Source: Panorpa germanica (taxonomy: Eukaryota > Arthropoda > Insecta > Mecoptera > Panorpidae). Taken from it: DNA of 64,000 bases. The notes below the pieces were generated by a model, which saw only the letters and a program-made list of their open reading frames with translations, was not told the DNA's origin and made no database searches. The stretch is taken from NCBI GenBank assembly GCA_963678705.1, contig OY783220.1, positions 2,563,001-2,627,000 of the forward strand. The letters run 5' to 3'. Shown piece by piece: positions 1 to 64,000 of the stretch. The stretch's first letter is position 1; each line of letters begins with the position of its first letter. Both the position numbers and the translations under genes were made by a program.

Positions 1-2881
1 TACTCAGTGAACATAGTCTGGTTTCCGATTGTTTATAATTTTGATAGAAGTTGATTTCCATGCATGGAGCCGCGGACCATCGATTGTACACCACTGACCT
101 AATATTTCATGAGTGTTTTATAACACATAGAGGTAATCAGACGCGCTCTTATGCTCATTTCTAAAGATAAATTTTCACTTTTCTGTTGTGACCTGGTGGC
201 ATCCGTTGTTGTAGTCGGGAGTCGCTGTAGGAACACCTGTTTGGCGTTGGGTTTCTGGTTTCTGGTTTCCTGCAACTGGTAACTGGTAGACGCGATGGCA
301 ACGAATTATACTCATAATATCGGTGAAATAACCGTTCTCTAGAAATCACTTAATACATTTTTTGTGTGTTATTATCGAGAAAGTATTACGAATAATGGTA
401 AATAAATGGTCAATTATGAGAACAAATACAAAGAACTGAGGTCTGGTCAGGTGTGGCTATGAACAAATCGTGGACGCAAGTTTACATTAGTTAAGCAAAC
501 AATGAAAAACTTAGCGCATTAATTAATATCAGCTGGTTTAATTTAACAAGCGATTAAAAGCAATGTTAAGAGCTATTGCTTCTAAAAATAATTAATTCAG
601 CGATACGAATTCTAAATTAACTTGTGTAAATTAATTTGTTTCGTATAAAATTGATTTTGATTTTATATAAGAATGTGTGGCAATAACATAAACCAAAGCC
701 TCATTCCCACTGCCTGTTTAGGTATTTAATTTACTGTTTTTATTTAAGTTCGATTGTATATGAAATAATTAAAATTGCTGTTTTTAATAACAATTAGTAA
801 TAGAAATTGTATTCACTTCTATATTTTTCAAAAACTAACATTAAACTTCTTTTAACCTGTCAACCTTAGGCAAGAAATATCACGCCAAATTATTTTCATT
901 TGATGACAAACTAATCAAAACAACGTCAATCATAAAAGAAAATTACTCTTATCTTTATCATTAGCGACGGCTTAATTTTTGTATTGAATTAAATTTTAGA
1001 TTAAATCTAAACAGATAATAAATCTACATATATTGGTATGGCACAATTTGTGCAATTATTATTCCATTAGTGCACTCGTATTTTCTGGCATAATTCATCA
1101 TCATCAGTCAGTCACATTATTCTCAAATTGAATATTCAATATGTTTTGCAGATATATGTACAATATAGTATTGCCAGTAATTTGCATTCTAATAAGTATA
1201 GAATGTATGTAATTATCATTCTATGACCTTACACGTCTTTACTGTATCTGATATCAAAGAGAATTAAGACCGCAGTGAACCAATGTGTACCCAAATGTCA
1301 TTACAGCTATTTAATTCTTACTCCCATCATTTATTCTTCAGTGACTTTAGACGTCTTAAATTTTTATTAAAACAGTTCTTTTTGGTCAGCTCTTCATTTC
1401 TTTCATGGCAGAGGCGCCCATGTATAATTTTACTTTTAATAAAATGTTGGATTCTCTACATACGATACTGGACGAGTATAAGGTGGAAACAAATTTCCTA
1501 TACGAATTAAAACAAAATAAGAACATTATAGTAAAGTAACATGCTATCAGTAAAACACAATTAATGTTTAAATTATGTTATTGAACATATACCTACGTTA
1601 TACGACAATAACAAAATCGTGCGTCCAGTGCGTGCTTAATAATAATTCATATTTTAATAATGATTAGAAAGACTGCGAAATTTGAAAGTTTATGTAATAA
1701 TAATTGAAAATAGACGTCTATTACATTTGTTTTAAAAATGAAATGAATAATTCGGCACAAGGTTAAACGATCTCGAATCTACTATTGTTTGATTTCGTTG
1801 ATTTGTGTGTTTGACGTTTCAAATATTATTTAATCCGCTTAATATTCTTTGTTGTATAAAAATTCTCATGTCTTATCGTGATTATTGTATAAGACCATAT
1901 CGATTCTGCAATATCATTTAGTTACAAATATAGGATAGTGTCTATTAAAGGTTGTTCTCGTTTGTTTGAAGTTTCTATATATGTATTTATATGTATGTAT
2001 TTATTATAGAAATCTATAGATTTTTTTTCCGCGTAGAATTAAAATCAGTTGTGTGTGCATGTTCATATACAGAAATCGCATTTATTCCTCAATGGAGTAG
2101 GCCTAAGCAGGATTTATGGTGGACTGCACCCTTTGCCCCACCCTCGGTACGCTTCTGTATAATTATATTGGCAACACACATTATCCTACACCGTAGCGAA
2201 ACCGTATTTTAGCCGGTCTCGCATAGTGTTATGCTATATTTTGAACTCTGATTTCATTAGACTCGTAGAAATACGATTCGGTTCATTTGTTATAAACAAT
2301 AAAGTGGAATTATAAATTGTAACAGAATATCTTGCTCAGAAATAGAATTACTCAATCCCGTTGTGAATTGTGTGTGTGTGTGTTATCCAATACCATCGAC
2401 GAGACGCATTGAATATAACAAATACGATCGAGTGTATTGAACGAGTATCGACTGTATCAGGTTATTACTACCATTAATTTCAGAAACGATATTAATCTTC
2501 TTGGGAAAACCGCAAAGACTTTTCCTTTTTTATCCAGCTTATTTTATTAGTTAATAATATAAAGTGTTAATTCCCTTTATTAATAGTAAATTATGTTTTT
2601 TATAGATAAGTTCTTTGTAGACTATACGAATCTATTTAATTATGTTTCATACACCTATTTTTATTGGTATATTAGAATCTTGTTTATTTGTTTATGTGTA
2701 GTAATGGCAATGAAGTCAGATTAAAAAAAAACTATTTTTAACTATTGTCACCCAGTAAACAATTTGGTGAAATTGTTTGGTTTCGAGTCACTCGTACAAT
2801 TCAATTCTAACGCTTTACAAGTTCTCTACCTGTCACAGATTTTGTGTTAGTTGTTAGAATTTTTTCATAATAATATTCTTT
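1..2881. other. Non-coding AT-rich stretch
   Basis: I see no supportable gene here. Open frames are short and have no family resemblance. A dispersed repeat copy lies at about 697-860 (related copies at 43062-43330 and, inverted, 25160-25370), and a short GT microsatellite lies near 2369-2382. The stretch may belong to an intron or the 3' flank of the minus-strand MICAL-like gene whose exons lie at 12980-22496. Confidence 0.6.
697..860 (+). repeat. Dispersed repeat, family G, copy 1
   Basis: The copy begins with AAAGCCTCATTCCCACTG and contains TAACAATTAGTAATAGAAAT. Both strings recur at 43064-43330 in the same orientation, and the second recurs inverted near 25200. There is no coding capacity. 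It is probably a degraded non-autonomous transposon; I could not define its ends. Confidence 0.6.
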
Positions 2882-3478
2882 CTTTTTCCAACATCATTCA
2901 TTAAGTAGCAGTTGTTTCTTTCTACTAGGATATATATTTTTTAGTACATTTTCATTCCAAAGTGAGAGAGAAACGATATGCGGTTAGACAAGTAAAATAT
3001 ATTTTTCACTTTTACACTTGTATACTTGTATAGTATTTTGTTCAGTACAGTATGTTTAAAGTATATGCTATCCTTTTTCAACAAATATTTCTTTAATGGT
3101 AATAGGCACACCCTGTCTCCCACAATCCCCGAATATAATGTGTTTAAACGAATACTCTAAGCAGCAATGGTAAGACAGAGGCTTTTTCCAACATCATTCA
3201 TTAAGTAGCAGTTGTTTCTTTCACACCAGGATATATTTTTCTTAGTTCACTTTCATTCCAAAGTGAGAGAGAAACGAGATGCGGTTAGACAAGTAAAATA
3301 TATTTTTCACCGTTACACTTGTATAGTATTTCGTTCAGTACAGTATGTTTAAAGTATATGCTATCCTTTTTCAACAAATATTTCTTTAATGGTAATAGAC
3401 AGACGCCATCTCCCTCAATCCCCGAATATAATGTATTTAAACGAAGATAGTATCCAGCGATGGTAAGACAGAAGTTTT
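2882..3478. repeat. Two-copy tandem duplication, 300-bp unit
   Basis: The block starting TTTTTCCAACATCATTCATT at 2883 starts again exactly 300 bases later at 3183. Similarity continues to GGTAAGACAGA at the end of each unit (about 3170 and 3470). The units differ by scattered substitutions and by one short indel around TTGTATACTTGTATAG, so the duplication is not brand new. Neither unit has a credible coding frame. Confidence 0.9.
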
Positions 3479-4189
3479 AAACCTAACGCAGACCTGCCGA
3501 TCGTGGATTTTTGAATCACCAAAACAATGTAAAAAACTAATATAACGAGTATTGTTGAAGATGAATAATATTCATTAAAAAAATCACGATCCGTACTAAA
3601 GATTACATCTATTTATTTCTTCATTTAAATATTTATATTTTGCAGACTCTAATTCCATTAGAATTCCATTAAGTTTTATACCCCTGCCATCCCTGACGAA
3701 GACAACAGGCCTTCAACTGTGTCAAGTTTATAACTCCGGTCATAAATCATAAACTGGAGTCGCTTTTAATTCGGCAGTGAACCGTCGTTACAATGTCTGT
3801 AACTCATAAAAAGGGCCTCTCCTATGAACGACTGAATAAAAAACGAACACGTTCCAGACAAAAAACTCATGATATGTAATAGAAATTAAGTAGAATTTAC
3901 TCCAAAATGTTTACTGGGCAATAATGGTACAGACTTCCTTTTTTTTCTTATCTTCTGCAATGCTTCCACATAAAAAATAGTTTCTTTCAATGAAAACTAC
4001 CTAATAATAACAAACAAATAAGTCTCTACATTAATTACTGCACAAGGATTTAAAAGTTATTGGTTAACATCTATGAATGAGAAAGAGAGAAGCTCTTATG
4101 TATACGTAGTATGAGAACAAACGAGACAGATATATAATTTTAATTTCATATGTTATGTGCGATAATAAAGATATTCTGTTGGCAGCGGC

Positions 4190-4497
4190 TGCTTGTGTGA
4201 TAATAGGTACAACTACTGAGATTATACTACAGACTGAGAACTTACTCGACGCATTTGTTCGAGTTCACATTCAAAATCGCAATCCTTCGTAGTTTACCGG
4301 CAAACTTTGGAAACATTTCTGTATAATAAAAATACTTCGCATGGCTTTAAAAAATAGCATCGTAATAAAAAAAATAATAAGTGGACGATACAATTACAAC
4401 ACATTTAGTACACTCATGTTACAATAACGTCAACTAATAAATGAAAATATATAAATGTTGGCATGTTTAAGTCGCATCAATGTGTACGAGGCATTAA
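4190..4497 (+). repeat. Dispersed repeat, family C, copy 1
   Basis: The copy carries the blocks GTGTGATAATAGGTAC, TTCGAGTTCACATTCAAAA, GGAAACATTTCTG, ACACTCATG, AACGTCAACT and TTTAAGTCGCATCAATGTG. The same blocks recur, in part inverted, at 13285-13560 with 13835-13882, 17065-17130 with 17345-17540, 21868-22120, 43440-43525 and 46895-46982. It is non-coding; the superfamily is unknown. Confidence 0.65.
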
Positions 4498-6299
4498 CTA
4501 ATTATCCGAATAAAAAATGCCAATTTCAACTTGTAAAGGTTTATTAGTTAGTTATTAGTAATTGGAGCAGAATTGACTGGTTCCCTAATAAAATCCGCAA
4601 AAAAAAACCGTCCATATCTTACATCTTCAATTTCATCACATAACACCTTAATCCACTTATCCTTACTAGTACATATGCGATAAGTGTTTACACAGTAGTA
4701 TATACATAAGAATAATATAAAACATAATTACTATTACCATTATTCATTTGTCTTTATACCCGTTAAATCGTTCACACCAGACTCGTGCTGATTTACAGCT
4801 GGCTGCATTCATCTTCTGAGCCTCTCAGCGCTTAAATAATCTAGCGTTTAGTGCAGACAGCATCGCAGGCACAGGCAATGAGCAATGAGAACAAATACAA
4901 ATGTGACACACTTAAAACCGTTTAACACACTTTATTATTATTAATTATTATACTACAAGTTGTTATTAAAACTATTACTACAGTGTGGATCAAAAGAAAT
5001 AATGTTGACACTGTTACAGGTGCATAACGCTGGCGCAAACTACTTGTTGTGGCTACTCCTCTAAAAATTTGTTTCTACCCAGAATAAATATATCAAAATT
5101 TTCAGTGATGATCAATTTGTGTGGAAAAGTTTGGATTCATTTTTTCTCCATTATTATATTTCTTAACTTTGTGAAGTTTTACACTTTATTGAACTGAAGG
5201 AATACAACTTTAAAATAATTTGAACAATAATATATACGTGTCATAATATTTATGTATATACAATTTGTATAATTTGGTTCTTATGACAGCTATTCATAAG
5301 ATTTATTTTATAATAATATAACTAATCAGATTAAGGCCTTTAGTTTAAAAAAAGTAATATCTTGCTAAATCACAGTACAACACCTACTGATAACAGGCAA
5401 AATATATGAAGCCATCCGATAAATGCACAACATCAAAGAACAATTGTAAGAAGTCATAACAGACGACCCAGTCAAAATTGCAGGACTAAGATCGGCGAAT
5501 ATAACCTAACAGTTGAAATCGTCATAAAACAAAAAAAATATGTAAAAGTAATTCTAATAATTGTATAAATTAGTAAGTCAATGAATAAATTAAAAAACGC
5601 ACAACACACAGTAGTATTTAAAACTACCATGAATACATAGGGTTTATATAATTTATAGGTGTAATCTCACATAAAATCGCTGTAAATTGCAAATTAGAAT
5701 AATTTCTTAAAGGTAACGTCCATATTCGGAAACTTCTTATCACATAAATTGTAGTGACGATCTGTACAAAGAATACTAAAATCTATTTGATACGATTCGT
5801 TCGATGCGGACCTATGAACGAACGTATATTTTAATTCACCAACCACGAAAAAAGCTTTTGTATTTCTGAGAAGAATAGAATGAAGTTCTTCATAGCTTTA
5901 AGTATATTTTTCGTCTTATATTACTGTGATTTCAACAACTATAGGTTATATCTCACATTAATTGTAATATAACAATTGTGTGTTTTGTAGATTTGCTTAT
6001 TATATGATTGGTGTATTTGTTTTTCATTTGGTGAATTCAAGTGTAATAGAAGCAATGCATTAACAGTGGATATTACTCAGCTACAATTATTTTAGTTTAA
6101 ACTTAAATATTTTCACTTCAGTTGAATTTGACTGCGTATGCGTAGAAAATGTATTGCCTGTAAAACACGAGATATAGTACAATACAGTTGATCTTATGAC
6201 GTAAAGTGCAATAAGTGACAACGAATATTGTTTATGTACTACATGTATTATATATAAATTAGATATTAAAGATAAATGTAGCCAATAGCCAACATATAC

Positions 6300-6545
6300 A
6301 TGGAGATAAGAAGAAGGAGAAACTTTGTTAGCAGAAGGAGTCGTGAAGAACGATTGCAAGAGAAGGTAAGAAACTAGATAGGTGCTGGAAGTAAGGATGA
6401 GATAGGACTGGAAGTAACTTTGAAAAGGCAGAAGAGACTTTAAAGAATGTTAAAAAGTTGTTAAACATTTGTAAAAGAAATGTAAACTGTAACTGTTGTT
6501 ATAAGGTCGTAAAGGCAGAAACAATAAAATACAATACAATACATG
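6300..6545 (+). mobile_element. 3' end of an R1/Jockey-like non-LTR retrotransposon
   Basis: This purine-rich segment ends with a LINE-like 3' tail: GTCGTAAAGGCAGAAACAATAAA followed by a short (ATACA)n run. The better-preserved element at 20264-21290 ends comparably with GTAAAGCCGAAAGGC and an (AAT)n run. It keeps only the 3' UTR and perhaps the last part of ORF2, a typical 5' truncation. The left boundary is approximate. Confidence 0.5.
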
Positions 6546-9500
6546 GAGATAAACTATTTGGTACCATTATTCAGAAAATAATTCTGAAACAAGTGACATA
6601 TCTCTAATTTGAGAAGATTATTACCATCCTGTACAACTGACTCTTCATATACTCAACGTTTGCATATGTTTTTATAATTAATTCATTTTGATATACATGA
6701 AACCATATCATTTAGTAGACTGTAATTATAATATCCAGTCTGTACAATTATTCAAATCGTTATTTATTAAATAAGGTTTACATGTAGAGCTTAATGTGTA
6801 TGTATTGCACATATACACTCAACGTACTATCAATTTATCACATATGTGTATTAGAGATTAGTTTTGTATTTACTTCAATGCATTACATTTTATATTCTTG
6901 AATTGGATTAGTAGGTTATATATAGGTAATAATAAAATCATAAACGTACGAGTAGTGGAGAAACTGACAGGTGTATCTGAAAGATAGTGGTGATTATTGG
7001 TACTTTGCAAGTCTGCGTGCACTGTCAAGAAATATATCACTTGGAGATTACTTTTATGTAAATTATAGGACAGTTGTTGACACTTTATGAGAATTAAGAT
7101 CAGTGCTTGTAGGATTAGGATAATTCATTATTATTACGTTATTTGTTATTACATAATAATTCATAAATAATATGGTTATAGCTTAAATATTAAAAACATG
7201 ATTCTTAAGATTTTTACATAAGATTTATACCAGGTATAAACTGAGAATAAATTTTATAACTGATTTATTTAAAGGCGATATAAGTACATACATAAAACAT
7301 CATAATTCCAATTAGAAATAAAAAAAAAATTCTAACGAGATCAATGTTTATTATAGATCATCTAGTGTTAAAGTCGTTTTTATTAAAGATCGATTCTAAA
7401 TATGCTTCATATACGATATTTTGGACCTAACTTAAAAATAATAACAATTCCAGACAACAAATGAAACCTAATCCTGAACAAATATCCCGATACAAACATA
7501 ATTTATTCGCGTGATCAATTATAACTGATTCTCATAAACTACGGTATCTTACCTACTTTATTACATTTACAAAATATTTTTCAAAGACATCGTAAAAATT
7601 TAAAATATTTTTTTAAATTTTATATAGTAAAATTATTTTGAAATTCGTGTTTTGTTTTTCTTTTTGAACCGTGTTATTTCGAATCCGTGTAGTACGAGGG
7701 TTAAGTGTACTTGCGTGAAACTATTTGCAACTTCCTGTCATTTTAATGTCAAATATAATGCATGAGAGTATATTGCATATAACATACTTTAAGAAATATT
7801 AACACACATTATGATTTAAAGCGCATGCGTATAAATCAACATATTTCGCTCGATGATCTTTCTCTGTCAAGTCAACCAACCAACCGTTGTATACAGTTAT
7901 CTTCGCTTAATAACATCTTACACGTTTATAATATCATACTTGACTCAACAATATACATATAAAATATACAACATCACATTACAGCGACATATACCTAGAT
8001 AGTCCAGTAAATATAATATTAAAAATTAAATATAAAGACAAATTTGACTTTACAAACTAAAAGAAATAACGTTTGTGCAAAGGCGCAAGAAAACAATACC
8101 AAACAAATTTAGAGACCCGTTGGAAGAATGGATTTTAAAAGAGTCTCTAAAAAATGTGTTTTTTTAAATATATTAAGAATCGACTGAAGTAGAAATAAGA
8201 ACAAACCTGAACTAATTCCGTATAATCTTATCCACACAAGCTTGATCCAGATTGGTTGTAAATGTAGTACTTAAAGAAAATTGTGGTATTCTCATAAATT
8301 CATTGACTGGTGCTGGCACGGGCATATATATAGATGTATATTCAAAATAAATTGCCAAACGAAGCCTGTTTACTTTTTTTAAAGAGAAGACTCGGTTTGT
8401 TATTTTGAAGGCTATATATAAATTCCTCCATAGAAGTTATTCATTGGATAACTTTAATCAATAACAAAATTATGTATGATCTTATTTATATTTATGTTTA
8501 TATAATATTTACATTGCATGATGGTATGGTATTTTCATTATTATTTAGTTATGCTGCTATCTCTATTAATTACTCTTAAATAATTAAACTGCGCCAATTA
8601 TTGTGTAGGTAGAATGGTAATTAATAAATATATGATAGTGATACACTATTTATATAAATTGAATTTAAAATATGCAAATATCTCTATCTAATATTATTTA
8701 AATGTCTCAATAAAAATATCATTTACGATTATAGCAAATTATGTAAATATTAATATAATATTTATATAAAATTAATACTTGTAAAAGTTTAATAACTTTT
8801 ACTAACACACAAAAAATGAATAATGTATTATATTTTGTTCTATGTGAATCCATAATTTTCCTGGACTGATATTCTTTGTAAGTCATGGAGCCATCGAGTC
8901 ACCAAGGAAGGAATATCTTTCAGTGTTTTTATGTAACAATTACATGTTTATATCAATGATGTAACGCAACAACTATAATGGGGTATTATATTGTAACTGT
9001 ACATTGTTTTAAAAGAATAAAAAAGATGAAATTGTTTGAGATTAATAGGACTAGAAGTATCAACCAGTACTTTGTTTGCTAGTACTAACACGGCAACGAT
9101 CAGTTAGTAAAACTAAGATAAGTGCCATTCAGACATTTACAAGCATATCTGTAGATCGTCTAAAACGGTATAGCCTACAGGTAAGTGAAAAGCTTATTGA
9201 AGTGGAGCATTTGTTTAAGTCACTAAAATAAATACATTTGGGTTGATAAAATCTTGGAACTACTCAATTTATATTATCAGTACTTTGTAAAGTATGTGAC
9301 TAATAATTTCCTAAATATTTTAGGTTAGAGCTAAATGAATGACATGGAATAACTACTAGATGATGTCATCTTGTGATAATGACATCCATGTAAACCTAAA
9401 CCTTCGTTGATATAAGCTACTCATGGGCGCCGACAAAAGGGTACGAGAAAATGTATTTGCCATGAACGAAAATATACAGAAAAATTTTAATTTAACGTTT

Positions 9501-10239
9501 GGAACCACCAAAGATGTACCTCGCTTCCCATATTTTCGTACCCATCTTAGCGTACAATTAATAAAAACTAAAAAGAATCAAAAAGTGTAACCGTTAATTG
9601 ACCTTGTGAAGTAGCTAATGTTGAACAAGCTAAAATAAATACGGTATATCTAATTTAAATAACAAAACTAATAACATATGGCTTTATGTTCATTTGTCCA
9701 GCAATTAACATGTGAAGATAATTGAAAAACATACGCACTGACAAGAACACTCCCCAAAAATAGTAATTGATTTGAAGAACTGTCACGGTAAATGTCAATA
9801 CGTTTCACAACTTAACGAGCCAACAAAAAACCGCCATTGTTAGTTAAATAATAAAATGTCACACAGATTTAAAAAATGAATTGCACAAGGATTTATCAAT
9901 TGACATGATGTAAATTATGAATAATTAAAAAAAAAAACTCAAGTAGAAAATTATTAAATTGTCTTTATCCTCCCAGCAGTAATAATAATAATAAGAAGAA
10001 GATAATAGATGTGTTGTAATAGATTTAAATAAGTTATTGTTTTCGTAATCGTATGTGGCAGATGTCAGTGTGTCATACTGTCGACTGTCGGCCCATCTGT
10101 CACGCTAAATATTTATGAACATTTTATAGGCTTTAATGCGCGTTCAATGTTCCATTACGAGAAGGCGGCGCAGCACTCACCCTTGAAAACGAAAACCCAC
10201 TGCGAATTCAATATGCAAATATAAAAGCAAAATGCGTTA

Positions 10240-10568
10240 TTAGGTCCTCCGCACACGAGTGGACTGATTGCAAACCAGCCGAGTCGTGTTTCCTGACTTT
10301 ATAGAATTTTTATCAATAATATAATTGGGATTTTATTGTGTCGTATTTGTATGTATTTAAATACTTTTGAATAGTATTTGTGGACATCTCCGCTCATGAT
10401 GTCACCATCAAAAGCATGCCACCAACCGTGCCCTGCGACCGAGATACACAGTCGCTGAAAACGTGTTCAAAACCAGTTTAGTTTCATTCGTGCCATGTGT
10501 TTTCTCTCACTCGTATACACGTGCGTTCTCTCACTAACAACACAGTTGCACTCTCATTCGGTTCATGT
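10240..10568 (-). mobile_element. MITE family D, copy 1 (one end lost)
   Basis: It starts with TTAGGTCCTCCGCACACGAG and runs through CTGATTGCAAAC, the terminus shared with the complete copy at 40016-40389, and is in the opposite orientation to that copy. It ends inside the element at CTCTCATTCGG, so one terminal repeat is missing. It is GC-richer than its surroundings but has no coding frame. Confidence 0.65.
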
Positions 10569-10696
10569 AATAAACAAGGAAAATCTCAAGGAAAATGTAA
10601 TAAATCTAAAAATCGAATGAATCTGATATGATCGTGTCATTAAATTGAAATGATTCGGGAATCTTAAAATGATGTACGGTCAGAAAATGGATATAA

Positions 10697-11025
10697 TCTT
10701 AATATATATAAATTACGTGTCACTGTGTTGTCCGCGATGGACTCCTAAACTACTTAACCGATTTTAATCAAATTTGTACACCGTCTCCAGTTTGATCCAA
10801 CTTGAAAGATAGGATAGCTTACATCTCAATTTATGATTGCAATATCATCTTATTGCAAATTATTTGTCTATTAATTATCTGTATATGACATATGACATCT
10901 GGCGACGATGATGGCGACATCTGTTGACTAGATTGAGTAAATATTCTGTTGACTAGATTGAGTAAATATTCAATAGATGGCGCTATGTAACGTTAGACAC
11001 AGCAACGCGTGGCCGGGACAGCTAG
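10697..11025 (+). mobile_element. Non-autonomous Helitron, copy 1
   Basis: The element starts with TC after an A and ends with CTAG before a T, the classic Helitron boundaries. The interior matches the copy at 58009-58284 over nearly its whole length (ACTCCTAAACTACTTAACCG ... GCAACGCGTGGCCGGGACAG). This copy has about 40 more bases at the 5' end and a perfect 25-bp tandem duplication at 10921-10970 (CTGTTGACTAGATTGAGTAA...). It has no Rep/helicase coding sequence and so depends on an autonomous partner. Confidence 0.8.
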
Positions 11026-12979
11026 TTATAAGATAAAAACTCGGATATTTTTATAAATAAAACAAAAGATCGTATTTTCCTTTGGAAAATCAATAGTAAA
11101 AAAGCTTAATCCGTCCCTGAATATACGTTGTATTTCTAAATGATAATAAATCTAAGAGGCATCATCTTGACACACATGTTTCCACGTGTCCACGCTTATG
11201 AATATTAAAATAATTGTTCAAATCATTATGACAATCTTCTCATATTCGAATGTTACTTTGTAAAAGCACCTGACTTTTGAATAAATTCAATTCACGATTT
11301 CAATGCGCATAACATCACTCAATGATGCTTAAAGAGCTGCAGATGCTTGATAACAAATACAACCGCTATACGATCATCACAGAAACATGCGAGAAAGACT
11401 CTTGAGGCATTTTCGTGTTTAATAATCATCATATTTATAACAAATACTCGAAACCGCTACACGAAGTGTCAAAACTATGTTATTATGTATATATCTCATC
11501 TCGTCTTGTCTATTATATAAACAACAGCTATTTTTGTAAACAAATTTAAAAAATGTTTTGTTTTTCTTATAATAAGATAATACTCTTTTTATTATGTTTA
11601 TAAAATGACGTCTAATTTAGGAGCTGCGCGAAATACTGAGATAGTTTTATCAAGTATTTGACACATTTCGTTATTTGTATTGTAAATATTTTCTTTATGA
11701 TATAATGTGTATTAATCACTGACATATCCACGCTAGTGTTAATGGAGGGAATTTTTCATCTATCAATTTTTCTTTAATTATATCCACCGTCTAGTTTATT
11801 AGTGAGACATTTTCTAAAAATTGAAATTTCAGTTCAGTATGCAGTTATAAGTAAAATTGTATCCTCTATCTGATGCAATACTCAGATAAAAATTTAATAA
11901 ATATCATGAACTCATAAATCGGTAATTTAATCTAGCATATATGAAGATCTATATTCTTTCCAAAAAAAAATTCAATAGTATTATACAAAGAAGATTATTT
12001 ATTGTAAGACACTGAAAATAATAACTTACAAGAAAAGTACGGAGGTGCAAGGGGAGTGAGAAAGAGAAAAGACTACTATGAAAGGAATGGCGGTAGAAGA
12101 TACAGAAAGAAGGAGGAAGAAATAAGGGAGCAGTGAGGAGCTAGAATTTAAAGAAAGAGATACAGCTTGTCCTGTCTTAGTTTTTAAATCTAATCGGTCC
12201 ATTGTTACTGTATACAAAATAAGAATAGCATCAAACCTCAGAAGATGATATGCAACATGTTGACCAACTTTTATCGTTATGATACTTAAAATTTAGGTTA
12301 GTAACAACTGTTATTAATGTAGTTGTGTTTCTTGCCATTGACATTGCCTAATTGTCAATGGAACACTTAATTGCAAAACCTTGTTCAACGGATAGAAATT
12401 TCAATTGTCCAAATATGGTAGGTATATACCACTTTTGTTTTAACTAGAGCAAATTCAAATTAACTACATGGGTGTATGTAATTAGTATAAATTTTATTCT
12501 ATCAAGCACCGGATGTTAATGTCGTTCAAATAATAGCTAATTAATAATCAAGCAAAAACAATGACCTTAATAAAGACAATATGCAAAATCATTGACAATC
12601 ATTAACTAAGCGCTTATTATTCATCGAAGCAGATTTTTTATATCTGGTGTTCAAGAAACTAATGAAAACTTACGGGTATTCCTTTATACTTTTGCAAATC
12701 TCTGTTTAGGTAGTCGGTTCCAGTGTTAAAAACGCATTACTGTACATAAGTTTTAGGTTAGTTTATCCTAATGCTATTTCAATGCACGTAGAATGAGAAA
12801 GAGAGGAGTAATGAATTCCTTTCACAAAATACAATCATTGTACTTATTAATAAAGTTTGATAAGGTTATCACATTAATTTATAAGTTAACATTTTCAGAT
12901 TGATCATTAAAAAAAAATCAATATATTCAATCAAATGTACCATATACATTTAATTAATAAAATAATTTAAGATTCTTAC
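11026..12979. other. Non-coding stretch next to the MICAL-like exon
   Basis: AT-rich, with no credible open frame except the LINE fragment at 12030-12175. Because the exon at 12980 ends in a donor site read leftwards, this stretch is most likely intron 2 of the MICAL-like gene. Confidence 0.55.
12030..12175 (+). mobile_element. Degraded fragment of the R1/Jockey-like LINE
   Basis: A purine-rich strip containing ACTATGAAAGGAATGGCG followed by AGAAAGAAGGAGGAAGAAA matches, with many indels, the start of the LINE tail at about 20308-20400 (ACTTTGAAAGGAATAGAATG...). All frames are broken. Confidence 0.5.
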
Positions 12980-13167
12980 CTTGTGAACCAGCAAATCTCT
13001 GATAAAACTGTGATAGATATGTGAGTATTGAGAGACGGTCTGGAACGGCGAATTCGGCCATATCCTCAGCATCCAACAATGCTGGGATATCCAAATGATG
13101 CTCAGCAACACGAAAAGCCAGCTCGTTATTTTTGTATACATTAGACTTGTCCAGACTATCAAAATCA
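12980..13167 (-). CDS. MICAL-like protein, coding exon 2 (second half of CH domain)
   Basis: Read on the minus strand, this 188-base exon is bounded by an acceptor (TTGTTACAG) and a consensus donor (CACAAG then GTAAGAATC). It enters in phase 2, completing an Ile codon begun in exon 1, and leaves after the first base of a codon. The peptide includes [20 protein letters not shown] and ends near [18 protein letters not shown]. This is the C-terminal half of a calponin-homology domain and closely resembles MICAL-like 1/2 and Drosophila Mical-like. Family members bind Rab GTPases and link recycling endosomes to the actin cytoskeleton; that role is inferred from the family. No LIM or bMERB exon is visible, so the gene continues to the left. 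A calponin or other CH protein is less likely given the ALLDAEDM and [10 protein letters not shown] signatures. Confidence 0.88.
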
Positions 13168-14435
13168 CTGTAACAATAAAAATATATTAGTCATATTTGA
13201 ATCCAAATATAAAATTTTAAAAATATAGCATAAATCTATATGAATGTCGCATTGGTTTGAACCATCAAAGATCCACAAATGTAGTACACTCATGTGTAAA
13301 AACAACGTCAATTTATGAATAAAAATATATTCAACATTTCTATATTCAATATCTAACGAAAGACATTTAACTATATAAAATATAATTTTTCTATTTTTAA
13401 TTAATTTTTTAAATATGTTTATAATATTTAAAACAGAAATGTTTCCAAAGCTTGACGGTAAATCACAAAGGATTGCGATTTTGAATGTGATCTTGAACAA
13501 ATGCGTCGATTAGGTTCTCAGTGTCTAGTATTTTCTCAGTAGTTGTGTAGTACCTATTATCACACAAGCACCCAGTGATATGATCCAATATCAAAAACAA
13601 ATAAATATATAAAATTATTATCTCTGTTCACATGGAAAACAACCAACGCATTGAATATAATAAAAAAAAAAGATACCGCTGCATACGGTACAACAAACCC
13701 TATAGTTAAAGAACTAACTTTTATTACTTCCTTTTCTAAACACACCAAACTGGAATGAATTCGTACGAACTATAAAAGATATCGATGTATTAATTTGTAT
13801 GTCACATCACTGTGTACCTGTTGTACAACTTCTTCCAACATATGTTGGATGTTTAAGTCGCACCAATGTGTACGAGGCATAAGCACTTCTCGAGCGTGAA
13901 ATATCTGAACATACTAGCTATGACAAATAACTCAGTTTTTATTATTTGTTAAGAGTATAGTATTTCATAATACGCAGACAGATTTCCAAATGAAGTAACC
14001 GTCAATTTGCTGCTACCTTGAAAATGACAGTGTCAATAATAAAACACCAGGTGTTTTTAAGCCATCATCAAACAATTCAGTTAATATACAAAGTTTTAAT
14101 GTTATTTAAACAGTAAATGACCTTAAAAACATCATATAAAAATAAAAAGAAAACAATTGTTCAAATAGTAATCAAATTTTATGAAACTCATTTCATTTTA
14201 TAAAGTAATTACTGGTATTTCGTAATCTGATATAGCAAAAACAAACTCTGCTTAAAAATAGACTCGTATTTAGAAAAACAGAAAGAACAATACTGTCACT
14301 ATGAGTAATACGTAGGCATGGGCGTCCGCATGTAGGAACACACAGGTAATGACAAAACGGTGACAAATTTAACTGAACTCATTTCTTAGTCAAATTTGTT
14401 TCGTTTTTAAGTGTTAGTGTTTATATATCAAAAAG

Positions 14436-14676
14436 CTCAGTAAAGAATTTGGTTAAGTATTTTGTGACGTTTCTATCACTATTGCACTTCAATTATAGTT
14501 CGCAATAACTTTATCTTAATTTGTATTCCAACAGGTGGAGTGGTTTCGCCATTTGTAGCCGATAAAATTTCATATGAACGGCGGTGAGAAATCGAAGTGT
14601 AAATGAACTTTTTCATGATTATACGCATCTTCAATATGATGGCAAAGTGATTCCAAAATATTTACTGGGAGTTGAC
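14436..14676 (+). repeat. Dispersed repeat, family F, copy 1
   Basis: Shares CTCAGTAAA, GTGACGTTTCT, CAATTATAGTTCGCA, ACAGGTGGAGT, TGTAGCCGATAAA and TTCAATATGATG in the same order with 39583-39838. A short relic of its end also appears near 3900. It is non-coding; the class is unknown. Confidence 0.65.
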
Positions 14677-15224
14677 GGAGATGACGTTTAATTTTAGTCA
14701 TATTTTGACATCAAGATATTAGTATTAAAGTCTGTAAAATAATAAGTAATAGATTTTATTATTACCTTTTTTAACAAGTTCATAATTACAAAACGTTATG
14801 TGCTGTCTCGAGCCTGTACTGTACTGATACTGTAACTAGTATCCAATGTATTACAAAGACTCTTATGCATCCTTTACACTTTGTTGTATAAACAAGATAG
14901 CAATTCATAAATGAGAACTGATTTATTGATTCTTTATAAATTTAATTAGCTTGTAGTAAGCTAGCGTGTATGAAATTGCACGGCAAAACAATTACTATGA
15001 CAGAAGTAGAAAATGAATCTAGAAGTTACTTGTAACAAGCCAACAAATGTGAAGCTTGAGCTGCAAGACAATTTTCTAATTGGGCTTTATTATAACTCTT
15101 TAAATCCTTTAAACTCTTTAAACTCGTGTAAAATAAAGATAACTGTAGTCTCGCGGATGATTATTTAATATTATTTATTATTTAATAGGACAAATAGCAA
15201 ACATGCAACAAACTATTACTTAAT

Positions 15225-15445
15225 AAATTTGGTTAACAGAACCTCAAATGTACAATAATTTTTAATAACTCCTTATATTTTAGATGTTAATAATTAAAAA
15301 AGTCATTTTACCTCTTGAATTATTAAAGGGATCCAACGTTATAAAAAATGACAATGCATGATACGTCACATCCGACGATTTCTCCACTCTTTTATACAAC
15401 AGAGAAACAAACGAGTTTGTGTGTGATGAGTCATTTAGTTCTATC
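15225..15445 (-). repeat. Inverted relative of MITE A
   Basis: The reverse complement matches 46405-46600 (CGTCGGATGTGACGT, TTTTTAATTGTTAATATCT). It also matches the right half of the complete MITE A copy at 23136-23773 (TAAGGAGTTATTAAAAAATA). Its termini are lost. Confidence 0.6.
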
Positions 15446-18400
15446 AGCTGAGTTGTATATCCCATTAGCATTAAAAAATAAACTCGATTACTTATTTTTT
15501 CTGTGAAATATTATGTATAACTAAAACAAGCGGCAAAACTAAAATTCAAATTTGATATAGCTATAACTCAGTCAATTTTTTTATATTAAAAAAAATAAAA
15601 ACGCGAATATACATATATTAACCTTTGTTTTAATCGAAAATTAAAAAAACTAAAGTTCGCCAGGCCATTCTAGGATAATATTTTAAACTAGAGCTTAAAA
15701 TATTGCTATCCTAGTGATGTGTTTGAATAACACCGAGTACTAGTAGATAGGATCCAAATGAAATCCAATATGTTACCTTCTCTAAATTTATCTTTTTACG
15801 GACGCTAATGTTCATAAGTAAGAATAAACAAATATTGACAGGTACCTACGGATACTCGATTACTTTTTATACTCATACCATGACAGGGAGTGTACCTGTA
15901 TACCGCTGTGGTGTGTCGCGTTGTAGCCGCGATTCTGGGTTGAGGTCGACGGGATTTCAATAAACGCAAAAAATGGTTATGTGCAGTACGTCAAGGACGG
16001 TTTATCGTTGTATATTGTGTTCATTTTATTATTGTGTTTATTAATTCCTTTATTTAATCATAAATTTAATTTATTTATAGAGTGATTACTCAGTTATTGT
16101 GTTATGTTGTATTGTGGCTTCTTTAACACACCACGCTACACAGGGTTTTTTTTTAAATAAACCTAAATATAAAGTTTTTATTTTATTTCTTGTCGCAAGC
16201 ATAGTACAGCATATGGCAATTGAACACAAATTAAATCTGATGAGAACGACTACTTCGTCACATTAGCACACATTATCATGAAATAAGGTTTTTGCTTTAA
16301 TGTTTATCAAAACACCACTGTACCGGAGAAGTATGTATCCGAGAAACAGCAAACATGCAACAAACTTTGGTATTGGAAATATTAATACGCAGACTCATGA
16401 TAGATCATACAAATATTACTCATACCCGCTTATTCAAAAGAGAACCACAACCAGATGCGGCTATACCTTTAGTGCACTCGTGCGCTTCACTACCAAATAT
16501 TTATAACTTGAAATAAAAAAAAGAATCACAAAATATCACATTATAATACCTCAATTACATACTGATTTTATACTTAGGAAGCTGCAACGAATCAACATAA
16601 TTTCTATGCCGAATTAATTAAAACTCTCCACAGCGCACGTAGCTATTCAATATAACTACTACGATAAAGTGTATTAATGCGAAATCGAATACACCGCGAT
16701 TAAAAAGTTCTAAAAGCATAAAAAATACAATCAATTTTATCATTTTGGTTTATCAGACAGATACTGATTTATAATCAATAAAAGCGCTGTCAGAAAGGTA
16801 AACTTATATAAAAGGGTTAAAGCGAATTATCCATTTATATATTAGAATAGACGGCCTTCAATTAGGGTTAATCACATTTGGTTGTAAAATTGGGTTTTCT
16901 ATTACGCATTAAAAGTAGGGAGAGTCCCTTTTATTCAATTTATTTCAATAAAGTTATATTATACATTTACTCAATCAAATTATAAGAAATTTGATTAAAT
17001 ATTTATTTAGTTTCTTAGACATTATTTGTTATAAACGACCAGTTTAATAAATATATCTAAAGTATGGTACACATACGTGCGACATCCAACGTTTGTTGTA
17101 CAACACGTCCACACTAGTGCGACATGCAACTTAATACGTCGAAAGCTTTCATATTTCGAACGAATTCCGTCAACCAGGTTTATAAAAAAAAACATTTACA
17201 AAAAATGGTAACAAAACACAATTACCCTTGTCTATTGTTGAGGTCTATTTCATTTATCCATATCTTTCCCATTATCCCATATCTATTATATGTATTTATT
17301 AAACACTAAAACTAAAAAAAAGCCGACGCACAATGAGGTTATCCTGGAGACAAAGTAGGTACTCAACCCTTTTGTTCGAGATCACATTCAAAACCATAAT
17401 TTCTTTAGATGTTCCACCTTAGGATTGAAAAATTTTTGTTTCATAAAAATATTAGCTAAAATTTAAAAAAAATAGTATAAATAAGGATTTTATTAGTGTC
17501 GCATATTTATGTTGCAACAGTCTGTACGGTACATAACATATAATAATATTTATTAGCTGCTTAAATAATTATCTTTTTGTCCTTTGCGCTAATATAAAAA
17601 AAAAACCAGGAAAAATGTCTACTCAGATAGTTGTGACGATAATTAATTGAAGAACATTACATAAAAATAGAACCAAATACCCCAAAAGAAAATGACACAT
17701 TTAAACAAACATAAAAGTGGCACATAAAATTTACCCTTTTGGTAAAACACACAATTGATCGTTAAATTAACTACATAGGTAAACATATTTAAATTTAGAG
17801 GTTAATATAAACTAATAAGGTTAGATGAACCGTCACGGTGTAATAAGATTGCTCAATCAACATAATCAATCAATAGATAGATTCGCTGAATGGCAATTGT
17901 TAATTAGGTATTACAAAACCCATGGGCTTTCGGAATACAACCACCAGATGACTCAACAAAAGTATTTCCTGTGCGGTTGACGGTATCTATCGTTGAGCGT
18001 TGTGAGAATGTGGAGCGTTGGGAGAATGTGGAACGTTGCTGGAGCCTGGAATAATGAAACGCGAATTCAAGGTGTGTTGCGCAAACAGCGCCAACAGATA
18101 CAGATGTATACCGACGCGAACACGGACGCGATTGCGAAAGTTTAATTACACCTGGGTACGAGTGTCGGCTCGGTTTTGTAGAAGTAGATTCATGTAATAG
18201 GTAAATAGTAGGAAATACACATAAAAATATGTATTAAGGAAAATGTAGTGTATTTAAGGTTTATCTAACCCAACAAATATTTCCTGTCATCGTTTTGTGA
18301 CCTATTTACTGATTTGACAAATAAATTTACCCTTTTAGCCATTAACATAATCATAAAACCATAGAGATATAAGAATATAATGCACAAAGAGTACGGCCGC

Positions 18401-19133
18401 GTGTAAGAGGACACGATAAAGGCAAAGAGAGAGATAGCTGCCGAGTGTCCTATCTGTCTCTTTCTAGCCGAACAGCTGCTGCTGGCTTGGCTGATTGGCG
18501 GTAAGGTAGGGAGTCAGAGTTGTGTTCCACAGCAAAGTGTTGGGCTTTCGCACAAGTATTACTACTTCACAAGTTAAGGTGGCATCTGATCGACTGAATC
18601 CATTGGTATTGCATATAGTTGCCTTAAACACAACAAATACATACTATCATAATCGTATATCACACATGCGTATGCATTTGTATGTATGTATGCAAATAAG
18701 TACACATGAATGTGTTTCCAGCGCCTGATTGTTACACAAGTAGTGAATTAATTGTTCAACTTATCTACTGGTTAGAGTTTAATTGTTTTAATTGACAATT
18801 ATGATTATTACTGTATTTTAAGTAACAATGGGCGTAAAGACAATGACCGTCGTATTAATAATGGACGGGATTTTGTAGGCGTGGTAATAGATCTTTCCTA
18901 GCAACGAATAGCATAATTACCATAATAATAATTAAGTGTATAAGGTTTTAAGTTCCGTGTTTTCAACCATATGGCTTCTTATGGTTAATCAAAATACATA
19001 GTGTCAAAAGTACGCTAAACGATAAGGCTGCACTGCAAAAGAAATAGCGGGGAAATAAATCCGCAATTATGTAATATTTTAAGTCATATAAATGTACACG
19101 CGTTCTGCTGATTTAAAATTCGTGTAAAGAAAT

Positions 19134-19379
19134 CTACATGGAAAAATAAAATAAAATTTTCATACGATATTTTTTCGCTAAGGAGGCGTCTAAAGCATTT
19201 TTATTATTTAGATTGCGTGCGTATTCAATACAGGCCATGGAAACATATTCCAAGGTGCAGATTACGTCACTCTTCAGGCAGAGCAGACCAATGTGCATTT
19301 CAGAGTTGTTTATGTTAAGATACGACTGAAGCAATTCCAGAATAGCACCAGGGCAATATCGCAAATGCTTACGTATCCA
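19134..19379 (-). other. Unrecognised open reading frame, 81 codons between stops
   Basis: The minus strand is open from just after a TAA at 19380-19382 to a stop at 19134. It reads as a protein-like sequence with a Leu/Cys-rich helix (HIGLLCLKSDVICTLEYVSM, then ACIEYARNLNNKNALDASLA). There is no ATG near its start: the first methionine is internal, in SEMHIG. The in-frame stop upstream rules out a simple exon that starts at the nearby AG (CTTCCAG). I do not recognise the family. It could be a relic of a transposon or gene fragment inside the MICAL-like intron, or a chance frame. Confidence 0.2.
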
Positions 19380-20263
19380 TTATAGTGTGTGGAACAAATA
19401 TAACACTGGAAGTTTCTATTGAAACACAACCAAGCTCAAAAAACCAAGAAAAGTTTTGTTTAATGAAGCATCTATTTTCATCCCGTCCAAGTCTGTATTC
19501 TTTGAATGTGGGAGTCCAGTGTTTAACCCATGTGATCTTAACATTCGTCTAAATTAATTTTTATCTTATTTATTATAATTTAACGAGTATACTTAACGAA
19601 GCCGTACGTGTACTTGAATTCAATAACAGCATATCGTATGTGATTTGATAGACCCCGGACCCGTTCCGAGTTGAATGGATGAACTGTGCCCCCGGACTCC
19701 GGAGCCCCTACGTGTCCAGACCAGTTCTATGGCTTAACTAGACTATGGAGTATGTATGAGTAGGCCTATATGTACTCGTACCATGCCGGGTATTATCCAG
19801 CCATGTGGGTTTGACCCTGGCAGTGAATTTTAAAAATATTTAACCGCAGACCTCTTCCGGTGAACAAGATCATATTTAAGTATCCATATTCACGCTGAGC
19901 TGGTCATATTAATGATTTAAATATAATTACTTATCGATTTACCTGTGCTAAATTTGTTAGATCAAAAATCAACAATTCGATTTTTATTTATATGTGACTT
20001 TACTAAAACTGACTTTTATAAAATTCTTTGTGTCACGATTTGAAACTTCGTACCTACCAAAATCTAAATTGGCTAAATCATATTGTTTCAATCCGGTCAG
20101 CGGACTCCTAAAGTTTATTTAATTAAAGCGGATTTATTTCCGTGAAATGTTTATTCCTATTACGGGCACAAGTAAAGCTAAGAATTTTTATGATATCGAA
20201 AGTTCACATATAAGATCTTTCAACAAGAGCGGTCATTTTAAATCAATAAATAAACGCAATATT

Positions 20264-21290
20264 AGTGTAATAAGGGGGGGGAGGAGGTCCAAAAATGAGA
20301 AAGGAGTACTTTGAAAGGAATAGAATGGCGATCGAGGAGGCAGAGAGGAGAAGAGAAGGAGACGCAAGTGTGGAAGAGGAGCTAAGGAGAAGGGATAAGG
20401 AGATACAACAGCAGGAGAGAATGGGAAAAATCGAAAAAAGCAACTACAATAAAAGATATAAAAGGTTATGGGAAAATAATGTGCCTCAGTACCTTATAGA
20501 AAAAGACATAAAACACATAAGAAGAACAGCAAGGTTTAGATTGAGAAATGAGGAAAAAGGAAACAGATACTGGGAAAAGAGTGAGGAAAGAAAGTGTAGA
20601 GTGTGCGGAGCGGAGGACGAAACACTGGAGCACATTAAGTTTGAGTGTAAGGAAAAAGTAGCGAGCGAAAGGAATATTGGCCAGCTATTAAAGGGAGGCA
20701 GTGAAGGAAAGAGGTGGATGGCGGAAATAGTAAGAAGGAAAGAAAAAACAGGAGAAGAAATAAGCTGATGGCTGGGTTGCACAAGGAACAGGAAGAGAAA
20801 GGAAGTACTAAAAGAGGCAGTGAAGGGAAGCAGGAGAAAGAAAGAAGATAGACCAGTACAGAAGGAAGACTAGGGAAAATGAAGGAAGAGGGTCAAGAGA
20901 AGAAGAAGCAGAAAGTACGTTTGGAGATAAAAAGGTCTAGAATAATGTAAATTTAATTGTCTGCGAAGTGACCGTCGTCCATATATAAAATCCAGTTATC
21001 TGGTCCAGCTCGTTATCTAGTTTGCATGGGGAACATGAAGAGAGAGGGTCAAGAGAAGAAGAAGCAGAAATCACTTTTTGGAAGTACTAAAAGTCTAGAA
21101 TAATTTTTTTTTTTTTTTTAGTTTTAATAAATAAATAAAGTTTAGTTTTAAATAAAATTAGTAAGTTTAGTTTTAAGGTTGAATTGTTAAGATAGGAATG
21201 AAATGTAACAAGAAATAGAATACGGTAGATTGTAAAGCCGAAAGGCACACACAATTAACAATAAATAATAATAATAATAAACGCAATATT
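20264..21290 (+). mobile_element. 5'-truncated R1/Jockey-like non-LTR retrotransposon
   Basis: This insertion is flanked by a 15-bp target-site duplication, AATAAACGCAATATT, at 20249-20263 and 21276-21290, the second copy following the 3' tail. It ends with GTAAAGCCGAAAGGC and an (AAT)n tail. It keeps the last part of ORF2 (20295-20768) and the 3' UTR. Inside the UTR a block of about 65 bases beginning near GAGGGTCAAGAGAAGAAGAA occurs twice, at about 20887 and 21045. Fragments of the same family lie at 6300-6545, 12030-12175, 26130-26430, 47455-47660 and 48700-49215. Confidence 0.85.
20295..20768 (+). pseudogene. C-terminal remnant of LINE ORF2 polyprotein
   Basis: An open frame of 157 codons, very rich in Glu, Arg and Lys. 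Residues 70-125 carry IRRTARFRLRNEEKGNRYW followed by CRVCGAEDETLEHIKFEC, a Cys-x2-Cys ... His ... Cys knuckle found after the reverse transcriptase domain of R1/Jockey-clade elements. The endonuclease and reverse transcriptase domains are absent because the insertion is 5'-truncated, so it cannot make an active protein. The ATG at 20295 is simply the first in the surviving frame, not a native start. Confidence 0.8.
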
Positions 21291-21436
21291 GCGGTGACAT
21301 TTGGCAAATATTGTGTTTCATTACTAACCTCAGAGTTTGTTTGCACTTTGTATTAAAATAAAAATATCACCATTTTCACGGAAATATTGCGTTTTTCTAT
21401 TGATTTAAAATGACATCTCTTGTTGGAAGACCGTAT

Positions 21437-22302
21437 ATAACCACTCCACCTCCAAACCCAATTTCAAAATAGTACTGGATATTATATAAATTGAGCCCAA
21501 AAACACGGCTTCGAACCACGTTGCTCTTATAAGTTTAGTAATTATAATGCATGTTATATCAGTGCATAAAATATTACGTAAGAATAAAACTGTTCCATTG
21601 TTTGCTTGTGCCCATATTTTAGCAGCCGCCGTCCGAGTTCAACTATTTTCACACAGTCATTTCTGTATCTTCAGAGGCCATTAACTCATTGTCCTCTGTT
21701 TTGCATTTACAAAGATTTTTTTCTTCTTTTGAATACCAGTATTGTTGGATGCTGTTTCACAATCAGAGGAGAGGCAATTTTGTATTTTGTTATTTACAAA
21801 TAAATAAGACACAATACGTTTTGTGTACCGATAATATCCAATACAAAGAAGAATAACACCGTGCTTATGTATGGTACAGACTGGTGCGACATGAACATGC
21901 AACATATAGCATTTATAAGTTAACATTATTTAGACTAAATGTGTAGTACTTTTAACGTATAGACTTGGGCGCCATAAACATGCGACACTAATAAAACCCT
22001 TACTTATGCTATTATTAAAATTTTAACAAAACAAAAATGTTTCAATCTCAAGTCGGAACATCTAAAGGAATTACGGTTTTGAATGGAATCTCGAACAAAA
22101 GGTCGAATACTTAAAGTAAGTTGAAAGAATTCGTTCTTTATACACATTTCGACGAGTTCAATCTTGTCTTCAATATTTTTATCTTCTAAATTATGATACA
22201 TGAAGGTACACGTGACGCATTAATTTTTTTTGTGTAAAACTGTCATACTTTTAAATATCTCACCAATTCTTTTATAATTTAATCGCAATAAAACAAACTT
22301 AC
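21437..22302. other. Last part of MICAL-like intron 1
   Basis: Non-coding. A family C repeat copy lies at about 21868-22120 (GTACAGACTGGTGCGACATG at its edge). Small open frames on both strands here are repeat sequence and chance frames. Confidence 0.6.
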
Positions 22303-22454
22303 ATTAGGTCAGGTCTAAAATGATGAATCATAGCACAAAAAGCCAATCCATCTCTCCAAGAAGTTGTCATATTTTCGACTTTGACGCCCCGGTAACCCTC
22401 GGTCATGCGACGGCACCACGTCTCGAGGGCTTTTGTTCCGCGTCGTTCGCCCAT
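22303..22454 (-). CDS. MICAL-like protein, coding exon 1 (start and first half of CH domain)
   Basis: On the minus strand an ATG at 22454 (context AATAAAATG) opens 50 codons plus two bases, ending in a donor (CTAAT then GTAAGTTTG). The peptide starts [16 protein letters not shown] and includes [12 protein letters not shown] and [19 protein letters not shown]. This is the N-terminal half of a calponin-homology domain as found at the very start of MICAL-like 1/2 proteins. The phase-2 junction joins seamlessly to exon 2 at 12980-13167, giving RPDL-I-DFDSL, a hallmark of this CH family. MICAL itself has a long monooxygenase domain before its CH domain. A start directly before the CH domain therefore favours MICAL-like (no enzyme domain). 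Function, by family: Rab effector and adaptor in endocytic recycling and actin organisation. Confidence 0.9.
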
Positions 22455-22496
22455 TTTATTTATCACTTTTTAATTAAAGAACAAACCGCTGAAATT
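22455..22496 (-). promoter_or_regulatory. 5' UTR part of MICAL-like exon, with splice acceptor
   Basis: Read on the minus strand, a long pyrimidine run followed by CTTTGCAG ends at 22497, giving a textbook acceptor. It leaves 42 untranslated bases before the ATG. At least one non-coding exon, and hence the promoter, must lie at a higher coordinate. I could not locate that exon. Confidence 0.75.
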
Positions 22497-23135
22497 CTGC
22501 AAAGAAAAAAAAAACAATTAGTATATTAAAAATGTATATTTACATATAGTACTGAAGGAAGGAGTAGTCTTGATCGAACAGATCTAATTTATATGAGTAA
22601 AACATTTTACAAATCACTTTTGCAAAAGTTACCATTCACGTAAACATTGTTAGTTATAATATAATGTTATTTTACCAATTTTATTAAAATCATAAAATAA
22701 TCTTTTTTTGAGTGAACAGAACCATAAAACATTATAGGTGAATTACGAAAATCTTAACAAGAAGTTTTGTATAAAAGAATAAATATTACTAGGTCTCGTT
22801 TAAAGCATAACAGAACTTCATTTAAAATTTACTATAAACTAAGACCCTTTTCGATTAATTATATTGCTAGGTTTCTTTTAACGAGTAGTAATTTATGGCA
22901 GTGAATGTGTTATAACACATTACAACCAAATTATTAAAAGTATAATTTGTGCTAGTACAATGATAATAACAATCCCGCATACAAATGTAATTACAGCATC
23001 CCGTTAATTAACAGCGACAACGATAATTTAACTTCATACTGTAATTAAATAATCAATTTTTAACAAACCAAAGAAACGTGTTAATTAAAATTACTGCGAA
23101 CACGAACTTAATACGAACAATAAAACACAATATAT

Positions 23136-23773
23136 AATGGGCTTGTGTCCTCATTTTTTAGTGGTCGATTTTTCAATTGTTGATTGAAATTGATGTTAAT
23201 AAATGTGTATTGGCGTGTCTCTTTTATTAAATATCTAAATATTGACGGAGATATAGCAATTAAAAATTTGAATTGTAGTTTTAGCGCTAGAAATGGTCGC
23301 CCATATTTGTATGACATGAAATGCATTTTAACGTCAGTTATTTGTTGAGTAGGTCAGTGTTGTGGTAATGTTCTGTAGCTGTTGGTAGTCCAATAATCAA
23401 GTCAAATCAAAGAATAATAAGTTTTTATTTTATTTAACCCTGTTAAGGCAGACATAACATTGAAATTTGATTGTTTCTTGAAATAGCTGTAAATAATATT
23501 TGATATTTTGATATATAAATACATATAGCAGAGACTTATGAGCTGTAAGGTTGGTAACCTTACACAAGGATTGTGATGTCACATGCACTTGGAATGTGTA
23601 CAACGTTGAATCCCTTTAATAAAAATGGGAAAAAATGACTTTTTTAATTGTTAATATCTCCTAACATATAAGGAGTTATTAAAAAATAATTGAACATTTG
23701 AGGTTCTAGTAACCCACTTTATCAATATATAGTACACTTTTATAGAAATTAAGACATAGGACACAAGCCCATT
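23136..23773 (+). mobile_element. MITE A, complete copy
   Basis: 638 bp bounded by perfect 16-bp terminal inverted repeats, AATGGGCTTGTGTCCT and its complement. Non-coding. Further copies are the truncated 57153-57628 and the interrupted 57629-58543; fragments lie at 63659-63710 and about 39160-39190. The uninterrupted TTTGATATATAAATACATAT near 23510 gives the pre-insertion sequence for the Helitron inside the 57.6 kb copy. I could not define a clear target duplication, so the superfamily is open. Confidence 0.82.
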
Positions 23774-25159
23774 GTATACACAACACACATCACACCAATA
23801 GTACAAAATTAATATTCACTAATTTGAATTTCCCGCATTTTTATACTTCATTTGACGTCATCACTACTTGAAAAACTTCCATATACACTTAGTTCAAAAG
23901 AAAAAATCCTGTGTTTTACCACTAACCGTCCGATAAGTTCCGAAGTGGAACATAAAGTAATTCTGTTACATCGCAGCGTAACGGGGTGTTAATTGAGTGG
24001 GTGGGAGTGTCGAGTGATAGAGTCTGGTAAATAACACAATCTAAATATACCACTTTTAGTATTGATTATTGTTATACATGTTTATATCTCATTTTGACCA
24101 TATAAGATACCCGTAGTCTGTTTATTACAATATAAAAACCATGGATGTTAAATTGTATCACAGATGGACAACAACTCCATATAAATTAATATAAAATTTT
24201 TTGAATACTCTGATAAATATTACACAAAAACTTTGCCCTTATGATAAAGTATGCTAACAAGTATGGGACAGATTGTAAAGTATGAATTGAAATAAAATAA
24301 CACCAGAAAATAACAAAGATTGTTAAACAATAAGAAAAGGTATTGTGACCCTACTCTTGACCGCAACTGATTTATAAACAACAGTCAACCAGTCTGACGT
24401 CATACACTTGATTCTTTCTTTATTGATTGTAATATATTTATGCATGTAGAATACACTTTACATAAAATTTTACTATAAATGTTTTATTAAAAATTATATT
24501 TACAAGAAAATAACTACAAGCGAATGTAACACTGTAAAATAAGAAGATGAAAAATTATATTAACAAATTCGTAAATGATAATTTTAATTGGAATATAAAT
24601 AGCAAAAATAGTAAATTTAAAAAAAATATATAGAAAAATATTAATTATTTATTTTTAATTAGAAGAAAATAGATAATGCTGTTTTCTATTTAATTACAGC
24701 ACAGAACTAATTGCATTATTTAAGTAGTGTATTATATTTAATTGCATACGTCGTATTAAAATATATACAGCAATAAAACATTAAAAAATAATACAGCATA
24801 AAACAAAATTTTAATCTTTAAATTAAGGTATTCTCTATTTTCTATTCTCATCTCTATTTCCAAAAATGAATCTCTCTCTTCACCAAAAACTGGCTAGTGT
24901 CAGCTCATACGAGTCATAACTCAGATTTAATTTACTTTATTGACTACAACACATTAAGTATCATTTCCACTCCTCTCACTGTTTTAATTTTGTATTTAAT
25001 TTAAATTGTATAGCATATTAAAATATCCTAATTTACGTTTTCTTTGTTTTTTAATACCTTACAAGGTACAATGTTTCTAATTTAAAAAAAAAACTATATT
25101 ATATTATAACCTCCAAAATGTAACAATTTGTCAAAAATACAGTAGGATTTATTTTTAAA

Positions 25160-25370
25160 AGAAATTCAATGTCAATTTGTCAAAAATAAATAAGTAAAAA
25201 CAATTTCTATTACTAATTGTTATTAAAAACAGCAATTTTAATTATTCCGCATTCAATTTTGTCCAACTGTTGAACTGTCAAAATTTATATTACTAACAAC
25301 GCATGCGCACTAACTAAATTAACTAAACTCAAATTTAAACAAGAAATTAAATATCAAAATGACGCTTTAC
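25160..25370 (-). repeat. Dispersed repeat, family G, inverted copy
   Basis: The reverse complement shares TAACAATTAGTAATAGAAAT and GGTTAGTT/AACTAAATTAACTAAACTC-type blocks with 43062-43330. Non-coding. Confidence 0.5.
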
Positions 25371-26129
25371 TATATTTTATTAAATAAGATTCGACTGAGA
25401 AGCCATTTCATAAAATTATTTTAAAAAAAAACATTTTTAATAAATATAATTTCAAGCTATCTTTAAACCATGACTATTATTTGGTAGAAAAACACAGATA
25501 AATTAAATTATATAGAGACCGGCAGCAGGGCCATTGTCCAACATGAAAAAAACATCGAAGTAACGACGGGACGGTGGCGGAGCTGGTAGCTAGCTAATGA
25601 ATAGCGAACGTTGACATTGACTGACATGCGAAACCCAGGACGCATGGTATTACTCATAATGCAAACTAGAAATAATATTGTTTGCGTAATAATAATTATT
25701 ATATATGGTATATTATAAAAGGTCTTTGTATCTTTTGCATGATGTATAAAGATATGAAATAAATAATATTGCATGAACAATGACACGAAATTCAACTGCT
25801 TTTTATGAATATTCTCATTGCTCTTCGCACGCAAGATCTTTTAAATACAGGTAAATATATTATTTGGAAGATATACTCGTACAGTAGGCAATATTCAAAC
25901 TTCAAAATTTGTTAATACAATTTTGCACAAATATTATTATTATTTTATTTGAATGTTTTTGCCAGTTGGCACTACATTCTTGTGCCTTAACTCATTTATT
26001 TGCATGTCATTGTGCTTAATTCAAATTTGATCCTTATTCAATTTAAACATTCTCACTCCTTCCAAACGAAAAATATATATAAATTTATCCTTATAAAAAT
26101 AAAAACAATACTGCTACTGCTTTGTCCCT

Positions 26130-26430
26130 CCTGCTACTCTCGCTCCTGTTTCTACTCTGTCATTCCTTTTCTTTCCTCGTTCCTTTTCTCTATCTCCGCC
26201 ATTCACCTCCTCTCTTCATTGCCTCCCTTTAATAACTGCCCAATATTCTTTTCGCTTATTACCTTTTTCTCACAGGAAAACTTAATGTGCTCCAATGTTT
26301 CTATCTCCGTTCCGCACATCGTTTCTTCGCTAGTTGCCCAGTATCTGTTTCCTTTCTCCTTGTTTCCCAATCTAAATCTGGCAATCCTTCTCATGTTTTT
26401 GTGTCTTTTTCTCTTAAGTATTGTGGTATC
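26130..26430 (-). pseudogene. LINE ORF2 tail fragment, inverted
   Basis: The minus strand encodes MRRIARFRLGNKEKGNRYW and LEHIKFSCEKK, matching the LINE tail at 20295-20768. The Cys-x2-Cys knuckle is damaged: only MCG survives before TEIETLEHI. Downstream the frame decays. It is a dead, 5'-truncated copy. Confidence 0.75.
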
Positions 26431-27951
26431 TCTCTCAAATTCTTTTATATCTTTTGTTGTAATTGCTTTTCTAAATTTTTTCCATTCTTTCCTGTTGTTA
26501 ATAAAAATATTAACTTGCCAATTTTGTTACTATGTATTTCTTTATACGAAACGAGCAAAATATTTTAATGATCAAATTTAATCACTGTAGAAGAAGAGAT
26601 GAGTCTAGTCTGAGCACAAAATCGAGAATTTGGACTAAATTCCTAATTTCAGTGTACTGATTCTGAATATTTTTGTTTACCAATCCCTATTTTGTTGATT
26701 TAGACCCCCAGCCAGCTTGAAAAAATGGTAACTAAAAACGGATTTCTAGTTACAGTCCCGAGTTAAAAATTATTAAAAATCTTATAGAGAATTTCCTACA
26801 ATTTGAGTATACACAATTTTCAGTAGTTTCTTTTTAATATTTTCAAAAAAGATATTTTATTATACACGTAGTTTTTGAAACTCGTGTCACTATTTTTTCA
26901 TAGTTAAATATATGGTGAAATTGAGCTAAAACTTATAGATATAGAAATTGGGTATTTTTAATCATTTCTAAAAAGAAAACTATAAACCCAAGGTCATTGA
27001 AATTATGAGACAGCAACTTTGACGATATTTTCACCATTTATATAAAGTTCTGTACCCCCTTAAATAAAGAAGTTTAGGCGAACCTGTGGACGCTTATATT
27101 TACTGGAGCGCTTGATTAGAAAATTAGTGTATCTCCACCGACAATAATTATATTCACTTAAATAATCATAACTGACTCAATTCTGTTCATAGTTTTTAAT
27201 TACAAGAGTGGTAACCACAAAGATAAATGGTATTCATTTTATGATCATTAGTGCAGCAATTAAAAATGTTGTGTTAATTAAGAAAATAAAATAAAACTAA
27301 CAAATGCATTAATATCATTTAAATTACATGTTACAATTTCTGCATACTATTTTCCGTAAAACGATGACATCTATCTTTAGTTTCATGAAACATTTATTTA
27401 GATTAATGCCATAATAAAAAATGAGAAAGTCTCCATTGCAAGAAATGAGTATAATTTTTAAATGACATAATTAAAAAAAATGTCTCTTATTATGATTAGA
27501 AAGCGAGAACGTTGCACTTTAGAGCCGCTTACTGCAAAGCTATATTTTAATGCACTTATTATCATATATTTTTTGTTTTAAATAAAAATAATGAATTTAA
27601 TATTCATTTCATTTGGACGGGTTTCACATTGGAAACGTATATGCACGTATATTACCTCAAAAAGGAAATTTGAATAAATTTGTCATAATGCCATTGTAGA
27701 ATCTATTCAGAAAACATTTGGATATACATAGTATATTCAAGGTATATACATTCATGTATATTACATATCCTATATGCTGTTGTGATGTAAAACATACACA
27801 GTACGTTCTATGTATGTGCAAATGCAAAGGTATGTGCACATTTAAATATTGCTGCATGTCTGTCATGTTTATTCATTTATGTATATGCAATATATATACA
27901 TAGAATATTATTTTTACATTATGAAGCATGTATGAAAATACAGGAAATATC

Positions 27952-28434
27952 TAAGGGGGCGTCCATAAATTACGTGTGATGTTTAAGGGGGGGAGGGGGC
28001 CGAGTCAAATCTCATCTAATCTTCCGTTGGAGAGAGGGGGGGTCTCGGCAAATATCACGCAATTTTTTTTCTGATTGAAACAAAAAAAAAGTATACTATT
28101 TTGGTCCATTTAATCTAGATTGTACATGCTTAAGGCCTGTCTCAGTATGGGACCGTATTTAAGCGAATTTCTGCCGGACGTATACGGGCTACTACGCTTT
28201 ACCTATCCTAGTAGCTATAACTAGTCGTAATAAAAGCACGAAGCAAATTTTTTTTTTCTTTTTACAATAACAATCCAACGCGTTTACGTAAGAAACCCAC
28301 ATTTTGAAAAATCTCACGTGAGATTGGGGGATGGGGGAGAGGGTTGAATAAAATCTCACGACATCTCACCAGGGGGGGAGGGAGGAACAGAAAATTTAAA
28401 AAAACACCTCACATAATTTATGGACGCCCCCTAA
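27952..28434. mobile_element. MITE C, Harbinger-like, TAA target duplication
   Basis: The element 27955-28431 has inverted termini GGGGGCGTCCATAAATTACG (left) and GGGGGCGTCCATAAATTATG (reverse complement of the right end). It is flanked by TAA on both sides (27952-27954 and 28432-28434). A 3-base TWA-type target suggests PIF/Harbinger. G-runs next to the left end and in the right half are striking in this AT-rich DNA. The middle contains a stretch (about 28130-28190, GGCCTGTCTCAGTATGGGAC) that resembles the left arm of MITE B at 51794, so a second element seems to be embedded. Confidence 0.82.
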
Positions 28435-30804
28435 TGTTACGTGGTATGTTCACATAACATTTACAAAGTTTTCTCACAGGGTACACCTATATTTGAAGTC
28501 ATCTTTGTCTAAATTGGTAGTCTTTGAACTTTGACCACAATTAATATGCAATTAAGAATACCAAATTTCAAATTTAATTGGTTTACATACGCTTTAAGTG
28601 GATCAATCAATCACTAACTGTTGTTTCACAACATAAATTGTTTTTATGTATTCAGAAATGAATTAATTGATTACAGCAACTGTAAATCGATCGGGTATCG
28701 GCATCTTCATTCGTGTTACGTGATTTTTAAACATTTGCTGATTTATGGTACATCGATAATTACAGATTTATCAGTCGAAGTTTAATTTGTAATCGATTTT
28801 GTTCTATTTAGGTCATTTTTTTGTGTTGCAAAAAAAAGCCAATGGAATCGAATAATAACCGCATTGTATCGAGTCTTGAAGGTAAATTGAGACTTGTTGA
28901 GAACCGGTACTTGGTGGTCGTGGTCTGAGAAACGAAGATTTGGTTCCCTTCAGGTACACGGTACGCCGTACGCCGTAAGATGCACTGCTCGAATCGAGTT
29001 ACAAGTTCACGCTTCATTTGTTTATTAGTACGTTTTTTGTTGTTTAATAATAATAGTCAAACTAAAAACATGAGTTTGTATTTTGTAATACAAACTGAAT
29101 GGCACTTTCTTCAACGCATCAACAATTTAACTAATATAATTTAATAAATATTGATTTACTTCTTCATCATGTCTTTTAAGCCTTTTTTAACTAATTGAAT
29201 CACTTCATTGGTTAAAGTATGTTTTTAGATTTAATTGTTTTTTTAAATTATCTATTGTCCTTTAAAAAATATTATACGTTATACGTTCCAAATAAATCTG
29301 CGTAATAAAATATATGCAGCAACATAAAACGCTGTAAGATTAAAAAAGGTATATTATTGGAACTTTTACCATTATTGGAACACACGGCACGAACGTAACT
29401 AAACTGGTTTTGAGCACGTTTTGACCGACTGTGTTTCTCGGTCGCAGGGCATGCTTTTGATGGTGACATCATGAGCAGAAATGTGCACAAATACTATTCA
29501 AAAGTATTTAAATAAATACATAAATACATACAAATACGACATAATAAAATCCCGTATTATGCTATTGTTATTGTTAAAAATTCTATGGAGTCACGAAACA
29601 CGGCTCCACTAGTTTGCAATCGGTCGACTCGTGTGCGGAGGGCCTAAGTCTAACCATTTGTTGGACAAGCCAATCCTTTCTCAACCGTTACGCAATATTT
29701 TCTATCTGCAACAGAATATAATGCGGTCTGAATTCGCTTCTTCTTCATCAGAAATTACTCGTATGTTTCTTCCTTTTTTTTTCTAGATGAGTCTTACCCT
29801 AGATGTTATAAGGATTAACATGATGCCATTATCAAGCAGTACACACTTTCTTATAAAGTGCAGATGGGAAATTACCACACAAACATTGCAGAGACCTAGT
29901 TCACATATACATATGTATATGAACGAACACACATAGATGAATTTTAATATTTCTTTAACAGTCGTGTATATTAACTCAAAAGAGATAAAAATGAAAAGTT
30001 ATTAGATATTTCAAAATATGATAAATTGGCCATTCGTCTCTTCAAGCATTTCAATTTATATGTGACACAGTACCCAGTACCCAGTGTGTACTCAGCCGGT
30101 CGGTCGGTCTGGCTTCAGTCTGGATCTCGTCATGCTACATAAGCAGTTCAACTTATAAGACACCGCATGAGGCGCAGTGCATGAGATATCTACGTTTTTA
30201 TGTCTTGCTTCATGGTTTTTGCGGTGTTGCATACAAGTCCATATCGTTTTAATACGAGTATATTTAGGTTTGTAGAATTTATTTTACGAGACAATTATTT
30301 AGTTTTAGTCTTTTGCCTTTAAAGAAAGTCGTAATCTCAATTCAACATCAGTTGGTTCACAATTAGCTTTTCTACGAATTAATCCCGACAAATGTCTTTG
30401 TAATTAATATAGTGATTACAATTATATATTACGTAAATAATAAAACATATTCACATATATGTGTAAGCTATTGGTGTGGATATTAATATTTCTTACTTAT
30501 TCCGATAAGTTCATTAAAACAATGCTTAATATCTCATTTATTTTACAACACATGTAATACATAAACCATATTCGTTGTCACTTGTACTCTTCTCTTTGTA
30601 CTTCATAAGAGCAATTATCTCGTAACATAAAAAATAGCTTACTAACAAGATATTTACTATATCATCCAGAAACTTTGCACTTTTACCTGACATGAGGGCC
30701 GATAATTTTAATTCTAATGTGGATATGTTTTAAAGTTAAAGATGTTAATGAAAACTCAAAGTTATTCAACGTTATCCGGGTGAAATGCGCTCGTTCCGTC
30801 ATCT
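28435..30804. other. Non-coding stretch
   Basis: Contains MITE D copy 2 (about 29385-29647) and a GC-richer patch at 30080-30200 with GGTCGGTCGGTC. Open frames here are short, and I do not regard them as genes. Confidence 0.55.
29385..29647 (+). mobile_element. MITE D, copy 2 (one end lost)
   Basis: Shares GGTCGCAGGGCATGCTTTTG, CATCATGAGCA, TGCACAAATAC and the terminal GGTCGACTCGTGTGCGGAGG with the complete copy at 40016-40389. The first terminal repeat is missing, and the copy starts inside the element near CGAACGTAACTAAACTGG. Confidence 0.65.
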
Positions 30805-31590
30805 TGGGAAAATGACGTCCAAAAACGGTTTATTGGCAGTATTTCCCTATGACAAAAATAGTTATTTTCAATTCCCTAAAAAAATTTGTACATCATTTTC
30901 TTTTATGTCTTAAAGAGACGGAGTTACGTCGATGCAAAGTAAGACACTTCTTGGAAAAATGACGGCCAAAAATGGTTTATTGGCAATATCTCCCCATAAC
31001 AAAAATAGTTATATTCAATCCTATAGAGGACTCAATTTCTTAAACATTTTTATACATCATTTTCTTTTATGTCTTAGAGAGACAGAGTTTCGGCAATACA
31101 AGGTAAGAAACTTCTTGGAAATATGACGGCCAGAAACGGTTTATTGGCAATATCTCCATATGACAAAAAAAATATATTTTCAATCCTATAGAGGAGTCAA
31201 TTCCCTAAAAAATTTGTACATCATTTTCTTTTGTCTTACAGAGACGGAGTTACGGCATTGCAAAGTAAGACACTTCTTAGAAAAATGATATCCAAAAACG
31301 GTTTATTGGCAATATCTCTCTATGACAAAAATAGTTCTTTTCAATCTTGTAGAGGACTCAATTCATTAAAAAAATTTATACATCTTTTTCTTTTATGTTT
31401 TGCAGGGACAAAGTTACGGCAATACAAAGTAGAACACTTTTTGGAAAAATGGCGACCAAAACGCTTTTTTAGCAAAATCTCCTAACTAGTGCTCCCTATT
31501 ACAAAAATAGTGATTAATAATCTTATAAAGGACTTAATTCCGTACAGGTTTTGTATACAACATGTATGACTTAGAGAGGCGGGGCTACGT
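30805..31590 (+). repeat. Tandem array, about 163-bp unit, five copies
   Basis: The marker ATGACGGCCAAAAACGGTTT (variants) recurs at 30812, 30959, 31123, 31285 and 31449, a spacing of 147, 164, 162 and 164. Each unit also carries GGTTTATTGGCAATATCTC, ACAAAAATAGTTAT, a TTTTCAATCCTATAGAGGA-type block, CATCATTTTCTTTTATGTCT and GACGGAGTTACGGC. The first unit is shortened by about 16 bases and the fifth is the most diverged. Short open frames in units 2 and 4 resemble each other only because the DNA repeats. It is a small satellite-like array. Confidence 0.9.
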
Positions 31591-34500
31591 GTTTGTAAAA
31601 TAGGAACAAAAATAGAATTGGATAACTCGGAATTTTCTTTATAAGTACTAATTTTAAAACATATCCTAAAATTAGTATTACTGACTCTCATATCAGGTAA
31701 TTGCCTTGCTCTGAGAACTGGATGTATACCTCTGCATAAGTCAAATACTATGGTGACACATAGCCTGTGGTCAAACTGATGAACGGTAACACTAAAACAA
31801 TTGTGAACCAAACTATAAAACAGTATAGGTATATCTTTGCTGGTATATGACTAAATAAAAAAGTGCATAAAATATAAAATCTCCTTAAAAAATTGGTTAA
31901 GCAGATTTTTGTGGTTGAAATTTAATGATCTTATAATAAATATTGAATAAAAAATTGGAACCTTACAAAAGATTCAGTATCATTCACTCTCATTGCTCCC
32001 CATGCAAATGATTCAAACTTTGATTAAATATAACTCGAGTTCTAAACTTTCAATAGAATTTAGATTTTCAGGATAATTAGATTATGTTATCCTTCATAAT
32101 TTTAAATATCTTAATAACGAGACTTACAGCACTACAATACCTTAAGATGATCTAAGAAATATATCTACACTTATTTATAAATATGAATAAACAACTATTG
32201 ATCTTGGTCCATACATAAACAATACAAACTCCGTCTAATAACTACAAATTACGTAATGCCCAGAGTAAATCTATAAATGTGTTTCATTAATATGTGAGAA
32301 TCTTCTAATCTCTAATTGCTTGGAATATACAATGCCAAAGGTCATCTCATATTGATATTTTTATATATCACGTTTCCGTACCTAAAGGTCACATAAGGTC
32401 ACAATGTTTATATTTATAGAATTTAAAGTTCAAACTAACATTTCAGACAGGTGAACAAAATTTTGTAACACAGTTAATGAACGGTGGATATAACAACGCG
32501 GAACTCAGTTGTTTGAAAGGTACAGTCGGTTGCAAAAACAATGCAGATTATTGTAATTATTTAATTATAAAATGTTGCATAGTACCCGGTAAATACAGCT
32601 ACAGTTAATGATTATCTAAAATAATTACCTCTTACGCAAACGACTTTACCTAATATACAACTTCTTATGACCTATTTGAGTGTTTTTTGAAAAATAAATC
32701 TACCCAATTCACCATTCTTTCTTAAGAGCACATTTTAATAATCGTAAAAATAAGCGTAAAAATGAATATTAACTTTAATATTGATTTTATTAGAATCAAT
32801 AATAAAGTTAAAATAATTTTCAAAAAATAGAAGCAGTTCTCGTAGCCAGCAGCCGCCACTGATCGCAAATAGGCCAACGTTAAAGAAATTCAATGACATA
32901 CAAATGTAATATACTAATATTGCAATATTATAATTGCCAGTGATAGAAACCAAAAGCACCATTAGAAATACTACAATTTTAAATAATAAATTATCGATAC
33001 GTAATTTATTTCTCAATTAAACATAAAGTAATTTTAATTGTATATAAACAAGACGGAAACATGAGCTTATTTCCGTATTAAAATATCGCAGATAGAGCGA
33101 AAGTAAGATCATGACCCATGGTAGAAGAAATCAGTCGTGCGTAGCAAAAATAGTCAAGCAGAATGAGTAAAGGTCAACTCTTATTACAGATATGTTTTAT
33201 TAGTTTATTATGTCATATATTTTATCTTGACAGGATATTTTTATATTTTTAAAAGTCATTGTTTATCACGTTAGCACATAAGTGCATTAAATGATAGTAC
33301 AGATATAATCTTACATCTTAAGGTTTGGACACACAATGGATATCTGTATAAGTGTATTCCTATTCCACAATATAGCGCAGTGACATAAACTTCAGTTTAT
33401 GGTTTTTACTAAAAATTTTGACATAAACTTCGTGAATTTTTAGTTACTTTCATGCAATACACGGAAGAGCAATGCGTTTTTTGTCCGCGCATGTTTTTCG
33501 AGAACAATCGCTCGCTCATTCGCTGCCTTGTCTATTTCGACTTCACTCTCAATTGCGGAATATTGGTGAGGCGCCAAGTAATGCAATCATACTCTCGTGT
33601 AGACTTTTTACACTTCCGTACACTTCAAATGTGTGTAATAATAGTCAACAAACTTTCAGATCACAGAAAAAATTGTGTCGATTTTCAGACATTTTCTTTA
33701 AAAAGTTTTTAAAAACCTAAATCTGAGAATCGGGGAATGTTGTCAGCACAAGGGATGTCACCTCGACAATGTTATTCTTAAAAAATAACAATTTGTTTCT
33801 TTGCGAATTAATTCTTACCAAGAAACAATTTTAAAACTCTATTTATTTATACCTTGAAATAACATACAGATGTTAAATTTTATTTAACACAGCTTCTATA
33901 TGACACGTTCAAAACCATTAAATTAACGTGTTCTAAAGTTAAAATAAAATTATTAATAAAATGAAATAATAAAAATTAATTAATGTTGCTTAAACAAATA
34001 TTTTTTAACGTAATACATATTTAATGTATGACACTAAAAAAATATGAATCCATTCACACACTTAAATAAATCATTAAAATGAATTACACTACGATTTGTG
34101 TAGTGTAGTATTCTTGTCTTTAGTTGTTTTGGGTCCGAACGTAGGTATTCATGTATAAATTTAACAATACCAAGATGCAATCACGATAAATTCTCGAATA
34201 AACATTAAATTGTAAAACACTGAGCTGAACTTGGCCCGATCAGCACGGCACGGCACTGCACTGTACTGATGGTATCCCAATTTAAGATTCCAATAAAAAC
34301 TTTAACAAGTCTTTGAACTTCAATTTCACAGACTCCGATTTTTAAAACATGATATGTTCGAAATTGAAACTCGACCGATAACCATCTTCTTTATTCCCGG
34401 TGTAATTATTGCGCCGTGCCGACTTTAGGTAAAGAGAAAAAACACAGAGATTACATTTTTTTTAATAAAATTTAATTAATTTTTTATCCAATATATTTGT

Positions 34501-36415
34501 AGATATTTTGTATGGATATGTGTTTTAACTTTTGAAATTCAAAGGATTCCAGGATAAATATAATTGAACGGATTAAGACTGCTGTCACATTGGAACCATA
34601 TATGCAAGTATCATTCATGTGTGCCGAATTCGGATTTACAATGTTAGAAAAAGGACAGACATCCCATTCCAACGCATTTTTAAATTAAGAATTTAATTAC
34701 AGTACTTCGCTTTAAATAAAAGATAAAATTATTTCATTTTTCAGCATTTAAAGATAAAAAAATGTTAATAAACATGATCAGTGGTCAATTAATGGGATTG
34801 TATTAGACTAGGCGCACACTGGAAACAAGAGTGCCTTCTCACATTATAAAATTATCCTTATCGTTTTGACGGATAATTTCGAATGTTATAACATATTGCA
34901 ATTACTCGAAGAGATGTGATTTTACAAACATTAAAAAGCGAGCGTCATTTTTATAGATAAAGATTTGCGTTAAGCAAATGAAAGTTCAAAAATTTGCGTT
35001 AATTTCTCAAAGAAGCTATTTTTATTTACAAGAACGCTGGACGTTCTAAAAGATGCAGAGATCGTGAAGCGTAATAATAGAAATAGATTAGAAATAAAAA
35101 ATAAAGAATTGTTTAAGAATAACAAAACACAAATAGAAATCTTCATATAAGACCACATTATAAATAGCAAATTTCACTCTTAAATTGTTTAGATTCGTCA
35201 AATATCATTCTAATTCTATTTGAAGTATGTACTATTTAAACACATCAGTTGGATGCAGATGCAGCAAAAATGTCAATGAAATCGACGTGCTGGTGACTGT
35301 TTCTAGATCAAAACACAAACGCAACATATTGTCGTGCCTCAAAATAAGCAAGTGCCAAGTCAATGGCCTAACCTGAAATAAACAATAATTACAATAATTC
35401 AGAAGCAATTTAAAAATAAATTTCGTCAAATGTTTTCAAGGTTATAAATAGCGAATTTAATTTATATTTCAATTTGAGCATTTGAGTCATGCGATGCGAT
35501 GTATGTCACGAGTATTAATTATCTCTAATATCGAAATATTTCAGATTCCAGTTAAAAGTGTTACGAAAGATCGCCCCCCGATTCGACCCTAAAGAAATAA
35601 TGCGCCGTCATTAACACTGAATGTTACTAGTCCAGATAAATATGGATTTAATCTCAGAATGAAAGCTAAAAACTTGTCAATCAAAGGTCACAAAAATCGT
35701 TTTTTGTAATTATCTTGTTTCCTATTAGTTGGGTTTTTTCTTAATATTTTATAAAATCGCTTTTATTTTATAAACAATTAGGTTTTGGAAAAAAATTGTT
35801 GTTATATTTTTTGTATAATTTAAACAGCTTTCATTTACAGTGAATCTAATTAAAATAGGACAAGCGGTTCCTTTAATATCTCCATAAAACAGGGAAAGGG
35901 TGGAAAATTTAAGTGCCTCCACATCTAAAAATGATCTATTCATTGAACTCTTTCACTGTATTAAATTTCACATTTCTATCAGAAAGTGTGGTATTAACCT
36001 GCACTGTCTCTCTACTAATAAATCCCGAGTTCGCATTATCCTAACACGGATCGCTCCTCTCACTCTTCGCGCTGTATCTCAGGAAGGGTTGATCATACGA
36101 AAAAATGAATAAAATCCAATTTGTAGAGAATGTTATGCTCTACAACTTTACTTATAACTCTAAATGTCATTTGGGGCATAGGAAATAAGATATCTACAAA
36201 AAACCGATTATTGTGAACTTTGATCTTTGTAAAACATGACTTGCGCACAAGAGATACTAGGAGATTTTTGAGAGAACTTATAAAATATCAAAATAAAGAT
36301 TTATACAAGTTTTTAGCTTCTTACCATTCATTCAAAGATTTACCCCTTTTTTCGTCTTAAATAATTGGTCTATGCTAAACTATAGCTACTTTACAGCCAA
36401 CCCTGCTAATGACTA
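31591..36415. other. Non-coding stretch with two weak exon-like segments
   Basis: No recognised gene. Segments 32447-32519 (plus) and 35232-35372 (minus) have an acceptor-like start and one open frame each, but no family match. Several short open frames, up to 109 codons, have no recognisable motif. The region near 36060-36330 (GTATCTCAGGAAGGGTTGAT) looks like common insect repeat DNA. Confidence 0.5.
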
Positions 36416-36962
36416 TAGGGTTCTTCAACAAGAACTTTGTTTTTTTCAATAGGAGTAACACCAACAACATGATTGTTTTGACATTTAGTTTTTTGACATA
36501 TCAGTAGTAGATGCTTTTGGCAATTGTTACAATGAATTCAATTTCGCTCGAAAATCGCATTAAAATAATAAAAATCCACTACGAAAATGGTGGATCTGTA
36601 AAAGTTATTTTTCGTAAAAATTCGTGATATTTTCAGACGAAGCCCATTTTCTTTTGTCTGGATACGTCAACATGCAAAATTGCCGCATTTTGGTTTTTGA
36701 AAATCTAAAAGAGATTGTTGTGAAGCCTTTCCATGCTCAACGTGTCACTGTATGGTGCGCTATTTTATTTCGATTGTGATTGAAAATTTTGATTAAAGAA
36801 TCGACATTTATCAGCGTGATCGTGGTGAACATTTGTCCGATATCATTTTTAATTCATAATTACCAAACCTTACTTTCTAATACAATAAAACTTTGAATAA
36901 TTTTTATCTAAATTCATTGTTTTACTTTGTTTTAAAAAACAAAGTCTTGTTGAAAAACCCTA
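36416..36962 (+). mobile_element. Internally deleted mariner element
   Basis: The 543-bp element at 36418-36960 has inverted termini GGGTTCTTCAACAAGAACTT and, at the right, the complement of GGGTTTTTCAACAAGACTTT. TA dinucleotides on both sides (36416-36417, 36961-36962) are the mariner target. It contains a start and an internal piece of transposase (next entry). Termini plus transposase place it in the mariner group of Tc1/mariner. Confidence 0.88.
36532..36780 (+). pseudogene. Broken mariner transposase
   Basis: The ATG at 36532 opens an N-terminal helix-turn-helix start (LENRIKIIKIHYENGGSVKV) that stops after 32 codons. Immediately after, in another frame, comes IFSDEAHFLLSGYVNMQN and, a little further on, KPFHAQRVTVWCAI. 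That is the region around the second catalytic Asp of mariner transposases. Everything between the N-terminus and this block, and most of what follows, is deleted, so the copy is inactive. A whole mariner transposase is about 345 residues. Confidence 0.85.
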
Positions 36963-38141
36963 TAAAACAATTTAATTAGTTTTATCTTAATCTTTATAAT
37001 TATTGAAACCAACAAATGTTATTTCCTAGTCCCGTTTCTTACAGTACGATTACAGTACGTATTTTAAAGTTTTATTAATCATACAGCAATTGCGGAAGTG
37101 TGTGGTTAGCCGCTCGTACTTGCACCGGTTAACCACATTTTTTTGTTAACATAATTTACGAGATAATAAATAATCACATGAATGAAATTGAAATATAAAA
37201 ATGAGAGTTCAAAACAAAACAACGAAAATTGTTTTGGTTTCACGATTACAATAATAAGTGAAATTAGATTTTATATTGTAATAATAATTTACAAATGACA
37301 AGACTTTTCAATTGTTACTTTATTTAAATAGTTAATTTTAAAAAATTATACTGATATAATGAAGAAACTTTCTACTTAAATCTCCATTTGTCTAAACACA
37401 AAAGCAGTTAATAATGATTTTGCATATTAATAGAATAAAAGAAAATTTCATTTTCTACATATTTAGTAGAAATCACTTCTCGTAGTTGTATGAGGTGTTA
37501 AATGACTTACAGACAAACTGAATATGATAAACTGTACCGTATTAAAATCGAAGGAAGGTTTTATCAATTATAATTAGAGGATGTCGGACGGGAATTCCCG
37601 GGAACTTGCGTTGAAGTTTATTGAGAAAATAAGCAAAATTTCCAGTGCCGCGTTATTACTACGAACTACACACCAGTTACGTTTATTTAAGGTTTATTTA
37701 TCATAACAAAAGTTACCTGTTATGTAACAATTTTTGAGTAAGAAAGTTATCTTTCGACATATATTTATATTTTCTGACTTTGTGTGTTATTATGTGTTGC
37801 TTCTGAAATCAAAGTCTTTTATTTTAAAAATTTACATACACATTATAATAATTACACTGTTTAACTTAAATCATACTATCTTACCTGAAATCAAAGAAAC
37901 GATATTTAAAGTTTATTATTTAAATTGTCAATTCCCTTTTATCTAATTTTATTATAACTTAACAATATGCACAGTGAGTACTGTCAGGTCGAAATATCTG
38001 TATTGGTCGTTGGCACACACTACAATGAAAGTAGCTATAACTAATATATACCGTTAGCTTACCTGACCAGAATGCAATTGTAATATCTCTGGCCAGTGTT
38101 ACCAACTAAAGTAATATAATTTCTTTACATATAATTATTTA

Positions 38142-38392
38142 TTTAGTGTCGGATTATTGCCGATGCTGAGTCCTATCATCGACTATCCTCCTGCTATGTT
38201 AGCAGTTTTTGTGGTGTCGCAGCCTCATATGTGTGATGATAGGTTTATGATTATGTATGTATATAACCAATTTAACTGATGACAACCGAACCCAGAAAAT
38301 ATAACTCTGATCCGGGGATCAAACCTGAAGACAAAGTAGTCAGCGTCAAGAATCAATGCTCTCGCCCACTGTGTCATCAAAAAAATATTATA
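38142..38392 (-). mobile_element. tRNA-derived SINE, copy 1
   Basis: Read on the minus strand, the 5' end has TGACACAGTGGGCGAGAGCA, an A-box-like start. About 40 bases on it has CAGGTTTGATCCCCGGA, a B-box (GGTTCGATCC type). These are the internal RNA polymerase III promoter boxes at tRNA-like spacing. A unique body follows, ending CAGCATCGGCAATAATCCGA then CACTAAATAAAT. Related copies: 47722-47958 (minus), 42967-43040 (plus, 3' end only), 50345-50385 (minus, 3' end only). Confidence 0.8.
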
Positions 38393-39582
38393 TTATTCAT
38401 ATATTTTTACTGTCTTTTGCATTTATTTAAAGACAATGTAGCAGAACTATGTTAAACTTTAGTGAACCAGAAAACGTAACATTAATTAAAAAATATTACG
38501 TTAAATAATACATGAGTTTACGTTTTTTGTTCAGACGCTAAAATGAAGTTATATTTTAATGATATTTATTTGAAAGATATTTCTTTTCTTAGATGAATCA
38601 TATAAGTCCAATAAAACTTTTCCACCTTTGATATAATTTTAATATATAGCAGACAACACCTATAAATCGTAATAGATATTACAGAAACACGGAAAAGGAA
38701 CTCTCATAATAAAATACATAGAATTAATATAAATCATTATTATATCAACATAGGTGTAGAAAAGAAATTAAAACACTACACAGACTTGGTTTGTCCGAAG
38801 AGCATTGTTTCAATAAAACATAGCAGGTTCCCACAAGTTCAACTCGATTATAGTTAGAATAAAACAGAAAAGAATAAAACTTTGTTTTAAAAATAAACGA
38901 AGTGAAATAAAATAAATGTATGTAAAAAATTTACGTATTATAAATATCAACATCAAAATATGAAAAAAAAACCGCTTTATTTAGCAACATAGTCAACTTT
39001 AAGCTAAGTAGTTCACGGGACCTGCGCAGGAAGTTCAAAGAGCCACTCAATTATCAAATTACCCTCGTACAAACAACAAACCTCGATAATAGAATCGAAT
39101 CATACACTATTATGCATCTTCGATCTAATAGCCAACTTCATCAATCAATATATACTACAGTTTCATAGAAATTAAGACATAGTTCACAACCTCCTTGACC
39201 CCCAGCAATATATCAAGTTTTACACTAAATAAAATGAAATCCGAAGAAGTTGATTGCTCTCTTGTCAAATTTTCTGCGTACGTCTATGTGTATATACATA
39301 TATTATATATTACATTGTATATTATATAGATAGTACATAAAATTATAACAGTTAATTATTATAGCTATATTTATTCTTTGTTTATGCATATAGAAACAGC
39401 AATATCTACAAAATAACCCTTATGCTACATGTGCATAATGATGAACTTGTGTGTAATGTCCGGTACTGCTGATTGCTGTGCACTGTGCAGTAACCGTTAT
39501 ACAAGGTGTTTACAAAATTAATAAGATTTCATTAACTTCGAGGACTCGAGATCTCTTTTCTTAGGGGTCGTTTTTCTAATAT

Positions 39583-39838
39583 CTCAGTAAATAATTTGGT
39601 GAAGTGCCCTATTTAGTGACGTTTCTCTCACTATTTCACTTCAATTATAGTTCGCATCAACTTTATCTTCATTTGTATTCCGACAGGTGGAGTAATTTCG
39701 CCATCTGTAGCCGATAAAGTAGACATTTTATATGAAAAAATGTGAGAAACTGAACTATAAATGAACTCTTTTATGACAAAAAGATCATGACGCATCTTCA
39801 ATATGATGTCAAAGTGACTCCAAAATGTTTACTAGGAT
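39583..39838 (+). repeat. Dispersed repeat, family F, copy 2
   Basis: Colinear with 14436-14676: CTCAGTAAA, GTGACGTTTCTCTCA, CAATTATAGTTCGCA, GACAGGTGGAGTAATTTCGC, TGTAGCCGATAAAG, TTCAATATGATG. Non-coding. Confidence 0.65.
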
Positions 39839-40015
39839 TCGATTGAAATAAATTTTAATATACATCAATGTATATTAACGTTTTTATTTTCGTAAATATC
39901 TAAAAGTTGACGAAGCTATATCAAATTTAACCTTCGCAATATAATACTTGATGAGATTCAGATTTGTGTTCCATAATTTATGGATGACAACTAATATTGC
40001 TATAGTTGCAAAGCT

Positions 40016-40389
40016 TAAAGCCGTCCGCACATGGGTCGACTGATTGCAAACGCGAGCCGAATCTGCCCGAACCGAATGAGAATGCAACTGTGTTGTTAGT
40101 GAGAGAACGCACAAGCTCGAATGAAGAAAAAAAACTGATTTGAAATTAGTTTTGAGCGACTGTGTTTCTAGGTCGCAGAGCTATTATGTTGTTGCATGCT
40201 TTTGATGGTAAACATCATGAGCAAAGATGTGCACAAATACCTCAGAATACGACACAATAAAATCCTCTACTATGCTATTGTTAAAAATACTATACAGTCA
40301 CGGCTCGACATGACTCGTTTTTCGTTTTCGTTGGAAACTTCGTTGCGCGGCAAGTTTGCAATCAGTCGACCCGTGTGCAGAAGGCCTAA
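40016..40389 (+). mobile_element. MITE D, complete copy
   Basis: The left terminus (GTCCGCACATGGGTCGACTG then ATTGCAAAC) is an inverted match of the right terminus (GTTTGCAATCAGTCGACCCG then TGTGCAGAAGGCC), giving imperfect termini of about 35 bases. TTA lies at the left edge and TAA at the right, consistent with a 3-base TWA target as in PIF/Harbinger elements. Other copies: 10240-10568 and 29385-29647. Non-coding. Confidence 0.75.
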
Positions 40390-42966
40390 GATGACGTGTT
40401 TGTAGTTTGCCAAATATTTTGTTAATATAATAGCTATTAACTTTGTATACACCCTATTGTTTACGAAAGTCATGGACGTATATACACCTTTCAAGTACTG
40501 CTGTTTGACTGCGATGCTGGTCAGTCGTCTACTGTACGTTTAGTTCAGTTTGGTTCACTTTGGTTCAGTTTGGTTCAGTTCAGTTCAGCTGTGCAGCAGA
40601 CAAGACAAGGTGAAACACGTCCCAGTATCCATGTCCATACCAGCAACAACACATGATGACCAAACACACTGTATAATCACATTTATATTTACATACAAGC
40701 AGGCAGGGCAGACACACATCAATATATGATGTAGTCCATATGTTAAATGAGAATATAACATACATGAAAGTGCCGGCGAGAGCACATCATACTTCATATG
40801 AGTATGTTAAGTTAGGTACAATCTGAGGTAACATTTACAACGTGGAAATGAACAATATCAACAACAAAAATTACTGAGAAGCTTTACGCCTAAATGATTG
40901 TCTTCGAATTCGATTACCAGAACAACCCTTGGCCTTTCTTGGTTTGGTTTTTCTTCAAGTTTTATATGAGAATTACATATTAACATAATCATAAACTTAT
41001 GTACGTATGTACTTAAATAAATATGTAAAGAAATTATATTTCATAAAGTATAGTATAGAGTATATTATAAAGTTTTATTGCTACTAACAGTTTTAATTTT
41101 ATCTTTCATTTAACAAAACGCTTCCTGCACGTGTTTTAATTTTGATTTTAGTTTTATATAACGTTTTAAATATGTACATATTCACACTGTCTAAGTTAAA
41201 AAATTAAACTTTATCAATGTCTACAATTTGTAACAACCTACCAAAAGAAAAATTACTTTTAGGGTTGTGAAAAAAAAAGAATTCAAAATAATCATTTACA
41301 TTAGATAAATATAATAATCAATATTAAATAATGTGTATTTTGACAATAGAGAGTGATTTTTTTATCGACTGTGTTGACTGACTACAATCTGTGAAAGTAA
41401 AATTATTTTCGACTTGTGAAAAAGAAAGAAATAAAAAAGATTACATTAAATATAATAGTTTATATTAAATAAAGATAGTAATTAATTTTAACTAAACATG
41501 TTGTGCAAATAAATCAAAATTAAAATTAAAACAACTCACATTGCAACAAGAAATGCATTTTCTGGAAACATAACATTTAGGATTTGGAAAATAATAAATT
41601 AAAAATTAAAACAGAAGCTAAAAATGAGGCTTTAATGTTCTCCATTTATGATTTTAAATCAGTACGCTTTCTTAGATTGAACCGGTACCCGCAATTATTA
41701 TTTTCGTTTAACTAAAATAAACGGGTAAAATTTTGATCTCGATTTCAGTTATTTTCCTGTCAAAATTTTGGTAAATAACCGTTTTTAGTGTCTAAATATT
41801 ATTGTTGTTATTTACATTATGTTATTAATAAAAACAATAATATTTTACAAAAACATATTAAGCTATCGTCAAATGGAAATATAAGTCGTATTGTTTTTAA
41901 ACATAAACTTCAAATAAAGATAAAAAATATAAAAATAAAGGAGTACAAACACTAACACAAATATTGATGTAATCAATTCAGAACACCTGCGTTGAAATCC
42001 ATTTAAAATATAAACACATGTATAATTAACATGTAGAAACTTCGTTCATGTGCACTTGTACAAAAATATTTTATATTCATAACTAAAAACAATGAACATA
42101 TTCATTTTGATATAAATATGATTTATTTTATTTATGTTAAAGTGGTTCATTAATAAAGTAAATAGCATACAAATGCTTGAGAGAAGGGGGGGGTGGAGTG
42201 TGGAATCATAAATTTTGATTCACTGATTCTAGATATTCCCTGATGCATTTTATAAAACTTAAAGCAATTTCGAAAAAAAAATTATTATCTAAACTCAAAA
42301 TCGAGAACTGTTCAAACAAAATTTTCTGTTTATATAAAATTCTATATAAAAATTTATCCTGTGTATGTTTGTGCGCGCAAAGCTTGAAAAATAATCAGTC
42401 GGACTTGAAATTTGGATAAAACGTTGCATTCGAACACACGCGTGTTTTGACGATAGTGACTGGCTGGCTGGATGGATGGATCGACGCTAAGTGTTACTTA
42501 CTAATATTTACTGATTAACACCACCACTTGTAAGAAATCAACTGATAATTGATTACTCAACTAAAGGTTTGTTTATCGTATGCCAGTAAATACATACGAG
42601 TCTATATGGTATCACATATCACAAGAAATATACGATGCATGAAAGTTATCTATTGTAAAGTCAGATAGATATCTGAGGAATATTACATTACTAGGTGTTG
42701 ACTCAATAGGGATATCCTGCCTGTTTTCCTACTTTATAAAATAATATTAAAATTTTCGACTGAATTATGAGTATGGTCAAACTTCGGTCTGTGTGCCAAA
42801 TTAACACAAAAAACCTAGGACATATATGTGTAAAACAATATTTTAAAACATATTTGTGTAAAACAAACAGAATGGGAGAGAGACCGTAGACATATTTTCT
42901 GGGTTTGCTTATTATGAATATTAAGATCAATTGAGCGGTATAGCGCACATATATGAAGTCACAATA

Positions 42967-43040
42967 CCACAAAACTACCAACATATTAGGAGGACGTCGG
43001 TGATAGAAGTCAGCATCGGAAAAAGTCGACGTTAAATAAA
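42967..43040 (+). repeat. SINE 3' fragment
   Basis: AGTCAGCATCGGAAAAAGTC then GACGTTAAATAAATTAAATT matches the 3' end of the SINE copies at 38142 and 47722, here in plus orientation and with an A-rich tail. The promoter half is missing. Confidence 0.65.
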
Positions 43041-43061
43041 TTAAATTAAAAAATAGTCACT

Positions 43062-43330
43062 AAAGCCTCATTCCCACTGACTGTTTTGATATTTAATTCA
43101 CGTTTTTATTTAATATTTTAATCTAGATTTCAGTTTTTCAGAATAAGTATTCCTTTTTATATTCGAGTTTTAATTTGAGTTTAGTTAATTTAGTTGGTAC
43201 GCATGTGTAATTAGTAATATAAATTTTGACAGTTCGACAGCTGGAGAAAATTTAATGTGGAATAGCTAAAATTATTGTTTTTAATAACAATTAGTAATAG
43301 AAATTGATTTTACTTCTCTGCTTTTGAGTA
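43062..43330 (+). repeat. Dispersed repeat, family G, copy 2
   Basis: Begins AAAGCCTCATTCCCACTG, as at 699, and contains TAACAATTAGTAATAGAAAT. Longer than copy 1. Non-coding. Confidence 0.6.
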
Positions 43331-46300
43331 GTATTTTTTTTAATTTAGTATTTTTAATTTAGAAACATTAGACGACCTTCAATTAAATTCTAAATTAAAC
43401 TCAGTTATTTACTATCAGTAAACTCATAATGTCAACAATAATGACATCAATAATGTCAACTTATGAATGACTCTATATAAATGTTGGATGTCGCATGTTT
43501 AAGTCGCACCAGTCTGTACGGTACATTACACAATAGGTTTAAATAGGTTAGAATATTGTAGGTAAATAGGGGGGGCTAATTCATAATGCAGGCATCTTAT
43601 ATTATCTAAGAAAATATTTATTTTTTTTATAAATATGTATATACAATGATTATAACATAAAAACATTCGGTGCATGTTTTTAATTATTCTCAGTTAAGAA
43701 ATATCAAGTTACTTCAAATTAATCTTGTTTTATAAATGGCATTATGTTTATACATATATACAAATCACATGAGTCACGTTTATATGAATACTAAATGAAA
43801 TATGTTCGATTGTACTTATCATAATATTTGCAACAATTTCATTTCCTATATGAGGTGTCTTACATACCGCACGTGCGCTTTAGCTGATCTATAGTTCAGG
43901 TCATTGTTTCGTTTAGTAATTCAAATTTCCTTATCAGTAATTAGAAAGTAATTATAATATGGTTCTGAACTCTTATAATATTTTATAACTCGTTATGTAA
44001 TCTATATTGTATTGCACTATCTATATATATCTACTAATATATAGAAGTACATGCGAGTATAATAAAGATAAAAATTAAATTTTTAATTCTTATATTACAT
44101 ACATTTATTTGCTGTGTATATTATTTTAAATGAAAGTATAAAATTACTCACAGTAGTCTAAATATATTCATGTTAAAATGATACCAACTAAACAAAAAAT
44201 AAATCCAAATTCTACTTTAAACATATTTGTCAAATTAGTTGAAAATATATTTTAATAGTGGAGTACCGATTTAATGAAAAATTAAAATTATATACCTGTC
44301 TCGTTCGATCTCATAGTACACATACGTAAGTTGTACTCACTTACTCATTCATAGATGTTAACCAATATATTAAAACTAAATTCAAAAAAATTGTTTTCTT
44401 GTACAAAAATATAGAAACAAATGTACAGCAATTGTAATATGGAAACATTGCAGAAAAAAGAAGTCTCTGCGACCCTTACTGCACAATGTGACCTTCCTCT
44501 TATTTTAACGATATCTATGGTTTGCACCAGAACAATTTTAAATAAAATATACACCCAATGTGTTTAGACAAATGTAGCGCTACTTTGTAGGGTCATTTAC
44601 AAGCAGTATTAGTTTACATATTGTCTTGGCTTTTTAACTCATTACGCTACTTTTAATTAAATTAACTAAACTAAGATTTCATTCAAATTATGATTATGAA
44701 ACCTACGACAGACATCAAAACATTGACACTACCTTATCAAATCTATAAACAATCATACGAACTTTGTTGAAACCATAAATCATATAGTAGGTATCTACTT
44801 TGTTGATCGTTATCTCTGTAAACATAAACTTAATATATACGTAACATTTATGTAGCAGATACATAAATTAAATTAATCAGACGTAAATTATACGTAAATG
44901 AAACATAGATGTGTTTAGTGGAACAAGATCAAAATTTAACATTTTCAAGACATTCCAATAAAACTAAAATCAGTTTGATAAGATCAATTACAATAAAACT
45001 TTAATTCCAAGGTTAAGATAAAATCATAATTCTCGTAAGTAATACATTATTTAAATACGTTTTCTATAATTGGAATAAAATTTAAATACCTCAAATGACT
45101 ACCTCATTATTTATACATTTCTTTAACAATCTCTTAAAACCTCATTCACAAAATGATAATGCAATTTCATTACAAAACAAGTTATCAAACATTAAGTAGG
45201 ATGTTTTGCAAATTTAAATATGTTAATAATAATCATACAAATCACCCGTTATAAAAAGAAAACAATCTCTATGTATTTTTTGGAATATCAAGATATATAA
45301 GAAACCGAACTTGTAATATTATTTTAGGAAATCTAATAACAAGTATGTAAAATAATAACTATAGTTCAAATTACGAGAAATCAGTGACTCAAAGCCAAAT
45401 CAAGTTTGTGTAACTAAAATCTACGAATCAATAAAAAAAGTATTGGTTCACTAATTTTTTATAATTAGTTTTATATTAGTTTATGACCCCATAAGTGAAC
45501 ACCAAACTCTGGTAATTTGTTTATACTATGAATAAAGAGATCTAGTTGCTTAAGTAACTGATGAAATAATCTGATATTCAGTTGTTTAATGTTTATAAAA
45601 ATAATACATTTAAATTCGCATAATTGTATGTGTTTTAAATTGTCGAATTAATAATTATTCTTGAAAATTTAAGGTTCATGAACAGTGGGTCACAATATCG
45701 ATTGACAGCGCATGGTACAATATACAACACGTATGATGCATAACCTCAAAAAATATGTTTGTATGTAATGTCACATATTTGATATTGTTTTTATTAAAGT
45801 ATTATTTAAAGAATAGTATTTTAAAGAACAGTTTCATTTATACATTTGTATACTTTTGAAGCTATATTACATACATGTCTAAATAAGAGATTTATGAATG
45901 ATAAAATGTACTTACTTTTAAATCAAATACAGATATTTCGTTTTAACTTTATATCCAAATATTACTTTTGATTACCACAAAATTGATTAGCACCAATATT
46001 AAGTAAACATAAAATCACAGAAATAGTTAATTAAGTACACACAATATAAATAATATCGATAATATTTACGTTTATATATTGTTTTTTAATATCAACTGAA
46101 AAGTACGTGCACTCTGTGCGGTATACTGTAACACAATGAAAACAATTTGAAATGCTGCCTGCTGTTGTAGCTGCTGCTGATGTAGTTGGGTACGTTGCGC
46201 ATTCGATCAGGAGGTGTCTTCGGCGCCGAACGATGACTTCGTTCGGTTGGGTTCGTGAGTCATGCGTCCATTAGGACTGTTGGGCGATTACGAACAATAT

Positions 46301-46404
46301 GTACTGTTGAAAATACGAACATTTGATATCAGAACTTTATAATTTAGGCAATGATTTTGTTATGCAAACGCTGTTTCAATTACATGCTCTTAATATCACA
46401 CACT

Positions 46405-46610
46405 CTTATGTGTCTCTGTTGTATAAAAGAGATGGCAAATCGTCGGATGTGACGTAAGATGCACTGGAATGTTCTATAACGTTGGATCCTTTTAATAATT
46501 GAAGAGACAAAATTACTTTTTTAATTGTTAATATCTCTTAAAATATAAAGAGTTATTAAAAAATAATTGGACATTTGAGGTACAGCTTTATAGAAATTTA
46601 GATACGAAAG
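46405..46610 (+). repeat. Relative of MITE A
   Basis: Contains TTTTTAATTGTTAATATCTC and GAGTTATTAAAAAATAATTG, as in the right half of MITE A. Its left part (CGTCGGATGTGACGT) is instead shared with the inverted copy at 15225-15445. It is a diverged subfamily without recognisable ends. Confidence 0.6.
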
Positions 46611-47454
46611 CATATCATGCTAGAGAATTCAAAAGTCTTTTTGAAAATTCCACTACAAAGTGTTTTTTAAAATATCTTTTTACAAAATCTCGGATTCTAT
46701 TTTATCCAGTGCAACCTCTTTTATGTTAAACATTTTATTAACCTATAAATGATGGCCAATTTCCAATTTTTTCCGGTAAACGGTAAATTTTATCATAAAA
46801 ATATATCAGACAAAAGTTGTAGATCATGAAATTATCTATACAAATTGTTTTTATACTTATATCTCAGGACTGGTGATTCTTCAAAAAAGTTCAATAAATT
46901 TATTACACTCATGTCTAAAAAACGTCAACTTATGAATGAAAATATGTGGATGCAAGATGTCGCATGTTTAAGTCGCACTGATTTGGACAAACCTTAACAT
47001 TGACAGCTGTCACTTGATAAAAGCAACCTCAAACAACTCAAAAATATCAAAATAAAAAAAAACATTATTTTGATCAATATTTAAACATATCCTTTGTCTA
47101 CTTATAAAATAAACTATTAATAAAATATCTTTTAATAATAATTGTAATGTTCAATTACAAGTACAAGTGTCACACAAGTAAAAATATCCTTAACAATAAA
47201 TTTAGATATTTATTTTAATAATTAACAAATGATCAATCAATCTTAATTGATTTGTTTGATCGGTATGGCATTCTTTGTCATACTATATTATTAACTCACG
47301 GACAGAAGTAATACACGACCTCTAATTATAACAAATCATTGAGTTTTCCTAAAATAGGATCAAACTATAAAAGTTGTATATGAAATATATCAGACATTAA
47401 AATATTACAAATGGGTTGTTAAAATTAGAACTACGTACACTGAGAATAACTCTA

Positions 47455-47660
47455 GAATTCAGTTTTATCCAGGCACAGATACTGGGGAAATAGAGAGGAA
47501 AAGATGTGCAGAGTGTGCTGGAGAGAGATAGAAATTTCGGAGCACATAAAGTATTCTTGTGAGAAAAGAAGAAAAAGTGAAAAGAAAAGAGAGAGTGAAG
47601 GGAAGCAGTAGATGACGAAGATTGAAGAGAAGGAGCGAGGAAAGAGAAGGAAAGGCATAG
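47455..47660 (+). pseudogene. Degraded LINE ORF2 tail
   Basis: Purine-rich. Fragments RYWGNREEKMCRVCWRE and SEHIKYSCEK can be read across frames, matching the CRVCG...LEHI knuckle of the LINE at 20295-20768. Several frameshifts and stops. Confidence 0.7.
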
Positions 47661-47721
47661 TAGGGGTTTAAATTTATCTGTTTTGTATTTATACTGATTC
47701 TTTTGGAAGGAGTTTTTTTTT

Positions 47722-47958
47722 AACTTAATTTATTTAACGTCGACCTATTTCCGATGCTGATCCCTATAACTGACGACCTCCTTCAATGTTGGCAGTATTT
47801 GTGATGTCGTGGCCTCATTTATGTGATCTATACCACTGTATAATAAATGTACGATTATGTATGTACATAATCAATTTAAGTTGATAACAACCAAACCCAG
47901 AATATATATATACAGCAGTCTGCATCAGTGCTCTCGCTCACTGTGTCGTCATTGGAAG
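47722..47958 (-). mobile_element. tRNA-derived SINE, copy 2 (B-box lost)
   Basis: Minus-strand start GACACAGTGAGCGAGAGCAC aligns with copy 1, and the 3' end CAGCATCGGAAATAGGTCGA then CGTTAAATAAATTAAG also aligns. The segment holding the B-box is replaced by a TATATATA run, so this copy could not be transcribed by RNA polymerase III from its own boxes. Confidence 0.72.
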
Positions 47959-48699
47959 GAGTAAGAATGGGTAGATAGTATGTAATTAAGCACAATGATT
48001 CGTAATTTAATGATTCAAGGCGGAAGAATGTAGTGTCCATTTTCTGTCCATATTTGCCAGTTTCTAATTCAATTTTTTTAAACGACATTTCAAGACGAGA
48101 TTAAGAATATCCAATAGATATGTAAGTATTATTTCACTATACTCGTATAATTTATTAGGGCACCTAACACTGATAGTGATATTTCCTTATCCGATTCTAG
48201 AGGATGCTTCTATTTACAATCTAAGTATATAAACATTCAAGGTATATAAACAACCTTAACTTAAAATAGGTTTAATACCTTATGTGGAAATAGATTGTGA
48301 TTTCCGCTATTAGTTGGATCGTCCTTGGTCTTGAGATGCAATATTCATCTGACCTCGCGTTTCTTTATGGTATGACAGCACCATATGGCATGGTAGATTA
48401 ACGTGGCACTCGCATTCATTAGTTGAGTACTTGTCTAGCTTATAATATTTATAGATTACAAATAATACGCACTGCACGTACGTTGCAAATCATTCGGAGA
48501 AAAGTAACGATCAAATTGATTGGTTTTACACCTGCATTTTTGTTCTATTATTTGAAGTGGGTTTTTAAGAAGATAATCAAAAATTTACTTGTAATTACTT
48601 ACTTAATATAACTAATATTTTTTATGTATGTACACGAATTATCTAAAGTAAATATTTAATATCTATTTACAGTAAAAAATTAATTAATATTTCTTGTAA

Positions 48700-49215
48700 C
48701 ACCCAGCGTCAAAAAGTAGCACAGAACCTATTCGCCAAAAAAAAAAACAACGGAGAAGAAGCGCAGATAAGAGAGGTAGCGAAGAAAGTGGATTTCGAGA
48801 TAAAAAGGATGTGGAGGGGAAATACAAAAGAGCAGAGATATGCATAAATACTTTTAAAAAAGTATTTATAAATACAATATAGATCAGACTCCCAATTATC
48901 TTAAACCTTAGGCTGTATAAAAAGACATGTTGCCGTTACAACGCGTGGTCAAGGGAGTAGCTGAGGGAAGAGGGCGCTAGGATTTGAGAAAGAGAAAGAT
49001 ACCAGAATACATACGAGAAAAAGAGACAAGGAACATAAGAAGAATCGCCAGATTTAGATTGGGAAACGAAGAGAAAGGCAGTATATACTGGGAAAATAGA
49101 GAAGAAGGATGTGCAGGGTATGCTGGAGAGAGATAGAAACGCTGAAGCACATTAAGTAAGCATGTGAGAAAAGAGTTAAAAACATAAAGAAGATTGTCTC
49201 GTTATTAAAAGGAAG
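48700..49215 (+). pseudogene. Two degraded LINE tail fragments
   Basis: 48955-49215 carries broken frames reading RRIARFRLGNEEKG, then a damaged knuckle (CAGYAGER), then LKHIK, matching the ORF2 tail at 20295-20768. 48755-48850 carries a purine-rich segment (GTGGATTTCGAGATAAAAAG) like the LINE 3' UTR. The two are in rearranged order, so this is probably two insertions or a rearrangement. They end about 240 bases before the first PEBP gene. Confidence 0.65.
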
Positions 49216-49458
49216 CAGTGGATAAAACACGTGTTTCCCTGATACGAACACACATATCATGATCTAGCAAGCTATGTCAGCTAGGATTTGAACAAAAAAA
49301 TTAGTAAAATTGACCATAAAATTACCATCAAAATATTTTAAAATTAAATATAAAACATATTCGAAATCTCTTCTCAACCTACAATTTAAGTTACTATACT
49401 TTCTGCAAAGTATCAACGTATTTGTATATTAGTCGAAGAAACAAATCAAAGAGAATCA

Positions 49459-50097
49459 ATGTTATTAAAAGCATTATTAATTAATCCTGTTATACGACAC
49501 TTCTCTTCCATTGCTTTGGCTTTCAGGAAGGCACAAATCGTTCCAAGGGTCATAACAAAGAGTCCATTGTTTCCATTACATGTTGAGTATTCACACCCTG
49601 TAAGAGTTGGGAAAAAAGTAGCTCTCAAAGAGGTATTAAGACCTCCTCTAACTGTTAAATGGAAGCAAGCTAAGGAAGACGGATTGTACACATTGTGCAT
49701 GGTAGATCCTGATTATCCAAGCCGCGGCAGCTTCAACCAGAAGGAATATCTTCACTGGCTTGTTGTCAATATACAAAGTGATAATATCTCCGGAGGAGAT
49801 GAAATAGCCAAATATATTGGTCCCAAGCCTCGACTGAATACTGGATGGCATAGATATGTGTTTCTCTTGTTCGCACAGGGAGATAACATTGATACCTCTT
49901 TTAAAAATCAATCCTTTAGCATATCTGAGGAAAAACGCAAGAGATTTTCTATTAGACGTTTTCAGCATTCCAATAACCTAACCAATCCCATTGCTGGTAA
50001 CTTTTTCCTCTCGCAGCAAAGCAGAGTACGTGCTGCAATGCGGCCAAGAAGATCTGACAGAGTCCAAATCGCCAGAAGTACTGTTCAGATGATATAA
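49459..50097 (+). CDS. PEBP family protein 1 of the cluster (basic C-terminus)
   Basis: A single-exon gene of 212 codons. The ATG at 49459 is the first in frame. PEBP core: RKAQIVPRVI at 23-32, DPDYPSR at 83-89, LHWLVVNI at 98-105, GWHRYVF at 129-135, FSIRRF near 163-168 and IAGNFF at 178-183. The anion-pocket residues Asp (DPD), His99 and His131 are kept. The usual GPP loop reads GPKP, and Tyr replaces Ala in DPDAP. The first 30 residues (MLLKALLINPVIRHFSSIAL...) have no acidic residue and several basic ones, like a mitochondrial presequence. The C-terminal tail is unusual: instead of the acidic RLxEGE helix of its neighbours it ends in an Arg-rich segment (RAAMRPRRSDRVQIARS). PEBPs bind phospholipid head groups and can modulate kinases; the role of this copy is unknown. 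Confidence 0.93.
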   Translation: MLLKALLINPVIRHFSSIALAFRKAQIVPRVITKSPLFPLHVEYSHPVRVGKKVALKEVLRPPLTVKWKQAKEDGLYTLCMVDPDYPSRGSFNQKEYLHWLVVNIQSDNISGGDEIAKYIGPKPRLNTGWHRYVFLLFAQGDNIDTSFKNQSFSISEEKRKRFSIRRFQHSNNLTNPIAGNFFLSQQSRVRAAMRPRRSDRVQIARSTVQMI

Positions 50098-50748
50098 AAA
50101 CCAGTTTTAGAAAATCGTATGCTAATTTGCACATATTGAACAATCCTAAACAAAAGGGCAAGCGTAACGTAAATTTGGTTATAAATTCTTGTTTGTTAAA
50201 AGATAAACAGCAAATTAAATGTTAATATTTTATTTTAATTGAAATGTTTATTAATCTAAATGATGTGCAAAGTTTGTGATGAAATACAAGATGTATTTAA
50301 AATACCTGAACTGATTATGCTTTCTTCAGATTTTACTTCCTTGTTCGTATTTAACGTCGAACTATTTCCGCTGCTGCTTATTCCTATTTTATTAAACAAT
50401 GTCATTATCTTAATTTATATAAAGAAAATGTTGCAACAGTGAACACTTGGCCATTGGCGCTGGCTACTGCTGGATATGTAATATTTCCTTCCACTATTGC
50501 AAACCTATGAATTCTTCATTTCACGTGATTTCATGAATCACTTGTTAAATCTAGTGGAATTGGAAATTCTCATGTTGAGGTGTGGCTTTCATTTGTTTAT
50601 TTTACGTTAAAAATTCAACATGAAACAATAACATAAAATAGACTCCAAAAAAATTTCTTATAAAATCTCCAATATAATAAAATTTAAAGTTTTTATTTTA
50701 AATTGCAACCTAAAAAAATTGTTAATATTAAATACCTATATCAGGAAA
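50098..50748. other. Spacer between PEBP genes 1 and 2
   Basis: 3' flank of gene 1 and 5' flank of gene 2. A SINE 3' fragment lies at 50345-50385 (minus; ATTTAACGTCGAACTATTTC then CGCTGCTG). The 60-codon frame at 50260-50442 overlaps it and is not supported as a gene. No obvious AATAAA close behind gene 1. Confidence 0.55.
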
Positions 50749-51426
50749 ATGTTTCTCAAAAATTCTTTATTCTATATTGCCAAGCGAGCACACACGACCA
50801 TTGGCGAAGCATTCCTTAATGCGGATATTGTTCCAGAGATAATAAGTAAACCTCCTGCACAAATACTGGAGCTGAACTACCACAAGAGAATCCGTCCTGG
50901 GACCCAATTGAAGCCAGCCCAGGTTGCTGAGAAGCCTTCGAGCGTAAGATGGCGTCCAGTCGATTACAGCAAGCTGTACACGCTGTGCATGACAGAACCA
51001 GAATCACCTTTTCGCACGGATGCCTTCCATCGGGAGTGGCTGCATTGGTTAATCGTAAATATAAAAGGAGACTTAATCTATCAAGGAGACACCATTGCTG
51101 AATATCTTGGTGCAGGACCTCCAAAGAATACAGGACCTCATCGTTATGTATACTTCATCTTCCAGCAACCACGATTAATCGATATCACAAAGGAACCTTA
51201 TTTGGATGGCAAAACATCAAGAGGACGTAACAATTTCTCTATCAGCAGTTTGCAAATTAAACACGATTTATCGGACCCTGTTGCTGGAAATTACTTTTAC
51301 TCACAATATGACAACACAGTTCCAGAGTTCTACAAGAGATTAGAAGAAGGAGAACGGCGAATCTTCCAACAGGAGCAAGTAACTAATGAAAAGATGCTGT
51401 ATGAAATTAAGCAGAAACGTTCATGA
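50749..51426 (+). CDS. PEBP family protein 2 of the cluster (EPESP variant)
   Basis: An intronless gene of 225 codons. I place the start at the ATG at 50749 (context GGAAAATG). The frame is open ten codons further up but has no ATG there, and this start gives an N-terminus of the same length as gene 3. Core: NADIVPEII at 24-32, EPESPFR at 83-89, REWLHWLIVNI at 95-105, GAGPPKNTGPHRYVY at 121-135, RGRNNFSIS at 158-166 and VAGNYFYSQYD at 178-188. The first Asp of the family DPDAPSR motif is Glu, as is the second, while both pocket histidines remain. The leader MFLKNSLFYIAKRAHTTIG is basic with no acid until residue 20, so mitochondrial import is plausible. The C-terminus is a charged helix starting YKRLEEGERR. 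Closest relative in the window is gene 3. A possible AATAAA lies at 51607. Confidence 0.93.
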   Translation: MFLKNSLFYIAKRAHTTIGEAFLNADIVPEIISKPPAQILELNYHKRIRPGTQLKPAQVAEKPSSVRWRPVDYSKLYTLCMTEPESPFRTDAFHREWLHWLIVNIKGDLIYQGDTIAEYLGAGPPKNTGPHRYVYFIFQQPRLIDITKEPYLDGKTSRGRNNFSISSLQIKHDLSDPVAGNYFYSQYDNTVPEFYKRLEEGERRIFQQEQVTNEKMLYEIKQKRS

Positions 51427-52630
51427 TTCCCAAAAGTAGTACAATGTCAAAATGAAAACAAAATCGTATTCCTTTTGCGTTCCGTTTATTTCTGATCTCC
51501 TCCTTTATCCAATATCCTTAACTCTTGTTTAAATTTATCTTGCACATCGTTCTCGTTGAGGAAATATAGTTAAGCTATGAAAGAATCCAAAAATATAACG
51601 TGAGAAAATAAAAACGAATTCACTTTATAATGTTGTAGTTATTATTTTATTTGAAGTACTATAACAGTTTTTATATAACATATACTTATACAGCCGATAA
51701 GTAACACTTCAAGATAAACCTGGATAATTTAAAAAGTTTATAAAATTATGCTTTGAGCTCTTCAGAATTTAATTTTACTGTGATTTTTCATTAGGCCTGT
51801 CGCACACTGCGAGAGTATTTAAGTGAATTTTGACCGGAAATATACGGTAAATGTAATGAATCTCGCACACTGCAAGCAACAAAGCCGTTCGAATACGGGC
51901 GTTACGTAGCTGTCATGCTGGAAGCGAATATCAGCAAATTTTAATCATGTGTATTACATGCTAAACCTATCCCTACCTTGTAAATGCAATCAGCCGTCTC
52001 AGACTGGAAGGGATATGGAACGGAAAGCAATAACAGTGGTGCATCGATAAAAATTAAATTAAAAGTTTGCTTTCATAACAATTTATGTTAGTGTAAAACA
52101 GCTCCAATACAAGTTTGACTTAGCATATTGTCGTATCGGTACGTGGTATGTATTTATTGTGATACAACACAGGAGTCAGCTTGCTTCAAGAGTTCTAGCC
52201 ACCTATTTACGCCCGAATTCGCTGTGGCTTAAATACACTTGCAGTGTGTGACAGGCCTTATGCTATTCCTTTCTTCCTATACATCTTAGAATGTACAGTT
52301 TAGCGCCTACAGGTTTTTGTCGCTCTTCTATTGTACCATATGCATAGTAATACTTGAGATATGCTTAATCCAGTAGGCCGACTATTTTCAAAAATAATAA
52401 TGGAAACAAGCATGTTTTGTTTTAATTTTATTACAAAACTAAAAATTAAACAGTAACCACGAATATACAAAAAAATCAAAATTCTAAATTATAAGTTTGG
52501 TTACTATACAGAAAGTTAATTAATTCTTTATTATATTGCGTAAATATATCAATTATCATTTGTGCAAAATAATTCAGTTTAATTACCAGAAAAAAATTAT
52601 AAAACAACAAGGAATATCGTTTTGTTCAAA
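51427..52630. other. Spacer between PEBP genes 2 and 3, with a MITE
   Basis: Holds the probable polyadenylation signal of gene 2 (AATAAA, 51607-51612) and MITE B (51794-52257). The rest is AT-rich flank. No gene. Confidence 0.6.
51791..52260. mobile_element. MITE B, Harbinger-like, TTA target duplication
   Basis: 464 bp at 51794-52257. The left arm GGCCTGTCGCACACTGCGAG and the reverse complement of the right arm GGCCTGTCACACACTGCAAG both continue GTATTTAAG after one or two bases. TTA flanks both ends (51791-51793 and 52258-52260). The 3-base target fits PIF/Harbinger. Non-coding. A similar left arm is embedded in MITE C at about 28130. Confidence 0.85.
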
Positions 52631-53326
52631 ATGTTTATCCGAACTCCATTGTTCCTCATTACGAAGAGATGTAAAACAACAATCACACAAGCCTTCAAGA
52701 AAGCAGACATCGTTCCAGACATCATCAGTATACCCCCGTCTAGGTTATTGGATGTGAAATATGTAAAGAATTTCCGCATAGCAACTAATGTAAAACCAAT
52801 AAGTGTGATGGAAAAACCCGGAAGTGTAAGATGGGAGCCCGTCGATTACAACAAGTTGCACACACTAGTCATGACAGAGCCGGAGTCTCCAACGCGTACC
52901 GATCCTAATCAGAGAGAGATGCTTCACTGGTTAGTGGTTAATATAAGAGGAGATCTGGTTTTCAATGGAGATACTTTAGCCGAATATATCGGAGTTATGC
53001 CTCCTGAAGATACAGGACCTCATAGATATGTTTTTCTGATTTTCTCTCAGCAGAATATAATTGATATAACTAAAGAAACTTATCTAAACGATAAAACTTT
53101 AAGAGGACGTAATAATTTCTCCGTTAGCACTTTCCAAATTAACCATAATTTATCTGATGCTATAGCTGGAAACTTTTTCTATGCAGAACATGACTCATCT
53201 GTACCGAAACTAAATAAGAAATATCGGGATGCGGAAAAGGAATTGTTGGATTCTGAACGTAAAGCTGCCATTATCAAGAGTGCTGCTATCCAAGAGAAGA
53301 GGAAGCAAAGACAACGCAATTCATAA
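52631..53326 (+). CDS. PEBP family protein 3 of the cluster (EPESP variant)
   Basis: An intronless gene of 231 codons starting at the ATG at 52631 (context TTCAAAATG). The frame extends three codons upstream without an ATG. Core: KADIVPDII at 24-32, EPESPTR at 83-89, REMLHWLVVNI at 95-105, GVMPPEDTGPHRYVF at 121-135, RGRNNFSVS at 158-166 and IAGNFFYAEHD at 178-188. It aligns with gene 2 without gaps from residue 1 to about 190 and shares EKP at 61-63, TEPESP, DTGPHRYV and the RGRNNFS block, so the two are recent duplicates. The leader MFIRTPLFLITKRCKTTITQ has five basic and no acidic residues before D26, which is presequence-like. The C-terminal tail is longer and more basic (KRKQRQRNS end). 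The EPE change removes the pocket Asp but keeps the negative charge. Confidence 0.94.
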   Translation: MFIRTPLFLITKRCKTTITQAFKKADIVPDIISIPPSRLLDVKYVKNFRIATNVKPISVMEKPGSVRWEPVDYNKLHTLVMTEPESPTRTDPNQREMLHWLVVNIRGDLVFNGDTLAEYIGVMPPEDTGPHRYVFLIFSQQNIIDITKETYLNDKTLRGRNNFSVSTFQINHNLSDAIAGNFFYAEHDSSVPKLNKKYRDAEKELLDSERKAAIIKSAAIQEKRKQRQRNS

Positions 53327-54350
53327 AACAAAATGATTATTTCATTACATGAAAAAATAGTATTGGAACCAGTTTAAATGTAATTACTTTTAAGCAAATG
53401 AATAGTAAATGGAAATAGTGTTATTAAAACATTTTATTTATTTGTACAATAAGTGTCTTTGTCAGAGTACTGTCTAATTGCCCTATATGAGTCTTCTGTG
53501 CATAAATTCTGCATCTTCCAAAACTGCTATATAGTTTCGCTTTAGGCAATATTAAGAATATATTGCAGAATGTGCGAAATAAATTTAATGGAATATTGAT
53601 CAAATACTGTACTACAGATTACACCATAGTACTACACCTAAGATGTAGTTAGTAAACGGACGAATATTTAACGAATTTTTATTTTATTAGTGACATCTTC
53701 GAATAAATTTTCAACGTAGACTTCTACTGCCATGGATAAATCTGCTGCTGGTTTTAATAATCTTTGCTTATATCAATTAACTCTAATATGGCACATAAAC
53801 TATCAATTTGATTGGCTTGGTCTTGGCCTTTGTTCACTTGACTACAGATGTGTCGGTCGTAAAACATGCACGAAAAGTTGCGTCCAAATGACTCCATCGT
53901 TTAAACGTGCCTTTTTAACTATCATTTAATGACTAGAGACCGTAATGGGATGTTTTTGGGCTCGTTTCGGTCATGTCATTTACAACCGGTGCCTATTATT
54001 GTCAATTGACCCTGTTGAAGGGGATGTTGAACATCGGACCCTGCAGGTTCCAACAAGGTTGGTCCATCTATTAGCCCCTTTAATAGTAAAGTAATTGTAG
54101 ACCAACGCTTTCAAAAAATCAAGTAAACTGCTAAAAGTTTTGTTTTGTGTGGCATATGCCTCATCCAATTAGAAAATGGTCATCTAAATTATAGTTAAAA
54201 TATAAATAAAAATGAACAAAAATACTAAAATTCATTAATAGCTATGCAGGTGTTATTTAGTACCAAGAAAAATATTTACGTCGATCGCGGCTAGTGCTGA
54301 CCAATGCAAACAGGTTAACAAATAAATGATATTCGTCAAAACGAACAAAA
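53327..54350. other. Spacer between PEBP genes 3 and 4
   Basis: An ATTAAA lies about 95 bases after gene 3. The interval 53700-54180 is GC-richer than the flanks and reads on the minus strand as broken protein-like pieces (LLDFLKALVYNYFTIKGANR; MIVKKARLNDGVIWTQLF) separated by stops. I do not recognise them; a decayed transposase is possible. No intact gene. Confidence 0.45.
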
Positions 54351-55046
54351 ATGTTCTTCCAAAAAATATTAAGACACCCTTCGTTACTTCATACTTCAAA
54401 AAGATTTTATAATGCATTCATCGATGCACTTGAAGGAGGTCAAGTCGTCCCTGATGTCCTTCCCAATGTACCTGCCGATGAGTTGACCATTGCATACATG
54501 AATACGCTTAAAATAGCTAAAGAAGTAAGTCCCCGATGCTTAGAATTTGCGCCAACATCGTTTCATGTCCCTGGTCTCAATCAAAAGGACCTGCATTCGA
54601 TAATAATGACAGATCCTGATCAACCAAGTCGACAGCTATCGGGTGGTAAGGAATTTATTCACTGGCTTGTGGTTAATATACCAGGAAATAAACTGGATAA
54701 AGGGAAACCTTTATTTGATTATGTTCCTCCAATTCCAAAACAAGGATCAGGATGCCATCGATTAGTATTTGCGTTGATAAAGCAAAATTGCAAAATTAAT
54801 GTGGCTAAAGAATGTGTTTATGATAACAAAACAAGAAGGGGCCGATATAATTTCTCTATTAGAAAATACATTTGTAAGAAAAGGTTACCCAATCCACTTG
54901 CTGCTACATATATTTTCACCAAATACATGCGTTATGTTGATATATTTGTTCGAAGGCTAGAAGATGGAGAAATTGAGGAAGATTTTAACAAAAGAGCAAA
55001 TAGACCACCGTTTTATTGCCCACCACAAAAACCTTGTAAAAACTAA
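54351..55046 (+). CDS. PEBP family protein 4 of the cluster (HRL variant, Cys/Pro tail)
   Basis: An intronless gene of 231 codons, ATG at 54351 (context AAAAATG). Core: GGQVVPDVL at 29-37, DPDQPSR at 88-94, FIHWLVVNI at 102-110, GCHRLVF at 134-140 and RGRYNFSIR at 163-171. The catalytic-like Asp and both His are present, but Tyr of HRY is Leu. The loop before it reads PPIPKQGSG instead of GPPKGTG, and the AGxxF motif near 183-188 is decayed (LAATYIF). The leader MFFQKILRHPSLLHTSKRFY is basic and free of acidic residues. The C-terminus has the acidic helix RRLEDGEIEEDF and then RPPFYCPPQKPCKN, a Cys/Pro tail shared in outline with gene 5. AATAAA at 55112-55117. Confidence 0.93.
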   Translation: MFFQKILRHPSLLHTSKRFYNAFIDALEGGQVVPDVLPNVPADELTIAYMNTLKIAKEVSPRCLEFAPTSFHVPGLNQKDLHSIIMTDPDQPSRQLSGGKEFIHWLVVNIPGNKLDKGKPLFDYVPPIPKQGSGCHRLVFALIKQNCKINVAKECVYDNKTRRGRYNFSIRKYICKKRLPNPLAATYIFTKYMRYVDIFVRRLEDGEIEEDFNKRANRPPFYCPPQKPCKN

Positions 55047-56076
55047 AAATAGAAATGATTCGATGTCTATGATTTAGATGTAAGCAAGATGTATTTAATT
55101 CGAGGAAAGCAAATAAACTAAACTCAACTTCTGTATAATTTTTCATATCAAATCTTTTATGGTTTTTATCTTTCTAATTTTAAAAAGAAGTAGTTTAGTA
55201 ATTTAAATATATAAAATTTGACTTACTTTAAAATTACTTTAAGCGGAAGAGATGGACTTACGGGAGTAATAAATACAGTTCTTGATGAGAGTACCTAATC
55301 TTACATCATTTGGAACCTACATATCCAAATATGACGTTCTAAATGCATTTTTCTCTCTGTCGGTTATGAAATGTGTTCAAACTAAAGCAAAGCTTCTGAA
55401 ACTCAATTATCGTTTAGCTTTAATTTTTCATCTGAACATTTTCCAATATTTCAACTTAAAAATTTCTGTAAAAACGTTGTCTTTCAATTATATTCCAGCA
55501 GTAAAGCACAGGTCAAAAGTTTGCAATTGCAAAACAGAATCAAAAAGATGATTTACGAATATTTTAATGGACACAATTTTATATCTTTATACAAATTTGC
55601 GCATGATCAATTTTGTCTTTATTCAAAAAATGTGAAATGTGAAAAAGAATAAAATTGTTGGCGACAATTACTAAAAAAAAGAGGTAATCTAAAGCTTTTC
55701 CTCGCGCAAGTAATCCAAGATCACGGCTGCAATAGCATATCAGATAATATTGCTAACTTAACAAATAACTTTCAATATGTTAGATAAAGATTTTATCTCT
55801 GGTAAAAAGTAATACTGTCGTGATAGAACTGTCATCATGTATTTGAGGCTTTAATTCACACATTTACAGCAATAAAAATAAAAGATACAATTTCGCTTTA
55901 TGATCAAGTAGCCATTAAATTAAACTAGTCCTTCAATAAACTAGTCCTCAATGGCTTTTATTTAAATTCAGACATAACCATGAAAATGAAAAATTTATAG
56001 AAAAAGTATGAAACATTAAAACAATATACAATTATTTAAAATTTTCGTAAAGCAATAGATAGAATTTAAATCAAAG
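55047..56076. other. Spacer between PEBP genes 4 and 5
   Basis: Probable polyadenylation signal of gene 4 at 55112-55117. An 89-codon plus-strand frame at 55282-55551 has no family resemblance and no PEBP motif, so I do not call it. No repeats recognised. Confidence 0.5.
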
Positions 56077-56781
56077 ATGCTACCATCTAAGCTACAGCAT
56101 GCACAATTACGGAAGATACTCTTTAGGTACGTTCCGAAAAGAAATGGTGGCGGCTTAGAAAAAATGTATGCTGATGCCCGTATTGTGCCAGACCTTATGG
56201 ACGGTCCACCCCACGTGGAACTGAGGGTTGCATATCGCACATGGATTAAAAAGGCCACGGAACTGAAGCCTAACTGCACCGGACTGAAACCTGTTGAACT
56301 TGACTGGGCAAAAGCAAACAAGGATAGCTTGCATACCATATTACTTACAGATCCGGACGTGCCTAGTAGAGCAGACAACAGAGACGCTGAGTTTCTTCAC
56401 TGGTTAGTAGTTAATGTCCCAGGTAGGGAGTTCAAAAAAGGAGATACGGTGGCAGACTACGTACAACCTGTACCAAAGAAAGATACGGGGCTGCACAGAT
56501 TGTGTTTCAATGTGTTCAAACAATGCTACAGAATTGACCTGGATACAGAAATCTTATTGGACTCTAAAAGTGGTAGAGGGCGTTGTCAATTTAATACTAG
56601 AAGGTATCAGGACAAACACTTATTTAGTAGACCCTTAGCTGGTACATTCTTCTATTCTCAGTTTGACGAAAGTGTTACCAGGACTCAAATTCGACTTCAC
56701 GAAGGAACAATAGAGAGAGATGCCATTTATCGCGAACAAGTAAAAGGACCTTATTGCCACCCTCCAAAAAAGAAGAAGTAA
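56077..56781 (+). CDS. PEBP family protein 5 of the cluster (HRL variant, Cys/Pro tail)
   Basis: An intronless gene of 234 codons, ATG at 56077. Core: DARIVPDLM at 33-41, DPDVPSR at 92-98, FLHWLVVNV at 106-114, PVPKKDTGLHRLCF at 131-144, SGRGRCQFNTRRY at 165-177 and LAGTFFYSQFDESV at 187-200. The pocket Asp and both His are intact, Tyr of HRY is Leu, and the GPP loop reads PVPKK. The leader MLPSKLQHAQLRKILFRYVP continues KRNGGG: seven Lys or Arg and one His, no acid until residue 28, a strong presequence candidate. The tail KGPYCHPPKKKK matches the YC-x-PP pattern of gene 4, so the two are likely sisters. AATAAA at 56830-56835. Confidence 0.94.
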   Translation: MLPSKLQHAQLRKILFRYVPKRNGGGLEKMYADARIVPDLMDGPPHVELRVAYRTWIKKATELKPNCTGLKPVELDWAKANKDSLHTILLTDPDVPSRADNRDAEFLHWLVVNVPGREFKKGDTVADYVQPVPKKDTGLHRLCFNVFKQCYRIDLDTEILLDSKSGRGRCQFNTRRYQDKHLFSRPLAGTFFYSQFDESVTRTQIRLHEGTIERDAIYREQVKGPYCHPPKKKK

Positions 56782-57152
56782 TACCTAATGACTCACCGAT
56801 TGTATATATAATGCCATTAATATCTTGTAAATAAATAATTTTTCTACTTTACCTGTTAATCTATTAATTCTGATGGAATAAAACATTCCACATGGTTACT
56901 ACAACAGCCAACCATCGGAACCTACAAAGTTCATTTTAAAAAGTGAAGGAATCTAATACTCTCAACAATTAGAAGTTAGGCAATGTCCTTCCGCAGCTAG
57001 TTAAAGGTAGTTAATGCTATGAAGTCACTTCTGTTAATTTAACTACTACTCTTACGTTTAATTAGGACAGTGATTAATTGAGACACTGATGTTTCAATGC
57101 TTGGCTATGATTTATCTGAGTTCAAATATTGAGCAGATGTGTTTGTTTTCCT

Positions 57153-57628
57153 AATGGGCTTGTGTCCTCATTTTCTAGTGGTCGATTTTTCAATTGTTGA
57201 TTGAAATTGAAGTTAATAAATGTGTATTGGCGTGTCTATTTTATTAAATATCTAAATGTTGACGAAGATATAGCAATTCAAAATTTGAATTGTAGTTTTA
57301 GCGCTAGAAATGGTCACCCATATTTGTATGACATGAAATGCATTTTAACGTCAGTTATTTGTTGAGTAGGTCAGTGCTGTGGTAATGTTTTGTAGTTGTT
57401 GGTAGTCAAAATAATCAAGTTAAGTCAAAGAATAATAAGTTTTTATTTTATTTAACCCTGCTAAGGCAGACATAATATTGGAATTTTATTGTTCCTTGAC
57501 ATAGCTGTAAATAATATTTGATATTTTGATATATAAATACATATAGCAGAGATTTATGAGCTGTAAGGTTGGCATCGGTTGTGATGTCACATGCATTTGT
57601 AATGTGTACAACGTTAAATTCCTTTAAT
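57153..57628 (+). mobile_element. MITE A, truncated copy
   Basis: Starts with the intact left terminus AATGGGCTTGTGTCCT and follows the 23136 copy up to CCTTTAAT, where the next copy begins. The right third, with the right terminus, is missing. After the second copy the flank resumes TTAAAGA, which also follows the break point in intact copies but then diverges. Insertion of copy 2 into copy 1 followed by loss is possible but unproven. Confidence 0.8.
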
Positions 57629-58543
57629 AATGGGCTTGTGTCCTCATTTTTTAGTGGTCGATTTTTCAATTGTTGATTGAAATTGATGTTAATAAATGTG
57701 TATTGGCGTGTCTATTTTATTAAATATCTAAATATTGACAAAGATATAGCAATTAAAAGTTTGAATTGTAGTTTTAGCGCTAGAAATGGTCACCCATATT
57801 TGTATGACATGAAATGCATTTTAACGTCAGTTATTTGTTGAGTAGGTCAGTGTTGTGGTAATGTTTTGTAGCTGTTGGTACTCAAACAATCCAGTCAAGT
57901 CAAAGAATAATAAGTTTTTACCTTATTTTACCCTGTTAAGGCAGACATAATATTGAAATTTTATTGTTTCTTGAAATAACTGTAAATAATATTTGATATT
58001 TTGATATATCTTGGACTCCTAAACTACTTAACCGATTTTAATCAAATTTGTACACCGTGTGCAGTTTGATCCAACTTGAAAGATAGGATAGCTTACATCT
58101 CAACTTATGATTGCAATATTATCTTATTGCAAATTATTTGTCTATTAATTATCTGTTAGCTCCAAACGATTGTAAAAGATGGCGACATCTGTTGACTAGA
58201 TTGAGTAAATATTCAATAGATGGCGCTATGTAATGTAATATGACAAAAACGTTAGTCACAGCAACGCGTGGCCGGGACAGCTAGTAAATATATATAGCAG
58301 AGATTTATGATCTGTAAGGTTGGTAACCTTACACAAGGATTGTGATGTCACATGCATTTGGAGTTTGTACAACGTTGAATCCCTTTAATAATTAAAGAGA
58401 CAAAATGACTTTTTTAATTGTTAATGTCTCCTAACATATAAGGAGTTATTAAAAAATAATTGAACATTTGAGGTTCTAGTAACCCACTTTATCAATATAT
58501 AGTACACTTTTATAAAAATTAAGACATAGGACACAATCCCATT
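57629..58543 (+). mobile_element. MITE A, complete copy split by a Helitron
   Basis: Left terminus at 57629 and right terminus (GGACACAATCCCATT, one mismatch) ending at 58543. Without the 276-bp Helitron at 58009-58284 it is 639 bp, the same length as the 23136 copy. It is non-coding; a minus-strand frame across 57448-57669 spans the junction of the two MITEs by chance. Confidence 0.85.
58009..58284 (+). mobile_element. Non-autonomous Helitron, copy 2
   Basis: Begins TC, ends CTAG, and sits between A (58008) and T (58285). The uninterrupted MITE A copies read GATATATAAATA at this point, so removal of TC...CTAG restores the site exactly, with no target duplication. This is the Helitron insertion rule. 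It lacks about 40 bases present at the 5' end of the copy at 10697-11025 and the 25-bp internal duplication of that copy. No coding capacity. Confidence 0.88.
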
Positions 58544-58975
58544 AAAGATTTAAATACTTATGGAGCTTCCATAAAACACTAACACGCTGAACACACTATA
58601 TCATTGCAGATTTAATTGTATCCAATTATAGTTGCTTTGTGTGAACTTTTTTTTGTTTTTCAGCGAGAGAGGCAATAACTAGCCTTCAACGGTAGGTCTG
58701 TTTCTTATCTTTGGGAGGATATGGCTCTTCGCCCCTTTCATTACGCTTCTAAGTGGCATTTTCCGTGGAAATCCAGTAACAGGCCAATCGGACACCCCTG
58801 GTCGATAGTCAATTGTTTTACATTACTACTAAAAATACTAAACATGTAACGGCACACAAAAAAAATATTAAAAATAAATTGTCTAAATTTAAAAGTATTC
58901 ATCTCTCTAAAGAAAACTAACTTATAAATTAACAAAACAACTACTGTTTAGGAAGCAAGCAATAATATCAACGAA

Positions 58976-59659
58976 ATGTTAAGAACGTCATTTATATGTA
59001 CTCGTATATCCACCAGACGACTATCTTGTCTGGCTAAGGCTTTTAGAACTCACAAAATAGTACCAGATGTCCTAAAGAAAGCACCCCACACACTGTTGGA
59101 AATTACTTATCAGGCACAGTTCAAATACGGTAAGAAAATGACGCCGACGGACGTGGCGGAAATTCCATCATTTGTAAAATGGCGGTCTGCTGACTGTAGA
59201 GCTATGCACACGGTGGTCATGCTGGACCCTGATGCGCCCAGCCGCGACAATCCTGCATTCAAAGAATGGTTGCATTGGTTAGTTGTTAACATTCCAGGAC
59301 ATGACTTATGCCAAGGTGATACTGTCGCCCAATATCTTGGACCGGGACCACCAAAAGGTACAGGACTTCATAGATACGTTTTCCTTGCTTTCCAACAAGA
59401 CGACGAGATTGATTTAAAAAAATTAACTATTCTTAACAATAAAACTGGAAGAGGACGATCTCACTTTTCAATAAATAAATTCAAATGCAAACATGGCCTA
59501 GGAGAAGCTTTTGCTGGAAATTTCTTTCTTGCTGAATATGATCAATCTGTTGATGGTTTTTATAGCAGACTCGCTGAAGGCGAAAAACGTCAAGCAGCAA
59601 AGGATGCAATTGCTGGAAGAAAGGAACCCTTGCCGTTTAATGTTCAATTAAGAAAATAA
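58976..59659 (+). CDS. PEBP family protein 6 of the cluster (canonical pocket)
   Basis: An intronless gene of 227 codons, ATG at 58976 (context ACGAAATG). This is the most canonical copy: HKIVPDVL at 26-33, MTPTDV at 55-60, DPDAPSR at 84-90, FKEWLHWLVVNIPG at 95-108, GPGPPKGTGLHRYVF at 122-136, TGRGRSHFSINKF at 157-169 and FAGNFFLAEYDQSV at 179-192. All phospholipid head-group pocket residues (Asp84, His100, the GPP loop, His132, Tyr134) are in place, so phosphate ligand binding is expected. The leader MLRTSFICTRISTRRLSCLA has four Arg, is Ser/Thr-rich and has no acid before D31, a textbook-looking mitochondrial presequence. The tail YSRLAEGEKRQAAKD matches the usual C-terminal helix. AATAAA at 59672-59677. 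Confidence 0.96.
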   Translation: MLRTSFICTRISTRRLSCLAKAFRTHKIVPDVLKKAPHTLLEITYQAQFKYGKKMTPTDVAEIPSFVKWRSADCRAMHTVVMLDPDAPSRDNPAFKEWLHWLVVNIPGHDLCQGDTVAQYLGPGPPKGTGLHRYVFLAFQQDDEIDLKKLTILNNKTGRGRSHFSINKFKCKHGLGEAFAGNFFLAEYDQSVDGFYSRLAEGEKRQAAKDAIAGRKEPLPFNVQLRK

Positions 59660-61001
59660 TGTGTTCCGTTCAATAAATAATGATACCACTCTAAATTACA
59701 AAATTTCAGACTTATAGTATTACTTTTCAACATGTATGGATGTATGTATGTACGTACGTTTATATAAAAGTGTTTGCTATCAATAGTCATTCCAATTAAA
59801 AATAGATTTCCAATTAAAATAAAAACGACGAATTTTCATTTTTAAGACGAATTTTTAAGGTGAATGATGTGCAGTGAGTTTTAAGTTTGGTTTGTAAGGT
59901 CAAAGTCTTTGTGCGTTAAGTGTCTAGCTAGAACTTGCTCCCTGAACACTGATTCTCACTACACGGTAGGGGCAAATAGAGTTTTCTATGTGCTTTGAGT
60001 CTTATTATTTAGGTTAGTGAACGTCGAAGTTGTTTTCACTTTTTATTAATTAACAAAACTTATTTATTTACATACCGCCGCGGGCTAGAGTGTGGATGCA
60101 AAGCCAATATATATCTTTCACTATTGTATTTTCTTAATATCTGAATTTTATCTAAAGCATTTGCTGTGTGTTTGTGCAACACACGGGATATGCGTTTCAA
60201 CATTAGTTCTGGACTTGAGCCTTTAATACTCTACGTAGTATTTACGTAGAAAATATCTTAGTTTGAGGCACTGTTTTAGGCGTGCTTGTATTAATAACCA
60301 AAAAATATCTTAAACTAACAATAGTATTCATAATATCTTAACCTAACAATATTAACATAAGATTACCATTCAAGTTTATGAATTATTTCATTTCTAAACA
60401 GTGAATGTCGAATAAAACATAGGGTCTGTATGGAAAATAATCTCATATTAGCGAAAATTAAAGACCGTAGGGATCGTTTTTTTAATTTTCGGTTGAATTA
60501 ATTTTTTATATACATATATGTTGACGGAGTTATAGCTAAATCAACTTTTAATTTTAGTTTTCCCGCTTGACTTTGGCATTTTCTCTGTCCTCTACTTCGC
60601 CATTCTAAACTCCATGTTTCTCCTCCATGTTCTCCCTCTTTCCTTTCTTCTTCTCTGTAGCTGCGCATTACAGTTTCTTCATTCTCTGGAGCGTTTGACT
60701 TATAATGAAACTGAAGTCAATTGGTTCTAAGAAGCAATGAAATGTCTTCCACACAACAAGCTGTTATTGTTAAATCAAGTAGACGATATATCATGCGTTC
60801 CTTTGTTATTAATTACAAAATTAAAAATGAAGCAATAAGCATTACACAAAAAAGGAAAAAAATTATTAAAATTCATTAAAATTTAAAATTACTAAATTAG
60901 ATACGTATATTTGTTTCAATTCACATTCAAATTTTATTTTCACTTTATTTTAGAACAACAATTATCTATACTATCAAAAAAAAAAACTTTATCATCAAAA
61001 A
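59660..61001. other. Spacer between PEBP genes 6 and 7
   Basis: AATAAA of gene 6 at 59672. Around 60470-60560 the sequence (TTGACGGAGTTATAGCTAAA) loosely resembles the MITE A left half. 60580-60660 is pyrimidine-rich and could be an inverted LINE scrap. No gene. Confidence 0.5.
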
Positions 61002-61694
61002 ATGAAACATTACGGACTATTACTTAAACCACCAATATTCTTAATGAACAAGAGGACAATTGCCAGCGTTATACAGGGTTTCAGACAATCATCCATTGTG
61101 CCAGATGTTCTCCATAGAGCTCCCGAGGAATTATTGGAGGTTGACTTCAATTACAATCCATTAAGTTTCGGAAGTACTGTAACATCAAAATTTGTAACGG
61201 ATGAGCCAATGGTTACTTGGAAATTCCCTGATCCTTCCAAGAAATACACGTTGTGCATGGTAAATCCGGATTCTCCAACACGGGCCAACCCAGTCAACAG
61301 AGAGTGGCTTCACTGGCTTGTTGTTAACATACCAGGAGATTTGATAGAGAGAGGGGACACAATAGCAGAGTACATCGGTGCAAGTTCAGATGAGACAACA
61401 GGTATCCGGCGTTATGTGTTCTTAGTCTTCTTGCAATCGATGAATATTGATGCACGCAAACTGAGATACATCAGTACTGACATGACCAGTGGCCGCTCTT
61501 GTTTCTCTACGTTGGGATTTCAAAATAGATACCAATTGTCTGCTCCTATTGCTGGTAACTATTTTTATTCCAAATGTGAAGTACCGTTGGCTGTTCAGTT
61601 CAGTAGAATTAGGGAAAGGGCTCACAGACCTAAGGTCGATAGAACTCCTTCTGTATGGGTGAGTCTTAATCCTGCATATGTGAGCAAAGATTAA
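61002..61694 (+). CDS. PEBP family protein 7 of the cluster (pocket residues lost)
   Basis: An intronless gene of 230 codons, ATG at 61002. Fold motifs are clear: SSIVPDVL at 30-37, REWLHWLVVNIPG at 100-112, RRYVFLVF at 136-143, SGRSCFSTLGF at 163-173 and IAGNYFYSKCE at 183-193. Two of the strongest pocket positions are changed: DPDAPSR is NPDSPTR (88-94), losing the first Asp, and GLHRY is GIRRY (134-138), losing the second His to Arg. The GPPKGTG loop is also replaced by ASSDETTG. Only His104 of the classic set remains. The frame is intact and the fold core conserved, so this looks like a functional protein with changed or lost ligand binding rather than a pseudogene. Leader (MKHYGLLLKPPIFLMNKRTI...) basic, with no acid until D35. 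The tail is short, without the RLxEGE helix. Confidence 0.93.
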   Translation: MKHYGLLLKPPIFLMNKRTIASVIQGFRQSSIVPDVLHRAPEELLEVDFNYNPLSFGSTVTSKFVTDEPMVTWKFPDPSKKYTLCMVNPDSPTRANPVNREWLHWLVVNIPGDLIERGDTIAEYIGASSDETTGIRRYVFLVFLQSMNIDARKLRYISTDMTSGRSCFSTLGFQNRYQLSAPIAGNYFYSKCEVPLAVQFSRIRERAHRPKVDRTPSVWVSLNPAYVSKD

Positions 61695-62073
61695 AATATG
61701 ACCGGACTGTCGAAATCTTATTTTTCTTATGATTCTAACTGCTTATGTCTTACTGTTACGAAGTGAACAAGAGCAAGATGTCGTAGAAGCATGCAATGGT
61801 AAAGATGTAACATAAGTGCTACAATAAGGAAAACGGAATAACTAGCATGACAGTTCCTAAGAAGTTCTTGCTAGGAAAGGTTGAGTAGTAGTAGCCGAAT
61901 AACAATGCACGAATTTCATTTATTTTGTTATGGCTGACAACACAATCTAGACAGCTTTGTAGCATTTCATTTTGTTTCTGTAATGTTTGTAAAATAAGAA
62001 AATTATCTATAACCCCAAAAAAAATTATTGTATACCAAAAAATCCAATTTCCATATAATTTCATAATATCACA
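61695..62073. other. Spacer between PEBP genes 7 and 8
   Basis: The shortest spacer of the cluster (379 bases). A minus-strand frame here has no family resemblance. Any promoter of gene 8 must lie in this interval or in gene 7; I see no clear TATA box or AATAAA. Confidence 0.5.
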
Positions 62074-62709
62074 ATGTCTCAAGCGAAATTAGCAGGCAGT
62101 CTCTCTTGCATGGCGAGGCAAATGAGGATAGAAAAAATCATTCCTGAAGTCATCAAGTTCGCCCCAAAGACAACTTTGCATGTCTCTTACGATACAACGT
62201 TCAAAGTGGGAGACGTATTAACTCCAACGGCTGTGAAATGTGTACCGAGGGACATTACTTGGCCGACGCAAGATCCTAAGAGATTGTATGCGTTGGCATT
62301 AGTGGATCCTGATGCCCCAAGTCGAAAAACACCAACATTTCGGGAATGGCAACATTGGATAGTTATCAATATGCCCGGAAACTGCATTCCAATGGCACAT
62401 ACGATTGTTGAATATATAGGATCTGCTCCTCCAAAGGACACGGGTTTACATCGATACATCTTTCTAGTATTCCGTCAAAAACATGAAGTTGATCCAGAGG
62501 AAGAAAGACGACTTTGTAGCCATACAGCAGAAGGCCGCGGTAAATTCTCGATTTGTAAGTTTCAGCAAAAGCACAATTTCGAAGATATACCTGAGGCTGG
62601 AACATATTTCAGAGCGGCGTATGATCATTCAGTAGATGAAACATATAAAAGACTTGCAGCAGGAGAAGCTGCAGATAAAAAAAGAAGGCAAAAAGCAGGA
62701 AAAAAGTAA
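62074..62709 (+). CDS. PEBP family protein 8 of the cluster (canonical pocket, shortest)
   Basis: An intronless gene of 211 codons, ATG at 62074 (context CACAATG). Core: EKIIPEVIKFAP at 20-31, VLTPTAVKCVP at 48-58, DPDAPSR at 78-84, FREWQHWIVINMPG at 89-102, GSAPPKDTGLHRYIF at 116-130, EGRGKFSICKF at 153-163 and AGTYFRAAYDHSVDETYKRL at 175-194. The pocket is complete (Asp78, His94, PP at 119-120, His126, Tyr128). The N-terminus MSQAKLAGSLSCMARQMRI is shorter and less hydrophobic than those of its neighbours but still basic and without acidic residues before E20. Mitochondrial targeting is less certain here. The C-terminus ends in a Lys-rich run (KKRRQKAGKK). AATAAA at 62749-62754. It resembles typical insect PEBPs most closely together with gene 6. 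Confidence 0.95.
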   Translation: MSQAKLAGSLSCMARQMRIEKIIPEVIKFAPKTTLHVSYDTTFKVGDVLTPTAVKCVPRDITWPTQDPKRLYALALVDPDAPSRKTPTFREWQHWIVINMPGNCIPMAHTIVEYIGSAPPKDTGLHRYIFLVFRQKHEVDPEEERRLCSHTAEGRGKFSICKFQQKHNFEDIPEAGTYFRAAYDHSVDETYKRLAAGEAADKKRRQKAGKK

Positions 62710-64000
62710 ATATCTACCACTCAATCTCATGAATTTTATATAAAATTAAATAAATAATTAACAAAAATAATGAACAATTATAAATCAAGATGCAAAACTG
62801 AACGGTTATTTTTTTTTGTATATCTGCAAAGTGGGGTGGGGAGGGTTTCCGAAAGTGTGATAAAACGTGTCAAAGTGGGAAGGCCTTAAAAACAGATGAC
62901 GTCTGCATTATGCCTATACTCTGTCGTTGGGACATGTTTTTTTTTATTTGATTACTAAAGATTATTACAATCTATCCTGCTTAGAGGACATTCAGTGATA
63001 TGTATGTTAAAATAAAGTGTTTTCTGCTAATTAGCTGGTATCAGTTGCGCACATCATGTGAGAGCAGAACTTTTTAAAGTGCTCAACTGTGTGAAGCACT
63101 GCTGTAGTTGAAACATTCAATGCTGAGCATAATGCCGCATTATGCGCTCTAGTGTCGTGATTGGAAATCACCCATTATAAAGCCATAATGAGTAGGAATT
63201 CATAATTGGATGACGAAGTTTATGGACGACTGCTTATGACACTAATTTAATAATAAATCGAAAATAATAAAAATAAAATAAATATTTAAATTTCATTTCG
63301 GTGTACAATGTGAAAAAACAAAAGGAGAGAAATATCTATCTCTAAATAGTGAAATTATTTCAATATAATTGTAACCACGTATTCTGGAAATATGCCATAG
63401 ACGATAAACCTTGTTACATGGAAGGCCGCCAATGTCATCGAGGTCAAGGCAAGCATAATGGATCCGATTAAAGTATGTTCTGCTTTATAAGGAAGTATAA
63501 AGTATAGTCCGAAGCAATAACCATAGTGCAAATGCATCAAATCACGGACGCGGAAATTTTACTAAAATAAATAAAAAGATCAAATGGTGTTTTCTTTTCA
63601 GGATTCAGTTCCGATATCTTTTATGACATTATCACAGTGTTGGCCTGTTCTTTTACACTTGGCTTGTGTTCTCATTTTGTAGTGGTCGATTTTTCAATTG
63701 TTGATTGAACTTTTTTCTACACTCTCACCCATTACCAGTTACTGAGCATTTAAAACTTAATTTTTATATATATTACACATGAAATAACACTTGAAATTTA
63801 CGACAATGTTAATAATAAATTCACAGCAGTTACCTCCACGTCCGAGTCCGAGTTCAAGATCAAGCCCAAGAACGAAGCCCCACGGCCAAGGTCGAAGCAA
63901 TTAAATGAATCATAGACTCGTACTTCTGCTGGGGCAACTACATTACTTTTTTCAATTGCTTAAACATTTCTAATCCCATGCTCTTCGTGCCCACTGCATT
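62710..64000. other. Right flank of the cluster
   Basis: Polyadenylation signal of gene 8 at 62749. It also contains a possible small membrane ORF on the minus strand (63355-63537) and a fragment of the MITE A left end (63659-63710, GGCTTGTGTTCTCATTTTGT). A Ser/Pro/Arg-rich open piece at 63827-63903 follows a TTCACAG acceptor-like site and stops at TAA; it may be a terminal exon of an unknown plus-strand gene, but support is weak. Confidence 0.45.
63355..63537 (-). CDS. Possible small membrane protein or terminal exon
   Basis: The minus strand has an ATG at 63537 followed by 60 codons. The peptide starts MHLHYGYCFGLYFILPYKAE and has a second hydrophobic stretch LIGSIMLALTSMTLAAF, then VTRFIVYGIFPEYV, giving two likely membrane segments with ordered, non-random composition. 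A good acceptor (TTTATTTATTTTAG) lies just upstream, but the codon directly after it in this frame is TAA. If spliced there, the ATG at 63537 would have to be the start. I do not recognise the family. It could be a real small gene with a 5' UTR intron, or a chance frame. Confidence 0.3.
   Translation of the reverse strand: MHLHYGYCFGLYFILPYKAEHTLIGSIMLALTSMTLAAFHVTRFIVYGIFPEYVVTIILK

Follow-up and report, generated by a model that had tools for sequence, protein, structure and literature searches.

The window, i.e. the whole 64-kb stretch of DNA analysed, contains eight ATG-to-stop reading frames of the PEBP family (PF01161), all on the + strand and 211 to 234 aa long, between positions 49459 and 62709. 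They are listed below with their putative presequences; residue changes are given at ligand-site positions in mammalian numbering.

49459..50097, + strand: PEBP copy 1, 212 aa, single exon; PF01161 E 1.2e-16
49459-49503: copy 1 putative presequence, 15 aa, MLLKALLINPVIRHF
50749..51426, + strand: PEBP copy 2, 225 aa, single exon; PF01161 E 1.4e-12; D70->E
50749-50793: copy 2 putative presequence, 15 aa
52631..53326, + strand: PEBP copy 3, 231 aa, single exon; PF01161 E 3.8e-13; D70->E
52631-52675: copy 3 putative presequence, 15 aa
54351..55046, + strand: PEBP copy 4, 231 aa, single exon; PF01161 E 1.2e-11; Y120->L
54351-54410: copy 4 putative presequence, 20 aa, RFY at end
56077..56781, + strand: PEBP copy 5, 234 aa, single exon; PF01161 E 7.8e-13; Y120->L
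56077-56148: copy 5 putative presequence, 24 aa
58976..59659, + strand: PEBP copy 6, 227 aa, single exon; PF01161 E 2e-18; canonical at 14 checked positions
58976-59023: copy 6 putative presequence, 16 aa, RRL at end
61002..61694, + strand: PEBP copy 7, 230 aa, single exon; PF01161 E 2e-12; H118->R, D70->N
61002-61061: copy 7 putative presequence, 20 aa, RTI at end
62074..62709, + strand: PEBP copy 8, 211 aa, single exon; PF01161 E 3.7e-15; canonical at 14 checked positions; short N-terminus without the Arg site

The initial annotation had described a tandem cluster of eight single-exon PEBP genes on one strand. All eight were confirmed at this place by their frames, by matches to PF01161 above the curated cut-off (E 1.2e-11 to 2e-18) and by an in-frame stop located 5 to 39 codons upstream of the ATG in every copy. 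The size of the cluster had to be revised, as it extends past the window. No ninth copy was recovered within the window when the eight copies were compared with its 64 kb by tblastn (no extra match below E 0.28), and 6 further single-exon PEBP copies of 214 to 230 aa were identified downstream of it. The whole array comprises 14 copies on one strand of contig C17 in the genome to which the window belongs, at C17:2612459-2642230 (29,772 bases, 29.8 kb). The curated cut-off is passed by 14/14 copies, although copy 11 is barely over it (26.2 bits vs 24) and was missed in the family-based genome search. Synonymous sites are mostly saturated between array copies.

The regions flanking the window copies were also inspected. 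The word CNAAATT, which we take to be a fly testis-promoter element, occurs in 4 of the 8 upstream regions (p 0.014, for a word chosen after the sequence was inspected); owing to this post-hoc choice it was set aside as a shared upstream motif. The remaining shared words are mostly A-rich. An acceptor-like site was noticed 48 bases 5' of the copy 7 ATG when checking for introns in the 5' UTR. No enrichment in AATAAA was detected within 150 bases of the stop codons (4/8 copies, against a background of 0.36).

The fold was assessed on one copy only, copy 6, whose AlphaFold2 model (pLDDT 75.6) adopts the PEBP fold with 5tvd as best PDB match (E 8.8e-19, TM by target 0.88). Among the residues that we take to form the PEBP ligand site (D70, H86, H118, R119 and Y120, in mammalian numbering), H86 and R119 are retained in 14/14 array copies, H118 in 13/14, D70 in 9/14 and Y120 in 7/14. 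Only 2 of the 14 copies, 6 and 8, are canonical at all 14 checked core positions, which suggests that the function of the array has changed, in a way comparable to the Drosophila S-Laps discussed below.

The genome search returned 7 other PEBP-domain loci, i.e. 21 in total with the array. Five of these paralogues (C6, C11, C16, C11b and C6b) were modelled, with exon borders set by hand. Each of the five has 4 GT-AG introns, in phases 0, 1, 1 and 2, at homologous residues and with the same phases. None of these four introns is present in any of the 14 array copies, and no alignment gap lies within 3 columns of the four intron sites in any copy. The array is located on C17, the modelled paralogues are on C6, C11 and C16, and the sole other PEBP-domain match on C17 is 3.6 Mb away. 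In an unrooted tree of 22 rows, built on the core only, the array forms one clade (support 96/96), with copies 2 and 3 (99/95) and copies 4 and 5 (96/96) as sister pairs. Four introns missing without gaps from all 14 copies, together with the distance to the other C17 match, are most simply explained by one retroposition. Retroposition followed by tandem duplication, as proposed in the initial annotation, is consequently well supported. An intronless ancestral gene already carrying the same leader was not encountered among the PEBPs of this genome. Neither a poly(A) tract nor a target-site duplication is expected to survive, since synonymous sites are mostly saturated.

It is improbable that the array arose without a retrocopy, either by loss of introns in place (e.g. 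by repeated gene conversion with cDNA) or as an ancient PEBP subfamily in which these four introns were never present. Such an origin would agree with the tree, in which mammalian PEBP1 groups with the insect paralogues and leaves the array outside; either fast evolution or an older origin of the array could possibly produce this placement. However, the deep position of the array is doubtful because of its long branches, and the clean absence of four introns throughout the array and its isolation on C17 also argue against this origin. In a smaller tree restricted to the 8 window copies and three PDB sequences, the array did not come out as a single group (2 changes, 38% of the bootstrap trees). 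No relatives were confirmed by tblastn in the viral contigs and prokaryote genome contigs searched.

The second feature of the array is its N-terminal leader. The IVPDV box is located 21 to 35 residues from the protein start in array copies. Residues 1 to 17 contain no acidic residue in 14/14 copies and have a net charge of +2 to +5, against -3, -6 and -5 in the paralogues C6, C6b and C16 (the latter read from MEE). Given the core acid frequency, the absence of Asp and Glu from residues 2-17 of the 14 copies has a log10 P of -10.9, a value that treats the copies as independent whereas they are homologous. Over 11 residues, the maximum mean hydropathy of the leaders is 0.29-1.93, compared with 3.10 for C11 and 3.03 for C11b, and their helical moment is 0.50-0.85. 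All 14 copies thus possess a basic, acid-free leader that could fold into an amphipathic helix and is devoid of a long hydrophobic core, this character being weakest in copy 8. The initial annotation gave the leaders as 19-34 residues without Asp or Glu up to the box. The basic, acid-free start was retrieved, but with a true range of 19-42 residues (42, 19, 25, 24, 27, 30, 34 and 19 in copies 1-8). Measured to the box, the leader includes Asp or Glu in 5 of the 8 window copies, while no acidic residue precedes the presumed cleavage site, or the aligned position in copy 8, in any of them. The assumption that the usual insect PEBP begins at the box did not hold either: C6 starts 9 residues before it, and C16 starts 5 residues before it if the MEE start is right.

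The presumed cleavage site was deduced from an Arg that precedes the box by exactly 14 residues in 7 of the 8 window copies. In 200,000 shuffles of the leaders, 7 or more copies never shared such an Arg, although this test overstates significance as the copies are homologous. The Arg is followed by two residues and then, in 7/8 window copies, by a mostly small pair, an arrangement that resembles a presequence cleavage site and falls where ordinary PEBPs begin. Judged by the Arg site, the description of all eight window copies as having a mitochondrial-type leader applies to seven of them, copy 8 having a short N-terminus that lacks the site. The fixed spacing does not hold through the whole array, the distance from Arg to box being 13 in copies 9 and 10 and 16 in copies 11 and 14, and the KR motif is missing from copies 12 and 13. 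In the copy 6 model, residues 1-14 have a pLDDT under 50 and the first helix spans residues 18-25, the presumed cut being after residue 16.

On the basis of these leaders, mitochondrial import is predicted for most copies and appears likely. A minority possibility is that the leaders are short basic extensions in an AT-rich genome and that the proteins are cytosolic or follow another route. Among 322 ATG-started reads taken as background from positions 1-48500 of the window, 14.9% have no acid and a net charge of at least +3 in 20 residues, against 5/8 copies, so that a single leader of such composition is unremarkable in AT-rich DNA. In the same direction, the strict motif R-x-[FYLI]-[STAN] fits only 4/8 window copies (6.8% of the random reads), a loose pattern written after the leaders were seen fits 7/8 (11.5% of the reads), and in the available text of PMC9037272 three fly PEBPs, CG7054, PEBP1 and CG10298, are spread over all compartments of cultured cells. 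Conservation gives a mixed answer. The array is constrained at the protein level, and in copies 12/13 the dN of the leader is well below its dS (0.16 and 1.05; core, 0.38 and 2.89). The leaders of other pairs show only weak constraint (copies 4/5, dN 1.27 and dS 2.36; copies 10/11, dN 0.68 and dS 1.56), and leader differences at the three codon positions over all 91 pairs were 1348, 1214 and 1485, a small third-position excess. The maintenance of the leader character in 14/14 copies mostly saturated at synonymous sites, its constraint in copies 12/13 and a hydropathy far below that of C11 and C11b, whose starts are of secretory type, speak against chance extensions.

The leader could have been gained by the retrocopy or inherited from its parent. 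No mitochondrial-type leader was seen in the 4 readable paralogue N-termini, of which two are acidic and two secretory-looking; the fifth, that of C16, is uncertain. C11 has M16, a second Met that precedes a basic stretch, but upstream of it the protein opens with a strongly hydrophobic segment resembling a signal peptide. Inheritance would require the parent mRNA to come from a C11-like gene whose first exon held M16 and the acid-free basic MFSRSPILCSAKR. Read from M16, C11 indeed carries a net charge of +3 over 17 residues and lacks any acid ahead of residue 26, and it has in common with copies 1, 2, 3, 9, 10, 11 and 14 a Met followed by 11 residues and an Arg. However, its identity to these seven copies (9) is not above that obtained with shuffled C11 residues (mean 5.4, p 0.14), and a leader common to the array and C11-M16 was rejected on this ground. 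Moreover, the hydrophobic start at the upstream Met of C11, comparable to that of C11b, is better explained by a signal peptide, and C11, C16 and C11b form a separate clade of their own (97/95). We regard inheritance as rather unlikely. The best reading, supported but not proved, would be that a retrocopy gained a mitochondrial-type presequence, as the initial annotation had suggested.

We propose the following scenario. The mRNA of an ancestral intron-bearing PEBP gene would have been retroposed to another chromosome (contig C17), where the retrocopy would have become a functional single-exon gene and gained, at its N-terminus, a presequence some 15-24 residues long before duplicating in tandem up to 14 copies. 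Most products would be made in the cytosol and directed to the mitochondrion by their basic leader, whose trimming near the Arg site would yield a mature protein starting about where ordinary insect PEBPs start. Inside the organelle, canonical-site copies may bind a phospholipid head group or another anion, and copies with altered D70, H118 or Y120 may be diverged, possibly structural, proteins. The array itself, the missing introns, the single clade, the protein-level constraint and the features of the leaders are observed, and import, cleavage, location and ligand are what we infer. Taken as a whole, an array of retroposed, presequence-bearing and duplicated mitochondrial PEBP-fold genes is the explanation that we moderately favour.

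The likeliest tissue would be the male germ line, and expression of most copies there is a guess from prior knowledge to which we give slightly less than even chances. According to the accessible part of PMC8950493, those duplicated nuclear mitochondrial genes of D. melanogaster whose expression is tissue-specific are all testis-specific, and in that of PMC9037272 three of eight fly PEBPs, CG10298, CG17917 and CG30060, are given as testis-preferring. A tsetse spermatophore PEBP is female-biased in the available text of PMC4742874. Term searches of the main texts of a fly sperm proteome (PMC9494239) and of a honeybee spermatogenesis study (PMC10721206) found no PEBP named. Tentatively, the array could be a set of mitochondrial PEBP-fold proteins specific to this lineage, retroposed and expanded for sperm mitochondrial derivatives, where these former binding proteins, now diverged, would serve as packed structural or lipid-organising material in the manner of S-Laps, with the original ligand site kept in one or two copies (6 and 8).

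An ordinary tandem expansion with a role in detoxification or immunity, like the one put forward for whitefly and whatever the compartment, seems unlikely. As far as the accessible part of PMC5157087 goes, the PEBPs of Bemisia tabaci number 202, with five large tandem clusters accounting for 127 and most of them insecticide-responsive, and the 21 PEBP-domain loci counted here exceed the maximum of 16 in 15 other arthropods. Against such an expansion, array copies have mitochondrial-type leaders and no introns, two characters whose state in whitefly is not given in that part of the source.

The products of the array are new candidates for mitochondrial proteins, with a putative role, and the array is a clear case of a retrocopy founding a 14-member family, apparently with a changed compartment. 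If mitochondrial, it would represent the bulk recruitment to the organelle of a fold familiar from kinase regulation in the cytosol and from secreted proteins, and would provide a defined gene set with which to test what insect sperm mitochondrial derivatives are made of. If cytosolic, it would still be of value as an instance of a retrogene array.

The array can finally be compared with known systems. With canonical PEBP/RKIP proteins (Tm16 5tvd, CG7054, PEBP1) it has in common PF01161, the fold and the DPD-P-R, H86 and G-HR motifs. Tm16 is the top PDB match by sequence and fold, followed by mammalian PEBP1 and CG7054 by sequence. Unlike canonical animal proteins, the array proteins bear a mitochondrial-type leader and extend further at the C-terminus; the array lacks the four introns of its own genome's paralogues, and at least one of the 14 checked core positions is changed in 12/14 copies. 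Mouse PEBP-2 (PDB 1kn3), another PDB match, is a duplicated PEBP linked to testis; we know of no mitochondrial leader in it. Like the array, in which this is putative, mL38/MRPL38 is a PEBP-domain protein working in mitochondria, but its PEBP part, residues 167-337 of the 380 in 4ce4, comes after a stretch of about 165 residues whereas array proteins are 211-234 aa as a whole. An assignment to mL38 mitoribosomal proteins was rejected on length and on score, the match being weaker than to PEBP1; a candidate mL38-like gene may lie elsewhere on the contig, at C17:6.245 Mb. The whitefly clusters are likewise large insect tandem arrays, on a larger scale (202 genes), and mitochondrial leaders or missing introns are not mentioned in the available text of PMC5157087. 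Among the matches listed in the open-access literature, none reported a PEBP array of an insect that is mitochondrial or intronless. Our working analogue is the Drosophila S-Lap family, which in the accessible part of PMC6388916 combines an insect expansion, mitochondrial targeting signals and changed catalytic residues with a location in sperm mitochondrial derivatives. S-Laps differ in belonging to the unrelated leucyl aminopeptidase family (50-60 kDa), and their testis role is experimental whereas that of the array is only proposed.

The eight PEBP genes described in the window by the initial annotation are real. Each is an ATG-to-stop frame on the + strand, 211-234 residues long, that matches the PEBP family (PF01161) above its cut-off; their mutual identity is about 27-58%. 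A search of the whole window found no ninth copy or pseudogene. The window corresponds to C17:2563001-2627000 in the 464 Mb assembly, and a genome search with copy 6 as query detected 14 consecutive single-frame matches on this contig; a family query recovered 13 of these 14, missing copy 11. The six downstream frames (loci L009 and L010, 214-230 residues) all match PF01161. Together the copies span 29,772 bases (C17:2612459-2642230), all on the + strand, with intergenic gaps of 379-4,340 bases, and locus L011 (the 10 kb beginning at C17:2647001) contained no PEBP match. The eight-gene cluster is confirmed and extended to at least 14 copies. As the genome searches score the best candidates only, all counts of PEBP loci are lower bounds.

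Three other gene features were located in the array or elsewhere in the window:

window about 12980-13167, - strand: CH-domain exon of a MICAL-like gene (PF00307, E 1.7e-8; closest PDB entry MICAL-3)
window about 22305-22454, - strand: first coding exon of the MICAL-like gene (assigned by pattern and by eye)
L009:7363-8106 (C17:2634363-2635106): odorant-receptor-like frame between PEBP copies 11 and 12 (7tm_6, E 8.9e-8)

Scanning selected frames in the about 27 kb between the MICAL-like gene and the array, no clear gene was seen. Possible degenerate 3' ends of LINE reverse transcriptases lie at 20274-20768 (+), 26203-26526 (-), 47500-47586 and 49105-49191 of the window, the first read from a sub-threshold zf-RVT match and the last two forming a 78% repeat pair; one LINE-like fragment is immediately upstream of copy 1. 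Between copies 5 and 6, a direct repeat (57147-58009) has two copies ~476 bases apart with pieces 96% and 91% identical, and a further partial copy follows copy 8 (63650-63712). The G+C content of the window copies' coding sequences is 36-43% vs 22-35% in 300-base flanks.

At least seven further PEBP loci, each matched piece by piece by the copy 6 query, were found in the genome:

C6:1.41 Mb: modelled as C6
C6:3.77 Mb: modelled as C6b
C11:3.19 Mb: modelled as C11
C11:13.82 Mb: modelled as C11b
C16:12.06 Mb: modelled as C16
C17:6.25 Mb (L017, C17:6.245 Mb), same contig as the array: looks mL38-like
C21:45.49 Mb: looks like a diverged PEBP

The initial annotation had proposed a retrocopy. The five modelled paralogues each comprise five coding exons and four introns, with GT-AG borders in 20/20 introns and common phases 0, 1, 1, 2 at homologous residues (after residues 24, 65, 111 and 136 in C6; 59, 100, 146 and 171 in C11). 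Exon 4 of C6b is two codons longer, the distance from the fourth intron to the next RGKFS motif being unchanged. Exon borders were set manually, guided by tblastn matches and by splice signals, so the agreement between the later models and the first two is only partly independent. The first donor of C6b is odd (GTTTAA) and the 3' end of this gene is uncertain; in C16, exon 1 may start further upstream. All 14 array frames cross the four intron sites uninterrupted, with no gap within three columns. Retroposition of the array founder is thus strongly supported, the introns carried by all five modelled paralogues being absent from every copy. A polypyrimidine-TAG at 60937-60953 of the window, 48 bases 5' of the copy 7 ATG, is acceptor-like and possibly ends a 5' UTR intron.

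In a tree of the eight window copies and three PDB sequences, the array did not come out as a single group (2 changes, 38% of bootstrap trees). Once the six other copies and the paralogues of the same genome were included, full-length sequences grouped the array with a support of 94/97. Leaving out copy 1, which has a long branch, gave 93/95; restricting the alignment to the core gave 96/95, and 96/96 when 22 rows were used. Neighbours 2-3, 4-5, 10-11 and 12-13 are sister pairs, as expected under tandem duplication, a part of the initial reading that is likewise well supported. In this unrooted tree, mammalian PEBP1 groups with the insect paralogues. C11, C16 and C11b form a separate intron-bearing clade (L014-L016, 97/95), two members of which have signal-peptide-like starts, suggesting that the genome also encodes secreted PEBPs.

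Every one of the 28 pairs of window copies is at or near saturation at synonymous sites (ps 0.63-0.83). With core dN at 0.35-0.89, this indicates old, maintained genes. For copies 12/13 (core dN 0.38, dS 2.89), a leader dN of 0.16 vs a dS of 1.05 indicates that the leader, N-terminal of the core, is translated and constrained. Leader constraint is weaker elsewhere (2/3: pn 0.30, ps 0.80; 10/11: dN 0.68, dS 1.56; 4/5: dN 1.27, dS 2.36). Across the full set of 91 pairs, leader differences number 1348, 1214 and 1485 at codon positions 1, 2 and 3, a small excess at the third.

Mitochondrial-type leaders had been attributed to all eight window copies. The basic, acid-free start stands for each of them: residues 1-17 lack Asp and Glu in all 14 copies and carry a net charge of +2 to +5. 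A putative Arg site is seen in seven. In each of these an Arg precedes the IVPDV box by exactly 14 residues, and after it come two residues and then a pair that is mostly small (RHF|SS, RAH|TT, RCK|TT, RFY|NA, RNG|GG, RRL|SC and RTI|AS); the start of copy 8 is ten residues long and lacks this Arg. The arrangement resembles the R-3 pattern, the trace of the mitochondrial processing peptidase and Icp55. A strict cleavage motif fits 4/8 window copies and 6.8% of 322 random reads; a loose one, devised after the leaders were seen, matches 11.5% of those reads. Aligned by profile, the ordinary PEBP Tm16 (PDB 5tvd) has its S5 opposite the residue that follows the putative site, so leader removal would leave an N-terminus of the ordinary kind. 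For copy 6, the pairwise alignment keeps this register and begins two residues further on. In its AlphaFold2 model, residues 1-14 have pLDDT <50 and the first helix begins at residue 18. Among the downstream copies, KR occupies residues 12-13 in 9, 10, 11 and 14, where the Arg-box spacing differs from that of the window copies; copies 12 and 13 lack KR. Judging from these sequence features, mitochondrial targeting of the array proteins is probable.

The paralogue N-termini bear on the origin of the leader. C6 (MTTVLKEAEIVPDV, net -3 in 17 residues), C6b (net -6) and C16 read from MEE (-5, true start uncertain) begin with acidic stretches, and C11 and C11b have strongly hydrophobic starts like signal peptides (11-residue hydropathy maxima 3.10 and 3.03 vs 0.29-1.93 in the array). 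A main rival to a gained presequence is inheritance from a C11-like parent: the internal Met M16 of C11 opens a basic stretch in the Met+11+Arg register common to seven array copies; however, residue identity of this stretch to those copies is not above shuffle (9 vs 5.4, p 0.14). We therefore think that the array acquired its presequence at retroposition or later.

The predicted fold of copy 6 is that of a PEBP, with 5tvd as best PDB match and human PEBP1 next. H86 and R119 (mammalian numbering) are kept in 14/14 copies and H118 in 13/14, D70 is D in nine and Y120 is Y in seven. All 14 checked core positions are canonical only in copies 6 and 8 of the array, and likewise in C6 and C11. The C-termini of all 14 copies reach past those of C6 and C11, the last 29-48 residues of the window copies having a net charge of 0 to +6. 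A retained fold, a drifting binding site and maintained copies are in keeping with functional divergence, and the new role may be a structural one.

The sperm role suggested initially would be a guess based on priors. Tissue-specific duplicates of nuclear mitochondrial genes are described as testis-specific in fly (PMC8950493). Against it, a term search found PEBP named neither in the main text of a fly sperm proteome (PMC9494239) nor in that of a honeybee spermatogenesis study (PMC10721206), and a tsetse spermatophore PEBP is given as female-biased (PMC4742874). Tandem PEBP arrays are already reported in insects (PMC5157087); among the literature matches listed, no title combined a retroposed founder with mitochondrial-type leaders and 14 maintained copies. 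The closest functional model known to us is S-Lap, described in PMC6388916 as an expanded insect family whose members carry targeting signals and have changes at catalytic residues, and as a component of the paracrystalline material in sperm mitochondria.
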